Part shown: positions 1-64,000 of the stretch, in pieces
Numbering within the stretch: position 1 is the stretch's first letter
Layout: every line of letters starts with the position of its first letter
DNA from: Taibaiella sp.
GTDB lineage: Bacteria > Bacteroidota > Bacteroidia > Chitinophagales > Chitinophagaceae
Assembly (NCBI GenBank): GCA_019739295.1
Contig: JAHHDV010000037.1
Span: 28,437-92,436, forward strand
Length of the DNA stretch: 64,000 nucleotides
Direction: 5' to 3'
Position numbers and translations under genes: made by a program
The notes under the pieces: model-generated
Seen by the model: the letters and a program-made list of their open reading frames with translations, nothing else
The model's database searches: none
Told to the model about the DNA's origin: nothing

Positions 1-26
1 TCCTGAATTTTGCAAAAAATAAAGAC

Positions 27-350
27 ATGAATTGGATCATTTTAATCATTGCCGGTTTGTTTGAAGTAGCTTTTGCCTTTTGCCTGGGAAAGGCCAAGAT
101 CACGACAGGGAAAGAAATGTACTTATGGTATGCGGGTTTCCTGCTTGCCCTGGGTATCAGCATGAGCTTGCTGGTAAAAGCTACCCAAAGTCTGCCATTG
201 GGCACGGCCTATGCCGTATGGACGGGAATCGGAGCAGTAGGCACTGTTTTAGTAGGGATTTTTGTATTTAAAGAACCTGCGACTTTCCTCCGGATATTAT
301 TCATCAGCACTTTGATCGGTTCCATCATCGGGTTAAAATCCGTTTCATAA
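27..350 (+). CDS. SMR-family small multidrug/guanidinium exporter (SugE/Gdx-like)
   Basis: A 107-residue protein with four hydrophobic segments, the normal size of a small multidrug resistance (SMR) transporter of the inner membrane. The essential membrane glutamate is present at E13 in GLFEV, and the conserved stretch around residues 60-72 (TAYAVWTGIG) is characteristic of the family. Overall similarity is closest to the SugE/Gdx subgroup, known to export guanidinium and some quaternary ammonium compounds by proton antiport as a dual-topology dimer; that substrate is inferred. It lies at the window edge, convergent with a merR-like gene. Another SMR subtype cannot be excluded. Confidence 0.85.
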   Translation: MNWIILIIAGLFEVAFAFCLGKAKITTGKEMYLWYAGFLLALGISMSLLVKATQSLPLGTAYAVWTGIGAVGTVLVGIFVFKEPATFLRILFISTLIGSIIGLKSVS

Positions 351-382
351 TCGATGTGGTTGGTGTTTTACAAACTTCCCGT

Positions 383-781
383 TTACATAAGAACAGGACA
401 GGTTTCATCTGGTGTTTTCAAGGCACCTGTTGCATCCTGGCAGTTGTTCTTTCCGTTTGACAACTGTTTGCGGATAGCCTTAAGCTCCTGTATCTTCTGA
501 TCGATCATGGCTATTTTTTCTTCGATCTTATCCGATACATTCCTGCAGGTAGCCTCATTGACATCCAGCATATCCAGTATTTCGGCAATTTCGTTCAGTG
601 TAAAACCGAAACTTTTCAATCGTTTTATGGATAACAATCGTTGCAGTGTCGCTCCCGGATATTCCTTGTAGTTGTTCCACCTTCTTTCTTTTTTACCAGT
701 TTCAATGAGCCCGCATTTTTCATAAAACCTTATTGTATCCCTTGAGAGTCCTGATAGCTTTGATAATTCACCAATGAGCAT
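383..781 (-). CDS. MerR-family metal-responsive transcriptional regulator
   Basis: I chose the ATG at 781 because the protein then begins with the canonical MerR helix-turn-helix (MLIGELSKLSGLSRDTIRFYE); a longer reading frame begins at 871 but would read through the operator. The product is 132 residues: N-terminal DNA-binding domain (1-70), dimerisation helix, and a C-terminal effector loop. Cysteines at 79, 114 and 128 (the last in TCPVL) are arranged like the three Hg-binding cysteines of MerR (first spacing 35, as in Tn501 MerR; the second is longer). This suggests a thiophilic metal or metalloid inducer, which is inference. It is divergent from the small lipoprotein gene at 870, with an operator-like region between them. 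Confidence 0.85.
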   Translation of the reverse strand: MLIGELSKLSGLSRDTIRFYEKCGLIETGKKERRWNNYKEYPGATLQRLLSIKRLKSFGFTLNEIAEILDMLDVNEATCRNVSDKIEEKIAMIDQKIQELKAIRKQLSNGKNNCQDATGALKTPDETCPVLM

Positions 782-814
782 AGTTTCCGAAATTTTTTGA
801 CTTTTTTCCTGACC

Positions 815-852
815 GTGGACTATACTCCACTGTTTACCTTTGTAAAGGTAAA
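815..852. promoter_or_regulatory. Divergent MerR-type operator/promoter
   Basis: The merR-870 intergenic space holds two perfect dyads. GTGGA-N6-TCCAC spans 815-830, and TTTACCTTT-GT-AAAGGTAAA spans 833-852. The second contains TACCTTTG (835-842), a perfect Bacteroidota -7 element reading toward the gene at 870. No good -33 element precedes it; the first dyad sits where MerR proteins usually bind to realign a poor promoter. Binding by the adjacent regulator is inferred. Confidence 0.6.
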
Positions 853-869
853 TATAAATATACAGAAGC

Positions 870-1311
870 ATGGTCAGGCATCAGTTCATTGCAGCAGCAG
901 GCATAGCTTGTTTTATATTGGTCTCGTGTAGTGGTGACTCCCGGCAAGATGGGACATTACCTGCACAAAAGCAAGTAGTTTGCAGCGATGGCTGCACCGC
1001 TAAAAATACTTCATTGGAAATGTCCTGCAAACTAACCACACCGGAACTCAGGCAGCGGAAAGAAACCGTTATGGCAAACTTGAAACGGCAGGTAACTGAG
1101 AAAAGGGAACTTCAAAACGGTATGGCATTTAAATTTCCCGGGACAGACAAAGTATTGGATGAACTGACGGAATTCATTAAAACAGAAAGAGCGTGTTGCG
1201 ATTTTTTTTACCTTTGCCCTATCTGTTAGTGGGGACAAAAGCGAAGCATGGTTAGAGTTGACCGGTGCTGAAGGAGTTAAAGAGTTCATAATCTCTGAGC
1301 TTGGATTGTAA
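870..1311 (+). CDS. Small Cys-containing lipoprotein of the metal-resistance islet (frameshifted)
   Basis: The protein starts with a lipoprotein signal peptide (lipobox LVSC, Cys20) followed by a Cys-containing region (VVCSDGC) and an alpha/beta stretch ending in ERACCDFF. As sequenced, the frame breaks at a run of eight T (1202-1209) and stops at 1229. Removing one T restores a plausible end (ACCDFFTFALSVSGDKSEAW..., stop at 1309-1311), giving about 146 residues. The paired cysteines and the shared MerR-type promoter suggest binding or sensing of a soft metal. I do not recognise a characterised family, and no enzymatic role can be assigned. Confidence 0.6.
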
Positions 1312-1353
1312 CGGGATTGAATGTCTCTCAGGGACCTATTCAGGACATTCAGG

Positions 1354-1774
1354 ATGACAAGGGAAAAGCTTGAGAAATGGCAAACAGGCATCTATATTGT
1401 CACGATTATAGTAGGTGTGGTTGTCGGATTAAGCTGGGAAAACAGCCATGCCTTGGAAGTACCATTGAACCTATAATCGGGGTTTTGTTGTACAGTATGC
1501 TCCGTTCATCGGAAAATTTTCAGCTAAATTATTCAGCATTGATGTCTCCGGTTCCAGGGCTATTTCGTTTTCGACAGGCACGAGAAATTCATTGGTCGTA
1601 TTACCTTTGGCATTGGCTTTGCCTGAGCCCGGAAACCAGGTGGCGGCAGCAGTAATTGTAACGCAAACCATTGTTGAGATTTTCTTTGAACTGATTTACA
1701 TTAAGGTTATTCAAAAGAAAGAAAATAAGGTAGCAAATGTTCAGCAAAGATCCGGACAGACGCATCCCATATGA
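1354..1774 (+). pseudogene. Arsenite efflux permease remnant (ACR3/BASS type), internally deleted
   Basis: The N-terminal part (MTREKLEKWQTGIYI..., then PIIGVLLYSM after a one-base frame change near 1465-1470) matches the start of ACR3-like arsenite permeases. From about 1490 the frame reads APFIGKFSAKLFSIDVSGSRAISFSTGTRNS in pieces, then VVLPLALALPEP and VTQTIVE, the end of the same family. About 200 residues between these parts (most membrane helices) are missing, and the C-terminal tail is not the usual one. The gene cannot make a working transporter as it stands. It follows the 870 lipoprotein gene on the same strand, suggesting a former arsenic-resistance operon. A second ATG at 1321 could be the original start. 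Confidence 0.75.
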
Positions 1775-1789
1775 CGGTATTTTCAATAA

Positions 1790-1822
1790 AAAAATCCTGA
1801 GCAGGATATACTCAGGACTTTT
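1790..1822 (-). terminator. Rho-independent terminator of rpsL-rpsG
   Basis: A 7-bp stem TCCTGAG/CTCAGGA (1795-1801 with 1811-1817) is followed on the minus strand by a run of seven T. It lies about 27 bp past the rpsG stop codon. Confidence 0.8.
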
Positions 1823-1843
1823 GATCTGTTTCTTAGAAATCGA

Positions 1844-2311
1844 TTAAACTTTAAAGTGTGCAAATGCTTTGTTGGCATCGGCCATTCTGTGCGTATCTTC
1901 TTTTTTCTTGAATGCGCTTCCTTCACCTTTGCTTGCTGCCACGATCTCGTTGGCCAGTTTGTCTGCCATTGTCTTACCGTTGCGTTCACGGCTGAAACGG
2001 ATCAGCCATTTCATGCTCAGAGAGATCTTACGATCCGGGCGGACTTCAGCAGGGATCTGGAACGTAGCACCACCGATACGACGGCTGCGCACTTCTACCG
2101 AAGGAGTTACATTTTGCAATGCTTTTTTCCAGACTTCATATCCATCTTCACTTGTCATACCCGCTACTTTGTCCAAAGCAGTATAGAATATATCAAAAGC
2201 TACCGTTTTCTTTCCATCCCACATCATAGTGTTCACAAAACGGGTAACCATTTTATCATTAAATTTCGGATCTGGTGCCAAAGGCAACTTCCTGGCTTGC
2301 GCTTTTCTCAT
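1844..2311 (-). CDS. rpsG: 30S ribosomal protein S7
   Basis: A 155-residue protein starting [19 protein letters not shown], with the S7 features [39 protein letters not shown] and a basic C-terminal helix. S7 organises the head of the 30S subunit by binding the 3' domain of 16S rRNA and contacts the E-site tRNA. It is the second gene of a two-gene rpsL-rpsG unit. In many bacteria fusA follows; here a terminator and then an unrelated resistance islet follow. No defect is visible. Confidence 0.97.
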
Positions 2312-2349
2312 TAGTAGATAATGAATTTATAATTTTTTAAGAATAAATA

Positions 2350-2721
2350 TTATTTTACTTTTTTAGTACCGTATTTAGAACGACTTTGTTTCCGGTCTTT
2401 TACACCTGCAGTATCCAGGGCTCCCCTTACGATGTGGTAACGTACACCCGGTAAGTCCTTTACCCTTCCGCCACGGATCAATACGATAGAGTGCTCCTGT
2501 AAGTTGTGACCTTCACCGGGGATATAAGCGATCACCTCGATCTTATTGGTCAAACGAACTTTAGCCACTTTACGCAGCGCTGAGTTAGGCTTCTTAGGTG
2601 TCGTCGTATATACACGGGTACATACACCACGACGTTGCGGACATTCATCCAGAGCCGGTGATTTAGATTTGGCAACGATTTGCTTTCTTCCTTTTCTTAC
2701 TAATTGTTGTATAGTAGGCAT
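2350..2721 (-). CDS. rpsL: 30S ribosomal protein S12
   Basis: The start is set at the ATG at 2721 ([14 protein letters not shown]), the invariant S12 N terminus; an upstream ATG at 2802 would include the promoter. The product is 123 residues with the decoding-loop motifs [18 protein letters not shown] and GVRYHIVRG. The lysine of KPNS is the residue class altered in streptomycin-resistant mutants of other bacteria and is wild type here. S12 sits at the A-site decoding centre. It is transcribed from a strong promoter just upstream and is followed 38 bp later by rpsG. Confidence 0.97.
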
Positions 2722-2751
2722 TCTAAATTCTTTAATATTATTTTGGGACTG

Positions 2752-2783
2752 CAAAAGTAATCCAATAAATATTGTCTGCCAAA
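2752..2783 (-). promoter_or_regulatory. rpsL promoter (Bacteroidota sigma-A type)
   Basis: On the minus strand TTTG (2780-2783) is followed after exactly 20 bp by TACTTTTG (2752-2759), a full match to the Bacteroidota -33/-7 consensus, about 31 bp before the rpsL ATG. Confidence 0.8.
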
Positions 2784-2886
2784 TTTTTTTCGGAATTATC
2801 ATGAAATAATTCCGAAAATGTGAAAATATGTGGATCCGTGTGGAAAAATCCGTTCATATTATTCTTTTTTGGCAGTTGCTGAACTG

Positions 2887-4683
2887 CTATTGCTCAGGGC
2901 TCCCCTTCCATTTTTTGATATAAGAAGAGAACAGCAGGATCACCAGGACAGTACCTGTCCAGAGGCCAAAAATGATCTCATTTTCATATATTTCAAACAA
3001 TGATGTATACATGGCGGAATTCATGGTATAATCCCGGATATTCGACTCAAAGGCCAGTTCTAAATGCGCATCGATGATCAGGATGAGCAGCAGCAAAAAT
3101 AAAGTGACATTACCCAATACCAGATTGAGATGAATACCCCTGACCAGCTTAGACATGATCTGTCTCAGGAAAAACGGCAGGATCAGGATCATAAATGCCA
3201 CCCCAAGCAGCATATAGAGGATCACCAGATCCCGGTTACTGCCAAATACACCCATACTGGTGATGATCAATAGCAAGGAGACCAGCACACTGATGATCCC
3301 GGCTACTACCACGCTGAAAATTAAAGTTCTCAGATCCGTGACCCTGAACATCAATAGGACCAATGCCAGAGCAAGGGATAAGTACATCATGACTTTGAGC
3401 GCATCGGTGACAAAATCAAAATCTCTAAGGTTGCCGAGGCTTTGGAAGGAGTTCTGCAATGCATTCTGATCTATATAATACCGGGTCATCCTGCTCTGCA
3501 GGTAGTTCTTTTCCCTCTCGGCTATGGTGGTGCTTATACTGTCCGCATTGGCGGCATCTATGGCAGCCTGCCCGGCTGCGGCGTCTACAGTAACCATAAG
3601 ATCGGTCACACCTTCGGGAACCCCGTATCTCAGATCCGCATTATAAATAAAGCTGTCCACTTCGGTATCATTGTGCTGCAGGACTAAATCCAGCCATTGC
3701 TTTAGTGTAAGATTGGTAGGGATATCATATGCTTTACATACTGCCAGGAAGTCCTGAAGCACTTTTTCTATTTCATTCTTCTGAACAGGATCAAAAAGGC
3801 TGTGCCATTTTTCGCTGTATGTTTTTAAATGCTGATCTGTCTCATATTGCGAATAAGGATAGCTGCTGTAGTAGTAACCGTTCCCCGAAGAGAATGGAAG
3901 CAGGGAGTAATTCAGATAGCTGTAGGCAGTATCCGGATATTGAGCTAACGGTACCACCTGCTTTTTCCACAGGTATACCTCCATAGAGTCATTCAGGTAA
4001 TAATTGGTGAAGCTTTTTGAGCTTATTGCATTAATGGAGTCATAATTTTCCCTGTTGAAGGTGTCTCTTCCGATGCTATAAAACTGATAATCTTTTCCCT
4101 TGAACCTGTAATAAGGCTGGGATGTATTGACGGACGCCGGATTGGTCTCTATATACAGCGTGTCGTAAGGTGAAGGGTACCGCTTATATTTCAGATCATA
4201 ATGATCCAGAGAAAAATTGAAAAAGATGGAGGCCAGGTTGCTTTTCTCAATCTGGTCTTCTATTTTATCTTCGGGATAATGCCGGGCAATGTATGTCTTG
4301 TAGCCTGCAGCGAACGAGATATAAAAGCTGGATAGTAGGAAAAATACGATCAGGTAATACCAGAAATTTAAAAATAATTTCCACCCGGTATAGGGATAGA
4401 AGTTTTTGAATGCGTTATTCTTGATCAGGTAGATGATCCAGATGACGATCATCACGATAGACACTACCGCGGAAAAAAGCCCCACGCCGTAATTGCCCAT
4501 GATGGTCTCGTCGGATAAATAGGATTTCAGCTGCCCCGGATAGCTCAGAATGAAGTACCCGGTGATAAAGAATAATAGATGTATCAGCAGGCCACCCGGC
4601 AACATCCATATCAACCGGGCATTCCATATATTGGGATATCGCTCAATGAGGTATTTGTTGGTTCTTTTTATCAGTGAATTCAT
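2887..4683 (-). CDS. Large polytopic membrane protein, probable ABC-2-like permease partner
   Basis: I use the ATG at 4683 (MNSLIKRTNKYLIERYP), 43 bp after the upstream ABC ATPase gene, giving 598 residues. Hydrophobic helices lie in the N-terminal 130 residues. They are followed by a long Tyr-rich extracytoplasmic region (about residues 130-420) and a block of at least five C-terminal helices. I do not recognise a named family. The close spacing to an ABC ATPase on the same strand and the helix layout suggest it is the membrane component of that transporter; this is inference. Substrate unknown. Confidence 0.6.
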   Translation of the reverse strand: MNSLIKRTNKYLIERYPNIWNARLIWMLPGGLLIHLLFFITGYFILSYPGQLKSYLSDETIMGNYGVGLFSAVVSIVMIVIWIIYLIKNNAFKNFYPYTGWKLFLNFWYYLIVFFLLSSFYISFAAGYKTYIARHYPEDKIEDQIEKSNLASIFFNFSLDHYDLKYKRYPSPYDTLYIETNPASVNTSQPYYRFKGKDYQFYSIGRDTFNRENYDSINAISSKSFTNYYLNDSMEVYLWKKQVVPLAQYPDTAYSYLNYSLLPFSSGNGYYYSSYPYSQYETDQHLKTYSEKWHSLFDPVQKNEIEKVLQDFLAVCKAYDIPTNLTLKQWLDLVLQHNDTEVDSFIYNADLRYGVPEGVTDLMVTVDAAAGQAAIDAANADSISTTIAEREKNYLQSRMTRYYIDQNALQNSFQSLGNLRDFDFVTDALKVMMYLSLALALVLLMFRVTDLRTLIFSVVVAGIISVLVSLLLIITSMGVFGSNRDLVILYMLLGVAFMILILPFFLRQIMSKLVRGIHLNLVLGNVTLFLLLLILIIDAHLELAFESNIRDYTMNSAMYTSLFEIYENEIIFGLWTGTVLVILLFSSYIKKWKGSPEQ

Positions 4684-4726
4684 GTGTATATACTTAGTGA
4701 ATTGGAAAAAATCAAAAGGAAAATGA

Positions 4727-5881
4727 TCAGGCAATAAAAAATCTTCTGGATGAAGCAGAGATATCCCTGATATAGGTGAGCTGGATACCTGCATTGCCCA
4801 GCAGCTGAAGTACTTCTGAGAAACGTACCTGGGCATCAAACCTGGCGATATATACACCCCCGTTGTAGGATAACCGGAATATACCTAATGACAAAAGGAG
4901 CTCATTGAGTTTTTCTTTGGATTCATCGGAATCGAATTCCACGATCAGGTGTTCCGGTTCATCTGTAGCTACTGTCTGCTGCGCCTCATCATACCGGCCG
5001 TCTTTGAGGAAGATCACCCGGTCAGACACTTTCTCCACCTCGTAGAGTTGCTGGGAACTGAGGATCATGGCTATCGGCCTGGTGAGCGAATTGCAGATAT
5101 ACTTCAGGTCTTCAAGGATGACCTGCTGCGCCATTATATCCAGATTGGCCAACGGCTCATCGAGTAAGAGTACTTCTGGTTTGCGCAGTAAGGTCCTGGC
5201 CAGCTCGAACCTCATCTTGTATCCGCTGGACAATTCATTCCACATCAGCTCCTGGTACTTCCACAAGCCCAGCCGGCAGATCATCATCATCATCCTGGTT
5301 TCGATCTCATTTGCAGGGGTCTTGTAATGTGCCAGTACAAATCTCAGGTTATCTTTAAGGCTGCCATACCATCTTTCCGTTCTCTGGGGGATATAGATCA
5401 GCTTCGTCCGGAGATCATACTGATCTCCCCTGCTCCCGGTAAAATGAAAGCTGATATCCCCGGAATTCAGCTTGAGCTCCTGAGCCAGCATCCTCAGCAG
5501 TGTGGTCTTCCCGTTTCCGTTCTCTCCTACCAGCCCGTAAACCTGTCCTTTATTCAGATTCAGGGAAATAGGCCCCAGGGAGAACCTTCCGTAGCCATAA
5601 CTTTTTTGGATATGCCGGGCGGTAATGACCGGCTCCTTTGTGGTATCGACATTCAGGGGAATATGCGCTGCTTTTTGCAACAGTTCAATGGATCTGAGGC
5701 TGAGGTTCTCCTTATCTTCCGGGTGCTCATTCTTCCATTTTGTTAATGCGATCGCTTCCCGGTATAGGTTCATATCTTCAGTATCCATAATACAGTCCAG
5801 CATTCTTCTAAATCCAAGGCCGAAATCCTGATGCCTGAAGTGATCTATGGTTGCATTGATTCTTTCTGTAATGGGATTCAT
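4727..5881 (-). CDS. ABC transporter ATP-binding protein
   Basis: A 384-residue protein. Residues 1-85 are an unusual N-terminal helical extension. The ABC domain follows, with Walker A GENGNGKT (119-126), the signature LSSGY (217-221) and Walker B LLLDEP (238-243), then a roughly 90-residue C-terminal domain. It is a cytoplasmic ATPase that should power the membrane protein encoded 43 bp downstream. The signature is the degenerate LSSG form seen in ABC-2 exporters. Substrate and direction cannot be read from sequence; export is more likely because no binding protein is nearby. Confidence 0.85.
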   Translation of the reverse strand: MNPITERINATIDHFRHQDFGLGFRRMLDCIMDTEDMNLYREAIALTKWKNEHPEDKENLSLRSIELLQKAAHIPLNVDTTKEPVITARHIQKSYGYGRFSLGPISLNLNKGQVYGLVGENGNGKTTLLRMLAQELKLNSGDISFHFTGSRGDQYDLRTKLIYIPQRTERWYGSLKDNLRFVLAHYKTPANEIETRMMMMICRLGLWKYQELMWNELSSGYKMRFELARTLLRKPEVLLLDEPLANLDIMAQQVILEDLKYICNSLTRPIAMILSSQQLYEVEKVSDRVIFLKDGRYDEAQQTVATDEPEHLIVEFDSDESKEKLNELLLSLGIFRLSYNGGVYIARFDAQVRFSEVLQLLGNAGIQLTYIRDISASSRRFFIA

Positions 5882-6154
5882 ATAGTAAGGTTATAGCTTG
5901 TATTAAAATTGAAAAAAGCCCCCAGGTTGTCCGGAGCATCTCCTGCTTTCAACGATGATACTTAAAACTGATTCAAAATAGAGACGGAAAGTACATTTTT
6001 TTCAAGATACATATCATAAAATATGTAAAATTAATATTATGGCATAGGTGGGATGTCCTGTAAAAGCCGGACAGAGTAAGAAGTAGGATACCTGATTGCA
6101 GAAGCGCTCTTCTGGGATACAAAGTACTGTAGTGCCGTTGTTCGATATCTTATC

Positions 6155-6721
6155 TTAGTTCCCGGGTTGCTCCGTCGCTTCATCATCCGGCTCTATAAAG
6201 AAATCTTCCTTTTTCTCCCGGAAGGAGAAGAAGTTCTGGACAAAATAACTCAGTATGGCGAGCAGCAATGTGATAGCGGCCTGGGAAGGCGTAGGCCAGA
6301 ATCCCCAGATGCCCACGAATAAGTGCAGCAATAGATAGTTGAGAAGAATATTCAGCATATTCATAGAGAAGTAACGAAACAGCTGTACCCTGCCCTTTAG
6401 ATTCGATGCCTGGAAGACGATGTATTTATTCAGGATAAAGCCAACGGGGAAGCTCACACAGAAAGCAATGATGAAGGAAACGGTGTAATACTGCATCCGG
6501 AGGATACCTATGTCCACAGGCGCACGTTCATCCATGATAAACTGATTGGAAAAGGCTACCACCAAAAGGTTCAGCAGCGCCACAGACCCGCCACAAAAAG
6601 CATACCTGAAAGTCTTGAGCGGTATCCATCGTTTAAATGGCGGATAGAAAAAATCCACCATTGAGAATATGGCCCTCCTGATACTTTTGAGTGTCCGGCT
6701 TTGTTTGAGTTTTTCTTTCAA
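6155..6721 (-). CDS. GtrA-family membrane protein
   Basis: A 188-residue protein with four predicted transmembrane helices and the GtrA hallmarks FPVGFILNKYIVF and SYFVQNFFSFREK. GtrA proteins are inner-membrane proteins linked to transfer of undecaprenyl- or other polyprenyl-linked sugars during surface polysaccharide or teichoic-acid modification. It follows purM by 18 bp and is probably co-transcribed, without an obvious functional link. An acidic soluble C-terminal tail is present. The exact substrate is unknown. Confidence 0.8.
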   Translation of the reverse strand: MKEKLKQSRTLKSIRRAIFSMVDFFYPPFKRWIPLKTFRYAFCGGSVALLNLLVVAFSNQFIMDERAPVDIGILRMQYYTVSFIIAFCVSFPVGFILNKYIVFQASNLKGRVQLFRYFSMNMLNILLNYLLLHLFVGIWGFWPTPSQAAITLLLAILSYFVQNFFSFREKKEDFFIEPDDEATEQPGN

Positions 6722-6739
6722 AGAATGAAAAAATACTGA

Positions 6740-7909
6740 TTAATATGTAAAAGTACCGTACTCGGAGCTGATGACCAACCGGTGGTTTCCGGAAATCACC
6801 TTTCCGCTGATCTGTGCTTCGATCCCCAGCGATTTCCCGATCGCTACGAGTTGTAATGCCGTTTCCGGGTCGGTAAACATTTCCAGCCTTTGGCCCATAT
6901 TGAAGACCTGGTACATTTCCTTCCAGCCGGTACCTGCACTTTGCTGGATCATTTTGAACAATGGCGGAACAGGAAGTAGATTATCCTTGATGACATCCAC
7001 ATCCCGGGGGAGGTAATGCATACATTTGGTCTGTCCGCCTCCGCTGCAGTGGATAATGCCCCTGATCTTGCCGGGAAACTGTTGTAAAGCTTTCAGGACA
7101 AGAGGTGCATAGGTCCTTGTAGGCGATAATATCATTTTACCTGCATTTAACGGTGTCTCTGTAGGGTCAGTAAGCTTATAGGTACCATTATAAACCACTT
7201 CTTCAGGAAGATCAGGATCCAGTGATTCAGGGTAAGCGGCGGCATAGGATTTGTGCAGTAATTCGTGCCGGGCGCTTGTCAGGCCATTGCTGCCCATACC
7301 GGAGTTGTATTCATCCTCGTAGACCGCCTGTCCATAGGAAGCAAAGGAGACAATGACATCTCCCGGGCGAACCGCTGAGGCATCAATAATATTTTTTCTC
7401 GGCATCCGGCAAGCCATCGTACCGTCCACAATTACCGTCCGGACCACGTCCCCTACATCTGCAGTTTCCCCACCCATGAAACGGACTTCGATCCCGAACT
7501 GAGCCATCTGGTCAAAGAACTCCTGGGTCCCGTTGATAATGGCCGCAATCACTTCACCGGGAATCAGGTGTTTGTTCCTGCCGATCGTAGAAGAATAAGT
7601 AAAAGGTCCCGTAGCGCCCACACAAAGCATATCATCGATATTCATCACAATCGAATCGATGGCTATACCTTTCCACACGCTCATATCTCCCGTCTCCTTC
7701 CAGTACATATAGGCAAGAATGGACTTGGTGCCTGCTCCATCCGCATGCATGATGTTGCAATATGCTTCATCTCCGGCCCATACATCCGGGTATATTTTAC
7801 AAAAAGCATTCGGATATAAGCCCTTGTCTAGTTTCTCTACAGCTTGATGCACTTCTTCCTTTTGTGCCGAAACACCACGCATTGCGTACCTGCCCTGTGG
7901 ATTCATCAT
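6740..7909 (-). CDS. purM: Phosphoribosylformylglycinamidine cyclo-ligase (AIR synthase)
   Basis: A 389-residue protein of the Bacteroidota PurM form (start MMNPQGRYAMRGVSAQKEEV; motifs HADGAGTKSILAYMYWKETG, MNIDDMLCVGA, MGGETADVGD, CSGGGQTK). It converts FGAM and ATP to aminoimidazole ribonucleotide, the fifth step of de novo purine synthesis, in the cytoplasm. The N-terminal half carries the ATP-binding Asp/Gly-rich loops of the PurM superfamily. A good promoter lies just upstream. GtrA follows in the same transcript. No frameshift is seen. Confidence 0.92.
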   Translation of the reverse strand: MMNPQGRYAMRGVSAQKEEVHQAVEKLDKGLYPNAFCKIYPDVWAGDEAYCNIMHADGAGTKSILAYMYWKETGDMSVWKGIAIDSIVMNIDDMLCVGATGPFTYSSTIGRNKHLIPGEVIAAIINGTQEFFDQMAQFGIEVRFMGGETADVGDVVRTVIVDGTMACRMPRKNIIDASAVRPGDVIVSFASYGQAVYEDEYNSGMGSNGLTSARHELLHKSYAAAYPESLDPDLPEEVVYNGTYKLTDPTETPLNAGKMILSPTRTYAPLVLKALQQFPGKIRGIIHCSGGGQTKCMHYLPRDVDVIKDNLLPVPPLFKMIQQSAGTGWKEMYQVFNMGQRLEMFTDPETALQLVAIGKSLGIEAQISGKVISGNHRLVISSEYGTFTY

Positions 7910-8250
7910 TGGATTGGTTAGTATTATTTCAAATGGAAAGCTACAAAATTAGTATTTTAAAGTAAGAAGGCAATGTCCGACCGGGAAGAAAGTATGGAGA
8001 AATTATGTTCCCCAGATCCGGGAGGTGTTGTTTAAAATAATTTTTCCGATATGGAACAATGGACCTGCTTAACCATGTTTTCCTCCTGATCTGTTCATGC
8101 TAATTGTAATATTTTGGTCATATTATGGAAAATGACTTTTATAGTTCAGGAAATTCACACACATTTGTACCCACTAAAGGTTACAATACCAGCGGTAAAT
8201 ATTTTTTTCATAACTAAGGTAGAAAGGCTGCCCGGATCCGGGCGGCTTTT
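7910..8250. other. 341-bp gene-free stretch upstream of purM
   Basis: It contains the purM promoter at its left end and a plus-strand terminator at its right end. No credible protein-coding frame is seen. The strong plus-oriented terminator without an upstream plus-strand gene leaves room for a short unrecognised RNA between about 8100 and 8250. Confidence 0.5.
7945..7974 (-). promoter_or_regulatory. purM promoter
   Basis: On the minus strand TTG (7972-7974), 19 bp, then TAATTTTG (7945-7952), a full -7 match about 35 bp before the purM start. Confidence 0.7.
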
Positions 8251-8254
8251 TTAT
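8227..8254 (+). terminator. Strong terminator with 14-bp perfect palindrome
   Basis: GCCCGGATCCGGGC (8230-8243) is a perfect palindrome, followed on the plus strand by GGC and six T (8247-8252). It lies just past the ruvX stop codon and could serve both strands, but the T run favours plus-strand transcripts. Confidence 0.65.
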
Positions 8255-8661
8255 TTGTGCTGGAGGTATTCCTGGAGGAGGATGGCAGCGCTGATTTTAT
8301 CGATGTTCTCTTTTTTCCTGCGTTCCGCCTTTTTCATACCGGATGCGATCATCACCTCCATTGCCATTTTAGATGTATATGTCTCATCTCTTTTTTCAAT
8401 AGGGAGCCCTGGATAAATCCTGGTAAACCGTTCTATAAATTTTTCTACCCTTTCCGTGTTGTGGGTGGGTGTGCCATCCAAGTTGAGCGGGTACCCGATG
8501 ATGACCTTTCCCACTTCCTCCTGAGCGAAATACCGGTTCAGGAAAGGTACCAGTAATTTGGTCTCCACGGTGGTCAATGCGGATGCGATGATCTGTAACG
8601 GATCTGTGACCGCTATGCCTGTACGCTTTTGCCCATAATCCAATGCCATTATTCTTGCCAT
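8251..8661 (-). CDS. ruvX: Putative pre-16S rRNA nuclease / Holliday junction resolvase YqgF
   Basis: A 136-residue RNase H-fold protein with all family motifs: ALDYGQKRTGIAVTD (catalytic Asp8), GYPLNLDGT, DETYTSKMA and DKISAAILLQEYL. The family processes the 5' end of 16S rRNA in several bacteria and was earlier proposed to resolve Holliday junctions. It begins at the base adjoining the DUF5683 gene's stop codon and is the last gene of the operon mltD-like/DUF5683/ruvX. Normal length and complete. Confidence 0.93.
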   Translation of the reverse strand: MARIMALDYGQKRTGIAVTDPLQIIASALTTVETKLLVPFLNRYFAQEEVGKVIIGYPLNLDGTPTHNTERVEKFIERFTRIYPGLPIEKRDETYTSKMAMEVMIASGMKKAERRKKENIDKISAAILLQEYLQHK

Positions 8662-9306
8662 TTACTTCCAGTTGAAGGCTACACCGATTCCTATCTGCTG
8701 GTTCGGAAGGACCGAAGATTTAAAACGCATGGAGATATCGGGAGTGATGTCAAAGTCTTTCATATGATTGGCAGATATGGCCTCCATTACCTGGAGGATA
8801 TAGCCCAGGCCGGTCAGTAAAACACTGAGATCAAGATTGCTTTTGTAGTATTCCTCCTGCTGCAACAGCTGGTAATCGCTGAGCAGGTTAAATTTCGGAT
8901 TCACCCGGTAGCCTAAGGAGTTCCGGTCTGCAATTTCTTTCCTGGTGGCATTATAGACCGAAGAATTGTGAATGATGAACCCTGTAGAAGTGCCCAAAGC
9001 TCCATATACCAGGATCAGCTTCCAGTATTGCCTGTTGTACACCTGGCCCATACCCGGGACCAATGCAGCATACATACCTGCGCGTTTGGCGTTCATTCTG
9101 ACCTGGTATTCATACAGGAAGGAATCCACTTCTACTGCAGACCGGGCGGAATCCGGGCGTTGCTTTACGATACCCGAATCGGAATGGAATACCTGGGGGA
9201 ATGTCCTGATACCTGTCCCTGTGGTATCGGTATCAGGAGCCTGTGTCCAACCTGCCAGGGTCCGGGACACCAGGTAACAAAGAAAGAATATACTCTTTGA
9301 TTTCAT
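8662..9306 (-). CDS. DUF5683-domain secreted protein
   Basis: A 214-residue protein with an N-terminal signal peptide (MKSKSIFFLCYLVSRTLAG) and the DUF5683 core MGQVYNRQYWKLILVYGALG, which contains the hydrophobic helices. The family is widespread in Bacteroidota, often next to lytic transglycosylases or chromosome-partition genes. Its biochemical role is not known. Here it starts 8 bp after the lytic transglycosylase gene and adjoins ruvX, consistent with one transcript and an envelope role. Complete, no defect seen. Confidence 0.8.
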   Translation of the reverse strand: MKSKSIFFLCYLVSRTLAGWTQAPDTDTTGTGIRTFPQVFHSDSGIVKQRPDSARSAVEVDSFLYEYQVRMNAKRAGMYAALVPGMGQVYNRQYWKLILVYGALGTSTGFIIHNSSVYNATRKEIADRNSLGYRVNPKFNLLSDYQLLQQEEYYKSNLDLSVLLTGLGYILQVMEAISANHMKDFDITPDISMRFKSSVLPNQQIGIGVAFNWK

Positions 9307-9314
9307 AAATGGCC

Positions 9315-10233
9315 TTAATCGATAGGGATTTCTATATAATAGGTCTTACCCGATTTATTCGGTAAAGTCTTGCCGGTGATCCATGGATTGACCAGTCTCA
9401 CCATTTTATAACTGGAACCCTGCTGGGCTGCCCATGATGCCAGGTTGCTGATGGGCTGCTCTACCTTGATCTTTTTGGTCTTGAATGGCTTATAGGTATC
9501 CGAAGGGCTCAGGTTAAACCCGTAATGAACCGGGTTCTCCAGTATTAATTTTAACGCAATGATACGGAATACGTACCTGTTGGTCTCTTCAGGCAATAAT
9601 AGATCGTAATAGTATGAGGAACCCTGGTAGGAGGAAAAATTGGAATACCCCCCTACCCCGCAATTGTAAGAAGCGGCAGCTGCGGTCCAGGAACCGAATT
9701 TAGCCTTAGCATCTTTAAGGTACTGACAGGCGGCCCTCGTTGCTTTTTCCAGATGGTACCTTTCATCGATATCCCCGTTCACTTCCAGGCCATAGCTACG
9801 GGCCGTAGCAGCCAGGAACTGCCACATTCCTTCCGCCCCGGCGGGAGACTTTAAGTTCTGGAGCGAACTTTCGGCTACACAGAGGTATTTAAAATCTTCA
9901 GGGATGCCGTTTTCCTTCAGGATCTTCTCGATAACCGGGAAATACCTTTCTTTAAGTTTTAAAAATATAAAAAGTACTGGTGTGATAAAATGCATTGGTC
10001 AATAACTCCCGGTCCAGCCGCTCATAGACTTCCCACCGGTCCAGGGGCACTTTTTCTCCTGCAAACTGTACAGACCGGGGAACTTTGGGTACGTTCCAGT
10101 TATTGATGGAGGAAGTTCTTTTTTCACTTACTTGGTCATTTGACCCGTTTTCAAGCTTATACTGAGCCTGAACCGTTCCGGATCCCCATAAGACACAAGT
10201 AGCCATGCAGGATAGAAGTAGTCGTTTATTCAT
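9315..10233 (-). CDS. Membrane-bound lytic transglycosylase, MltD-like (frameshifted)
   Basis: The start is the ATG at 10233 (MNKRLLLSCMATCVLWGSGTVQA, a signal peptide). The frame breaks near 9957-9965, where one extra A in an A-run splits the gene; correcting it gives LFIFKLKERYFPVIEKIL. The downstream part is a family-1 SLT domain with the catalytic Glu in VAESSLQN, plus GAEGMWQF and AASYNCG. It should cleave peptidoglycan glycan strands to 1,6-anhydro-muropeptides at the periplasmic face. No LysM repeats are visible, unlike E. coli MltD. First gene of the operon with DUF5683 and ruvX; a -7 element TACTTTTG lies at 10281-10288. Confidence 0.85.
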
Positions 10234-10625
10234 CGAAACGAAATGTTTAAAATTTGAAAACCCTGTTTCAGCAGATGAATCAAAAGTATTAAAATTAAAT
10301 GACAGTCTAAGCATTACCGGTTATTTTAAGTTCTATTTACATCCTTGCTGATGAAAGGGTGCAGGTTTGTTCCGGTAGTTTTTGCACAGCAGCCCAATGT
10401 AATGTTCTGTTGATGTATTATGCAGCATTGCTATTCATCCGTTGAGCCTGAACCGGTTGCAGGATTCCGGACCCCAAACTAAAGAGTAAATAAATATTTC
10501 CATTACTGCAAGGTGTTGTGAACCTACGGACGGGCAAAATTTAATCCTGATTCATTTGATTTTTACATATATCTTTACAGAACAGTTACCCATCCCCAAT
10601 CTTATTTTCAAAATATAAATAAATT
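10234..10625. other. 392-bp divergent gene-free stretch
   Basis: It separates the divergent lytic transglycosylase and M14 peptidase genes. A minus-strand TACTTTTG (10281-10288) is a likely -7 element for the transglycosylase. For the plus strand only an imperfect TATCTTTA near 10570 is seen. No coding or RNA structure was recognised. Confidence 0.45.
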
Positions 10626-13014
10626 ATGAAATTCATAGCTATACTTCTTTCCTGTCTTCTTCTGATCGGCTCCATGCCTGCCCGTGCACAAGATGAAGGT
10701 CTGTATCATAGGGTAAAAGTACAAACCGGAACAGGTGGGTTACAAAAAATGGCGGAACAAGGCATTGCTGTTGACCATGGATTCTTCAAGAAAGACCTCT
10801 ACTTCATCACTGACCTGTCTGAACAGGAAATAGAGATAATAGAAACCTTAGGGTTGGAATATGTAATCGAAATTGAAAATGTGGGGCTGTATTACCGGGA
10901 AAGGAACAAAACCCCGGGTTTATTGAAAGAATATGACGAAAATGGATGTGTAGATTGTCCCGATTACCCTACTCCCGAAAATTTTGAATTGGGAAGTTAT
11001 GCCGGTTTCTATACTTACCAGGAGATGCAGGATGTCCTGGACAGTATGCGGGCCAGGTTCCCGGAGCTCATTACCGTAAAGCAACCCATCGGATCCTATT
11101 CTACAAATGATGGTAACCAAATATTATACGTAAAAATAAGCGACAACCCGGATGTAGCGGAAAGTGATGAGGAGCAGGTATTATATACGGCATTGCACCA
11201 TGCCAGGGAAGTACAATCCTTGTCACAGCTTATTTTCTATATGTGGTATCTGCTGGAGAATTATGGAACTGATCCGGAGATTACGGCACTGATCGATTCC
11301 AGAGAGCTGTATTTCGTGCCTTGTCTGAATCCGGATGGATATTTATATAACCAGTCTACTGACCCGGATGGTGGTGGTATGTGGCGTAAGAACAGGAGGA
11401 ATAACGGATCTTCTTATGGTGTAGACCTGAATAGGAACTACGGGTCACACTGGGGTTACGATGATTTGGGATCATCTTCGGCTTCTTATTCCGAAACGTA
11501 CAGGGGACCTGGTGCTTTCTCTGAAAATGAAACCCAGGCCATCAGGGATTTTTGTGTGGATCATAATTTTAAAATCGCTTTGAATGCACATACTTTCAGC
11601 AACCTGCTGATCTATCCTTACGGGCATATCCCATCCTACCTTACCCCGGATTCGAATACTTTCAGGTGTATCGCTGAGGAAATGGCCGGGTGCAGCGGGT
11701 TCATTACAGGTACCGGCAATGAAAACTGTAGGGTATGTCACCAATGGTGACAGTGATGACTGGATGTATGATGAACAATCCACCAAAGACAAAATCTTCT
11801 CCCTGACACCCGAAGCAGGAAGCTATGAGGACGGTTTCTGGCCGATGAGTTCGAGGATCATTCCCATCGCTAAGAACACGCTCCAGCAAAACCTGTTTGC
11901 AGCCAGGTTAGCGGGTGCATACTGTGAAGTGAAGCCCGAACCTTTCCCTGCATTGACCACCCTGGATAATGATATACTTATACATTTCAAAAGAACCGGA
12001 ATAGACCCGGGCGGAAGCTATACCGTGTCTTTAGTTCCGGTCAGCAGCAATATCCTTTCTGTAGGAGATCCCCGGATTTATACAGCAACAGAGATAGGTA
12101 TGGTGCTTTCCGATTCTATCGCATTGCACCTGGATGCAGGCACGCCACTAAATGAAGAGGTGATCTACGCTATAAAATGGCAGCACAGCTCGGGATTTGA
12201 ATTATCAGACACCTTCCATACCAGGTATGCCATATTGGATACCATCTATTATAACGCTTGTGATCATATGGAAAGTATGAGCGGAAGCTGGGATGTAAGT
12301 ATGACCGAATTTACATCTGCACCAGGTAGTTTCACGGAAACGCCTGCCGGTAATTATCCACCTAATTCAAGCATTGCCACTACCACAGGTGAATGGATAG
12401 ACCTCGAAGATGTCTCCGCAGCATTATTGACCTTCCAGGCCAGGTGGCAAATCGAGAAAGGCTTTGATTATGTGGAACTGGAAGCAATAGTGGAAGGAGG
12501 CGGAAGTACTACACTATGCGGTCTCTATACCAACAAAGGTAATGACAACCAGAATAATGTAGCCGCAATGTATGATGGAGCGCAGCCTGCCTGGGTAAAG
12601 GAAATGATCGATCTGTCTGCTTTTGCAGGAGAAAGGATCAAGCTGAGGTATACGCTGAACAGTGATCCCGGCCTGGAAATGGATGGCTTTTACGTGGATG
12701 ATATCACTGTTCTGTCCAATTATGATACCACACTATCTGTTTTGAATTCAAATGACGAAGATATTGTGGCAACCTGCTATCCCAATCCTGCACGGGACGA
12801 GGTGCATATTCAATACCAGCTCAGGCACCTGGACCCGCATGCTGCATTCTGGCTTACGGATATGACAGGAAGGAGATGGTCAGAAATGCGATTGGATCCT
12901 GCATCCCAACAGCAGACAATTGATGTAAGCGCATTACCCTCAGGTATATATTTCTACCAGATCCGCACCACAGACGGCAGATCAGCAGTCGGGAAGCTTG
13001 TGATCCGACACTGA
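10626..13014 (+). CDS. Secreted M14 zinc carboxypeptidase with type IX secretion sorting domain (frameshifted)
   Basis: It starts with a signal peptide (MKFIAILLSCLLLIGSMPARA). The M14 catalytic domain follows, with the zinc pair H192-x-x-E195 in HHAREVQS, substrate-binding RNNG/DLNRNYG, the third zinc His in NAHTFSN and the catalytic Glu in GSYEDGFWP. The frame breaks at an A-run near 11721-11724 (one A too many) and continues from 11719 in another frame. The rest holds a beta-sandwich/MAM-like region and ends with a Por sorting domain (YPNPARDEVHIQY ... GIYFYQI ... GKLVIRH), so export by the type IX system to the cell surface is expected. Likely role: extracellular protein degradation. About 795 residues when joined. 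Confidence 0.88.
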
Positions 13015-13108
13015 CGGGGGATTGGGTTTGACAAGGCTGACAGGTTTAGTCGCTGCCATCCCGGAGCCTGGCTTAAAAATATAAGTAAAGAGAAACTTTA
13101 CCAGACCA

Positions 13109-14982
13109 TTAACTGAGCTTCATGTTCATGTCTATCCGAAAGCCATGGGGATAGTTATTTTTGATCACAAGATCACCGTTGAGCTTTTTTATTCTGTCCC
13201 TGATATTCTGCAGGCCATGACCATTCACCTGTTGGTCAACAGGCCATCCTTTCCCATCGTCCCGGTAGCTGATTTTTAGCAGGCTTGACTCTACTGCGAA
13301 TGTTATATCCATATGCTTAAAATCTGCATGTTTAATGGAATTCGTAATGCATTCCTGCAGGATAGCTTTGAGGTTGGAATACTGGTAATAGCTTAAAAAA
13401 CGCTTTTTGTCTAAGGAGTCCCGGATAGAATAAGAAAAGTCTGACAGTACGCTGATCTTGTCCAGCATGGTCCTGGTATCTTTAAGCAGGTCATCAAGTA
13501 CCCATTGCTGATCTGATTTCAGATCCTGGGACAGGTTCCTGATGAGTTCCATGGTATGTTCGATATGTATCTCCAGTTCATCTTTTTCTTCTCTTAATTG
13601 GTTTGTCCTCCGGTTCTTAGCCAGCATTTTTGCGTAAAGCAGGGCAGGATTGGTTTCGTCATGAATATTCCTGGCAAGGTTGAGCTTGAAATCTACGAAA
13701 CGCGTTTTTTTGCCGCTGTCTGGCAATACCAAAGCTGAGTATACTACCACCTAATAATAGAAAGGCTCCAAACCCAAGAGCAATGAATTGACGTTCGGAT
13801 TTCTTTTGTTTTTTTTGCTGAATGGGCTAACAGCAGCTGCTGTTCTTCCACTTTGGTCAGGGCATACATGATTTCGTCTATCTCTGCACCGCTGTTCCTG
13901 TTCCTGGCCTCCAGTAATTCCAAAGCCTTCACCAGGGTATCTTCGCTTTCTTTAAAGTACCCTTTATTATATAAAAGTCTCGCCTGGTACTTCTTGACCA
14001 TATAAGCATTCATAGGATCCATTTTATCCTCATACATTTTGCCCAGCATATCGATATAATAGCCGGCACTGTCATTCTTCTTTGTTTCAAGAAAGAGGAG
14101 CGCTTTCTTATCAGTAGCCATAAACCCTACATAGTTTTTAAGGTATTCGGGGGTATTAGGATCATACAAAAGGCTATCCAGTTGCCGGATATTTTTCCAT
14201 ATTCCGCTATAGTTGTTGAGGGATAGATTTTTCTCATGGTTGTTCATGATGATACTATATTGTAACCTGGCAAGGATTTCTTTGTCAGTAGGATATACCT
14301 TATGGATATTATCGCTCACTTCACTCAGGATCTGTGCTATTTCCCGTCCCCGGAGGCTATCCTTTAATTTATAGGCTGCCGATCCCAGGCAGGAAAGCAT
14401 ATCGCTGCTCCGCATCAATTCCCGGCGCTCCAGTTGTCCTTTCAAAACCAGGTCAGGAATAGTTGCAATGAACTTTTGATTTTTGGTATATAGCGTTAAC
14501 ACTTTTTCATAAGCCAGGTCCGCATAATAATGGGTAGCGATATAGTATATTGAAGTAATCGGGGGCGTATGGGTTCGTTCTTCTAATTCGCTCAGCTTTT
14601 CTGTATAATAGAACATTTCCCCATTGCGGCTCTCTAAACGGGCCTGGTTGCTCAGGATAGCATAATAAGCCTGTTTGAAGCGCTCGTGATCCCTGCCATT
14701 CCAGATCACTTCTCTATAGTCTGCCAATAACCGGAGCAGTTCCTTGTTGGTAAAACTCACGTTGTTCGACTGGAAGAGCATCATACTTTCCTGAACGGTA
14801 TCCAGGTATTGCTTTTCGGTCAACGCTTTTTTTTGGTAAAGTGAAGATAGATGATGAATGCGTGCGACAGCCGAATCTTTAGCGGATTGAGACAGTCCGC
14901 TCAGAGAGATGAGCAAAAAGGGGATGATGAGCAGCGGTTGGACCTTAAGGTTAATATGATTTCTTAAGTATAAATGTATCAT
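13109..14982 (-). CDS. TPR-containing sensor histidine kinase (frameshifted)
   Basis: The N-terminal part has a signal/anchor segment followed by a tetratricopeptide-like helical sensor region. A single transmembrane helix (FIALGFGAFLLLGGSILSF after correction) leads to the kinase core. The phospho-acceptor box reads LARNIHDETNP, followed by an HATPase with NSIKHA, DDGKGWP and GHGLQNIRDRI, the HisKA_3/LiaS-NarX style. The frame breaks twice in A-runs, near 13800-13820 and at 13707-13713. Joined length is about 620 residues. Such kinases usually pair with a LuxR/NarL-type response regulator; none is adjacent here. Signal unknown. Confidence 0.8.
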
Positions 14983-15344
14983 AAGGAAATTAAGCCAGAT
15001 TGTAAATATTCCTAAAATACTTTAAAATTAAAGAAATTGTATCAATTCCAAATTATACGACAGGAAAGGCACAATGATGGACACCCCCTGAAATATTTCC
15101 AGATTTTTTATGAACGAAAATGGTTGTGATGATTCCAGCTTTCCTTTAAACAGGAGCATGAATTCCTGCATTTATAGGAAACAACCATAGCATTCAAACA
15201 GAATTCCTATCTTTAAAGGATTGCTGAATCCGTTGAGTTTACATAACAGCGCCGGACTAAATAATTGAATTCAGAAAATAAATAGTAACCGGGAATAATA
15301 TGGTATTAAATCCCGGTTAATAAATCTCTTGGAACAATAAGGAC
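14983..15344. other. 362-bp divergent gene-free stretch
   Basis: It lies between the histidine kinase and the lipoprotein gene at 15345. It has two GAATTCCT copies (about 15160 and 15201) and an inverted repeat TTCCT/AGGAA around 15163-15180. No coding sequence, clear promoter or RNA was identified. Confidence 0.35.
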
Positions 15345-16118
15345 ATGAAGCTTAAAAATACCAATTTTATAATACTTATTTTATCTTTCATTGCTTTTAA
15401 TGCCGGATGCACGAAGAATAAAGATTTAAAGGACCAGCATATTTTTATTTCCAGATGGACTTCCGGAGATATAGAATATGATTATCATTATGATCATGAT
15501 TACAGGTTGACTTCTATCCAAAGAAAATACATCTCGACCGGGGGTATAGATTTAGAAATTCAATATTCTGACTATGACGAAAATAATATTCCACGCAGGG
15601 CAGATTATATTAAGCATTTGGGTCCCGGAGGCCCGGTTTATTACCTGTATGAATTGGACAATTCCTCAAGAGTAAAAGAATACAGGGCATATGATAATTT
15701 AAACAGGTTACAGTTTACGGTTCAGTTTTATTATCTTTTGAACAGGATTGAAAGTATTGAGACCTTATCACCTTCCGGGATCAAGATTAAAATTATTTAT
15801 ACGGTTAACGGTAAGGGCAACGTAGTGAAGCTGGATAGAATCACAAATGACACTGTTATGGTCCAATCTAATAGTTATTTAACGCATGATGATCAACACA
15901 ACTGGCAGTCTTTGTTGCCACCCACTGCGTTGTTTAATGAAATTCATTCTGTCAATAATGCAACGAAAACACAATTTAATTCCATCGCATCAGGTGTTAC
16001 GATAAACAGAACAATCAATATGGAGTATAATTCTGATGGCTACCCTGTCAAAGCAATTGCTGCTGAAGAAGGAGACAGTGCAGTTTCAGAAATGTTATAT
16101 GAGTATATCAGAAGGTAG
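15345..16118 (+). CDS. Hypothetical lipoprotein with YD/RHS-like strands
   Basis: A 257-residue protein with a lipoprotein signal peptide (lipobox NAGC, Cys22). The mature part is rich in short beta strands with Tyr/Asp patterns (YDYHYDHDYRLTSIQ, YDNLNRLQFTVQFYY, MEYNSDGYPVKAI) reminiscent of RHS/YD repeats and DUF4595-like Bacteroidota lipoproteins. No catalytic motif is visible. It is a single gene with its own upstream space, and its function is unknown. Probably anchored in the outer membrane facing outwards or the periplasm. Confidence 0.65.
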   Translation: MKLKNTNFIILILSFIAFNAGCTKNKDLKDQHIFISRWTSGDIEYDYHYDHDYRLTSIQRKYISTGGIDLEIQYSDYDENNIPRRADYIKHLGPGGPVYYLYELDNSSRVKEYRAYDNLNRLQFTVQFYYLLNRIESIETLSPSGIKIKIIYTVNGKGNVVKLDRITNDTVMVQSNSYLTHDDQHNWQSLLPPTALFNEIHSVNNATKTQFNSIASGVTINRTINMEYNSDGYPVKAIAAEEGDSAVSEMLYEYIRR

Positions 16119-16187
16119 ATTTATCCCAGGTACTGTTCCAGGAAAGGTATAGGATAGTTATACATGAAGATGGGATGCTTACAAACT

Positions 16188-16220
16188 AAAAACAGGAGAA
16201 ATGAATCACTTCTCCTGTTA
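16188..16220 (-). terminator. Terminator after tRNA-Pro
   Basis: A 10-bp perfect stem AACAGGAGAA/TTCTCCTGTT (16191-16200 with 16210-16219) is followed on the minus strand by TTTTTAG, a few bases past the tRNA 3' end. Confidence 0.7.
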
Positions 16221-16222
16221 AG

Positions 16223-16296
16223 TAGGGAAGACAGGATTCGAACCTGCGACCCCCTGGTCCCAAACCAGATGCGCTACCGGCCTGCGCTACTTCCCT
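16223..16296 (-). tRNA. tRNA-Pro (anticodon TGG)
   Basis: On the minus strand a full cloverleaf is seen: acceptor stem AGGGAAG/CTTCCCT, D arm with GCGCAGGCCGGTAGCGC, anticodon arm TCTGG-TTTGGGA-CCAGG with anticodon TGG, and T arm GGTTCGAATCC. The discriminator base is A and CCA is not encoded. It lies 64 bp downstream of aat on the same strand and is followed by a terminator. Confidence 0.95.
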
Positions 16297-16360
16297 ATTT
16301 CCCTTAACGGGAGTGCAAATGTACACATCTTTTTGAAATATCCAACAAGTTGGATAAAAA

Positions 16361-17005
16361 TTATTTTTCCTGTGCAGCTAATATTTCCAGATAACGGCTC
16401 CTGCTGATCATCCGGGCGCCCAGGCCTGATAAGTGTTCTGTATACACCTGGCAATCGATCAGGTCATATTCTCCGCTGAGGCAGAGGTGTGTCAAAGCTA
16501 CTTTCGAGGCATTGGAAACCAAAGAGAACATAGACTCCCCACAGAAGACTTTTCCGACCGTTACGCCATACAGCCCACCTGCTAACCTTCCCTGCTGCCA
16601 TACTTCAATGCTCTGTGCATATCCCGATCGATGTAAGCCTGTATACGCCTCTATCATCTCCTCGTGGATCCATGTGCCGTCCTGGTCTTTCCTGTCAACA
16701 GATGCACAGTTCCGCACTACTTGTTCAAATACCTGGTTCCCGGTAACGGTCCAGTCTCCGTTTCTCAAGACCTGCTTCAGGCTTTTACTGACCTTCAGTT
16801 CCGGGGGGAACAGGACAAAGCGGGGATCAGGGGCATACCACAGTACCGGGCTGTCCCGGTCATACCATGGGAAGATCCCGTTGCGGTAGGCAAAGAGTAG
16901 CCTGTCCGTAGCCAAAGTCGCCCCTACGGCCAACAGGCCGTCTTCATCCGCCGATGTCACTTCCGGGAAAGAGCCGTAGCCGTCAGAGAAATGCGCTATC
17001 ATCAT
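16361..17005 (-). CDS. aat: Leucyl/phenylalanyl-tRNA-protein transferase
   Basis: A 214-residue protein with the family's conserved segments: GLLAVGATLATDRLLFAYRNGIFPWY (kept in pieces), VLWYAPDPRFVLFP, TWIHEEMIEAYTGLHRSGYAQSIE, LAGGLYGVTVGKVFCGESMFS and DCQVYTEHLSGLGA. It transfers Leu or Phe from charged tRNA onto N-terminal Arg/Lys of proteins, marking them for ClpS/ClpAP degradation by the N-end rule. Complete and of ordinary length. Two adjacent Met codons leave the exact start uncertain by one residue. Confidence 0.94.
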   Translation of the reverse strand: MMIAHFSDGYGSFPEVTSADEDGLLAVGATLATDRLLFAYRNGIFPWYDRDSPVLWYAPDPRFVLFPPELKVSKSLKQVLRNGDWTVTGNQVFEQVVRNCASVDRKDQDGTWIHEEMIEAYTGLHRSGYAQSIEVWQQGRLAGGLYGVTVGKVFCGESMFSLVSNASKVALTHLCLSGEYDLIDCQVYTEHLSGLGARMISRSRYLEILAAQEK

Positions 17006-17139
17006 TGATCAGGATCATATTCCAGTGAATCCAGGTGAAAGACCTGCAAGCCATAAGGTCAAAGCCGAATTTTTGTATAAAAGGCAAAATCCGATAGCTG
17101 GTACATCACAGTCTTTCTTTATGGAAAGAAAAATTAAAT

Positions 17140-17147
17140 TACTTTTG
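17140..17147 (+). promoter_or_regulatory. -7 element upstream of tsaE
   Basis: TACTTTTG matches the Bacteroidota -7 consensus 11 bp before the tsaE ATG, implying a very short leader. No clear -33 element is visible. Confidence 0.4.
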
Positions 17148-17158
17148 AGGACAAAATT

Positions 17159-17584
17159 ATGGAGAAAATATTCACTTTGCAGCAGATCGGTGAGACAGCG
17201 GCCTGGCTTTGGGACCGGGCAAAAAATTATTCCGTCTGGACCCTGGCGGGAGAAATGGGTGCAGGTAAGACTACCCTTACTGCTGCCCTGATGTCCCTGC
17301 TCCATGCAGAAGATGAAATCTCCAGCCCGACTTATTCCATTATTAACGAATACAAGCTGTCAGGTGAAGCCGGGTATACCAAGGTGTACCATGCAGACCT
17401 GTACCGTTTGAACCATCTGGAAGAAGCCATTGATGCAGGTATTGAGGATATGCTGCTGGATGATGGGGCGCTTCGCATTATAGAATGGCCGCAAATAATT
17501 CAGTCCATATTGCCCGCTAATGTATTATCTTTGACACTTTCGATTGTCGACGCACAAACCAGATTATTAAAAATCAATCATTAA
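17159..17584 (+). CDS. tsaE: tRNA threonylcarbamoyladenosine biosynthesis ATPase TsaE
   Basis: A 141-residue P-loop protein: Walker A GEMGAGKT (31-38), the family motif SPTYSIINEY, HADLYRL and a C-terminal IIEWPQ segment. TsaE works with TsaB and TsaD to place the t6A modification on ANN-decoding tRNAs and resets the complex by ATP hydrolysis. It is followed 4 bp later by an ABC ATPase gene and is probably co-transcribed with it, although the functions are unrelated. Complete. Confidence 0.94.
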   Translation: MEKIFTLQQIGETAAWLWDRAKNYSVWTLAGEMGAGKTTLTAALMSLLHAEDEISSPTYSIINEYKLSGEAGYTKVYHADLYRLNHLEEAIDAGIEDMLLDDGALRIIEWPQIIQSILPANVLSLTLSIVDAQTRLLKINH

Positions 17585-17588
17585 TCCG

Positions 17589-18517
17589 ATGGCATTACTT
17601 TCCATTCAAAACCTAGTAAAGAATTATTCCACGCAGAGAGCTGTAGATGATATCAGCTTTGATATCGAAGAAGGCAGCATCTTCGGGTTATTAGGTCCCA
17701 ACGGAGCCGGGAAGAGTACCCTGTTGCGGATGATTACCGGGATCTTTTACCAGGACTCCGGTCGTATCATCTTTGACGGCAGGGATTTCGAACCGGGTAA
17801 GCACCAGGATATGATCGGCTATATGCCGGAGGAGCGTGGTCTGTATAAAAAAATGAAAATCGGGGAACAGGTATTGTACCTGGCCCAGCTGAGAGGGCTC
17901 AATGTCGCTACAGCCACCAAAAAATGCGCAATACTGGTTCGGGAAGCTGGGTATGGAGTCCTGGTGGAACAAAAAAACTGAAGACCTCAGCAAAGGAATG
18001 GGACAGAAATTGCAGTTCGTATCTACCGTCATCCATGATCCCAAATTACTGATCCTGGATGAACCCTTTTCCGGCCTGGATCCGGTAAATGCCGATGTCA
18101 TCAAGGAAGAGATCTATGAATTGGCCAAGAAAGGAACGACCATTATCTTCAGTACCCACAGGATGGAGCAGGTAGAGGAAATATGTGATAAAATCGTCTT
18201 GATCAACCTCGGCAGGAAAGTCCTGGACGGAAAGGTCCATGAATTGAAGCACCAGTTTAAAGAAAATAAATTTGCCATTCACACTACGGAACGGATTGCC
18301 CCTGATGAAAGCCTGATGGACCTGCTGGGTGAAAAAAAACCAGGAGGTTTTCTTCAGTCCGAAGGAAGGATACAGCAGCAACGATATTTTAAAATATTAT
18401 ATCGCTCAGAATGCACATATCGAATCTTTCAGGGAGATCCTGCCGAGCCTTCACGAGATCTTTATCAGCCTGGTTAAAGACGCGCCTACGGCCAGGGCAT
18501 TTGCCCACGAACAATGA
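17589..18517 (+). CDS. ABC transporter ATP-binding protein, NatA-like (two frameshifts)
   Basis: Walker A GPNGAGKST lies at residues 36-44, then the signature LSKGMGQK, Walker B LLILDEPFSGLDP and the switch His in STHRMEQ. A C-terminal DUF4162-like tail ends in ILPSLHEIFISLVKD. The frame breaks at an A-run near 17917-17922 and at A8 near 18330-18337; correcting both gives about 305 residues of normal family sequence. Homologues usually precede a NatB-type permease gene. Here the next 45 bp lead straight into a convergent HAD gene, so no permease is adjacent. Export or drug-resistance roles are possible. Confidence 0.85.
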
Positions 18518-18561
18518 TCCGGAAGCTGGTCAGGAAATACAGGCCGGTGAAAATTCCTTTG

Positions 18562-19194
18562 TTATACATTTTTAGAACGAAACACATCTTCCTCGATCGT
18601 CATACCTGGTAGCAGGTGAAGGGTCTTTAGTCCCAGTGATGCGGCAGAGGCAATATGCTGGGGCGAATCATCTATGAACAGTGTCCGGTCCGCAGCTATC
18701 TGATGGTCATCCAGGATTTTCCGGAAAATGATGGTGTCCGGTTTCCGCATACCCACATAATGGGAATAATAGACCTTGTCGAAGAATACGGCCAGTGACT
18801 GAAATCCGCATACTTCTTTCAGCATGCGGTTAAATGCAGCTTCGTGTATGGAATTGGTATTGCTCAGGAGAAAGGTATTGTAATGCAATTGTAATTGCTG
18901 CAGGATCTGCAGCCTGCGGAGGGGAATCCTCAGCAACATAGCATTCCAGGCCTGGATAATATCCTGGCTATGAAGCGGTACGCTACTTATGTTATTGATA
19001 TGATCGAACAGGTCTTGCTCAGAGGCTTCTCCTTTTTCAAATCTTTCGAAAAACCTTGATTGTTCAGCCTGGGAAAACTCTTTTTCAAAATCCGGGATAC
19101 CCAGGGCCCTGAACGCATCGGTAGATTTCTGGTAATCAATATCCAGTATGACTCCGCCCAGGTCAAAGATGATATTGTCGATTCCGTTTACCAT
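18562..19194 (-). CDS. HAD-superfamily hydrolase, subfamily IA
   Basis: A 210-residue protein with HAD motif I DLGGVILDID (nucleophile Asp), motif II LLSNTNS, motif III Lys in RKPDTIIF and motif IV FIDDSPQHI. The helical cap between motifs I and II fits a small-molecule phosphatase of the IA group (YihX/glucose-1-phosphatase style). The substrate cannot be deduced. It is monocistronic, convergent with the ABC gene and divergent from pyrG. Complete. Confidence 0.85.
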   Translation of the reverse strand: MVNGIDNIIFDLGGVILDIDYQKSTDAFRALGIPDFEKEFSQAEQSRFFERFEKGEASEQDLFDHINNISSVPLHSQDIIQAWNAMLLRIPLRRLQILQQLQLHYNTFLLSNTNSIHEAAFNRMLKEVCGFQSLAVFFDKVYYSHYVGMRKPDTIIFRKILDDHQIAADRTLFIDDSPQHIASAASLGLKTLHLLPGMTIEEDVFRSKNV

Positions 19195-19286
19195 AGTATT
19201 TTTATTAAACAGGCAAAAATAGAATTTCCTAATCGTTTCATTTCCAAAATACGGACAAATTGCGCTGAAAATTTTGAAACTATACT

Positions 19287-19294
19287 TACCTTTG
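19287..19294 (+). promoter_or_regulatory. -7 element of the pyrG promoter
   Basis: TACCTTTG is a consensus -7 element about 82 bp upstream of the pyrG ATG, leaving a leader of about 75 nt. Whether that leader regulates pyrG is not apparent. Confidence 0.4.
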
Positions 19295-19375
19295 CACGAC
19301 CTCTGTATATAAAATATTAGATTATTTTATAGTGTATGGGTCGTTATTCGCAATTATCCACAATTTTCAATCATA

Positions 19376-21006
19376 ATGACCAAGCATATTTTCGTTACAG
19401 GAGGGGTTACATCATCATTAGGTAAAGGTATCATCGCCGCATCGCTTGCCAAGCTGCTCCAGGCAAGAGGTTACCGCACTACCATTCAAAAATTCGATCC
19501 CTATATCAATGTAGATCCCGGTACGCTGAATCCATATGAACATGGTGAATGTTATGTAACGGATGACGGTGCTGAGACAGACCTGGATCTGGGCCATTAT
19601 GAGCGGTTCCTGAATACACCGACATCACAGGCCAATAACGTGACCACGGGAAGGGTGTACCAATACGTGATCAATAAAGAAAGGGAAGGCGCATTCCTGG
19701 GGAAAACGGTACAGGTCATCCCGCACATTACTGATGAGATCAAGAGAAGAATGCTGCTCCTGGGAGAATCCGGGGATTATGACATCATCATCACCGAACT
19801 GGGCGGTACTGTAGGAGATATCGAATCCCTACCCTATATCGAAACGGTACGCCAGCTGAAATGGGAACTGGGAGATGAAAACTGTATTGTGGTCCACCTT
19901 ACCTTAATACCCTATCTAAAAGCGGCCAAAGAATTAAAAACGAAACCTACCCAGCATTCTGTAAAATTAATGAGTGAAAACGGTGTCCACCCCGATATCA
20001 TTGTATGCCGTACAGAAGAGCCTTATATACAATGACCTGAAAAGGAAGATCGCATTGTTCTGTAATGTAAAGCAGGATGCAGTAATAGAGGCCAGGGATG
20101 CCGATACGATCTATTCCGTTACCCCTGGAGATGCAGCGGGAGAAGCTGGACGAGATTACCCTGAAGCTGCTGCAGCTGCCTATGGGCAATGAGCCGGAAC
20201 TGGAAAAATGGAAAGAATTCCTCAATAAACTGAGGTACCCCGAAATCCGTGATCACCGTAGGCCTGGTTGGAAAAATATGTAGAGCTTCAGGATGCTTAT
20301 AAATCTATCCTGGAAGCATTGATCCATGCCGGTGCCATGAATGAATGCAAAGTAGAAATCAAAAATATACACTCCGAGTTCCTTACAGAAGAAAACCTGG
20401 ATAAGAAATTACAGGGACTCCAGGGGATTATCGTAGCTCCGGGATTTGGTTCCAGGGGAATAGAAGGGAAAATATCTGCGATTCAGTATGCGAGAGAGTA
20501 TAAGATCCCATTCTTTGGGATCTGCCTGGGCAATGCAATGCGCCTCTATTGAATTTGCCAGGAATGTACTGGGATTGTCCCAGGCCAATTCTACCGAGAT
20601 GGACAAAGATACACCGGATCCTGTCATCCACCTGATGGAAGAACAAAAAAACATTGCGGAAAATGGGCGGAACAATGCGCCTGGGAGCCTATAAATGTCA
20701 ATTGAAAGAGGGTTCGAAAGCCCATGAGATATATGGTGGCGTTCCTGAAATTACCGAGCGGCACAGGCACCGTTATGAATTCAACAATGATTACCTGGCC
20801 AGGTTTGAAGCCAACGGCATGAAAAGCTACCGGTATCAATCCTGAAACAGGCCTGGTAGAAATTCTGGAGCTGGATGGTCACCCTCATTATATTGCTGCA
20901 CAGTTCCACCCCTGAATACAAAAGTACGGTGATGCCAACCTTCACCCCTTATTCGTGAGTTTTCGTAGCAGCTGTCAAGAAGAACGTCGAAGTTCCGGTG
21001 AGTTAA
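19376..21006 (+). CDS. pyrG: CTP synthase, reading frame broken about ten times
   Basis: The synthase half is intact to about 20020: [51 protein letters not shown] (in pieces) and GGTVGDIES. Beyond that the normal sequence resumes in successive frames ([41 protein letters not shown] with the glutaminase Cys, [24 protein letters not shown]) up to TAA at 21004-21006. Breaks lie near 20022, 20121, 20233, 20271, 20533, 20660, 20822, 20911, 20940 and 20962, nearly all extra bases. The enzyme makes CTP from UTP, glutamine and ATP and is normally essential, so sequence error is likelier than decay. Confidence 0.88.
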
Positions 21007-21127
21007 GGATCTGCCGTTCCGGAAGACGGATCATAGAGGAATTCTATCCTGTTTTTTTTGCCGGGAGCATCGCCACCACTCTATAGTAGAGCATATACTC
21101 TTTTAATATAAACCTGTTGTATACCAA

Positions 21128-21165
21128 ACAAAAAGCACCTTTCATCAAGAAAGGTGCTTTTTAAT
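21128..21165. terminator. Bidirectional terminator between pyrG and the DksA-like gene
   Basis: A perfect 13-bp stem AAAAGCACCTTTC/GAAAGGTGCTTTT (21131-21143 with 21149-21161) with a 5-nt loop and T/A runs on both sides. It serves convergent transcripts. Confidence 0.85.
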
Positions 21166-21188
21166 ATTTGCAGACTGGTATAGAAAGA

Positions 21189-22319
21189 TTATCTTCTGTT
21201 TGTTTTTGCTTCTATACTTAATGTAGCAATGCGGTACAGCTTTCAGCCTTGCCTTATCGATCAGTTTTCCGGTTACACGGCAGATCCCGTAAGTTTTGTT
21301 CTCAATTCGCATCAGCGCTTTCTCCAGGTGGTCAATGAATTGCATCTGGCGGGAAGCTAACAATGAAAGTTGCTCCCTTTCCATCGCTCCGCTACCATCT
21401 TCGATAGAATTGAACCTGTTGTCCGTATCATCTGTTCCGGATTCTCCTTTCCGGGCCATTAATGCCTGGTAGTAGTTCAGGTACTCACGTGCTACTTCCA
21501 GTCTTTTGAGGATCAGATCCTTGAATTCGTTCAGGTCTTCATCACTGTATCTGTAGGTCGGGCCTGCGTGTGTTTCATTTTCTTCCATAAGTATCGATGT
21601 TCTTACCGGGTTAAATTTTTCTACGTTTTCGAGGTCATCTTTTTTCTTTGGATTCCTGTCGAGATCTCTTACTGCGATAGCGCCCGGTTGTGCTTTTTTC
21701 AAATCTGATTTTTTATTGATCGCATCTACGATCTCATTTTTTGGTAATGCTTTTTCCTTTTCCACTTTAGCTTTCGCTTTGGCAGGTGTGCTTAACGGCT
21801 TTTTTAATGCTGCTTTGGCAGGTGCCTTTTTAGCAATTGTATTTTGTTTTGTTGCTGTTACGACGGCGACTTTTTTAGTCGCTGCCTTAGCTGAAGGCTT
21901 AACAGGAGCTGTTGCCGTTTTTTTTAGCTACCGGTTTTGGTTTTACAGCAGCTTTTTTAGCAGCAGCCTTAGGGGTTACTTTTGCCGGTAACGCTGCCTT
22001 TTTAGGAGCTGCTTTAGCTTTAGGAGCTGCAACTTTCTTGGTGACCACAGCTTTTTTTGCCGGAGCTGCTTTCTTAGGCGCCGCCACTTTTGGGGTTACT
22101 GCTGCAGTCTTCCTGGCAGGTGCCGCCGCTTTTTTTGCGGTAGTTTTCTTAGCAGTTGCTTTTTTGGCAGATACAGCTGTACTTGCTGAAGCTTTCTTAG
22201 CAGGTACGGCCGCTTTCTTGGCTGTTGATTTTGCCACAGCTTTTTTAACCACAGTCTTGGTTGGAGTAGCTGCCTTTTTGCTTACTGCTTTTTTTTGTTG
22301 TTGATTTTGCTTTTGCCAT
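21189..22319 (-). CDS. DksA/TraR-like protein with histone-H1-like Lys/Ala/Pro tail (frameshifted)
   Basis: It starts at the ATG at 22319 (MAKAKSTTKKAVSKKAATPTK after removing one A near 22292). About 180 residues of Ala/Lys/Pro-rich low-complexity repeat follow (units like AAPKKAAPAKKA), resembling histone H1/Hc1 tails. The frame changes again near 21915. The C-terminal part is a DksA/TraR coiled coil and finger region: YSDEDLNEFKDLILKRL, EREQLSLLASRQ, TYGICRVTGKLIDKARLKAVPH; an extra T near 21227 hides the end ATLSIEAKTNRR. Only one of the four zinc cysteines remains. It probably binds RNA polymerase and/or DNA; role inferred. Confidence 0.8.
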
Positions 22320-22321
22320 GG

Positions 22322-25300
22322 CTACTTACTTTTTTTAATGTGAATTTGTATGTTTTGGTTATTGATCTCCACTTCCTCCCATTCCAGGTCGTTGCCGTTA
22401 TTACTGAAGGAGATCATATCAGCTAATGTTTCCGCCTTGATATACTGATCGTATTTCTGAACAGTAGTGCTCATACTCTCCGCGTTCTTCAAATAGATCT
22501 CAATCCTGTCCGTCAGCTCCAGATCCTGTTCTTTTCTGATCTTCTGAAGCCTGTTGATCAGTTCTCTGGCATTGCCTTCCTCTTCCAGGTCTTCAGTGAT
22601 CGTAATATCCAATGCTGCTGTCAGGCTACCTTTGGAAGCTACAGACCAGCCGGGAATATCTCCGGCTGTTATTTCTACATCTTCAGGTACAATAGACACC
22701 TGTTGCCCGTTGATCTCACAGGTTATCCCGCCTTCCTGTTCTATCCTGTTGATCTGCTCCTGGCTGAAATTACTGATCATAGCTGCCAGGTCTTTCATCA
22801 GCCCGCCTACTTTTTTGCCTAAAGTCTTAAAGTTAGGTTTTATTTTTTTATTCATGAAAATATTATCAGGCTCCAGGTATTCTATTTCCTTAATGTTGAC
22901 TTCTGAAAGAATGATGTCTTTTACCTTTTCGACCTGTTGCTTCACCTGCTCATTCAATACCGGAATCAATACCTTGGATAATGGCTGACGTACCCTGATA
23001 TTTTCTTTCTTACGTATGGACAGGATCAAGGAGGAAATATCCTGTGCGCTTTGCATTCTTTGTTCCAGGTCCTCCTGGATGTATTCCTGGTGCTTCTCCG
23101 GGAAATCCATAAGATGAACAGAAACAGCCTGGTGCTTTCCTGAAGTCCTGTTCAGGTTCTGGAACAGCCAGTCTGCAAAGAAAGGAGATACAGGAGCGAT
23201 TAATAAGGATAAGGTCTCTAAGCATTCGTACAATGTCTGGTATGCAGAGATCTTGTCCTCATTGTATTCGCCTTTCCAGAATCTCCGCCTGCTGAGCCGC
23301 ACATACCAGTTGCTCAGATGCTCATCTACAAAATGCTCAACAGCTCTTCCCGCCTGTGTGGGCTCATAGTCATCCATGAAAACCGTGACCTTTTCAATCA
23401 AGGTATTCAAAGCGGAAATGATCCACTGGTCCATTTCATGCCTTTGCGCTACCGGAATAGGGTTTTTCGCTGTAAGTGAATCCGTCCACATTGGCATACA
23501 GGGCCAGGAACTGGTAGGTATTGAATAAGGTGCCGAAGAATTTTCTCTGGATCTCTTCGATCCCTTTGATATCAAACTTCAGGCTGTCCCAGGGAGATGC
23601 ATTGGTGATCAGGTACCAGCGGGTAGCATCTGCGCTATATTTCTCAATGGTAGCAAACGGATCTATAACATTGCCCAGTCGCTTGCTCATCTTATTCCCA
23701 TGCTTATCCAGCACCAGCCCGTTAGATACCACAGCCTTATAAGCGATACCCGTATATTTCCGGCTATCGGCAGGTATATCCAGGCTGTTTAATTTTTCTA
23801 TTATAGATTCCTGTAGTAATGCACCCAGTGCGTGCAATGTATAGAACCAGCCCCTGGTCTGGTCTACTCCTTCCGCAATGAAGTCTGCAGGATAGTTCTG
23901 TGCAAAAGTCTCCTGGTTATCAAACGGGAAATGCCATTGTGCAATAGGCATTGCACCACTGTCGAACCAGACATCGATCAGGTCCGGTTCCCTGTACATC
24001 GGCTTACCATTAGCAGAGATGAGCGTAATGTTGTCGATATAAGGCCGGTGAAGATCCTGTACGAACCTGTCCAGATCCGTATCCGCAGGCATGAGACCAG
24101 CAGCTACTGCTTTGACTATTTCTTCTTTAAGATGAGCTATCGAAGAGATGCAAAGGCTTTCTTCCCCATCTTCCGTCATCCAGATCGGTAACGGTGTACC
24201 CCAAAAGCGGCTTCTGCTCAGGTTCCAGTCTACCATATTTTCCAGCCAGTTGCCGAATCGCCCTTCCCCGGTGGATTTAGGCTTCCAGTTGATGGTCTTA
24301 TTGAGCGCTACCATTTTATCCTTTAGTGCAGTGGTCCTGATGAACCATGCGTCCAAAGGATAATAGATGATCGGCTTATCTGTCCGCCAGCAATGCGGAT
24401 AATTGTGTTCGTACTTTTCTATTTTAAAAGCCTGGCCCCTGAGTTTTAATGCAATGGAAATATCTACATTGACATCCTGGTAATCAGGCTCGTCCTTATA
24501 GTTCTTTACATAACGGCCCGCATAATCCCCCGTCCCGGGAATGAATTTTCCTTCTCTGTCTACCAGGTTGATGAGGCCGATGTTGTTTTTTCTGCCTACA
24601 AGATAATCATCAGCACCATGTGCCGGTGCAGTATGTACAATACCCGTACCATCTTCCGTAGTCACAAAATCCCCGACCAGAACCCTGAAGGGATCTCCCC
24701 CGCTGAGCTCAGGTCTGTTGCTTTCAAACTGAAATAACTGATAATAGCGCGCACCTTCCAGGTCCTTTCCTGAGCAAGTTGCCAGAACCTGATAAGGCAG
24801 GACTTTACCTTTTTCTTCCTCCTGACCGATCGTGTCGATATCTTCTACGCGGGCTTCCGGCTTAAAATACCTGGAAAGAAGCTGGCTCGCTAAAATGACA
24901 TTTTGTAATTCGCCGGTGTAGGGATTGAATGTCCTGACCAATGAATATTCAATCTTAGGACCTACGGTAAGCCCTAAGTTAGAAGGAAGCGTCCAGGGTG
25001 TGGTCGTCCAGGCCATGAAATAAATATCATCATTGATATGGGGAAACAAAGCTCCGACGGATTCTTCCTTCATCTTGAACAGTACCGTAGCAGAAGTGTC
25101 CTTCACATCCTTGTAAGTACCGGGCTGGTTCAATTCATGCGAGCTCAGACCTGTGCCGGCTGCCGGAGAATAAGGTTGTATGCTGACACTTTTGTACAAA
25201 AGATCTTTTTTGTATAATTCGGAAAGTGCCCACCATAAAGATTCTATATATTCATTCTTGAATGTAATATAAGGATCATCCAGGTCTACCCAGTATCCCA

Positions 25301-25718
25301 TTTTCGTCGTCAATTCATCCCATTTGTCCTTAAACCTCATCACAGCTTCCCTGCACCTTTTATTGTATTCTTCTACCGTGATTTTTGTACCGATATCTTC
25401 TTTCGTAATACCCAGCTCTTTCTCTACACCCAGTTCCACAGGTAATCCATGTGTATCCCAGCCCGCTTTTCTTTTAACCTGGTACCCACGCATCGTTTTG
25501 TATCTGCAGACCAGATCTTTGAGTGTCCTGGAGATAACGTGATGTATCCCCGGCATACCATTGGCACTCGGAGGACCTTCATAGAATACAAAAGGCTGCC
25601 GGGCATTCCTGTTGGTAACGGATTGCTCAAATACTTTATGATCTGACCATTGAGAAAGCAGGTTTTTCTCAATTTCAGGCATATTTAAATTGTTATATTC
25701 TATATATCTGGTGCTCAT
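22322..25718 (-). CDS. ileS: Isoleucyl-tRNA synthetase, eukaryote-like type (frameshifted)
   Basis: The start is taken at 25718 (MSTRYIEYNNLNMPEIEKN). Class I signatures are GMPGIHH (a HIGH variant, about residues 54-60) and KMSKR (about residue 675). The editing domain is large, and the C-terminal half carries the anticodon-binding region. The frame breaks near 23480-23490, where an extra C in an ACCC run shifts the reading; correcting it gives SEKPIPVAQRHEMDQW and about 1,131 residues in total. Length and motifs fit the IleRS2/eukaryote-like group common in Bacteroidota, which in other species is less sensitive to mupirocin. A -7 element lies at 25743-25750. Confidence 0.93.
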
Positions 25719-25742
25719 TCGGGACTGTTCAAAAAAATGGTG

Positions 25743-25750
25743 CAAATGTA
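25743..25750 (-). promoter_or_regulatory. -7 element of the ileS promoter
   Basis: On the minus strand TACATTTG matches the Bacteroidota -7 consensus 25 bp upstream of the chosen ileS start. The -33 region is weak. Confidence 0.4.
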
Positions 25751-25990
25751 AGTAAATATTAGGATATTTACATTATTGTACGGTTAATTTTGAAAAGGAT
25801 ACTGCAGGCTTCTTCGCAGTATAAAAGATATGCACAACTTATGTGCAAAACATTACAAGATATTTATATGTACCCCGTGATTATAGAAATATTTTTAGTA
25901 TATTTACATTCATAAGAACAGGTGCAGGGTCCCTTTTATTCAAAATGATATTGCTCAGTAAGTATATCACGATATTTAAATGAATTCAAT

Positions 25991-26626
25991 ATGAATTTCA
26001 TTATTAAGATATGTCTCATATTCGCAGGTTATGGACTGGTAGTGGCCGTCTGGGGCTGTAAGAAGTGTAATTGTGATGAGCAGACCTTCGCTACTTATGA
26101 TTGCTATAAGCTTCGCATCCAGAATGACCACTATACATTTGTCGGTGGGCAGCCTGTTTATAGCAGGACGAAAGAAGATACGGTGGAAGGTTTGTCATAT
26201 GGCATTACCCTGCTCTTTGAAGTAGAAAAATTTGCCCAGGAGTGCAACTGTTTTGACCTGGTTACGGTAGCGTATGCCTGTAGTTGCCCCGATTATTCTA
26301 TGAAAATAAAGGATAAGATCAAAAATATCCGTATCTATACCCTTCACCCTTTCAGTGATGCTTATCCCGGCGGGGGCGAAGTCACTCATCTGTTCTACCA
26401 GTTCGATCAAAAAGCGGAATTAGGAAAAATAGATTTTATCTCTGTTGATTCCAGCCTGAAAAAAAGTGATTTTTATAATATCCCTGAATTCTCTTATGGA
26501 TTGACTGCTTCTTTCTATCTGAATGAAAAGCCCGCAGCCAGCAGGAGAGCCCAGTTTAATGTAGTGGTCACCTTTGAAAGCGGTAAAGAGCTTTCGGATA
26601 TGACTACCGAAGTCTATTTACAGTAA
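25991..26626 (+). CDS. Hypothetical Cys-rich lipoprotein
   Basis: A 211-residue protein with a lipoprotein signal peptide (lipobox VWGC, Cys23). The mature part begins with a cluster of cysteines (CKKCNCDE, YDC, ECNCFD, ACSCPDY), then becomes a beta-rich region resembling the small DUF-type lipoproteins of Bacteroidota. No catalytic motif is recognised. Disulfide-stabilised periplasmic or surface exposure is likely. Single gene; function unknown. Confidence 0.6.
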   Translation: MNFIIKICLIFAGYGLVVAVWGCKKCNCDEQTFATYDCYKLRIQNDHYTFVGGQPVYSRTKEDTVEGLSYGITLLFEVEKFAQECNCFDLVTVAYACSCPDYSMKIKDKIKNIRIYTLHPFSDAYPGGGEVTHLFYQFDQKAELGKIDFISVDSSLKKSDFYNIPEFSYGLTASFYLNEKPAASRRAQFNVVVTFESGKELSDMTTEVYLQ

Positions 26627-26649
26627 GCAATACCCTTAAAACAGCTATC

Positions 26650-26970
26650 TTACTTGCTCATTTTTTGTAAGACAATATAAGCGATGATCAATAGCAGCAG
26701 TACTGTGATAATGATTATGCTGTTAGCATAGTACAGTGGTTTCCTCCGGTAACTGCTCCTTTTCTCCTGATGCTTTTTCCTGATTTGCTGTGTCAGATGT
26801 GCATTGATGTCCGATACCGATTGCCGGATATGATCATCAGAATCATAGGCAGCAAGCCCTTCAAGAGCATCCTCCAGCATCTGCTTCTCCTCAGCAGACC
26901 ACTCCTCTATTCCTTTCTCGGAAATAGATTTTGCCAATTCCTTTTTTAATTGCTCTTTATCGGGTTCCAT
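26650..26970 (-). CDS. Small single-pass membrane protein, possible anti-sigma partner
   Basis: A 106-residue protein. The N-terminal 80 residues are charged and helical (KEQLKKELAKSISEKGIEEW), followed by one transmembrane helix (about 82-101) and a very short tail. It starts 10 bp after the ECF sigma gene and is surely co-transcribed. Position, cytoplasmic helical domain and single helix match the usual layout of a membrane anti-sigma factor, but no zinc-binding or FecR motif is seen, so this assignment is inference. Confidence 0.5.
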   Translation of the reverse strand: MEPDKEQLKKELAKSISEKGIEEWSAEEKQMLEDALEGLAAYDSDDHIRQSVSDINAHLTQQIRKKHQEKRSSYRRKPLYYANSIIIITVLLLLIIAYIVLQKMSK

Positions 26971-26980
26971 TGTTGCAAAG

Positions 26981-27535
26981 TTATTGCCGGTTTTGATCGT
27001 TTTCCAATCTTAGTTTCAAATTTCTTTTTCCATTCTGGATGTAGCTTTTTACCTCGTTGATTTCCCAGCCGGTCTCACTGGAGATATCCTGGTAGCTTTT
27101 ATTTTTCAGATAAAACAATTCTATAGAGATCCGCTGTTCGTCTTTGAGTGTATTCAATATTTCCAGGGCTTTTTCTTCTCTCATGACCTGCTCCCAATGT
27201 GCATCCTCGGATACCGGCTCTTGTGCAGCATCTTTTATTTCTTCCACGAAGGTAACGGGAGATTTCCTTAAATGATCCATACATTCATTTCTCATCACCA
27301 TATACAGCCAGCCACCGAGGTTGGTGATATGGGCGGGTAATTTTTCCAATGCTTTCAGAAATACCTGCTGTACCAGGTCCTGTGCAGTGTGCAGGTCTTT
27401 GACATATTTCAGGCCTATACCCAGGAGCACCGTGGTATAACGCTCCAATGCCCAGCCGAGATACTGCACATCTCTATCCTGTGCGTACCGCTGCAATAGT
27501 TCCTGCTCCGTTAAATGTTGCCTGGGTTGGGACAA
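26981..27535 (-). CDS. ECF-family RNA polymerase sigma factor
   Basis: A 184-residue protein with sigma region 2 (LKYVKDLHTAQDLVQQVFLKAL ... LGGWLYMVMRNECMDHLRK, in pieces) and region 4 (LKDEQRISIELFYLKNKSYQDISSETG, followed by the recognition helix EINEVKSYIQNGKRNL). This is the normal two-domain form of extracytoplasmic-function sigma factors. It heads a two-gene unit with a small membrane protein. The regulon is unknown; no SusC/SusD genes are nearby, so it is not evidently a polysaccharide-utilisation regulator. Confidence 0.88.
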   Translation of the reverse strand: MSQPRQHLTEQELLQRYAQDRDVQYLGWALERYTTVLLGIGLKYVKDLHTAQDLVQQVFLKALEKLPAHITNLGGWLYMVMRNECMDHLRKSPVTFVEEIKDAAQEPVSEDAHWEQVMREEKALEILNTLKDEQRISIELFYLKNKSYQDISSETGWEINEVKSYIQNGKRNLKLRLENDQNRQ

Positions 27536-27725
27536 TGGATGATGTTTGGTTGATCAGATGAAATTAAAACAAAGAAACAAGAATTTTCCATAAACTTCCG
27601 GATTTTACGGCTTCATCGGTAATCTGTAGTATTAGTACAACCACAGCGAAGGTTGTTATGGATGCAGGACCGGTTCTTGCTCAGGCGTTTGGGCCATTCA
27701 TCCATAACCGGATCATCGTGCAAAG

Positions 27726-27756
27726 TTGAATTTTCTGTCATTAAAATTTACCTTTA
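27726..27756 (+). promoter_or_regulatory. Promoter of the 27760 lipoprotein gene
   Basis: TTG (27726-27728), 20 bp, TACCTTTA (27749-27756; one base off consensus). The annotated ATG follows only 3 bp later, so the transcript may be leaderless. Confidence 0.45.
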
Positions 27757-27759
27757 CAG

Positions 27760-28428
27760 ATGGTCCTTCAATATTTTAAATGGGTATGTCTTGCCGGGAT
27801 AGTTTGGATATCAGGTTCTTGTAATAGCGATACAGGATCCGGTACCCGGATCGCAGACGGACACCTGACACACCATCTTCCTTTGGAAGATATGGATTCC
27901 AGCCTCGTCCCGTTTATCCCGAAAGGATATGAATTGATCTGGTATAAGGAAGCCGACATAGACCTGGATGATCTCTCTGAGCTCATTATGGTCCTGGTAC
28001 AAACGGATGAACAGGATCAATCGGATTCTGAGCATGGAAGACCTGCACTGCGGTTGTTTCAGATCATCACCCGGGATAAAAACGGCCGTGAAGTCATCAG
28101 GGTTCTGAACAAGAATGTCATAGAATGTATAGACTGCAGCGGACCTAACGGAGATGCATTTAAAGGTATTACCACAAGATCGAACGGATTTGATATCGAG
28201 TTTGAAATCATGAATGAACAATACTGGAAAGAAATCAAATCATTCGACTACGATACTGCCCGGCATACCTGGATCCTGATCTCTGATCATTTTATCAACT
28301 ACAAATCTGAAGATCCGTCCAATCCCAATGCTACCCTGACTATTGGCTATGAAGAGACACTGACACCTGAGGATTTTGGTACTATTTCTATCCAGGATTT
28401 CAATATTTATAATCCCGGCAGAAGATGA
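27760..28428 (+). CDS. Hypothetical lipoprotein
   Basis: A 222-residue protein with a lipoprotein signal peptide (lipobox SGSC, Cys21). The mature part starts HHLPLEDMDSSLVPFIPKGYELI and continues with acidic beta-rich sequence (DLDDLSELIMVLVQTDEQ, KNGREVIRVLNKN, FDIEFEIMNEQYWKEI). It resembles small VCBS/integrin-like lipoproteins that report on dissolved substances, but I cannot name the family. Single gene upstream of efp with a promoter immediately in front. Confidence 0.55.
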   Translation: MVLQYFKWVCLAGIVWISGSCNSDTGSGTRIADGHLTHHLPLEDMDSSLVPFIPKGYELIWYKEADIDLDDLSELIMVLVQTDEQDQSDSEHGRPALRLFQIITRDKNGREVIRVLNKNVIECIDCSGPNGDAFKGITTRSNGFDIEFEIMNEQYWKEIKSFDYDTARHTWILISDHFINYKSEDPSNPNATLTIGYEETLTPEDFGTISIQDFNIYNPGRR

Positions 28429-28518
28429 CCGGAATGATTTTTTTATTCGGGAATTCCTGAATCCGGCTATCAGGTATAAAAAAGTACTCCAATTCCGGAT
28501 ACATTTCCGATAAATACC

Positions 28519-28526
28519 TAATTTTG
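28519..28526 (+). promoter_or_regulatory. -7 element of the efp promoter
   Basis: TAATTTTG, consensus -7 element 35 bp upstream of the efp ATG; no clear -33 box. Confidence 0.35.
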
Positions 28527-28560
28527 CCATCCTAAAAAAATATTTAAATTTTACATTTTT

Positions 28561-29127
28561 ATGGCAACAACTGCAGATATCAGAAATGGTATGATCTTAA
28601 AATTGGACAATGCGCTGTATAGTGTGGTAGAGTTCGGCCAGAACAAAACAGCCCGTTCAGCTGCCAAAGTATGGGCTAAACTGAAAGGAGTAGATAACAA
28701 AAGATCTATCGAGCATACTTGGAACTCTGGAGAAGTCATTCATCCGGTAAGGATAGAAAGAAGAAATTATCAGTTCCTCTACAAAGACGATAATGGATTC
28801 AACCTGATGGATACTGAATCTTTCGAACAAATCACTGTAGATGAGAATATGATCGACAGGCCGGATTTATACAAGGACGGGCAGGATTGCTTCGTGCTCG
28901 TGAATACAGAGACCGAAATGCCATTGGGTGTGGAATTACCAGGCTCTGTAGTCCTTCGTGTTACTTATACCGAACCGGGCCTGAAAGGAGATACCGCCAC
29001 ACGTACTTTGAAGCCTGCTACCCTGGAAACGGGTGCTGCTGTAAATATTCCCCTTTTTGTAGATACAGACGAATTGATTAAAATCAATACAGTGACCGGT
29101 GAGTATATGGAAAGAGTAAAAGAATAA
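28561..29127 (+). CDS. efp: Elongation factor P
   Basis: A 188-residue three-domain EF-P, the usual length. It relieves ribosome stalling at polyproline stretches by entering the E site. The domain-I loop, normally PGKG with the modified Lys34, reads [16 protein letters not shown] here, placing Arg32 at the tip. That lines up with the Arg32 loop of Pseudomonas EF-P (KSGRNAAVVK), which is rhamnosylated by EarP. The C-terminal signature [21 protein letters not shown] is normal. No earP or epmA/B lies nearby, so the modification here is unknown. Confidence 0.94.
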
Positions 29128-29201
29128 TTGCTTTTTTCAAAACTATTCTCTACCTTACGACATCAATTATATATTTATTAAATTATATTGTATTTTCAGT
29201 T

Positions 29202-29684
29202 ATGGAATATAAACAAATTCAGGAATTAATTAAAGTTATCAATAAATCCAATATAGAGACGCTTAAAATCAAAGATGGGGAGTTTGAGATCACGATCAAG
29301 CAACAATCCAATCAGGAAGCGCAGATTGTAACTTATGCTCCGCCGCCGGCTATGCCTGTGATGCAGGCAGCACCGGTAGCCCCTGCAGCGGCACCCCCTG
29401 CTCCTGCAGCGGAAGCTCCTAAAGCAGCTGAGGCGGCACCTGCCCATACGATCACGATCAAATCCCCGATGATCGGTACATTTTACAGAAGTTCCTCACC
29501 GGATAAACCAGCTTTTGTAAGTGTAGGAGACGAGGTGACAACGGGTAAGGTAGTCTGTATCATAGAGGCCATGAAGCTCTTCAATGAAATCGAAAGTGAG
29601 GTCAGCGGTAAGATCGTAAAGGTTCTGGTAGATGATGCCACACCGGTAGAGTACGACCAGCCTTTGTTTTTGGTAGAGCCTTAA
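29202..29684 (+). CDS. accB: Biotin carboxyl carrier protein of acetyl-CoA carboxylase
   Basis: A 160-residue protein. The N-terminal region (1-45) is followed by an Ala/Pro-rich linker (46-80) and a biotinyl domain with the biotin-accepting Lys125 in [11 protein letters not shown] and the thumb-containing [17 protein letters not shown]. Biotinylated by BirA, it shuttles carboxyl groups from AccC to the carboxyltransferase for malonyl-CoA synthesis. accC follows 105 bp later, separated by a strong terminator-like hairpin. Preceded by efp on the same strand. Confidence 0.95.
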
Positions 29685-29700
29685 TCCAATCCACATATTT

Positions 29701-29748
29701 AAATACTTTGGAAGTCTGACCGACATTATCTTCCAAAGTATTTTTTTA
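29701..29748 (+). terminator. Strong terminator/attenuator between accB and accC
   Basis: A perfect 14-bp stem AAATACTTTGGAAG/CTTCCAAAGTATTT (29701-29714 with 29730-29743) runs straight into T7 (29741-29747). It lies within the accB-accC interval. Confidence 0.8.
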
Positions 29749-29789
29749 TAAGCCTTATTGCTTCATATTTATTTTGAATAGAAAAATTT

Positions 29790-31127
29790 ATGTTTAAGAA
29801 AATACTTATAGCCAACCGTGGAGAGATCGCGCTGCGTGTGATCCGTACCTGTAGAGAAATGGGAATCAAAACGGTGGCCGTATATTCGACAGCTGACAAG
29901 GACAGCCTTCATGTGAAGTTTGCAGATGAAGCTGTATGTATCGGGAAACCCCAGGGTGCAGCGTCTTACCTCAATATACCACATATCATGGCTGCTGCTG
30001 AGATTACGAATGCGGATGCCATCCATCCGGGATATGGTTTCCTTGCTGAGAATGCCGAATTTGCGGAGATCTGCGGGAAATATAATATTAAATTTATCGG
30101 GCCTACTGCAGAGATGATCCGGAAGATGGGTGATAAGATCACTGCTAAAGAAACGATGATCAAAGCAGGCGTACCGGTTATCCCCGGTTCTGACGGATTA
30201 TTAGAAAGCTTAGACGAGGCTAAAAAGCTGGCCGAAGACATGGGCTTCCCGGTCATCCTTAAGGCCACTGCGGGAGGTGGCGGTAAAGGAATGCGTGTGG
30301 TCTGGGAGATGCATGAATTAGAGAAAGCTTATCATACTGCCAAAGCTGAAGCCGGAGCCGCATTTAAAAATGATGGTCTTTATATGGAGAAATTTGTTGA
30401 AGACCCGAGACATATCGAGATCCAGATAGCCGGAGACCAGTTCGGCACGGTGTGTCACCTGAGTGAAAGGGACTGCTCTATCCAGAGAAGACATCAGAAA
30501 CTGGTAGAAGAATCACCTTCACCGTTCATGACAGAGGAACTGAGGACCAAAATGGGAGAAGCTGCCATTAAAGCGGCTTCTGCGATCAATTATGAAAGTG
30601 TGGGTACCATAGAGTTCCTGGTGGATAAGCACAGGAATTTCTATTTTATGGAGATGAATACGCGTATCCAGGTAGAACACTGCGTGACTGAAGAAGTGAT
30701 CAATTTCGATCTGATCAAGGAGCAGATCAAGATAGCTGCCGGCATACCGATCAGTGGTAAGAACTATATCCCTACCATGCATGCTATAGAATGCAGGATC
30801 AACGCGGAAGATCCATACAATGACTTCCGTCCCAGCCCGGGTAAAATCACTGTCTTACATACTCCGGGAGGACATGGAGTGCGCGTAGACTCTCATATCT
30901 ATGCCGGTTATGTGATTCCGCCCTTTTATGATAGTATGATTGCCAAGATCATTGCAGTGGCCCAGACCAGGGAAGAAGCGATTCAGACCATGGAGCGGGC
31001 GTTGAGCGAATATGTTATCGAAGGTGTGAAGACAACGATTCCCTTCCACCAGCAATTGATGCAGGACAAAGATTTCCGTGAGGGGAACTTTACCACCAAG
31101 TTTATGGAGTCATTTGAGCTGAAATAG
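29790..31127 (+). CDS. accC: Biotin carboxylase subunit of acetyl-CoA carboxylase
   Basis: A 445-residue ATP-grasp enzyme: start [21 protein letters not shown], glycine loop [12 protein letters not shown], catalytic [10 protein letters not shown] and [17 protein letters not shown]. It carboxylates biotin on AccB with bicarbonate and ATP. Standard length and complete. It sits downstream of accB as in many bacteria, but a terminator-like hairpin between them suggests only partial read-through or a separate promoter. Confidence 0.95.
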
Positions 31128-31150
31128 CTTTATCCGGACTTATATATAAG

Positions 31151-31182
31151 ACAGCCTTGATTCCCGCAATCAGGGCTGTTTC
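31151..31182 (+). terminator. Probable terminator after accC
   Basis: An imperfect hairpin ACAGCC-TTGATT/AATCA-GGGCTGT (31151-31179) followed by a short T stretch, 23 bp past the accC stop. Confidence 0.55.
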
Positions 31183-31317
31183 ATTCGAGTGCCGTGACCC
31201 GGGGGGAATCCAACCGGAATCCTTGCCTGGTACCTGTTATTGCATTCCCTAACTATCCCGATAAATAACACTTATCGAACCGACTGCATCAGATTTAGTA
31301 GATTTGTGTTCTGACTT

Positions 31318-33139
31318 ATGACCAGAGCGTATTTTTCCGAAAACGTAACACCTGCCCTTCCCCATGCACCGGGGATCTACAGGTATTATGATGCCCGCAG
31401 GAAAATCATATATGTGGGCAAAGCCATAGATATTAAGAAGAGGGTGAGTTCGTACTTTCTGAAAAATGACCACTCACCCAAGACCAGAGCGCTTGTACAG
31501 GAAATAGACCATATCGAATATACGGTTACGCAGAGTGAGCATGATGCATTCCTCCTGGAAAATTCACTGATCAAACATTTCAAGCCTTATTATAACATTG
31601 CCCTGAAAGATGATAAGTCCTACCCTTTTGTCGTGATCAGGAATGAGGATTTTCCAAGGATGTACCTGACCAGAAGGTATGTTAAAGACGGCTCTGAATA
31701 TATCGGCCCGTTTACAGATGTATATACGGTGAAGCAATTATTACAATTGATCAGGTACGCGATTCCTTTAAGAACCTGCAATCTCCCTTTGACCCCCGCC
31801 AGTATTGCCAAAGGGAAGTTCAAAGTCTGCCTGGAATACCACCTGGGCAACTGCAAGGGACCTTGTGAAGGGAAGCAGTCCCTGGAGGAATATAATAGCA
31901 GTATCAAGACCGCAAAGAAACTGCTGAAAGGGAACCTGGCTTCGGTCATCAGGGATCTGAAGACCCGGATGGAGCAGGCGGCAGCTACACTTGCATTTGA
32001 AAAGGCTGCCCAACTCAAGCAGCAGATCGATGCTTTTAAGAATTATGAAAACAACTCGACAGTAGTCAGCACTAAAATAGGAGACATCGATGCAGCTACC
32101 CTGGTGGATACGGAACATCAGGCCTTTGTCAATTACCTCATTGTCAGGAATGGACTGGTGCTGCATTCCAAGAATATAACCATAGACAAAAAATTAGATG
32201 AAGAGCCCAAAGACATTCTCTCATTTGCCATTTCCAATCTGAGACCTCTGCTGGATACTTCCGGAAAAGAGATTTTAGTCCCTTTTGAAGTGAACCTGGA
32301 GGACAAGGATGTCGTTCAATCTATCCCGATAGCCGGAGATAAACGCAAGATCCTGGATATGAGTTTTACCAATGCCCACTATCAAAAAGAAGCTTTTGAA
32401 AAAAAAACGCAGGCTGCTGCTCCAGGATAAAACCCAGGATGAGAGAGAAGCAGTTCTCCTTCAGATCCAGAAAGAGCTGCATCTGAACAGGATACCCAGG
32501 CATATAGAGTGTTTTGATAATTCAAATTTTCAGGGTTCCTATCCTGTAGCGGCTATGGTTTGCTTTAAGGACGGATTGCCCTTTAAAAAGGAATACAGGC
32601 ATTTTCATATCAAAACGGTAGAAGGGATCAATGACTTTGCTTCAATGGAGGAGATCGTCTTCAGGAGGTATAAGGCCGTGATTGAAGAAGGCAAGCCCCT
32701 GCCCGACCTGATCATCATTGATGGGGGTAAAGGTCAGTTAGGTGCGGCTATGCATAGTATCGGATCCCTTGGATTATTGGGAAAAGTAACTGTCGTGGGA
32801 CTGGCAAAGAGAGAAGAGCTCCTCTTCTTCCCCGGTGATAAAGATCCTGTCCGGCTGGAATATAATGGAAAACCTATGCTGCTCATCCGCAGGATCAGGG
32901 ATGAGGTCCACAGGTTTGGCATTACCTTTCACCGGAAGACAAGGAGCAAAGGCACCATCAAAAATGAGCTGGAGGAGATCAAGGGTATAGGTAAGAAAAT
33001 AGCGGAACAATTGCTGCTTACTTACCGGTCTGTCCCTAATATCAGTCGGCTCAGCGAGGAGGAATTAGCCCAGTCCATCGGAAAGGGAAAGGCCAGGCTC
33101 GTGTACAGGTATTTTCATCCTGATGAGGACAGTATTTAG
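31318..33139 (+). CDS. uvrC: Excinuclease ABC subunit C (frameshifted)
   Basis: The GIY-YIG nuclease domain is N-terminal (APGIYRYYDARRKIIYVGKA), followed by the Cys cluster CNLPLT/CLEYHLGNCKGPCEG, the UVR domain (FEKAAQLKQQIDAF), the second nuclease domain (IECFDNSNFQGSYPVAAMV, IIDGGKGQLGAA) and a C-terminal helix-hairpin-helix (IKGIGKKIAEQLL). It makes both incisions in nucleotide excision repair with UvrA/UvrB. One extra A in the nine-A run at 32399-32407 shifts the frame; without it the protein reads FEKKRRLLLQDKTQDER and is about 606 residues. Probably a sequence error. Confidence 0.93.
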
Positions 33140-33236
33140 ACCCACATCCGTTCATGCATCTTTTCCTGGTCATTTATAGACGGGATTGTACCTAAAATTG
33201 TATAATTTTAAATTCTCAACCCGAGTTATCGTATCA

Positions 33237-33812
33237 TTGAATCTATATAGAAATATACCCAATATCCTTTCCGGGTACAGGATCCTGGCACTGCCGGTCA
33301 TTGTCTATGCATTGGTAACGGAAGATCATACATTGTTCATCGTTCTGATCTCCATCAACCTGCTTACCGATATCCTGGATGGCTTGATTGCAAGAATGTT
33401 TGACCTGGAATCAGAATTGGGCGCCAGGCTGGATTCGATAGCAGATATCGGCACATACCTGATGGCGGTAAGCGGGATGTGGATTTTGGAAAAAGACTTT
33501 GTGACCGATAAGAAATACGAATTTGCCTTGCTGGTCATCCTGTGGTTGCTGCCTCAGCTGGTTTCATTTGTCAGGCATTTCAGGTTTCCGAGCTTTCACT
33601 TGTATTCCAATAAAGTGACCGGGTATTTCCAGGGTATATTTATTTTTACTTACTTTTTATTTGGTTACAATAGTCTGCTTTTCTACTCCATGCTTATCAT
33701 CAGTTGTGTTGCCTACCTGGAAGAATTGTATTTTGTGCTCAAATTGTCCCAACTTCAGTCCAACCTGAAAAGCATTTTCCATTTTCACAGATTGAATAAG
33801 AATAACCATTAA
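33237..33812 (+). CDS. CDP-alcohol phosphatidyltransferase family protein
   Basis: A membrane enzyme of about 190 residues with the full CDP-alcohol phosphotransferase signature DG-x2-AR-x8-G-x3-D-x3-D (DGLIARMFDLESELGARLDSIAD). It moves a phospho-alcohol head group from CDP-activated lipid (or the reverse) with CMP release. No ATG opens the frame. TTG at 33237 is used; an upstream TTG at 33186 is also open, and if one T of the ATTG at 33236-33239 is an insertion the original start would be ATG (MNLYRNIPNILSGYRIL). It is followed 2 bp later by a cytidylyltransferase gene. The head group is unknown. Confidence 0.82.
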   Translation: MNLYRNIPNILSGYRILALPVIVYALVTEDHTLFIVLISINLLTDILDGLIARMFDLESELGARLDSIADIGTYLMAVSGMWILEKDFVTDKKYEFALLVILWLLPQLVSFVRHFRFPSFHLYSNKVTGYFQGIFIFTYFLFGYNSLLFYSMLIISCVAYLEELYFVLKLSQLQSNLKSIFHFHRLNKNNH

Positions 33813-33814
33813 TC

Positions 33815-34555
33815 ATGTCCTTACCTGTAGAGCTCATCGTCATCGTTTGTCTGTATTTCCTTATTGGAGCTATTGCTATCATTACCATCAATCGCAGAGG
33901 GCAGGATCCTCAAAATAAGGAAAGATGGATTAAATACTGGTTCTATTTATTGGTAATCCTGGTCACAATTCTTTCTATCCAGTACCTGTTCTTCACCTGG
34001 ATCGCCTTATTCATCAGTGTCATGGGCCTGTTCGAAATCATCAGTGCCTGGTGGAGATCGGGAAAAAGGAAAGCATGGGTGCTTATCATTGGTTTGTTCC
34101 TTTACCTCGTGATTGCCTTTGGATTTTTATTGTTTGCCTGGGATAGTGACAGCACTTACCTGCTTTTTACCTATACTTTAATTTTTACACAGGATGGTTT
34201 TGCACAGATCATCGGGCAATTGATGGGCAGGAAAAAATTTTTACCGGCCATTAGCCCGGACAAAACCCTGGCAGGCGTGGTGGGAGGATGTGCAGCAGCA
34301 CTTGTTATTTCCGCATTCATCTATAAATGGCTGGGTACCTATCTTCCTTCAGTGTGGATACTGATACCCCACATTCTGATTACCTGCTTCGGAGGACTGG
34401 CCGGTGATATCCTGGCTTCCAAATTTAAAAGGATTTGTGGTATTAAGGATTATTCGAATCTGATACCCGGGCATGGAGGCGTACTGGACCGGTTCGACAG
34501 CTTTATGCTGGCAGGAGCGATATTGGGTTACCTGATTAGATGTGAAATATTATGA
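33815..34555 (+). CDS. CdsA-like phosphatidate cytidylyltransferase
   Basis: A 246-residue polytopic membrane protein with about seven helices and the CdsA C-terminal signature GIKDYSNLIPGHGGVLDRFDS, whose Asp residues bind metal and CTP. Such enzymes make CDP-diacylglycerol or another CDP-lipid from CTP and a lipid phosphate. It starts 2 bp after a CDP-alcohol phosphotransferase gene and overlaps the UbiA-like gene by 4 bp (ATGA), so the three are translationally coupled. It may be a dedicated second CdsA for this pathway rather than the housekeeping one; that is inference. Confidence 0.85.
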   Translation: MSLPVELIVIVCLYFLIGAIAIITINRRGQDPQNKERWIKYWFYLLVILVTILSIQYLFFTWIALFISVMGLFEIISAWWRSGKRKAWVLIIGLFLYLVIAFGFLLFAWDSDSTYLLFTYTLIFTQDGFAQIIGQLMGRKKFLPAISPDKTLAGVVGGCAAALVISAFIYKWLGTYLPSVWILIPHILITCFGGLAGDILASKFKRICGIKDYSNLIPGHGGVLDRFDSFMLAGAILGYLIRCEIL

Positions 34556-35523
34556 ATATCAAAAGAAAGCAGAATGAATATACCCTCAGCAGCGAACAGC
34601 ATGCATCTTTCCTGAAAAGGTTCTGGATCTATCAGAAAGAGCGATTCCCGTTTATGGGACATGGTCTCCTGGTGGCTGCATTTAGTTTTTCTGCTGTTTC
34701 ATATTCCCGGATATGCAGAGGTGAGCCGGGCTTTGTAGAATGGAAGACCTTTCTGGTGGGGATTTTTACTACCATTTCACTGTTCCTGCTGGTGCGCATA
34801 TTCGATGAGTTTAAAGATGCTGCAGACGATGAGCGATACCGCCGGGAGCTGCCGGTGCCCAGGGGACTGGTTTCCTTAAAGGAGCTTCGGGACCTGGGCA
34901 TCATCCTTGTGATCTTTCAAATCACAATCAATTGGATCTTTTTTCCCAAGATGTTGCTCTTGTACGGAATAGCGGTAGGATACCTGTGTCTCATGGGAAA
35001 AGAATTTTTTATCAGTGAATGGCTGAAGAAGCATCAATTCTGGTATGTCGTTTCTCATATGTTCATCATCCCATTGATTGATATCTATGCCAGCGGCCTG
35101 GACTGGCTGCTTAAAGGTGTTCCCGCTCCTCCCGGTTTATTATTTTTCTTCGCTGTATCCTTTATGAGCGGTATCGTTTTGGAGATCGGAAGAAAGATCA
35201 GGATTCCCGAAGATGAACAGGCCGGGGTACTGACTTATTCTGCTATGCATGGGGATCGGAAAGCTACCCTGCTTTGGATATTGATGTTATTCCTTTCCTT
35301 CGTATTCAGCATTGCTGCATCAGGGTATGCGGGCTACGGCAATACAGGTTGGATCGTACTTACGGTACTGTTTATCATTTCTGCTGTTCCGGCAATGCTC
35401 TACCTGAATCGTGCGGGCAGGAAACGGGCCAAAATGATAGAAGCGTTTTCCGGTCTCTGGGCCATCTCCATGTATCTTACGCTTGGTGGTGTGCCGATGC
35501 TGGAAAGGCTGGTCGGGTCATAA
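34552..35523 (+). CDS. UbiA-superfamily prenyltransferase-like membrane protein
   Basis: A 323-residue protein with about eight to nine helices and the two Asp-rich motifs of the UbiA fold: RIFDEFKDAADDERYRREL (about 82-100) and RKIRIPEDEQAGVLTYS (about 214-230). UbiA proteins transfer isoprenoid (or phosphoribosyl) groups from a diphosphate to an acceptor at the inner membrane. The second motif is not the usual DxxxDxxxD. It overlaps the CdsA-like gene by 4 bp. The acceptor may be a lipid or a small molecule made by the neighbours; unknown. Confidence 0.78.
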   Translation: MNIKRKQNEYTLSSEQHASFLKRFWIYQKERFPFMGHGLLVAAFSFSAVSYSRICRGEPGFVEWKTFLVGIFTTISLFLLVRIFDEFKDAADDERYRRELPVPRGLVSLKELRDLGIILVIFQITINWIFFPKMLLLYGIAVGYLCLMGKEFFISEWLKKHQFWYVVSHMFIIPLIDIYASGLDWLLKGVPAPPGLLFFFAVSFMSGIVLEIGRKIRIPEDEQAGVLTYSAMHGDRKATLLWILMLFLSFVFSIAASGYAGYGNTGWIVLTVLFIISAVPAMLYLNRAGRKRAKMIEAFSGLWAISMYLTLGGVPMLERLVGS

Positions 35524-35555
35524 TCCGGTAAGTATTTTCAAAAGAGAAACATTGA

Positions 35556-36551
35556 CTACCTGATGAGTTTTGCAATCTTTTTCAGGTCTTTCTTCCTGAA
35601 GTTGTATGCCATGCTGTAATGTTCGGAATACAATAGCTGACCGGTTCCGCTATCATAGATGCTGATCCATTTGGTAGTGGAGCATTTGGCATACACTAAA
35701 TATTTTATGGACCTGCTTTGATCCAGTATCATTTTATTGAGCTCTTCCTGGCTTACAAACCGGACAGGGTATTTATAGGCCTCTGTCAGCTCCTCATCTT
35801 TATGTTCCTTTTCATCTTCCGCACCTGTAAAAATATTCAATTGAATATTGACATAATCCGGAATATACAGGGTATCCTTGGCCAGGGATTTTAATGGTGC
35901 TTTCTCTTTGAGTTCATCATAGACCTGCTTGGTCTCGCCCGAGATCATGTAGTCATTGATCTCCTTGAGATAACCGGCCAGTATTCCCGGCTGCCAGTTG
36001 TAGAGCAGCGCATCGTTGTACATATACTGGGTAAGGGATGTACTGAAGTTTTTCTTCCCCTGGTAACTGAAAACTACACTGTTCATATAGGCATCAACAT
36101 CACCGAATAAGAATATTCTTGCCATCAGGGACCTGTCTCCCTTAGGCCGGGAATCATGAGGCATCCAGAGGTCATAGGTAAAATACATATACTGGTGATC
36201 AAGTCCCTTCCCATAATTATGCTTGGTAAACATAAATCCTCCGAATGTACAAAATGAATAACCCGGCTTATTGGCAAAGTCAGAGACCTCTTTGGGACTG
36301 ATGATTCTGAATGGCGTTACAGTCCAGAATTTTTCAATTGCTTTTCTGAATTCTGCTTCATCATCGTAATCCCCGGATTGTAAAGTAAACAATGTCGTCG
36401 TTTTCCTGAATCGCTCGAATTCGCTTTTACTGATATCTCCTGCAGTGTAGATTTTTAATACTTCTTCCGACCCTACCTGTACCTGGCCATAACCTGTATA
36501 ATGGATTAAAAAAACAAATAAGAGCACAAGAAATGTAACGAAAGGTCGCAT
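35556..36551 (-). CDS. Hypothetical secreted protein
   Basis: A 331-residue protein with a signal peptide (MRPFVTFLVLLFVFLIHYTGYG). The mature part has no hydrophobic helices and no catalytic motif I recognise; one segment reads FRKAIEKFWTVTPFRII. It stands alone on the minus strand between the two halves of the lipid-chemistry locus, so it is probably not part of that pathway. Likely periplasmic or outer-membrane associated. Confidence 0.6.
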   Translation of the reverse strand: MRPFVTFLVLLFVFLIHYTGYGQVQVGSEEVLKIYTAGDISKSEFERFRKTTTLFTLQSGDYDDEAEFRKAIEKFWTVTPFRIISPKEVSDFANKPGYSFCTFGGFMFTKHNYGKGLDHQYMYFTYDLWMPHDSRPKGDRSLMARIFLFGDVDAYMNSVVFSYQGKKNFSTSLTQYMYNDALLYNWQPGILAGYLKEINDYMISGETKQVYDELKEKAPLKSLAKDTLYIPDYVNIQLNIFTGAEDEKEHKDEELTEAYKYPVRFVSQEELNKMILDQSRSIKYLVYAKCSTTKWISIYDSGTGQLLYSEHYSMAYNFRKKDLKKIAKLIR

Positions 36552-36665
36552 ATAGAATTATTTTTATTTCTAAAAGAAAGGAAAAAAAAGATGCAAATAT
36601 AAGTAAAGGAAAAGTCAAATTTAAAATATGTAACTACAGGTATCATCCGAAAACAATTACTTTGA

Positions 36666-37088
36666 ATGGGAAAACAGGAGGAACAGGATACCGGAGCAGG
36701 ATATAAAACTCAGTATATGTCTATAGTTATAGTTTATTTACTTTATATTTGGGTAGCTCTTATCCATTGTTTATTTGTCGGGGCTACGGTTTATTTATTT
36801 TTTGGTCATTTTTTCATCCGTCAAAGGCGTTGGGTGAATGTAGTTATTTTTTTAATTTGTTTAGCATTTCTTGAGGTATATTGGATTCCTGTTGCAGATG
36901 ATTTAGGACTGGTCATTCATACTGCCGATCAGGCACTGCTGGACTATTTTGATATCGATCCCAAGGAGAACATCGTTCCCCTGCTCCGTCCTAAAAATAT
37001 GCAATGGGTGATCTGGTTGATCTCGGGATGGATTGCGGACAGTGTCGGGAGATTTGGCTATAAAAAAATGCTTCAAAACAGTAAATGA
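36666..37088 (+). CDS. Small polytopic membrane protein of the lipid locus
   Basis: A 140-residue protein with three or four predicted helices. An internal ATG at 36717 (MSIVIVYLLYIWVALIH) is an alternative start that would remove a hydrophilic 17-residue lead. No family is recognised. Its stop overlaps the start of the phosphotransferase-like gene (ATGA at 37085-37088), so the two are translationally coupled. The context suggests a membrane anchor or partner for that enzyme, which is inference only. Confidence 0.6.
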   Translation: MGKQEEQDTGAGYKTQYMSIVIVYLLYIWVALIHCLFVGATVYLFFGHFFIRQRRWVNVVIFLICLAFLEVYWIPVADDLGLVIHTADQALLDYFDIDPKENIVPLLRPKNMQWVIWLISGWIADSVGRFGYKKMLQNSK

Positions 37089-39634
37089 TAATTATAGATT
37101 CTAATCATTCCGGGAAAAAAATTGGTGCAAAAGCCCAAAACCTGTTTCAATTACAAACATTGGGTATTGTCGTCCCCCCATTTGTCGTCATACCGGAAGA
37201 AGAATTGCAGCAAATATTGGATGCTCATCCCGGTAAGGATCCGGTTGAGGTTATCGAACAGATCCGTATACCGGAAGGATGGGAGGAGGAATTGAGAAGA
37301 AAACTGCCAAAGATAGAGTTATTCGCAGTAAGGTCTTCTGCCGGGATTGAAGATGGCATACAACACTCCTTCGCAGGACAATTTGAATCTTACCTGAACG
37401 TACCCGTTTCAGAAGTTGCAGTCCATATCAAGAAAGTCTGGAAGTCGGCATTTTCCCAAAGGGTCAGGTCCTACCTGGAAAATAAGCGTTTAGGAGATGA
37501 CTGGAGCATTGCGGTGATCATCCAGGCTATGGTACCTGCAGATAAATCGGGAGTAGCTTTCGGAGCTAACCCGGTGTCCGGTGACCGGGAAGAAAAAGTC
37601 CTCAATGCCGTATATGGCCTTGGAGAAGGATTGGTGTCCGGAGCATTGGATGCAGATACATACAATGTCAGGAAGGAACAAATCAAATTCCGGATTGCCC
37701 ATAAGACCCACCAGCTGATACTGGATCCAAAGGACCAGGAAGGAACGATCCAGGCAGATGTTCCTGCTGCACTCCGGGATCAGCCCGTATTGAGAAAAGA
37801 GCAGATTTTTGAAATCGCCCGGTTACTGGAAAAGCTTTTAGCGCATTACGGTACAGAACAGGATATAGAATTTGCTTATTTTGAAGACCGGTTATTCCTG
37901 TTTCAATCCCGGCCTATCACCCATCTGAAAATTACCGAAAATTATATCGTATGGGACAATAGTAATATTATTGAATCCTATCCCGGTGTGACTACGCCAT
38001 TGACATTCAGCTTTATCCGTAGGTCATACGAAGGTGCTTACAGGTTATTCAGCAGCTATCTCGGGGTCAGTGATCAGGTAATCCGGGAAAATGAAAAAGT
38101 ATATGCCCATACTTTGGGCCTGCTCAATGGAAGGGTATATTATAATCTAAGATCCTGGTACCAGATGTTGGCGATGCTTCCGGGCTATAGCATCAATGCC
38201 CGGTTTATGGAGCGGATGATGGGTGTCAAAGAAAAATTTGATGTGCCGGAGCATTTCCGTCTTTCCAAATCCAAAGCCTGGTGGCGCATTCTGAAGATGG
38301 CAGTAAAAATGCTCTCCAGGTATGTTTCTTTGCCGGGGAAGAGGAAAGCATTTTTTCAATTATTAAACCGGACCATTGCCGCTTATAAGGCCATAGACCT
38401 GGATAAAAAATCGGCATACCAGCTTAAAGAACTGTATTACCAGTTCGAAGATACCTTGCTTAAGGAATGGAAAGCCCCCTTGCTGAACGATTTTTTCGCT
38501 ATGATCTGGTTTGGAATGCTGGAAAAGGAAACCCGGAAGATGGAGATTCCTGAACAACCTAATATTCACAATGATTTGTTGTGCGGGAGTGCGGACATCA
38601 TCTCGGTGGAACCGATTCACAGGAGTCTCGAGTTAAGCCAGTTGATAACCGGGAGGGAACGGCTCAGGACACTATTTACGAACGAAGACCCCGGGACCAT
38701 TTACAAGTCGCTTCAGGCTGCCAGGGACAGTGATTCGAAAATCCTGTTTGATAAAATCAAAAAATATATTCACGATTTTGGCGAAAGGTGCGTGGGCGAG
38801 TTAAAATTAGAAACGGTTTCTTATACCCAGGACCCCACGTTGTTTATAAAGCTTCTTCAATCTTATGTCCAGAATAACATAACATTATCCCGGACTTCCG
38901 GCGATATAGAGGAGACCCTCCGGAAAAATGCTGAAGCGATCATAGATGAAAGAACGAAAGGAAGCTTCCTGCGCAGGTGGTGGATCAGGAAGCTCATGGC
39001 CAATACACGTTCCCTGGTAAGCGCAAGGGAGAATTTGCGGTATGAACGGACCAGGGCATTTGGTATCGTGAGGGAAATATTTACCCATATCGGTTACCGG
39101 TTTGCCGAACAAAAGCTTATCGGCTCCTACCGGGATATATTTTATCTGACCCAGGAAGAGATCTTCTCCTTCATAGAAGGAACTGCTATCAGCCAGGACT
39201 TAAGATATACGATAGAAAACCGCAGGAAAGAGTATGCTGCTTATGAAGCATCAGGCCCGCTTGCAGAACGGATCATCACTTACGGTATGGTCTATGATGG
39301 GAACGATTTCTTTGATGCATCTCATACAGAACAGGTAGACGGAGACTTAAAAGGTATAGGCTGCTGCCCGGGAATCATAGAAGCCCGGGTCCGCGTGGTT
39401 CATCATCCGGGTGAAGTGAGCAGCCTGGAAGGAGATATCCTGGTGACGACAAGTACGGACCCCGGCTGGGTTACGCTGTTCACGAGTGCTTCAGGGATCA
39501 TCGTAGAGAGAGGGTCCTTACTGAGCCATTCGGCTATAGTTTCCCGGGAGATGGGCATTCCCTGCATCGTCAGTGTAACGGGCCTGCTGAAAACACTGAA
39601 GACCGGGGACAGGATAAAAAATGGATGGAAGTAA
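37085..39634 (+). CDS. PEP-synthase/rifampin-phosphotransferase-like dikinase
   Basis: An 849-residue protein. The N-terminal third is a PPDK/PEP-synthase ATP-binding domain (FAVRSSAGIEDGIQHSFAGQFESYLNV kept in pieces; VYGLGEGLVSG; FLFQSRPIT). The central third is not recognisable. The C terminus is the swivelling phospho-His domain (LLSHSAIVSREMGIP, His815). In PEP synthase the His domain is followed by a PEP-binding barrel; here the protein ends 34 residues later, as in rifampin phosphotransferases, which move a phosphate from ATP to an alcohol. I infer an ATP-dependent phosphotransferase acting on a hydroxyl of a lipid or small molecule made at this locus. Confidence 0.8.
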   Translation: MIIIDSNHSGKKIGAKAQNLFQLQTLGIVVPPFVVIPEEELQQILDAHPGKDPVEVIEQIRIPEGWEEELRRKLPKIELFAVRSSAGIEDGIQHSFAGQFESYLNVPVSEVAVHIKKVWKSAFSQRVRSYLENKRLGDDWSIAVIIQAMVPADKSGVAFGANPVSGDREEKVLNAVYGLGEGLVSGALDADTYNVRKEQIKFRIAHKTHQLILDPKDQEGTIQADVPAALRDQPVLRKEQIFEIARLLEKLLAHYGTEQDIEFAYFEDRLFLFQSRPITHLKITENYIVWDNSNIIESYPGVTTPLTFSFIRRSYEGAYRLFSSYLGVSDQVIRENEKVYAHTLGLLNGRVYYNLRSWYQMLAMLPGYSINARFMERMMGVKEKFDVPEHFRLSKSKAWWRILKMAVKMLSRYVSLPGKRKAFFQLLNRTIAAYKAIDLDKKSAYQLKELYYQFEDTLLKEWKAPLLNDFFAMIWFGMLEKETRKMEIPEQPNIHNDLLCGSADIISVEPIHRSLELSQLITGRERLRTLFTNEDPGTIYKSLQAARDSDSKILFDKIKKYIHDFGERCVGELKLETVSYTQDPTLFIKLLQSYVQNNITLSRTSGDIEETLRKNAEAIIDERTKGSFLRRWWIRKLMANTRSLVSARENLRYERTRAFGIVREIFTHIGYRFAEQKLIGSYRDIFYLTQEEIFSFIEGTAISQDLRYTIENRRKEYAAYEASGPLAERIITYGMVYDGNDFFDASHTEQVDGDLKGIGCCPGIIEARVRVVHHPGEVSSLEGDILVTTSTDPGWVTLFTSASGIIVERGSLLSHSAIVSREMGIPCIVSVTGLLKTLKTGDRIKNGWK

Positions 39635-39676
39635 AGGAACGATTCAGATTTTGGAAAAAGGGGATTAAGAAAATAA

Positions 39677-40780
39677 TTGAAAGTGAAAAAACAGTTAGAT
39701 AAGAAAGTCGCATTTGATTTTATCCGGTATGCCAATTGCTGGGAAGATGCAGATATCCTGCTGAAGGGGTTGCATCCGGCCAAAGGGTCATCCATTCTAT
39801 CTATTGGTTCTGCCGGGGATAATTCATTTTCACTTTTATCTACTCAACCCCGGGCTTGTGGTAGCTGTAGACCTGAACCCCGTTCAGCTTTACCTGATCG
39901 AGCTGAAAAAAGCATGTATTCAGACATTCGATCAGGCCACAAACGATTGGTTTCCTGGGATTTCAGAAATCGACCAACAGGTTGGCATTGTTTAATGAGA
40001 TATTTCCTCTTCTTTCTGAAAATGCACAGATCTTCTGGGTAAAGAATTTTGAACTTATTGAAAACGGGGTGATCCACCAGGGAAAGTTCGAACATTATTT
40101 CAGGATGTTTGTCAAGAAAAATCCTTCCCTTTATTCACAGCAGGAGTACAGTAACGGCATTATTTACACCCAAGTCAGGTGCAAGAACAGGAATTGTTTT
40201 ATGCGCAGCAATGGAAACAACTGGAAATGGCGCTTATTATTTAAATTTTTCTTTAGTAAGACTGTGATGGGCAGGTTAGGAAGAGACCCCCAAATTCCTC
40301 AAAGAAGTGCAGGTCAATGTAGCCGATTTCATTTTTTCCCAGGCAGAAAAAGAACTGAGCAGTGTAGATGCTTTTCACAATCATTTCCTGAGGTATAATC
40401 TTACCGGTGATTTTGGGGACCTTCTGCCGCATTATTTGCAGCCTGAACATTACGGGCATATTCAATCCCATATTCATCACCTGGAAATCTATAAGGGATT
40501 TGCTGAAGACGCTTTGCAGCGATATGGCCGGTTCGATTTTATGAACCTGTCCAATATTTTCGAATATATGAATCCCTATGAGTTCAAGCTGGTGGCAGAA
40601 CGGTTGGTGCAGGGAGTTCGCCCCAGGGGGCGCATAGCTTATTGGAACCTGATGGTACCCAGGCAGATCCATCAGCTATTCCCGTCTTCTGTATCCTGCC
40701 CGGATGGTGTTTCTGATACATTGACCCGGGCGGACAAAGGATTTTTCTATCAGCAATTTATAGTCAATCAAATTCACTAA
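39677..40780 (+). CDS. BtaA-like DUF3419 aminocarboxypropyl transferase homologue (several frameshifts)
   Basis: The family hallmarks RYANCWEDAD (17-26), ILSIGSAGDNS (SAM-binding loop), VVAVDLNPVQLYLIELK, GVIHQGKFEHYFR, NNWKWRLLF, GRLGRDP and FDFMNLSNIFEYM are all present, but in changing frames; breaks lie near 39845, 39980, 40180-40213 and 40285. Joined length is about 368. The start is TTG (39677) or GTG (39683). DUF3419 includes BtaA, which transfers 3-amino-3-carboxypropyl from S-adenosylmethionine to diacylglycerol in betaine-lipid synthesis. No BtaB methyltransferase is adjacent, so a different product is possible. Confidence 0.82.
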
Positions 40781-40787
40781 ATCACCC

Positions 40788-41458
40788 ATGAATCCGGACA
40801 TCAAGAATGCATTTATTTTAGCCGCCTGCTTTTTAGGGCTGTTTGTGATAGCAGAAGTGATCTACAGGCTTTTTCATGTAAAAGCGGAATACACCCGGAA
40901 GTTAGTCCATACAGGTACAGGACTCCTGGCACTTTTATTCCCTGTTCTTTTGAGCAGCCATTGGGCGGTACTCATCTTATGTGCAGCATTCGCACTGATA
41001 CTCACGATCAGTTTACAATACAAGTTTCTCCCTTCGATCAATGCGATAGAGCGGAGATCTGTAGGAAGTCTTGCATACCCGGCGGCGGTTTTATATCTGC
41101 TTTTTAGTATATGAATTCAATGCCTTTCAATATATTTATTACTATTTACCTATTCTTGTATTGGCCATATGTGATCCGGTTGCGGCATTGACGGGCAGCA
41201 GGTGGCAATGGGGAAAATTTCAGATCCGAAAAGAAAGCAAAACCTTAATGGGGTCGGCTATGTTTTTTTATTTCTGCTATTGCTCTTATTCTTTTGATGA
41301 TCCGGTATACGGGCTCATTTCCACTGAATGAAAGCACTATATTGAAAACAATTTTCATTGCTTTGATCACAACTGTCGCAGAAGCCATAACCAAAAAGGG
41401 CTGGGACAACCTGAGTATACCTATGGCAGTATTGCTGGGGATGGTTCTTTTGTTTTAA
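40788..41458 (+). CDS. Dolichol/phytol/diacylglycerol kinase-like (CTP-dependent) membrane protein (frameshifted)
   Basis: A polytopic protein of about 223 residues when joined: EYTRKLVHTGTGLLALLFP (the RKxxH motif of the family), ICDPVAALTGSRW and AEAITKKGWDNLSIPMAVL at the end. These are marks of the DGK1/SEC59/VTE5 group, which use CTP to phosphorylate dolichol, phytol, farnesol or diacylglycerol. The frame breaks near 41105 and 41275. It starts 7 bp after the DUF3419 gene. It could supply a lipid phosphate for the CdsA-like or UbiA-like enzyme; substrate unknown. Confidence 0.78.
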
Positions 41459-41473
41459 CCGTATAAAAAGTCG

Positions 41474-42497
41474 ATGACAACAAAGTATATGGAATGTATT
41501 CAAATCTCTAAAGAAGACCGGGACTTCTCCCTGTTTGGACAAGTGCTTGAAGCGATCTATACACCTGAGCAGGTTGTCTTTAAATCCAGAGAATCCATAC
41601 CTGAACAGCATCTTCATACCTGTCTTGTCATTACAGACCGCGGTAAACCCATCGCCAGGACTGCACTTTATTTCAACCCTGATCTGAAGTATAAAGACCA
41701 TAGAGCAGCATGTATCGGTTCGGTAGAGTCGACCCATGATACTATAGCTTTGGAATTCCTGATTTCCAAAGCGGCATCCCTTGCCAGAGAGCATGGCTTT
41801 TCCTATCTCATAGGCCCGATGAGTGGCTCTACCTGGGAGGCTTACCGGTTCAGTTTTGAAAACCATTTCCCACTATTTTTTACGGAACAGCTGCAGCAGG
41901 AATATTATAATGACCTGATGGTTCAAACCGGGTTCGAAACGATAAGTGAATATTTTTCCAGCTTTACTTATGATGTAGCGTTTCGGTTTCCGGAATTTGA
42001 AGCCCTCAACCGGTATTTCCTTGACATGGGAGTACAGGTTTCCCCGATCTTATCGGAACACTACCTCGATGAGCTGCCTGTACTGTATGAATTTTTATCG
42101 CGGGCCTTCCAGCGTAATTTTTTATATACCCCTGTTTCAAAAGAACAGTTTATCAATAAATACAGTGAATTCCTGCCCCTGGTGGATCCGGATTATGTAT
42201 TGAAAGCCAATGATGCAAAAGGTAACCTGATCGGTATCTATTTCTGCATTCCTGATATATATAATGCCAGTGAAAAGACCTTGATCATAAAATCTGCTGC
42301 ACGTAATCCCGGTCCGGGGTGGCGCGGTCTGGGACATTGGATGGGACAGCATATATATGATAATGCCTTAAAAAAACGGTTTTGAAAAGGTCATCCATGC
42401 ATTTATGAAAACAGATGGCACCTCCAATACGATCTCTCAAAATTTCTTGGGTAAACCTTTCAAACAATATAGACTATATGGCAAAGAAATTCTTTAG
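41474..42497 (+). CDS. GNAT-like acyltransferase (frameshifted at 3' end)
   Basis: About 340 residues. The layout resembles a GNAT-fold N-acyltransferase (ARTALYFNPDLKYKDHRAACIGSVES, then SYLIGPMSGSTWEAYRFS, in pieces). The frame is lost at an A-run near 42370-42376 and continues as KNGFEKVIHAFMKTDGTSN to the stop at 42495-42497. It starts 15 bp after the CTP-kinase-like gene and its end overlaps the SRPBCC gene by 20 bp. An acyl-transfer role on an amino group would fit a lipid pathway; this is inferred from fold resemblance only. Confidence 0.55.
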
Positions 42498-43062
42498 GAT
42501 ACTATGGGTCATCCTGGCAGTCTTTGTGACAGGCTCCGTAGCGATGATCGCCTTCAGCCCTTATGGTAAGGACCCGGAATTTCCATACAGGCTGGTGAGG
42601 ACAACGGTGACCATAGACCGGCCTAAGGCCATAGTTTTTGAATATCTGGGTCATTCGGCATATGCTTCGGATTGGTCTGTATTCGTACATCATATCACCC
42701 CCATCAATGCGGACAGCTTCCCGGATGGTTCGGTAGGTTCCAGAAGACGTGTATATTGCTATGAAAATGAAGAAGGCAGAAGATGGGATGAACTGATTGC
42801 TGAAGTGCTCCCTGATGAGAAAAGACAATTAGAATTGTACAACTTTATCGGGTTCCCCATGGATGCCGATCACCTGGCCACCGAGCAGATCTATAAAGAA
42901 ACAAAAGAAGGACATACAGAGCTTACTTTTACCGTTTTTTTTAAGCATCATGAACCGGGTTTGTACGATTTGTATAAAATGTACCTGGGGGCTTATAAGA
43001 TCTATGATATATTTGAACAAAATATGAATAACATCAAGCAAATTGTAGAAAAGGCGTATTGA
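42478..43062 (+). CDS. Membrane-tethered SRPBCC (START-like) domain protein
   Basis: The start is set at ATG 42478 (MAKKFFRILWVILAVFVTG), giving an N-terminal transmembrane anchor and then a polyketide-cyclase/SRPBCC domain (VTIDRPKAIVFEYLGHSAYASDWS in pieces, GSVGSRRRVYCYENEEG, ELTFTVFFKHHEPG), 194 residues. SRPBCC proteins have a deep hydrophobic pocket that binds lipids or polyketides. Facing the periplasm at the membrane, it may carry or bind the product of the locus. It is followed 4 bp later by the adenylating ligase gene. Confidence 0.75.
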   Translation: MAKKFFRILWVILAVFVTGSVAMIAFSPYGKDPEFPYRLVRTTVTIDRPKAIVFEYLGHSAYASDWSVFVHHITPINADSFPDGSVGSRRRVYCYENEEGRRWDELIAEVLPDEKRQLELYNFIGFPMDADHLATEQIYKETKEGHTELTFTVFFKHHEPGLYDLYKMYLGAYKIYDIFEQNMNNIKQIVEKAY

Positions 43063-43066
43063 TCCT

Positions 43067-44584
43067 ATGCAGCAACTGAATATAGCCGACTTATTCTATC
43101 AGCAGGCCAAGGCAAATCCCGGAAAAACCGCGATCATTGACGGTTCGTCCTCTGTTACTTTTGCCCGGCTTAAGGAAGACATCGAATGCACTGCCCAGTA
43201 CCTGATAGACCAGGGTATAAAAAAAGGAGATGCTGTAATGATCTTCGTTCCTATGAGTATAGACTTGTACCGTACTGTCCTGGCTATATTCAGAATCGGG
43301 GCGATAGCCGTCTTTTTAGACGAATGGGTCAGCATCCGAAGGCTGAAAGCATGCTGTACCTTGGTACCTTGCAAAGCGATGATCGGCAACTGGAAAGCGC
43401 GTGTCCTGGGCTGGCTACTGTCACCCATCAGGAAGATTCCCATACACCTCTCCCCTATCCACCCGGCTATTCCCGGTCATCATCCATATGAGGCTACGTC
43501 ACCGGGAGATACGGCGCTCATTACTTTCACCACAGGGAGTACGGGAGTGCCAAAGGCTGCCAACAGAACGCATGGATTCCTCAAAGAACAATTCATAGCT
43601 CTTGAAGAAAAACTCCGGCCTCATCCCGGTGAGACCGATATGCCGGTATTGCCGATCGTACTGCTGATTAACCTTGCTACAGGGAATACATCTGTTATTG
43701 CTCCTTTTAAATCTTCCAAACCGGAAAAGATGAAACCGGGTAAAATCTTTGAGCTCTTGGTAAAACACAGCGTCAACAGGATTATATCTTCTCCCTACTT
43801 TATTAAAAGGCTGGCCCGATACCAGGAGCAGCATAGAATTCCTGTCCCAGATCTCCACCGGATATTTACGGGAGGGGCACCTGTATTCCCTTCTGAAGCA
43901 GGCAGCTATCTCCGGGCGCTTCCGGATGTGGATATCGAGATCGTATACGGATCTACGGAAGCAGAACCTATCTCGGGTATCAAAGCTCAGGATCTGGCAA
44001 AAACAGATCCCTGTGATGGCCTGGATGTGGGATTCCCATTTTATAAAGCCAGGGTTAAAATCATCAATATTACGGATGAACCTATCCAGTGCGATTCTGA
44101 AGAAGAGCTGGCTGTCTTAGAGACCCCGGGTATAGGGGAGATCATTGTCAGTGGTCCTCATGTCTTGGCTTCGTATATCAATAATGAAGCAGCCATCCGG
44201 CGAAACAAGATATTCGTCAGGGATGTATGCTGGCACAGGACGGGAGACAGCGGTTACATAAAAGATGGACGATTATACTTAACCGGCAGATGCAGTACCT
44301 TAATCGCATACGAAAATGAAATCATTGCTCCTTTTACATACGAAGCTATTCTGGCAGAGCTGAAGGGTGTCGAGATGGGAACAGTGATGCGGTGGGAAGA
44401 CAGGCTGCTCGTAGTGGTGGAAAAGGACATGAACGAAACGGAGGAAGCAATAAGAAAATCAGTCAAAGGGATCGTTGTATTTCCTCATTCCCTGTTGTTC
44501 ATAAAGAAGATACCGAAAGATCCCCGTCACCATTCCAAAATTGATTATGAACGACTGAAGCAAATCGTTTCAAGGAAAATGTAA
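43067..44584 (+). CDS. AMP-dependent acyl-adenylating ligase (OleC/fatty-acid-CoA ligase-like)
   Basis: A 505-residue member of the ANL superfamily: P-loop TFTTGSTGVPKAANRTHG (153-170), YGSTEAEP (294-301), HRTGDSGYIKDGRLYLTGR (390-408) and a C-terminal catalytic-lysine region DPRHHSKIDY. It should activate a carboxylate as acyl-AMP. The YGSTEAEPIS loop and C terminus resemble OleC (beta-lactone synthetase) more than ordinary acyl-CoA synthetases, but oleA/B/D are absent. It ends the locus; a fatty or beta-hydroxy acid substrate is plausible but unproven. Confidence 0.8.
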   Translation: MQQLNIADLFYQQAKANPGKTAIIDGSSSVTFARLKEDIECTAQYLIDQGIKKGDAVMIFVPMSIDLYRTVLAIFRIGAIAVFLDEWVSIRRLKACCTLVPCKAMIGNWKARVLGWLLSPIRKIPIHLSPIHPAIPGHHPYEATSPGDTALITFTTGSTGVPKAANRTHGFLKEQFIALEEKLRPHPGETDMPVLPIVLLINLATGNTSVIAPFKSSKPEKMKPGKIFELLVKHSVNRIISSPYFIKRLARYQEQHRIPVPDLHRIFTGGAPVFPSEAGSYLRALPDVDIEIVYGSTEAEPISGIKAQDLAKTDPCDGLDVGFPFYKARVKIINITDEPIQCDSEEELAVLETPGIGEIIVSGPHVLASYINNEAAIRRNKIFVRDVCWHRTGDSGYIKDGRLYLTGRCSTLIAYENEIIAPFTYEAILAELKGVEMGTVMRWEDRLLVVVEKDMNETEEAIRKSVKGIVVFPHSLLFIKKIPKDPRHHSKIDYERLKQIVSRKM

Positions 44585-44607
44585 CTATACAGAGGTACAG
44601 TTTGCCA

Positions 44608-45120
44608 TTACAGTCTGAACCCAAAGCCTATACTTGGTACCGGTAGGATCAAAACAAATGAAAGCCCGGCATTCAGCGCGAACCGGCTCCTGGGTGCATA
44701 ATACCTGTAACCGATCACCCATGAGGGAAAAATCATGTCGGGATATAATTCTAATCTGCGGCCAAACGTGTGTGGAAAAAAGAAAGTAGCGCCTAAGCCT
44801 AATTCAACTTTATGGCTTTTATTACCCCATAAATAATTGATATGAACCGGCAATGTAAATGCACCGTCCACGTGGGTAACAAAAGGATAAAATCCTATGC
44901 CGGCTTTTGCCCCTAAACCTTTGTGTGTCTTATTAAAACGTACATCATAATTGAAAGATGATAAAAATCCATTTCCTAGCGGTTCGTAAGAAAGGATATG
45001 AACTCTCCTGGATTGTAGATAAAAAGTATCTTTTCCGGAGACATCTTCTGTCGGGGCTTTACCCTGCATAGGAGAGACCCACAGGAAAAAAAGGATGGAC
45101 AAAGATAGAAAAAATCTCAT
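44608..45120 (-). CDS. Outer-membrane beta-barrel-like protein
   Basis: A 170-residue protein with a signal peptide (MRFFLSLSILFFLWVSPMQG) and alternating amphipathic strands ending in an aromatic/arginine C terminus (PSIGFGFRL), typical of small Bacteroidota outer-membrane barrels. No specific family was identified. It lies convergent with the adenylating ligase gene and 32 bp upstream of nothing on its own strand other than the sugar transporter gene. Function unknown. Confidence 0.55.
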   Translation of the reverse strand: MRFFLSLSILFFLWVSPMQGKAPTEDVSGKDTFYLQSRRVHILSYEPLGNGFLSSFNYDVRFNKTHKGLGAKAGIGFYPFVTHVDGAFTLPVHINYLWGNKSHKVELGLGATFFFPHTFGRRLELYPDMIFPSWVIGYRYYAPRSRFALNAGLSFVLILPVPSIGFGFRL

Positions 45121-45152
45121 ATGCGCTTTATATCAGGATGTATTATATTTCC

Positions 45153-46424
45153 TTACACATTCTCATGCGTGATGTGCCTGGAACGGTAACCGTTCACAGC
45201 ATAAAAGATCAGGAACAGCCAGCAAGGGATCATAATCAAAAATCCTAATTTATGGTTTCGGATCGCTTCAGCCAGGTAGCCCATTGCAGGCAGTAATACA
45301 GCCCCTCCGACGATCATCATGACCAGAATGGCAGATCCGAGCTTGGTATGCCTGCCCAGGCCGTTGAGCGCTAAAGGCCAGATAGCAGGCCACATGGCCG
45401 ATTGGGATAAGCCTAATAGTGCGAAAAATACAACAGCGGTCATCCCCTGGGTATTGACGGCTATCAGCAGGAAAAGAATACTGAGTACCGATGATATGAC
45501 CAGTGCCGGTCTTTGCCTGATGACTTTAGGGATCAGGAGGATACTCAAAAAGTACCCGGCCAGCATCGCAATTGCCGTATATTTGGCAAATCCTGCAGCT
45601 TCTTTTTTGGGGAAACCGAGGCTCTCCCCGAATGTGCTGAATGCATCGTAACTGATCACCTCCGCACCTACATATAAGAAAATCGCGGCACCACCGAGCA
45701 GTAAATTCCTGTGCCGGAATACGCTCCCGGTTACTTCCCTGCCCTTTTCCGTAGGCTCATTCTCATCTTTGATCTCGGGGAGATTGAGGAAAAGAATAAT
45801 GACACCCAGAAGAGCGAACGCTACTGCAATGACCATATAGGGCCGGATCACTTTATTGGCCAATTCCTGTAAGGCAGCATTCTTCTCGGCCTCGTTCATA
45901 GTAAGCAAAGACTGCTCTATGCTTTCTATATTTTCCAGGAACAGAAAACCAAGTACGTATACGGCTATGAAACCTGCCAGCTTATTACAGATGCCCATGA
46001 TACTGATCCTTTGAGCAGCGCTTTCAATGGGCCCCAATATGGTAACATACGGGTTGGAGGCTGTCTGCAGTAATGCTAATCCCGTACCGATCACGAATAA
46101 CCCGGTCAGGAATAATGGGTAGGAACGTGCCTGTGCTGCCGGCACAAAAAGCAGGGCGCCGATACTCATCACAAATAGACCTATGGCCATCCCTTTTTTA
46201 AATCCAGCCGATTTGAGTATAAACGAGCTGGGTACGGACATGAAAAAGTAGGAAGCAAAAAAGGCTGTGCCTACGAAGTAGGCCTCTGTTTGCGTGATTT
46301 GACAGGCTGTCTTCAGATAAGGGATCAGCTGGCTGTTGGCCCAGGTAATAAACCCGAAAATGAAAAATAAAATTCCGATTACTGTAATCGGAAACACATA
46401 GCTGTTCTTTTTGGATATGCTCAT
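45153..46424 (-). CDS. Sugar MFS transporter (FucP/GluP family)
   Basis: A 423-residue, twelve-helix major facilitator protein. The N terminus (FPITVIGILFFIFGFITWANSQLIPYL, in pieces) and GTGLALLQTASNPYVTILGP are typical of the FHS family, which imports fucose, glucose, galactose or N-acetylglucosamine with protons. It is divergent from a ROK sugar kinase gene with 83 bp between them, suggesting uptake followed by phosphorylation of the same sugar. Complete, no frame defect. Confidence 0.88.
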   Translation of the reverse strand: MSISKKNSYVFPITVIGILFFIFGFITWANSQLIPYLKTACQITQTEAYFVGTAFFASYFFMSVPSSFILKSAGFKKGMAIGLFVMSIGALLFVPAAQARSYPLFLTGLFVIGTGLALLQTASNPYVTILGPIESAAQRISIMGICNKLAGFIAVYVLGFLFLENIESIEQSLLTMNEAEKNAALQELANKVIRPYMVIAVAFALLGVIILFLNLPEIKDENEPTEKGREVTGSVFRHRNLLLGGAAIFLYVGAEVISYDAFSTFGESLGFPKKEAAGFAKYTAIAMLAGYFLSILLIPKVIRQRPALVISSVLSILFLLIAVNTQGMTAVVFFALLGLSQSAMWPAIWPLALNGLGRHTKLGSAILVMMIVGGAVLLPAMGYLAEAIRNHKLGFLIMIPCWLFLIFYAVNGYRSRHITHENV

Positions 46425-46507
46425 ACAACTAATAAATGTAGATAATGTGATTTGTCCTTAAATTGCGATGGATAAACTTAGCATTCTTTTTGAATATTAT
46501 TTAGGAT

Positions 46508-47461
46508 ATGGCACAAAAATTTTCTATCGGGGTGGATATTGGCGGTACAAATGTAGCCTATGGGATCGTAGATGAGCAGGGAAATATAGGGTATGAGAAA
46601 TGGTGGGCAACTGCATCCCTTCCCTCCGTCAGGGCATTGGCAGAAAGGATAAAAAAACGATGTGCAAAAACCATTCCGGGTATTCGCTTGAAGATTGCCG
46701 GGGTATCGGGATCGGTGCTCCTTCCGCTAATGCCAAGGCCGGGTGCATCCACCATTCGGCCAATCTTCCCTGGTATGGAGTGGTCGAAGTCCTGCCTGAA
46801 TTTGAGGCTGTTTTTTAATATTCCGGTAAGCCTGGCGAATGATGCCAATGCGACAGCCTTTGGCGAGGGAAAGTTCGGAGGGGCAAGCGGACTGGAAAAT
46901 TATGCGGTGATCACCATAGGTACGGGAATAGGATCGGGAATTATCTGTAATGGAAAGATCATTGAAGGTTTCGATGGGAATGGCGGAGAATTCGGGCATA
47001 CGGTTGTAGCGGCAGGTGGCAGGCTATGTGGCTGCGGCAGAAAAGGATGCCTGGAAACGTATACTTCTGCTTCCGGCATCAGGACCACAGCCATGGAGCT
47101 TGCCGCGCTTCAGGAATACAATTCCCCATTATCTGTTTACATCAGGTCCGGCAATCCTTTCGACAGCAAGCTGGTTTTCGATTACCTCCTGGATGGCGAT
47201 TTACTGGCCAGGGAGGTCTTTCGGCAAACCGGTGAATGCCTGGGTATGGCTATTGCCAATCTGGTGACGTTATTGGGACTGGAGCGGATCTTTTTATTTG
47301 GCGGACCCGTTAAGGCCGGTGAAGCATTATTGGAGCCTATACGGCAAGCTTTCAAAAAAAATGTGATTATGTATTACCGGCAGAATGTCAGGATTGAAGC
47401 AACACAATTGCCGGAGCGGAATTCCGCAATCCTGGGCGCAGCCTCCCTGGTCAAGTCATAA
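46508..47461 (+). CDS. ROK-family sugar kinase (glucokinase-like) with two compensating frameshifts
   Basis: A 317-residue protein: phosphate-binding VDIGGTNVAYGIVD (9-22), NDANATAFGE with the catalytic Asp, GTGIGSGII, HTVVAAGGRLCGCGRKGCLE (zinc-binding CxCGxxGCxE), and FLFGGPVKAG. Between about 46650 and 46815 the reading is in a wrong frame; the proper one gives GIGIGAPSANAKAGCIHHSANLPWYG and PEFEAVFNIPVSL. One A appears to be missing near 46650 and one T added near 46811-46816. It should phosphorylate glucose or a related sugar imported by the divergent transporter. Confidence 0.88.
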   Translation: MAQKFSIGVDIGGTNVAYGIVDEQGNIGYEKWWATASLPSVRALAERIKKRCAKTIPGIRLKIAGVSGSVLLPLMPRPGASTIRPIFPGMEWSKSCLNLRLFFNIPVSLANDANATAFGEGKFGGASGLENYAVITIGTGIGSGIICNGKIIEGFDGNGGEFGHTVVAAGGRLCGCGRKGCLETYTSASGIRTTAMELAALQEYNSPLSVYIRSGNPFDSKLVFDYLLDGDLLAREVFRQTGECLGMAIANLVTLLGLERIFLFGGPVKAGEALLEPIRQAFKKNVIMYYRQNVRIEATQLPERNSAILGAASLVKS

Positions 47462-47519
47462 AATATTTAGAATATGCAATAATTCCCGTCCTTGGTCTGT
47501 CCTGGTATGAATATTATTG

Positions 47520-47527
47520 TATTTTTG
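47520..47527 (+). promoter_or_regulatory. -7 element of the PBP1A gene promoter
   Basis: TATTTTTG matches the -7 consensus 24 bp upstream of the ATG at 47551. The -33 element is not clear. Confidence 0.35.
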
Positions 47528-47550
47528 AGCAACAATTAGTATAACTATAT

Positions 47551-49896
47551 ATGGGAAAATTCTTGATAAAATGGTTGTGGATTATATTTATATCCGGGAT
47601 CGTTTTTTTCGCAGGTTCAATTGCAGCTATTGAAATGGGGATGTTGGGGTATATGCCATCCATAGAAGAACTTGAAAATCCTACCAGTAATGAAGCCTCT
47701 ACAGTATATGCGGCAGATGGTACGATCCTGGGGAAATATTTCTATGAAAACCGTACACCCATTGAATACAAGGAAATCTCTCCCAATATCATCAATGCAT
47801 TGGTGGCTACCGAGGACGAACGCTTTTATGATCATTCCGGAATAGATGGCATCGCTATCCTGAGGGCAGTTTTTAATTTTGGCAATAAAGGCGGAGGCTC
47901 TACCATTACGCAGCAGCTTGCTAAAAATTTATTCCCGAGAAAAGATTATAATAAGTTCACCATACTGTTTGTCAAGCTGAAAGAGTGGATTACAGCAGTA
48001 AAGCTGGAACGGAATCTGACGAAAGAAGAGATCATCACCCTTTACCTGAATACTGTTCCTTTCGGGGGTAATATATTTGGTATCAAGACAGCAGCCAATA
48101 CTTTTTACAGTAAAGAACCCAAAGACCTGACAGTAGATGAAGCAGCTATTCTGGTAGGGATGCTGAAAGCGAATACAAGATATAACCCTAAGAGAAATCC
48201 TGAAAACGCAAAAGGAAGAAGGAATGTCGTGATCCAGAAAATGGTCGATAACCAATATCTTTCTCCTTCTGAAGGGAACCAATTGATGGACCTGCCCATC
48301 AAGCTGAATTATAGGAAGATAGATCATCATTCGGGCAGAGCCCCTTATTTCCGGCAGGTATTGGAGCAGGAGTTAAAAAGATGGTGTAAAACACATACCA
48401 AGCCTGACGGCACGCAGTATGATATCTATAAAGACGGGTTACAGATTTATACCACTATCGATTCCAGAATGCAGACCTATGCGGAAGAAGCGGTAGAAGA
48501 ACACCTCGTTAAGATGCAGCCCATATTTGTATCCCAGGGTAACATCAAGAGTGGTTCTGTATGGAATGGAAAAGTCAGGCAAAATGAGCTGAACAGGCAT
48601 ATCGTGAATTCTGACCGTTATCAGTCTATGAAGGAGGAGGGCATGTCCCACGAAGAAATCGTCAAAGAGTTCAACGAGCCGGTCAGGATGCAGGTCTTTA
48701 CTTATAGAAATGAGGCGCATGTGAAGGACACTACGATGTCTCCTTTGGATTCTATCAAGTATATGAGGGCCTTCCTTCAGGCAGGATTTATGGTCATGGA
48801 TCCGTTTACAGGAGAGGTAAAAGCCTGGGTCGGTGGGATCAACCACAAATATTTCCAGCTGGATCATGTGAACCAGGGTACCAAGAGGCAGGTAGGTTCT
48901 ACCATCAAACCTTTTGTTTATACTATGGCTATCGATCATGGTATCAGCCCATGCAGCAGCATTTCTACAGCTCCGCAGAAATTCCCGGGACAGAAACCAT
49001 ATGATGCGGGCGGATCGAAATTTGGAGCGCTAAGTATGAATAGCGCGTTAGCTGCCTCGATCAACAATGCCAGCCTGTACCTCCTGAAGCAGGTCGGTAT
49101 TAATAATTTTGTTGATTTTATCAAGACTACCGGTATCTCCAGCAATATTGAGAAAGTACCTTCTATCGCCCTGGGGGTATCTGATATCTCTGTCTATGAA
49201 ATGCTTTGGGCATATACGATATTTCCTAACCTGGGGATGAACAACAGGCCTATTATGATCATGAAGATCACAGATAAGAACGGGAACGTGCTGGAGACAT
49301 TTAGCCCTGAATCCAAAGAGATTATCTCTTCTGCTACTGCTATGAAAATGATCAAAATGATGCAAGGTGTAGTGGATAAGGGCACGGCTGCCAGCCTGAG
49401 ATCGTACGGGCTGACCGGGGATATGGCAGGTAAAACCGGTACGACCAATAACCAGGCAGATGCTTGGTTTATCGGCTATACCCCGCAATTGCTAGCAGGT
49501 GCCTGGGTAGGATGTGATGACAGGTTCTTAAGATTCAATTCCGGTTTGGGACAAGGTGCAAAAGCGGCGCTCCCCATTTTTGGATTGTTCTTTAAGAAAT
49601 TGAAAAATGACCCGTCTACAGGATTTGATATGACCAGGAAATTCGAATTTCCCAAAGGATTTGATTTTTGTGCTGCGGGAGCAGGAACCGGGAGAACATC
49701 CGGAGCTATCTATACAGATACGGAAGAACCGGACGGATCAGATGAATCCGATAGCACAGATAATGTTGGCCCGGGCGGTATGGAAAAAGGTCCTGAAGAT
49801 AAGGTCATTAAAGAAGAAATGATCAGGGATGAGGATGGAAATATCAAAGAGGAAATCCCTAATTACCCGGGTTCTCCCAATGAGTATATAGAATAG
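47551..49896 (+). CDS. Bifunctional penicillin-binding protein 1A
   Basis: A 781-residue class A PBP. It has one N-terminal transmembrane helix, the GT51 glycosyltransferase domain (catalytic Glu88 in ATEDERFYDHSGID; GGSTITQQLAKNLF) and the transpeptidase domain with Ser450 in STIKPFVY, SxN (SINNAS) and KTGTT. A Gly/Asp/Glu-rich C-terminal tail follows. It polymerises and cross-links peptidoglycan. It starts 90 bp after the ROK gene and ends at a terminator shared with the convergent sucA. Complete. Confidence 0.94.
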   Translation: MGKFLIKWLWIIFISGIVFFAGSIAAIEMGMLGYMPSIEELENPTSNEASTVYAADGTILGKYFYENRTPIEYKEISPNIINALVATEDERFYDHSGIDGIAILRAVFNFGNKGGGSTITQQLAKNLFPRKDYNKFTILFVKLKEWITAVKLERNLTKEEIITLYLNTVPFGGNIFGIKTAANTFYSKEPKDLTVDEAAILVGMLKANTRYNPKRNPENAKGRRNVVIQKMVDNQYLSPSEGNQLMDLPIKLNYRKIDHHSGRAPYFRQVLEQELKRWCKTHTKPDGTQYDIYKDGLQIYTTIDSRMQTYAEEAVEEHLVKMQPIFVSQGNIKSGSVWNGKVRQNELNRHIVNSDRYQSMKEEGMSHEEIVKEFNEPVRMQVFTYRNEAHVKDTTMSPLDSIKYMRAFLQAGFMVMDPFTGEVKAWVGGINHKYFQLDHVNQGTKRQVGSTIKPFVYTMAIDHGISPCSSISTAPQKFPGQKPYDAGGSKFGALSMNSALAASINNASLYLLKQVGINNFVDFIKTTGISSNIEKVPSIALGVSDISVYEMLWAYTIFPNLGMNNRPIMIMKITDKNGNVLETFSPESKEIISSATAMKMIKMMQGVVDKGTAASLRSYGLTGDMAGKTGTTNNQADAWFIGYTPQLLAGAWVGCDDRFLRFNSGLGQGAKAALPIFGLFFKKLKNDPSTGFDMTRKFEFPKGFDFCAAGAGTGRTSGAIYTDTEEPDGSDESDSTDNVGPGGMEKGPEDKVIKEEMIRDEDGNIKEEIPNYPGSPNEYIE

Positions 49897-49920
49897 GCGT
49901 TTACTTTGTATTTTCAATCC

Positions 49921-49985
49921 CCTTAAAACTGTTTTAAGGCAAAACCCTGAAGCTAAATAACCAGCGCTTCGGGGTTTTGCTTTAA
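49921..49985. terminator. Bidirectional terminator region between PBP1A and sucA
   Basis: Two hairpins: CCTTAAAAC/GTTTTAAGG (49921-49939) and GCAAAACCCTGAAGC/GCTTCGGGGTTTTGC (49939-49953 with 49966-49980, one G-T pair). They lie between convergent genes. Confidence 0.7.
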
Positions 49986-50134
49986 GGGATAATTCCAGCT
50001 GATTGCATATTCTTTAGAACCGGACCAGGAATCAGGTACCGGAGTGCTTTTGGGACTGGGATTGAACCCCAAAAAAAAAGACCCCCACAAGCATAACGGC
50101 TCCCGGAGGTCTGAAACTTGTTTGTTGACCAGGT

Positions 50135-52862
50135 CTATATGGCAAAAAGCTTCTTCTACCAGCATCTTTTGCTCTTCGATATGCTTCTTGGCGAAACCCG
50201 TAGAAGTAGCAGCACTTGCCTGGCGGGTCAGGTAGCCTAAGTTGATGCCTGTCAGGTTCATCTTCAGGAAGCTGGCCGCACCCATGTTGCGGGGCTCTTC
50301 CTGGACCCAAAGCCATTGGGCTGATCTATATTTTTCATACACAGCTTGCAATTGCTTCATCGGCAGCGGGTAGATTTGCTCCATTCTGATGACAGCTACA
50401 TCTTCTCTCTCTTCAGCTATCTGCTTATCACTCAGGTCAAAATATACCTTGCCGGAACATAACAATACACGTTTTACCTTGGACGGGTCTTTGATGAATT
50501 CATCATCGATCACTTCCTGGAACCCGCGATTCGCGAGCTCTTCAATGTCAGAGTAGGAACGCTCATGCCTCAGGTTAGCTTTTGGTGAGAAGTTCACCAT
50601 CGGCTTGCGGAATGGGAATTTCATTTGTCTTCTCAATCCATGGAAAAAGTTTGAAGCAGTAGTGATATTCGTTACGATGATATTCTGTTCAGCTGCATTC
50701 TGCAGGAATCTTTCCATACGGGCACTGGAATGGTCCGGGCCTCCGCCTTCATAACCGTGAGGCAGCAGCATTACCATACCATTCTGCAGGTTCCATTTAG
50801 CTTCCGCACTGGTAATGTACTGGTCGATAACCATCTGTGCACCGTTGACAAAATCCCCGTATTGTGCTTCCCAAAGTACCAGGTTATTAGGATTGGCCAT
50901 AGCGTAGCCATATTCGAATCCCAGAACAGCATATTCACTCAACAACGAATTGAAAATATAAAAATCACCTTTCGAATCCGGTACCTGGCTTAACCTGTTG
51001 TATTTTTCCCCGGAGTTCTCGTCTACGATGACAGCATGCCTGTGAGAGAAAGTACCTCTTTCCACATCTTCTCCCGATATTCTTACGTCATGGCCCTCCT
51101 GCATCAATGTGGCATAAGCCATCAGTTCCCCTGTGGCCCAATCGATCTTTTGCTGTTCTTCAAACAGCTTGGTTTTATCTCCGAATAATTTGGTGATCTT
51201 ACGAAGGGGATGAATCTGCTCAGGGAAGTTCATTAACGCATTAAAAACCTCCTTTATCCTCTCCAGGCTGACTTTGGTATCGTATTGGACCTCAAAATCT
51301 GCTTCAGCGCTTTTCCTTAATTCCTTCCACCATTTTTCAGGAAGCTGTACCTGATACGGCAGCTTGTTTTGTTTATTTTCATCCAACCTGTCCTGAAGTT
51401 CATTCCAGAACTTTTTCTCCAGCTCTGTAGCATACTGTTTTACTTCCTCTTTGCCGGAATCCATCAATTGCTTCATATACAACTCGCGTATATTGGGATG
51501 TTTCTCGATAGTCTTGTACATCATAGGCTGGGTAAACTTGGGTTCATCACCCTCGTTGTGTCCATGACGACGATAGCAGACCATATCAATAAATACATCC
51601 TTATTGAATTTCTGCCGGTACTTTACAGCGAAAATACAAGCTTTTACTACTGCTTCAGGATCATCCCCATTTACGTGAAGTACAGGAGCATGAATAGTAG
51701 AAGCGATACTGGTACAGTATGCGGAAGATCTCGCATCTTTGAAGTCAGTGGTAAAGCCGATCTGATTATTGACAACGAAGTGAATGGTACCTCCTACGGT
51801 ATATCCGTTCAATTTGTACATCTGGAGTAATTCATATATGACGCCTTGGCCGGCAAGTGCGGCATCTCCATGGATTAAAATAGGAAGTACGCAGTCGTAT
51901 TCTGAACCATAAATGATTTCTGCCTTAGCACGGGCAAACCCGGTGACAACCGGATCCACAACTTCCAGATGAGAAGGATTGGGGAGCAGTTGTACATTGA
52001 CATCATTCCCGTTTAGCGTTTTGATATTGGATCGATAACCTAAATGGTATTTCACATCACCCGACCCCAGCTGATCATCTTTTGGCACTATTCCTTCGAA
52101 TTCAGTAAAGATCTGATCATACGTTTTGCGAAGGATATTAGCAAGTACATTCAATCTGCCCCGATGCGCCATACCGATGATCACTTCCTGTACTCCTCCG
52201 TCGGAGCCGGTATTGATGATAGCATCCAGACCGGGAATCATACTCTCTCCGCCTTCCAGCCCGAATCTCTTTTGTCCTATGAATTTAGTCTGAAGAAATT
52301 TCTCAAAGATGACACCGTAGTTCAGCTTCTCCAGGATCCTCTTCTGAACATCCAAAGGAAGCTCTTCCAGCATAAAATCTTCAAAACTACGCTGGATCCA
52401 GTCATGCTCTTCTACGCTGACCACATATGTGTATTGAATACCTACATGTCCGGCATATATTTTATGCAGTTTATCTAAGATTTCCTGGAGTGTAGCATTC
52501 TCCAAACCGATGTGCTTACCGGCAGCAAACCGCTCTTTCAGGTCAGCCTCTGTCAGTTTAAAATCGGAAAGATCCAATTCCGGTTTCCGATCTATTCTCT
52601 CCCGGATAGGATTGGTCTTTGCTAAAAGGTGTCCTCTCTTTCTGAAATCTCTGATAAACTGGTATACCTTCATTTCTTTGTACAGCTGCTCCGCTGACAT
52701 GGTTGCAGCTTCACCATCACCTGTTTTGCTGATGGCAAAATCAAAACCCTCAAAGAATTTTTTAAACTCGGGATCAACTTGGTCTGGGTTGGCTCTGTAA
52801 GACTCATAGAGATTTTCTATGTACTCGGGGTGAGAATTAGTTACAAATGTGAAATCTTTCAT
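50135..52862 (-). CDS. sucA: 2-oxoglutarate dehydrogenase E1 component (C-terminal frameshift)
   Basis: The start is set at ATG 52862 (MKDFTFVTNSHPEYIENLYESYRANPD). It is a thiamine-diphosphate enzyme of the TCA cycle that decarboxylates 2-oxoglutarate and passes succinyl to SucB. Motifs include GMAHRGRLNVL, HGDAALAGQGVIYE, CYRRHGHNEGDEP, ERGTFSHRHAV and LLPHGYEGGGPDHSSARMERFLQ (kept in pieces). As sequenced, the frame runs on to 49953. One extra T just after GAAGC (about 50141-50145) causes this; without it the protein ends normally as EEAFAI with stop at 50135-50137, about 909 residues. The partner sucB is not in the window. Confidence 0.93.
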
Positions 52863-52904
52863 TTTAAAATTGAAATAATAAAAATATTTATAGGCGAAAT
52901 CGCC

Positions 52905-52935
52905 CAAAGTTAAGCCTTAAAATGCTGTGTACAAA
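52905..52935 (-). promoter_or_regulatory. sucA promoter
   Basis: On the minus strand TTTG (52932-52935), 19 bp, TAACTTTG (52905-52912): both elements match consensus. The leader is about 38 nt. Confidence 0.7.
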
Positions 52936-53018
52936 AAAATGAGTTGCTAAATTGATATGAAATGTAAGGATGTGAATAAACCGGGGAGAGGATCCGTTTG
53001 CTTGGTGACATGCTTCCG

Positions 53019-53634
53019 TTACTCGGGTTCAAACGGGCCTGCTCCCATCCTGATCAGCTCCGGCTCTCCGGAGGTGAAATCTATCACGGTAGAAGCCAGG
53101 TGCTGGCCTGTTCCTCCGTCTACCACATAATCTACCATATGCCCAAAATATTCTTCAATCACTTCAGGATCGGTAAGGTATTCTATATCTTCTTCCATAG
53201 GCAGAGAAGTACTCACAATGGGATTGCCAAGAGCAGCGATGATATGTTGGGAAATGGGGTGATCGGGAATCCTGATCCCCACAGTATCTTTTTTTGTTTT
53301 CAGGATCCTGGGGACTTCCCTGCTTGCTTCCAGGATGCAGGTGTACGGACCGGGAAGGATCTCTTTCAGCATCCTGAATGTAGGCGTACTGATTCCTTTG
53401 GTGTATTTGCTGACCTCACTCAGATCTTGACAAATAAAGGAAAACTGTGCATGTTTAGGTTGGATGTTTTTGATTCTGCAGATTCTTTCTATGGCTTTCT
53501 GAGCATAAATATTACACCCCTATCCCATATATAGTGTCCGTAGGGTAGATGATCACAGCATCTTCTTCCAAAGCTTCAATCAATAATTGAACTTTTCGTT
53601 TGTCAGGATTGTCAGGATGAATATGTATGAGCAT
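53019..53634 (-). CDS. YciO-like Sua5/YrdC-domain protein (frameshifted)
   Basis: The start is ATG 53634 (MLIHIHPDNPDKRKVQLLI). Sua5/YrdC motifs are YPTDTIYGIGC, SFICQDLSEVSKYT, LPGPYTCILEASREVP, TVGIRIPDHPI and STSL. Sequence and order are those of YciO rather than TsaC. One extra G near 53519-53521 (GGGGTGT) breaks the frame after YGIG; joined length is about 204. Sua5-fold proteins make threonylcarbamoyl-AMP from threonine, bicarbonate and ATP; YciO has weak or uncertain activity in E. coli. tsaE lies elsewhere in this window. Confidence 0.85.
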
Positions 53635-53761
53635 GACGGCTTTTGTATTTTCTCTTTCGATCTGTGATCGCTATTCAAATCTAAATCATTTCCGGCAATA
53701 TTCAAACTTTACGTATCCATACAAAGAAAAGAGTATCCAGGTAAATGATAGGACGACAGGC

Positions 53762-55046
53762 TTAAAGCGCAGGGTTGTTTTCTGCCTGTTCCTCATCCAT
53801 TTGCTTAATGGTATGCTCCGGCTGTATGATCAGTCTTAAAGAACTGTCATTGGTAAAATAGCTGATCATCCAATTGATAAAGGTAATCAGTTTATTGCGT
53901 ACACTTAAGATCAGCATCAGGTGCAGGAACATCCAGAACATCCAGGCAATCCGGCCGTGGAAGCTGAACTTCGGCAGATCCACCACTGCTTTTCTTTTAC
54001 CAATAGTAGCCATAGCACCCTGGTCCTGGTATTCAAATTCTTTCCATTGGGAAGAGGCTTTCCTTAAGTTCTTTCCGAGATTTTTCCCCTGGTTGTTCGC
54101 TACATTGGCTACCTGAGGGTGGCCATTGGGATATTTGGGGGTTTCCATATATGCAATATCCCCTATTGCAAAAATATCTTCAGTACCCAGTACCCGGTTA
54201 TACCGGTCCACTTTAATCCTGTCTCCCCTCATCTTCACATCAGGGTCAAGCCCATCTATGTAATTTCCCGTCACACCTGCAGCCCAGATCAACTGATTGG
54301 TAATGATCGTGCTGCCATCTGCAAATCGGACCGTATGCCCGTCATAAGCCTGTACCAGCGATCCTGTCCTGACCTGTACACCCATCTCTTCCAGATATTT
54401 CCTGGACATCCTGTGGGACATTTCAGACATAGGTCCCAACAGGTCCTTCCCGGCTTCTATCAGGTAAATATCCAATTCTGAGAAATCCATATCCGGGATG
54501 TCTTTGGGAAGAATATTATTTTTTAGCTCAACCAGTGCACCTGCCAGTTCTACCCCGGTTGGTCCCCCTCCCACGATGACGATGTTCATATAGGGCGCCA
54601 ACTGGCCGGCCGGGAGCGATAATGTCTTTTCAAAATTACTCAGGATACGGTTTCTCAGGGATAATGCTTCCGGAATAGACTTCATAGGCAGGGCATGATC
54701 TTTAATCTCCGCATTCCCGAAAAAATTGGTGGTACAGCCTGTAGCAATGACCAGCTGGTCATACTCAAAATCCCCGATATCCGTTTTCACTGTTTTTGCA
54801 GCTTTGTCGATATGTTTCACTTCAGCTAACCTGAAGCTTACATTTTTATATTTTTGAAAATGCTTCCTCAGGGGAAATGAAATACTGGATGCTTCCAGCC
54901 GTGCCGTGGCTACCTGGTAGAATAACGGCTGGAATTGGTGATAATTGAGTTTATCAATGACTAAAACTTCAGCCTTACTGTTCTTTAAATACCTGACTAC
55001 ATTAAGACCTGCAAATCCGGCTCCGATGACAATGATTTTTTTTCAT
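53762..55046 (-). CDS. ndh: Type II NADH dehydrogenase (frameshifted at the N terminus)
   Basis: About 427 residues. The FAD-binding GAGFAGLN near the N terminus and the NADH-binding GGGPTGVELAGAL mark the two Rossmann folds, and the C-terminal helix (MFWMFLHLMLILSVRNK) binds the membrane. It oxidises NADH and reduces quinone without pumping protons. The true start is ATG 55046, but a run of eight A after it (seven expected) shifts the frame, so the intact reading only starts at about 54820 with GTG. No partner gene; divergent from the M16 peptidase gene. Confidence 0.9.
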
Positions 55047-55139
55047 AGGATGAAGTTTGAACTAATAGAAGAAATGCCCGTATTGGTCGAAATAAAAGCA
55101 TAGAAGGTAGAAAATAGACCAAGATTGTAGAATTGATTC

Positions 55140-55147
55140 TATATTTG
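55140..55147 (+). promoter_or_regulatory. -7 element upstream of the M16 peptidase gene
   Basis: TATATTTG, consensus match 37 bp before the ATG at 55185; the -33 element is not well spaced. Confidence 0.3.
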
Positions 55148-55184
55148 ACACTGTAAAAGTAAATCAATTCAACATCTTTACTCC

Positions 55185-58133
55185 ATGTTTTCAATTAAAA
55201 AAATCCTAAGTGCTTCCCTGCTGGCTGTCAGCTTTTTCTCTGCTACCGGCAATAACTTTGCGCAAAATGGCAACTACGAATGGAAAGAAAAAGTTTCAAA
55301 CGGGTATAAATACAGGTATGTAACCAATGACCCGACACAGACCAGGTTCTATACCTTACCTAACGGGCTTTCTGTCATCCTGTCTGTAGACAGGACACAG
55401 CCGCGCATTCAATCCTTTATCGCTGTCAAGGCAGGTTCCAAGACCGATCCTGCTACCAATACCGGCCTGGCTCACTATCTGGAACATATGCTGTTCAAGG
55501 GAACGGACAAATTCGGTACCCTGGACTATCAAAAGGAAAAAGGTTACCTGGATGAGATCTCCAGACTTTATGAAGTCTACAACAAGACTACGGACGAAAC
55601 CCAACGAAAACTCCTGTATCGCCAGATAGACAGCGTATCCGGAATCGCATCAACATATGCCATAGCCAATGAATATGATAAAATGGTGGCCAATATGGGT
55701 GCACAAAGATCAAATGCATTCACATCATTCGAGCAGACTGTATATATGGAAGATATTCCAAGCAATGCATTGGACAAGTACCTTCACCTGCAGGCCGAAA
55801 GATTCCGGAATCCCGTGTTAAGGATTTTTCATACGGAACTGGAAGCGGTATATGAAGAAAAGAATATATCATTGGATGATGATGATGACCAGGCGATCGA
55901 ACTGTTCTTTGACCTGATATTCCCCAATCACAATTATGGCCAACAGACAACGATCGGCACCATCGATCACCTGAAAAACCCTTCTCTGATAGAAATTCAG
56001 AAATATTATGAGAAGTATTATGTACCCAATAATATGGGGATCATTATGTGCGGGGATTTCAACCCTGATGAAGTCATTGCGAAGATCGACAGGTCATTTG
56101 GCTATATGAAACCCAGAAAAGTGGATGCATACCGGTTTACTCCCGAAAAAGATATTATGCAGCCTGTGTCCGGCGAAGTGTATGGTCCCAAACCGGAAAG
56201 CGTACTGATCGGATACAGGTTTCCCGGGGCTTCCAGCGAAGATGCCAAATTGCTCAACCTGGTGGGCCAGATACTGACCAATGGGTCTGCAGGGATCTTT
56301 GATCTCAACCTGGTGCAGCAGCAGAAATTATTAAGTGCAGGTGCCTTTCCTTATCAGTTAATCGATTATTCTATGCTTATTCTCCAGGGACATCCTTCGG
56401 AAGGACAGGATCTGGATGAAGTAAAAAGCCTGATGCTTGCTGAGATTGAGAACCTCAAGAAAGGTAATTTCTCTGATGACCTGATCCCTTCTATCGTCAA
56501 TAATTATAAGAAGAGCCTGATCGAGACTTATGAGAGCTATACCAGCAGGGCCTATGCGCTGATGGATAATTTTACTACGGAACTGGATTGGAAAGACCAG
56601 GCAGAGATATTGGAGGAAATGGCAGGTATTACCAAACAGGATATCATTGCATTTGCCAATAAATACCTGAATAATAACTATGTGTATGTCTACAAAAGAA
56701 AGGGTGAAAAGAAAAACGTGGTAAAAGTAGAGAAACCGACCATTACGCCCATTTCGATCAATGAGAAGGATCAATCCCCGTTTATGGTAGAGAACATCAC
56801 CTTGGCACAAAATGAAATCCAGCCTGTATGGATCGACTACCAGAAAGACATGAACAAATCCCAGGTAGGACCGTTTGAAGTATTCTCGGTAGAAAACAAG
56901 ACCAATGAATTGTTCAACCTGTACTACTACTATGAAATCGGAAAATGGGATTCAAAGATATTACCTATTGCCGCGGATTTTGTAAACTTTATCGGGACTG
57001 AAACCAAATCCCCGAATGAGATCGCAAAAGAATTTTACAATTTGGCCACCTCATTCCATATCTCAGTAAATGATGAAAATACTTATGTTGTCCTGAATGG
57101 ACTGAACGAAAACCTCGAGCAGTCTATGGCTTACATGGATGACCTTCTGGCTCATGCCAAAGCTGATCCTGCTATATGGGAAGCGTACAAGCAGCGGCTG
57201 GTCAAATCAAGGATGAATGCTAAAGAGAACAAGAGTTCGATAATGACAGGCCTGATCAATTATGCGAAATATGGCCAGGACAACCCGTTCAATAATGTGC
57301 TTACCGATGAGCAATTGAACGAGCTGGATGCGGAAAGGCTGGTGAATGAAATCAAGAACTTGTTGAAATACCCGCACAGGATCCTGTATTACGGTCCATC
57401 TGCTCCTGATGCTTTAGCTTCTGTGATTACCAAAATTCATAAAAGCAGCCAAAGTGCCATGAAACTTCCGCCCAAGAAGGTTTATAAGGAATTGCCAACT
57501 GAAAACAGCACCGTGCTTTTTGCTGATTATAAAATGGTCCAGGCAGACATTACCTGGGTGAGAAACGGTTCTGTATACAATGATGATATGTCGAAGACCA
57601 TTGCTTTGTTCAACCAGTACTTTGGAGGAGGAATGGGATCTATCGTATTCCAGACCATCAGGGAGTCCAAGGCCCTGGCCTATAGTTCTTATGCTTACAT
57701 CGGCATGCCTAAAGCCAAGAACAGGAATTTTTCAACGATTGCGTTTGTTGGAACGCAAGCGGACAAATTCAATGATGCAGCAGCGGCTATGAACGAGCTA
57801 CTGACCACGCTCCCCCAATCCGGCAAAAACCTGGAAAGTGCCCGGAGCGGGCTATTGAAATCTATGGCAGCCGAGCGTATCAACAAGGATGATATTATCT
57901 TCAGTTATCTGAGTGCAGAGAAGATGGGAAGAAATAACGATATCCGGAAATCCATCTATGAAGGTGTTCCTGGTCTGGGCCTGAAAGAACTGACAGCTTT
58001 CCACAACCAGGAGATGAACAGGAAGCCATTCATTTATTGTATCGTGGGGGATAAGGAAAAAGTCAGGAAGGAGGATATGGAACAGCTTGGCCCTGTCCGG
58101 GTCCTGGACTTAAAGACCATATTCGGTTATTAA
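55185..58133 (+). CDS. Secreted M16-family zinc metallopeptidase
   Basis: A 982-residue protein with a signal peptide (MFSIKKILSASLLAVSFFSA). The inverted zinc motif is HYLEH (97-101), and the distal Glu lies in ELEAVYEEKN. Four tandem M16 domains (active, inactive pairs) give the pitrilysin/PqqL-type long form. Likely a periplasmic protease that degrades peptides. It is followed by a clear terminator and is probably monocistronic. Complete. Confidence 0.9.
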   Translation: MFSIKKILSASLLAVSFFSATGNNFAQNGNYEWKEKVSNGYKYRYVTNDPTQTRFYTLPNGLSVILSVDRTQPRIQSFIAVKAGSKTDPATNTGLAHYLEHMLFKGTDKFGTLDYQKEKGYLDEISRLYEVYNKTTDETQRKLLYRQIDSVSGIASTYAIANEYDKMVANMGAQRSNAFTSFEQTVYMEDIPSNALDKYLHLQAERFRNPVLRIFHTELEAVYEEKNISLDDDDDQAIELFFDLIFPNHNYGQQTTIGTIDHLKNPSLIEIQKYYEKYYVPNNMGIIMCGDFNPDEVIAKIDRSFGYMKPRKVDAYRFTPEKDIMQPVSGEVYGPKPESVLIGYRFPGASSEDAKLLNLVGQILTNGSAGIFDLNLVQQQKLLSAGAFPYQLIDYSMLILQGHPSEGQDLDEVKSLMLAEIENLKKGNFSDDLIPSIVNNYKKSLIETYESYTSRAYALMDNFTTELDWKDQAEILEEMAGITKQDIIAFANKYLNNNYVYVYKRKGEKKNVVKVEKPTITPISINEKDQSPFMVENITLAQNEIQPVWIDYQKDMNKSQVGPFEVFSVENKTNELFNLYYYYEIGKWDSKILPIAADFVNFIGTETKSPNEIAKEFYNLATSFHISVNDENTYVVLNGLNENLEQSMAYMDDLLAHAKADPAIWEAYKQRLVKSRMNAKENKSSIMTGLINYAKYGQDNPFNNVLTDEQLNELDAERLVNEIKNLLKYPHRILYYGPSAPDALASVITKIHKSSQSAMKLPPKKVYKELPTENSTVLFADYKMVQADITWVRNGSVYNDDMSKTIALFNQYFGGGMGSIVFQTIRESKALAYSSYAYIGMPKAKNRNFSTIAFVGTQADKFNDAAAAMNELLTTLPQSGKNLESARSGLLKSMAAERINKDDIIFSYLSAEKMGRNNDIRKSIYEGVPGLGLKELTAFHNQEMNRKPFIYCIVGDKEKVRKEDMEQLGPVRVLDLKTIFGY

Positions 58134-58159
58134 TAGATAAGCCATTTTAGAATTAAACC

Positions 58160-58193
58160 GGCTCCTCATCCAATATGGATGAGGAGTTTTTAT
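58160..58193 (+). terminator. Terminator of the M16 peptidase gene
   Basis: A perfect 10-bp stem CTCCTCATCC/GGATGAGGAG (58162-58171 with 58177-58186), 5-nt loop, then T5. Confidence 0.9.
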
Positions 58194-58424
58194 ATGTGGA
58201 TTTTATGAGAAAAGAATTCAAAATACACCTGAAACCGGGAATACCAACCGGGCATTCCCCGGATTTTCCGCTCTCCGAATTGACCAAGGTATTCTTTACC
58301 AGCATTATGATACAGGAATGTATTGAAGATGAAAGGGGAGGATTAGGAAAATTCAGGCAGACGGATGATGGAATATCAAAATACTTTCAATATATTTATG
58401 TGTATATTCCAAAATTCCTACCTC

Positions 58425-59546
58425 ATGATGTCACAAATCAAAAATAATGTAATCAAGCAGGTTGTACTATTGTTACTCATCGCTCTGCTGTTTATATCCA
58501 TCATTGGAAATTTAAGTTATTTTATTCCCGGAATGCTCGGAGCAGTGACGTTGTATATCCTGATAAGAGACTGGTACTTCAGGCTGGTAGAGGGGAAAAA
58601 ATGGAAGCCCTGGTTAGCTGCTTTATTGTTTATTTTCATTTTTATTATTGCTATTGCGTTGCCGATATATGGGACGATCGTTATCATGGCACCTATGTTC
58701 AATAAAATCGTTGATCAGCCGGACGCTATTAAAGAAGCTGCTGCCAAAACGATAGAATACATCAATACTACCGTTCCCCAACTGGAATTGTCTACGCAGA
58801 AGATCGTTGGATACCTGGAGCGTGGACTGGCATTTGTCCCGGGAGTACTGCAATCTACAGCGAGCCTGTTTGCAAATATCTTTACTGCATTATTTATTTT
58901 ATACTTTATGCTTGTACAAGGACGAGCTATGGAAAATCTGGTGGCAACAAACATTCCTCTTTACAAGAAGAATAAAAATGTGCTTTGGCTGGAAACAAAG
59001 AATATGGTGGTATCCAACGCGCTGGGTATCCCCATGCTGGCATTGGCGCAAGGTATCATTGCAGTGATCGGTTATTGGATTTTTGGTGTACCCAGTGCAC
59101 TGATCTGGGCGTTGTTGACGGCATTTGCCACAGTCATCCCTGTAATTGGGACAATGATCATTTGGGTACCTATTTGTATCTTCTTACTGGCATCCGGTCA
59201 TATCGGGGCCTCAGTCGGATTGGCATTATACTGTTTTTTTGCTGTAGGCGGAATCGATAATGTATTGCGGCTGGTGTTCGTCAAGATGTTCGGAGATGTG
59301 CATCCCCTGATTACCCTGTTTGGCGTCCTGCTGGGGCTGGAATTGTTTGGTGTGATCGGGTTGATCTTCGGGCCGCTGATGATTTCCTACCTGATCCTTA
59401 TGATCAAAATTTATAAAGCCGAATTCAGTTCGGAAGCAAAGCCCAAATTGTTAGAAACGCTCCGGTCCGAAGAAGACGAGACTGCCGTCACCAGCAAAGA
59501 CCGGAAGATTATCCTTCCCGGAGACCCCGATATCAACGACGAATAA
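58425..59546 (+). CDS. AI-2E family transporter
   Basis: The start is taken at ATG 58425 or the next ATG (MMSQIKNNVIKQVVLLLL); a longer frame from 58365 lacks a reason to be used. The 373-residue protein has about seven to eight helices with the typical order of the AI-2E (PerM/YdiK) family, including ALIWALLTAFATVIPVIGT and the C-terminal LFGVLLGLELFGVIGLIFGPL, in pieces. Members have been linked to autoinducer-2 export or Na+/H+ exchange. The substrate here is unknown. Acidic cytoplasmic tail. Single gene. Confidence 0.87.
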   Translation: MMSQIKNNVIKQVVLLLLIALLFISIIGNLSYFIPGMLGAVTLYILIRDWYFRLVEGKKWKPWLAALLFIFIFIIAIALPIYGTIVIMAPMFNKIVDQPDAIKEAAAKTIEYINTTVPQLELSTQKIVGYLERGLAFVPGVLQSTASLFANIFTALFILYFMLVQGRAMENLVATNIPLYKKNKNVLWLETKNMVVSNALGIPMLALAQGIIAVIGYWIFGVPSALIWALLTAFATVIPVIGTMIIWVPICIFLLASGHIGASVGLALYCFFAVGGIDNVLRLVFVKMFGDVHPLITLFGVLLGLELFGVIGLIFGPLMISYLILMIKIYKAEFSSEAKPKLLETLRSEEDETAVTSKDRKIILPGDPDINDE

Positions 59547-59594
59547 TCCTCGTTTCAGCAACAACCATTAAGGCTGAAGGGGATTCCCCTAACT

Positions 59595-61706
59595 TTAATC
59601 ACTTGTATCCGTTCTGTTTTGAATACTGTTCCGCAGTGCGGTCAGTTCAAGGTTCAATTTGTCCAGGGAAACTTTCTGGTTAGGGCTGAGCAGCAGAAGG
59701 ACCGGTTCTTCGTTTTCCTGATCGACGGGGGTAAGATGAGCCTGCTCCAGGATATCCCGGAATAATTGTTCTGTTTGTACTGAAGATGCTTCTGTCAGAT
59801 TATCCGGTTCCCCGTTTTGCAGTTCCCATTCGAGGTTGATATTATTGATCTCTTTGGTTATCCGGATGATATGCGCGATCCGGGAAAAATACCTGGCTAT
59901 TTCTTTTTTATTCCTATTCAGCTTCGGCTCATTGATCCACCGGGAATAGGACTCGTAAAGTTTGACATTGGCGGATTCTGATAATCTTTTAAACCGCAGC
60001 CAATTGGTCAGTTTATTGTTCAATACCGGTGATGATTTCCAGTATTCGTAATTGGTCCTTATGGCATTGGCAAAATACTGCGGCATCATAGACTCATCCC
60101 AGGTGGACATAAACAAGAAACCGATCCCGATTGAAATGACAGTGCCAATGATAGTGCAGACCAACCTTGTAGTCAATATATTGTCCGTACTGTTATGAGA
60201 AATAGAAAGTAGCCCGATCAGGGACAGGGTCACGAAGAAAGAGGAAATAGAATAATTTTTTCTCAGAAAATAAATGCAGAAGCTGGTGGACACGAATACC
60301 AGGATAATATTTACAAAATCTATTTTGTTGACCTCGAAAAAGATAAAGCCTGCGATCACACCGAAAAAAGTTCCCAATGATCGTTCTAACCCTCTTTTCA
60401 CGGTAGCACCTATATAAGGTTGGGCCACAATGATGGTGGTAAACGGGATCCAATAGCCATGATGGGTAAAAAAAAGGTGATCGATGATCGCTCCGATGGT
60501 CACTCCGATTCCCACACGAAGGGCATATGCGCTGGTGCTCTTTTCGAACCTGAAAAAATTGGTCAATTCATTCCCGAAAAGCTTGGGGTGTAAGATAGAC
60601 ATCGCCTTCGAGAAGCTATAGGTCTGAAAGGTTCTTCGTTCTCTGGTAGATTCCATTATTTCTATCAGCCTTTCTACCAATTTGATCATCCTTCCCGATA
60701 ATCTGAGAATTTTCGTCATCCGTACATGTGCATTCTGATTGGAGAATTCACTTTTATAGATCACATCCGAAATGTCTTTGAGCCGTTCCAGCCTGGTATA
60801 AAGAAGAAGCTTGTCTTCGGACCGGAGACCATACAGGTATTGATCGGTAAGATCGAATATTTGTTCCCACAGCCTCAGGATACTGTGTACGTGAACATCC
60901 ACATTGTCCGTTTTGCGGTCCTTGATCAGCAACCGCGTTTCCTCAATGATATCCAATATCTGAATATTGAGCATACCCGCTATTTTGCGGGTTTGTTCTA
61001 CCACATTGCGGTCATAAAGTTCTTTATCCTGAATATTGAACAGCTCGATAGATGAATTCAGGGCGCTTCTTACTTTATTTTCCTGCAGGAACAAGTTGCG
61101 CAATGAAATGAAGATACCCTCTCCTCCGAAACCGGACCTGGCCTTATTGGTCAATACGGACATCTCATGGAATACCTGGGATACAGTAGCTCTTAAAGGT
61201 CTCCCCTGCTTCTCTATCATCATCCATAGAATAGCCAGGAATATTACCCATAACTGCCCTGCCATGACCAGCTGCACCCGGTGTAGCACCTCCTCCCATT
61301 CTCTGCTTGGGGCACTTGAAGTAATGATGTAGAAAATATAAAAACTCAGTGCCATTCCCATCCCCCGCTCCCCGAGATTTTTGAACAGGGTGCTCAGGAA
61401 ACCCACGAAAAACATAAGGATTACGTGAAGAGCGGTAATGTTCCCGGTTATGGTTCCGATGATACAGGTAAGGATAGAGAAAAGCGCACCCAGCAAAAGT
61501 ACCCGGAGCACATTTCCGAAATTTCCTTTCAGCTCTATTAACCCCAGGCTCTGGGCAGCCAGTGATACCCAGAACATACTGGCAAGATTGTCCGTAAAAT
61601 ATCCATAAAGTAAAGGGACCGTCACACTTACAGCCAACCTGAATGCCCAGGACCAGATAGACTCCCGCCATATTTTCCTGATTGGATGTAAAATTTTTAA
61701 TTTCAT
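59595..61706 (-). CDS. FUSC/YccS-family membrane protein
   Basis: A 703-residue protein. An N-terminal helical block (FSLAVSVTVPLLYGYF-type hydrophobic segments, about residues 20-160) is followed by a cytoplasmic helical region. A second membrane block (HHGYWIPFTTIIVAQPYIGATVKRGLERSLGT, in pieces) is the FUSC/aromatic-acid-exporter signature, and a C-terminal coiled region follows. The family exports aromatic acids or unknown compounds. The product and role here are unknown. A -7-like TATTTTTG lies at 61724-61731. Complete. Confidence 0.82.
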   Translation of the reverse strand: MKLKILHPIRKIWRESIWSWAFRLAVSVTVPLLYGYFTDNLASMFWVSLAAQSLGLIELKGNFGNVLRVLLLGALFSILTCIIGTITGNITALHVILMFFVGFLSTLFKNLGERGMGMALSFYIFYIITSSAPSREWEEVLHRVQLVMAGQLWVIFLAILWMMIEKQGRPLRATVSQVFHEMSVLTNKARSGFGGEGIFISLRNLFLQENKVRSALNSSIELFNIQDKELYDRNVVEQTRKIAGMLNIQILDIIEETRLLIKDRKTDNVDVHVHSILRLWEQIFDLTDQYLYGLRSEDKLLLYTRLERLKDISDVIYKSEFSNQNAHVRMTKILRLSGRMIKLVERLIEIMESTRERRTFQTYSFSKAMSILHPKLFGNELTNFFRFEKSTSAYALRVGIGVTIGAIIDHLFFTHHGYWIPFTTIIVAQPYIGATVKRGLERSLGTFFGVIAGFIFFEVNKIDFVNIILVFVSTSFCIYFLRKNYSISSFFVTLSLIGLLSISHNSTDNILTTRLVCTIIGTVISIGIGFLFMSTWDESMMPQYFANAIRTNYEYWKSSPVLNNKLTNWLRFKRLSESANVKLYESYSRWINEPKLNRNKKEIARYFSRIAHIIRITKEINNINLEWELQNGEPDNLTEASSVQTEQLFRDILEQAHLTPVDQENEEPVLLLLSPNQKVSLDKLNLELTALRNSIQNRTDTSD

Positions 61707-61748
61707 TGATACTTCGGATTTACCAAAAATAACATATTGTGCTCATCA

Positions 61749-62726
61749 TTAGAAAGATAAGATCTTTGCCATTTCCAATTGCGTAAGATGCGGTTGCGGC
61801 CTGGGTTCATCATTTTCGAATGGCACCAGCTGAATCCTCCCGTTCTTTAATGCCAGCATTTTTTTGCTTTCATGCCTTAATATGGCTTTGACCGCTTCAT
61901 ATCCGAACCTGCTGGCCATCCACCTGTCATAATGTGTAGGAGAGCCACCCCGTTGGATATGACCGAGAATGGTAGGTCTGACATCCAGTTTCGGAAATCT
62001 CCTGCTGATCTCATCTGCTACCTTGTTGGCGCCACCGAAATCATCCCCTTCAGAGACTACAATAATCCGCATATATTTATTACGTCTTTTGTCATAGTTG
62101 ATCTCCCGGATCAATTGGTCAAAATCAGTCTTCTGTTCCGGCACAAGGATATCTTCGGCTCCGCAGGATACACCGCTTTGTAATGCAATGAGACCCGAAT
62201 GCCTGCCCATTACTTCTACCACGAAAACCCGGTCATGAGCGGATGCCGTATCCCTGATCTTATCTATGGCTTCAATGGCAGTATTCACTGCAGTATCGAA
62301 GCCTATAGTATATTCCGTACCTGCTATATCATTATCTATAGTTCCGGGGATCCCTAAAACCGGTATCTGGTATTCATCCGAGAACACCGAAGCTCCTTTG
62401 AAGGTGCCGTCGCCTCCTATAGTGATTAATGCGTCGACCTGGTGTTCCTGCAAATGCCTGAATGCTTTCTTTCTGCCTTCGGACGTTGTAAAGTCTTCAC
62501 TGCGTGCTGTCTTTAATATGGTACCTCCTCTCTGGATGATATTCGCTACATCTTTGGTTGTGAACAGATGCATAGCATTATCTACCAGCCCCTGGTAACC
62601 TTCCTGCACCCCTATTACATCCAGGTCATGGTATATTCCCGTGCGGACTACCGCGCGGATAGCAGCATTCATCCCGGGAGCATCACCTCCTGAAGTCAGG
62701 ACCGCGATTCTTTTTATTGTGTTCAT
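61749..62726 (-). CDS. pfkA: ATP-dependent 6-phosphofructokinase
   Basis: A 325-residue protein, normal bacterial length: TSGGDAPGMNAAIRAVVR, GGDGTFKGA, the catalytic PGTIDNDI, MGRHSGLIALQSG and ILGHIQRGGSPTHYDR. GGDG with a following Thr marks the ATP-dependent rather than the pyrophosphate-dependent form. It phosphorylates fructose 6-phosphate in glycolysis and is usually regulated by ADP and PEP. Monocistronic; complete. Confidence 0.95.
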   Translation of the reverse strand: MNTIKRIAVLTSGGDAPGMNAAIRAVVRTGIYHDLDVIGVQEGYQGLVDNAMHLFTTKDVANIIQRGGTILKTARSEDFTTSEGRKKAFRHLQEHQVDALITIGGDGTFKGASVFSDEYQIPVLGIPGTIDNDIAGTEYTIGFDTAVNTAIEAIDKIRDTASAHDRVFVVEVMGRHSGLIALQSGVSCGAEDILVPEQKTDFDQLIREINYDKRRNKYMRIIVVSEGDDFGGANKVADEISRRFPKLDVRPTILGHIQRGGSPTHYDRWMASRFGYEAVKAILRHESKKMLALKNGRIQLVPFENDEPRPQPHLTQLEMAKILSF

Positions 62727-62869
62727 GTTTATAAAATTAACCAGGTAATAATAATATTATATCAACGCTGCCCGTATGGCCAACCCTTCTGCCCTTTGCG
62801 CCGTTTCAACGAGCAGGTCCACCTTTTCCCATAATAATAAATTTTCATCTTTGTTTTTTATGAGGATGC

Positions 62870-63637
62870 TCAGATATATTCTGTTATGGTTTTCCTGAGT
62901 TCTTCGTGCAGCAATCCATTGGAAGCTAAGGTCTGGCTGTCATAATAATGACCCGGATTTCCGCTGAAATCTGATATTTTTCCTCCTGCTTCTTCTACGA
63001 TCAGGTAGCCGGCTGCAATGTCCCAGGCATTGAGGTTGAATTCCCAGAAAGCATCAAACCGGCCACAGGCCACATAAGCCAGATCCAGGGCTGCACTTCC
63101 CAATCTTCGTACAGGTAATCCCTTATGGATGAATGCCGAAAATATCTCGGTGACAGGGAGCCCTTCAGGAAGATGGTAAGGAAAGCCTGTAACTAAAAAT
63201 GATCTGGAAAAATCCTCCTGTTTGCTTACCCGGATAGGCTGGTGATTCAGAAATGCGCCCTTCCCTTTCTCCGCGTAGAATAATTCTTTCAATACCGGGT
63301 TATAGATCGCTCCATAAGTGAGGATTCCATCGATCGCTAAGGCAATACTTACACAGTATAGGGGGATATGATGCGCAAAGTTAACCGTACCATCTATAGG
63401 ATCGATGATCCACTGGTATCTTGCCTTGGGATTCTCTATGCCGTATTCTTCGCCGATAAACCCATGGTCAGGGTATGCGTTCAGGATGGCTGTCTTGATC
63501 CTTCTTTCGGCTTCCGTGTCTACTTCTGTTACTAAATTATTTCTTCCTTCTTTTTCGGAAACAGCAAAGGACAGGGCAGACCTTTCAGCTATATAGTCAC
63601 CGGTCTCTTGTATGATCTTCAATAAAATCGATAGCAT
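62870..63637 (-). CDS. suhB: Inositol monophosphatase family protein
   Basis: A 255-residue phosphatase with metal-binding GEEYG, IDPIDGTVNFAH and NAWDIAAGYLIVEEAGG. It hydrolyses inositol 1-phosphate and related sugar phosphates with Mg2+; SuhB also contacts the transcription antitermination complex in E. coli. Family assignment is firm, but the physiological substrate is open. It lies upstream of pfkA on the same strand with a 143-bp gap. A TAAATTTG -7-like element is at 63713-63720. Confidence 0.88.
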   Translation of the reverse strand: MLSILLKIIQETGDYIAERSALSFAVSEKEGRNNLVTEVDTEAERRIKTAILNAYPDHGFIGEEYGIENPKARYQWIIDPIDGTVNFAHHIPLYCVSIALAIDGILTYGAIYNPVLKELFYAEKGKGAFLNHQPIRVSKQEDFSRSFLVTGFPYHLPEGLPVTEIFSAFIHKGLPVRRLGSAALDLAYVACGRFDAFWEFNLNAWDIAAGYLIVEEAGGKISDFSGNPGHYYDSQTLASNGLLHEELRKTITEYI

Positions 63638-64000
63638 AAATCAACTTGTTTTTATTAGAACCTGGCTGAGAAAAGAAAATCTGCATTCATACCCACCAGG
63701 CTAAATGAAGATCAAATTTAAGATAAGAAGTATGATTTCCTGCTTCATGTGCATAAGAAATGCGTCAACATCAAAAAAGGCCTGGAAAGATAATGAATGT
63801 AAGCCGGCAGGTTGTTCCGGATCATAACAATTGAAAAATATGATGCAACCGTTTTCCTGAATAAAGAAGCTGAAACTTTAAAATAAATGTTTTATTATTT
63901 CGTTAATCCAGGAAATTGTGCATTAAAGATATGCTGGTAATCGAATTTTTAAGATCATTTATCGAAAAGTAAAACCGTATTTGAAAATATTATATAGTAT
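63638..64000. other. 363-bp gene-free stretch at the window end
   Basis: No coding sequence, tRNA or clear terminator was identified. It contains one minus-strand TAAATTTG (63713-63720), a possible -7 element for suhB, and AT-rich sequence toward the window edge. Confidence 0.4.

Follow-up and report, generated by a model that had tools for sequence, protein, structure and literature searches.

Several described pathways share individual enzyme families with the locus analyzed here. In betaine lipid synthesis by BtaA-BtaB, the DUF3419 enzyme BtaA transfers an aminocarboxypropyl group from SAM. HMG-CoA reductase (HMGR), the statin target, is the entry to isoprenoids, and IspH catalyzes the final reaction of the MEP pathway. 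Plants salvage prenols with VTE5/VTE6, OleC enzymes perform beta-lactone synthetase chemistry, and the fungal acyltransferase SidF acts on an amine. For the SidI-SidH-SidF system of fungal siderophores, an excerpt of one source describes a mevalonate-derived acyl group placed by a ligase plus an acyltransferase (PMC3709128). Excerpts of further sources describe a three-domain scheme for rifampin phosphotransferase (PMC4844700), an archaeal-type ether lipid pathway with GGGP and DGGGP synthases in FCB bacteria (PMC7852524), and TatD, dehydroquinate-synthase-like and TIM barrel genes as partners in the ebo cluster (EboA-E, UbiA-297) (PMC9235831).

Here, we describe an operon that brings such families together and that a full-text search of the open-access literature, which omits most subscription papers, found described nowhere. 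It lies in a window of 64 kb, meaning the whole stretch of DNA that was analyzed, for which a preliminary description had reported ten genes of lipid chemistry at 33237..44584. All ten are present at that place, with one gene of the opposite strand between them:

33186..33812 (+), CDP-alcohol phosphotransferase, optional; PF01066 (CDP-OH_P_transf) 70 bits, relatives' profile 283 bits
33815..34555 (+), CdsA-like CTP transferase, optional; PF01148 (CTP_transf_1) 147 bits, profile 282 bits
34552..35523 (+), UbiA-type prenyltransferase; PF01040 55 bits, profile 528 bits
35556-36551, opposite-strand gene without Pfam or NCBIfam match
36666..37088 (+), small membrane protein without Pfam match; blastp matches beside UbiA in relatives
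37085..39634 (+), dikinase of rifampin-phosphotransferase architecture; PF01326 (PPDK_N) 204 bits, PF00391 (PEP-utilizers) 74 bits
39677..40780 (+), DUF3419 aminocarboxypropyltransferase-like gene in three reading frames; PF11899 on three pieces
40788..41455 (+), integral-membrane CTP-type polyprenol/lipid kinase in three reading frames; profile pieces 152, 89 and 53 bits
41474..42494 (+), tandem GNAT N-acyltransferase-like gene whose final portion lies in a different frame
42415..43062 (+), optional SRPBCC lipid-pocket protein; relatives' profile 249 bits over 42478-43053
43067..44584 (+), acyl-adenylating ligase; PF00501 (AMP-binding) 142 bits, profile 715 bits

Of the ATGA-type overlaps reported between genes, two are visible, at 34552/34555 and at 37085/37088, where the small membrane protein meets the dikinase. 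The SRPBCC gene, which probably begins downstream of 42415, scores below its Pfam cut-off (18.2 versus 27.4 bits). Pfam searches returned no match for the window's kinase piece, GNAT or small membrane protein; the kinase and GNAT match profiles built from relatives, and an intact relative of the kinase gives 20 bits with PF01148, below the cut-off of 24. For the window's DUF3419 gene, the PF11899 pieces score 42.1, 20.5 and 47.1 bits, of which 20.5 is below the cut-off of 28.2; the relatives' profile yields pieces of 86, 39, 122 and 215 bits and a fifth, overlapping one of 16 bits, and the homologue in relative L001 reaches 211 bits with PF11899. Several annotated ‘genes’ of the window are split reading frames owing to frame breaks: one in the dikinase, whose C-terminus is lost at ~39616, three in the DUF3419 gene, two in the kinase and one in the GNAT. 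Since uvrC and one class I tRNA synthetase in the window are also split by frame shifts, sequencing error is the likely source. Of the eight frame switches found across the operon and uvrC, six coincide with a run of at least six equal bases, and we regard such error as likelier, if not proven, than pseudogene decay.

Comparison of gene neighborhoods across Bacteroidota, the test that the preliminary description had set for itself, was favorable, with the families forming one operon in dozens of loci. Among the best 80 of 84 confirmed dikinase loci, counted over contigs with room, the dikinase is accompanied by UbiA (71/74), DUF3419 (69/73), the CTP-type kinase (67/72), the tandem GNAT (66/69) and the ligase (63/65). 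The same gene order recurs in dozens of loci, an arrangement far beyond chance; overlapping genes in conserved order are found in many groups of the phylum, and junctions in relatives mostly measure at most 30 nt, an upper bound, as the nearest possible start was used. Within the same best 80 of 84 loci, a class I-like HMGR heads the operon in 60/69. A search with the relatives' profile found no HMGR in the 64-kb window, which is why the preliminary description had missed it and which leaves a mevalonate supply at this locus conjectural. The preliminary interpretation is thus partly supported: the families are conserved together, but four members of the ten-gene set are optional, the CDP-alcohol transferase and CdsA occurring in 13/69 loci each and SRPBCC in 11/67 (again in the best 80 of 84), and the small membrane protein being matched by blastp in 2/80, where it adjoins UbiA (L036, 117 bits; L072, 83 bits).

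Incomplete forms exist as well. Five of the 80 loci (L042, L052, L066, L068, L078) carry none of the other core genes, some of their contigs ending early; L036 runs from HMGR through the dikinase and lacks the later genes; and L015, L024, L062, L072, L074 and L079 have UbiA and no HMGR despite room for it. A GNAT gene near DUF3419 without other operon genes occurs in two loci, separated by a single gene in L155 and directly adjacent in L157, where the GNAT falls below its Pfam cut-off; a DUF3419 profile search of locus L156 gave no match. The distribution is patchy: the dikinase is found in 5/198 genomes drawn evenly from the phylum, the central genome of the comparison included (HMGR close by in 4/5, DUF3419 in 5/5), and in 22/291 genomes of one order. 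Named carrier genera include Dyadobacter and Sphingobacterium, both in culture. The operon genes likely constitute one pathway.

Active-site residues are conserved in the operon enzymes. UbiA has a canonical first motif, DExKDxxxD, and a non-canonical second one, E..RK(6)E, with the motifs present in 65/65 relatives; as the second Asp motif is replaced, the substrate may be unusual. Its closest solved structure by sequence is DGGGP synthase (E 2.6e-8), and the fold of relative L059 has UbiA structures as its closest matches, in a comparison (Foldseek, VIA-align) of two models only, whose listings leave room for further families. The operon resembles the archaeal-type ether lipid pathway in its nearest solved UbiA structure, and also in the CdsA-like and CDP-alcohol enzymes of a subset of operons. 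It differs in that the CdsA part is found in no more than 13/69 loci (best 80 of 84) and in adding HMGR, dikinase, DUF3419, GNAT and ligase. The CDP-alcohol transferase motif, D..DG..AR(8)G...D...D, is kept in 13/13 relatives. Among 40 of the 80 dikinase-locus genomes, the set used for all genome-level tests, GGGP synthase (PF01884) occurs in 29 and is missing from 11, so it was rejected as an obligate partner. The ebo cluster likewise includes a UbiA enzyme within an operon conserved in Bacteroidota and other groups, but the present UbiA reaches 20.6 bits with the EboC model NF035940, below the cut-off of 250, and the ebo partners named in the excerpt above differ from those found here, which led us to reject this assignment (PMC9235831).

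The dikinase comprises PF01326 at 12-283, a long middle part and PF00391 at 782-844, corresponding to ATP-binding, middle and swivelling His domains, and its His motif GSxLSHSAIV is present in 72/72 relatives. The reported likeness to rifampin phosphotransferase was borne out for this three-domain architecture, but not by the curated model NF041857, with which it scores 281 bits against a cut-off of 999. PRK06241.2-2 gives 706 bits, below its cut-off of 883; 25 NCBIfam models match, all under their cut-offs, with PigC and RedH among the RPH-like ones, and database names include PEP synthase, pyruvate,water dikinase and rifampicin phosphotransferase. ATP-binding and swivelling His domains with a conserved His are shared with the superfamily of rifampin phosphotransferase, PigC/RedH and PEP synthase, from which the operon differs in its partner genes. 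In the membrane kinase, motifs are kept in 55, 56 and 60 of 63 relatives.

As in BtaA-BtaB, the operon has a DUF3419 enzyme that likely performs aminocarboxypropyl transfer, whereas its conserved genes include no methyltransferase family. In a midpoint-rooted tree, DUF3419 proteins from 72 type I, 10 type II and 1 type III operons group together with support 0.945, apart from ten DUF3419 proteins of other Bacteroidota that are paired with a methyltransferase-like gene (support 1.0). Nine of these pairs are directly adjacent and the tenth is interrupted by a single gene; two of the ten were verified with Pfam. The gene called BtaA-like therefore retains the family domain but falls outside the methyltransferase-paired BtaA clade, and we rejected betaine lipid synthesis. 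The GNAT protein carries two GNAT domains in one chain, and searching PDB sequences with the profiles of GNAT and DUF3419 gave no clear match. The ligase is closest to PRK09274 (330 bits, cut-off 478) and OleC-type models, two of which give 179.9 and 178.6 bits against cut-offs of 900 and 850. Putative substrates of ligase and GNAT are suggested only by family and neighbors. The SidI-SidH-SidF system combines a ligase and an acyltransferase in a similar way, an analogy of logic only (PMC3709128).

In the operon HMGR, Glu, Asp-Lys-Lys, Asp, His and Arg, which we take to be the catalytic Glu, Lys, Asp and His and the HMG-binding Arg/Asp/Lys, are kept in 63/63 aligned rows, 62 of them distinct. 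The L001 protein scores 390 bits with PF00368, far above the Pfam cut-off, 336 bits with TIGR00533 (below the cut-off of 441.8) and 47 bits with the degradative model TIGR00532. Mevalonate-diphosphate decarboxylase (MDD, PF18376) is present in 10 of the 40 carrier genomes and absent from 30. IspH is present in 32, all 30 MDD-negative genomes included, and we rejected a housekeeping mevalonate pathway as the setting of this HMGR. Of the MDD-negative genomes, 28 keep the operon HMGR and 26 have it as their sole HMGR; nine of the ten MDD genomes also hold it, alongside a second, divergent HMGR that is located elsewhere in each genome and adjoins a GHMP-kinase match in 7/9. This retention in MDD-negative genomes, together with the second HMGR in MDD genomes, suggests that the operon likely does not serve IPP supply. 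The mevalonate kinase model TIGR00549 was above cut-off in 0/40 carrier genomes and, missing MDD genomes too, does not discriminate; the HMG-CoA synthase families PF01154 and PF08540 were above cut-off in 1/40 each, with none in 39/40 genomes, and are uninformative, being missing from 9/10 MDD genomes as well. Leucine breakdown may be the source of HMG-CoA. Type I operons without HMGR were found in 3/40. Conversely, L141 has a second operon-type HMGR adjoining a CDP-alcohol transferase and CdsA, and genome G065 has an operon-type HMGR (L091, grouping inside the operon clade) yet gave no dikinase match at E 1e-100.

Variant loci, termed types II and III, have APH-like or DAG-type kinases in place of the CTP-type kinase. 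An MMPL-family gene was found in 7/11 wider loci from a search of one order, the family being named on one of them, and this exporter gene belongs to type II; the type III locus L096 carries diacylglycerol kinase, phosphatidylserine decarboxylase and fatty acyl reductase. The lipid character first ascribed to the locus is strengthened by these additions. HMGR is absent from the type II clusters, 4/10 such genomes have no HMGR at all, and none was found in the type III genome either; mevalonate is therefore not a requirement of all forms. At L127, an HMGR three genes from a dikinase carries a fused APH kinase domain that is a homologue of the type II kinase (E 7e-32).

From the observed gene content, gene order, active-site residues and absence of MDD in most carriers, we infer the following steps. 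HMGR would reduce HMG-CoA to mevalonate for the pathway, and UbiA would attach a polyprenyl group to an acceptor alcohol, like the related DGGGP synthase. The dikinase may use its histidine to relay a phosphate of ATP onto a hydroxyl; phosphorylation of a lipid alcohol may fall to the membrane kinase. DUF3419 would transfer the aminocarboxypropyl group of SAM to an alcohol, the ligase would activate a beta-hydroxy acid, for which mevalonate is the likeliest candidate, and the GNAT would place the activated acyl group on the new amine, comparable to fungal SidI and SidF. Where present, CdsA and the CDP-alcohol transferase could add a phosphatidyl-type link, and SRPBCC, or the MMPL exporter in type II, may move the product. 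We consider it an even chance that the operon makes one undescribed amphiphile, a predicted lipid that combines a prenyl ether, an N-acylated aminocarboxypropyl head and a mevalonate building block; in that role mevalonate would not be an isoprene precursor. A more specific proposal is offered tentatively: Bacteroidota without the mevalonate pathway may keep a dedicated class I-like HMGR because mevalonate is a structural lipid part, activated by the ligase and joined by the tandem GNAT to the DUF3419-placed amine on the UbiA-made prenyl ether. We know of no organism with such a mevalonyl amino-acid ether lipid.

The patchy distribution (5/198 and 22/291 genomes), the MMPL-family genes and the PigC and RedH models among the dikinase matches are also consistent with a secreted small metabolite, such as a prenylated or mevalonyl-bearing specialized metabolite, in place of a membrane lipid; specialized metabolism often employs tandem GNAT and ligase families. 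We find this rather unlikely, as the membrane kinase, UbiA, SRPBCC, CdsA and CDP-alcohol transferase of type I and the diacylglycerol kinase and phosphatidylserine decarboxylase of type III all point to lipid substrates. Chance neighborhood of genes from separate housekeeping pathways has almost no credibility. Each family is also found elsewhere in bacteria, 23 of 28 DUF3419 genomes lack the dikinase at E 1e-100, and five loci lack the other core genes, but the linkage counts in the best 80 of 84 loci contradict it, as do the conserved order of overlapping genes in many phylum groups and the separate DUF3419 clade.

Two further explanations turn on the prenyl group. The operon HMGR in 28 of the 30 MDD-negative genomes, the PRK09274- and OleC-like ligase and two phosphorylating enzymes beside a prenyltransferase might form another route from mevalonate to prenyl diphosphate, in which the ligase yields a beta-lactone that loses CO2 and the kinase and dikinase phosphorylate isoprenol for UbiA. 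This is improbable given that IspH is present in every MDD-negative genome and nine MDD genomes keep the operon HMGR too; moreover, no decarboxylating partner was seen, and DUF3419 and GNAT are left unexplained. Salvage of free prenol in the manner of plant VTE5/VTE6, with membrane kinase and dikinase rebuilding prenyl diphosphate for UbiA, would suit the conserved kinase motifs and the frequent presence of kinase and UbiA near the dikinase in the best 80 of 84 loci. It earns equally little credence, since HMGR, DUF3419, GNAT and ligase have no part in it and types II and III have other kinases.

Should the proposed amphiphile with a mevalonate building block be correct, the tie of HMGR to a lipid operon in bacteria without the remainder of the isoprenoid route would mean a second role for mevalonate and account for genomes with orphan HMG-CoA reductases. 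A function would likewise be provided for a clade of RPH-like dikinases and for a DUF3419 clade that annotation may mistake for betaine lipid synthesis.

Ten genes at 33186-44584 of the window match the putative ten-gene lipid biosynthetic locus of the preliminary description, in the arrangement listed here with the frame-broken regions.

33186-44584, ten-gene operon: CDP-alcohol phosphotransferase, CdsA-like enzyme and UbiA, in that order; then, after the opposite-strand gene, small membrane protein, dikinase (a His-domain phosphotransferase like rifampin phosphotransferase), DUF3419, membrane kinase, GNAT-like, SRPBCC and acyl-adenylating ligase
35556-36551, minus strand, opposite-strand gene of no family, between the UbiA and small membrane protein genes
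22322-25745, class I tRNA synthetase, with frame breaks
31318-33139, uvrC, with frame breaks
39600-42500, operon genes, with frame breaks

The opposite-strand gene within the operon encodes an apparently secreted protein of 331 aa, for which Pfam and NCBIfam gave no match. Scoring reading frames separately against relatives' profiles located operon frame breaks at the dikinase end (one) and in the DUF3419 (three), kinase (two) and GNAT (one) genes. uvrC, directly upstream of the operon, is likewise spread over two frames, as is the tRNA synthetase, and a homopolymer run of at least 6 lies at 6/8 switches in the operon and uvrC. The simplest reading is sequencing or assembly error, and indel errors on this contig are likely.

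A dikinase profile built from 36 sequences recovered loci from GTDB genomes, the best 80 of 84 coming from Sphingobacterium, Parapedobacter, Dyadobacter, Rhabdobacter, Microscilla, Fluviicola, Owenweeksia, Saprospiraceae, Chitinophagales and others. Label-free clustering of all ORFs and profile searches were both used to derive the gene order: HMG-CoA reductase (HMGR), (CDP-alcohol transferase, CdsA), UbiA, dikinase, DUF3419, kinase, GNAT, (SRPBCC), ligase. Among these best 80 of 84 loci, counting contigs with room and conditional on the dikinase because the loci were found through it, the neighbours were UbiA (71/74), DUF3419 (69/73), CTP-type kinase (67/72), GNAT (66/69), ligase (63/65), HMGR (60/69), CDP-alcohol transferase and CdsA (13/69 each) and SRPBCC (11/67; upstream in loci L040, L056 and L073); 5/80 had none of the other core genes. 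Junctions of 30 nt or less, counted as upper bounds by taking each gene's nearest possible start, join UbiA to dikinase in 53/66, dikinase to DUF3419 in 59/68 and GNAT to ligase in 46/52, with 57/63 and 56/59 for the two junctions listed between the latter pairs. In a sample of 198 phylum genomes, selected independently of the dikinase except for the centre genome, five carried it at E 1e-100, centre included, with DUF3419 close by in 5/5 and HMGR in 4/5; DUF3419 itself occurred in 28/198.

In most relatives the operon opens with HMGR (PF00368, 390 bits in locus L001), and a profile search found none anywhere in the 64-kb window. Across 40 of the 80 carrier genomes, genome-wide searches found HMGR in 39, mevalonate-diphosphate decarboxylase (MDD) in 10 and IspH in 32, with an operon HMGR in 37. 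All 30 MDD-negative genomes have IspH; the operon HMGR is present in 28 of them and is the sole HMGR in 26. Nine of the ten MDD genomes have an operon HMGR, each with a second copy that the operon profile hardly detects, that looks class II by eye and that adjoins a GHMP-kinase match in 7/9; HMG-CoA synthase above cut-off was missing in 9/10. Judged by sequence, the operon enzyme is class I-like, its TIGR00533 score (336 bits) lying beneath the cut-off of 441.8; the degradative TIGR00532 gives 47 bits. The catalytic and HMG-binding residues are kept in 63/63 rows (62 distinct, L142 duplicating L019), and all 63 fall within one clade of 65 (support 0.931). The reductase, predicted to yield mevalonate, thus belongs with the operon and, it seems, not with IPP supply. 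The other two clade members are a lone operon-type HMGR (L091, 8839-10092) in genome G065, which lacks the dikinase at E 1e-100, and a second operon-type HMGR in genome G014 (L141), accompanied solely by CDP-alcohol transferase and CdsA, so that these three may form a sub-module.

Variant clusters hint at a core. Of 291 genomes from the Cytophagales, the order of Dyadobacter genome G008, 22 had a dikinase match, and wider DNA was taken for the 11 whose best match fell below 600 bits. These loci hold dikinase (11), UbiA and DUF3419 (10 each), GNAT, ligase and an APH-like kinase (9 each), along with an MMPL-family gene in seven. Pfam identified the APH-like and MMPL families on L120; in the remaining loci they were assigned by similarity. 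Ten are type II, with neither HMGR nor CTP-type kinase inside the cluster; HMGR lies elsewhere in six of these genomes and is absent from four. Two other clusters differ in content.

L127, 4027-11572: HMGR-APH kinase domain fusion, two P-loop kinases, PF14907 nucleotidyltransferase, divergent dikinase
L096 (type III), 5737-14631: fatty acyl reductase, diacylglycerol kinase, UbiA, dikinase, GNAT, phosphatidylserine decarboxylase, DUF3419

L127 is a different small cluster in which HMGR and dikinase are joined once more, its APH domain homologous to the type II kinase (354 residues, E 7e-32); no HMGR was found in the L096 genome. Across the variants, the core seems to consist of UbiA, dikinase, GNAT and DUF3419, with the alcohol-forming reductase and small kinase varying.

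Outside the operon, two loci lacking UbiA and dikinase place GNAT near DUF3419, one gene apart in L155 (Acetyltransf_1, 36 bits) and adjoining in L157 (18 bits, below the cut-off of 25), which agrees weakly with an acylated aminocarboxypropyl amine. In ten other loci (L145-L154), DUF3419 stands beside a methyltransferase-like gene of 198-220 aa, directly in nine; these are probably BtaA-BtaB betaine lipid genes of other Bacteroidota.

The operon matches none of the known systems it was compared with, and searches of open-access literature yielded no account of it. Every enzyme family in it is already known, and we therefore do not rank it as a new category of lipid or amphiphile biosynthesis operon. 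In the proposed pathway, a prenyl ether would be formed, an aminocarboxypropyl group transferred and N-acylation performed by the ligase-GNAT pair, with mevalonate perhaps supplying an acyl or backbone part. Types II and III count against a strict mevalonate requirement, and its presence in the product is a tentative suggestion, somewhat doubtful; the full model, as a general claim, stands evenly balanced. This is one conserved operon that HMGR accompanies, with lipid-type partner genes in its variants; it very probably encodes a single pathway, whose product is probably lipid-like.
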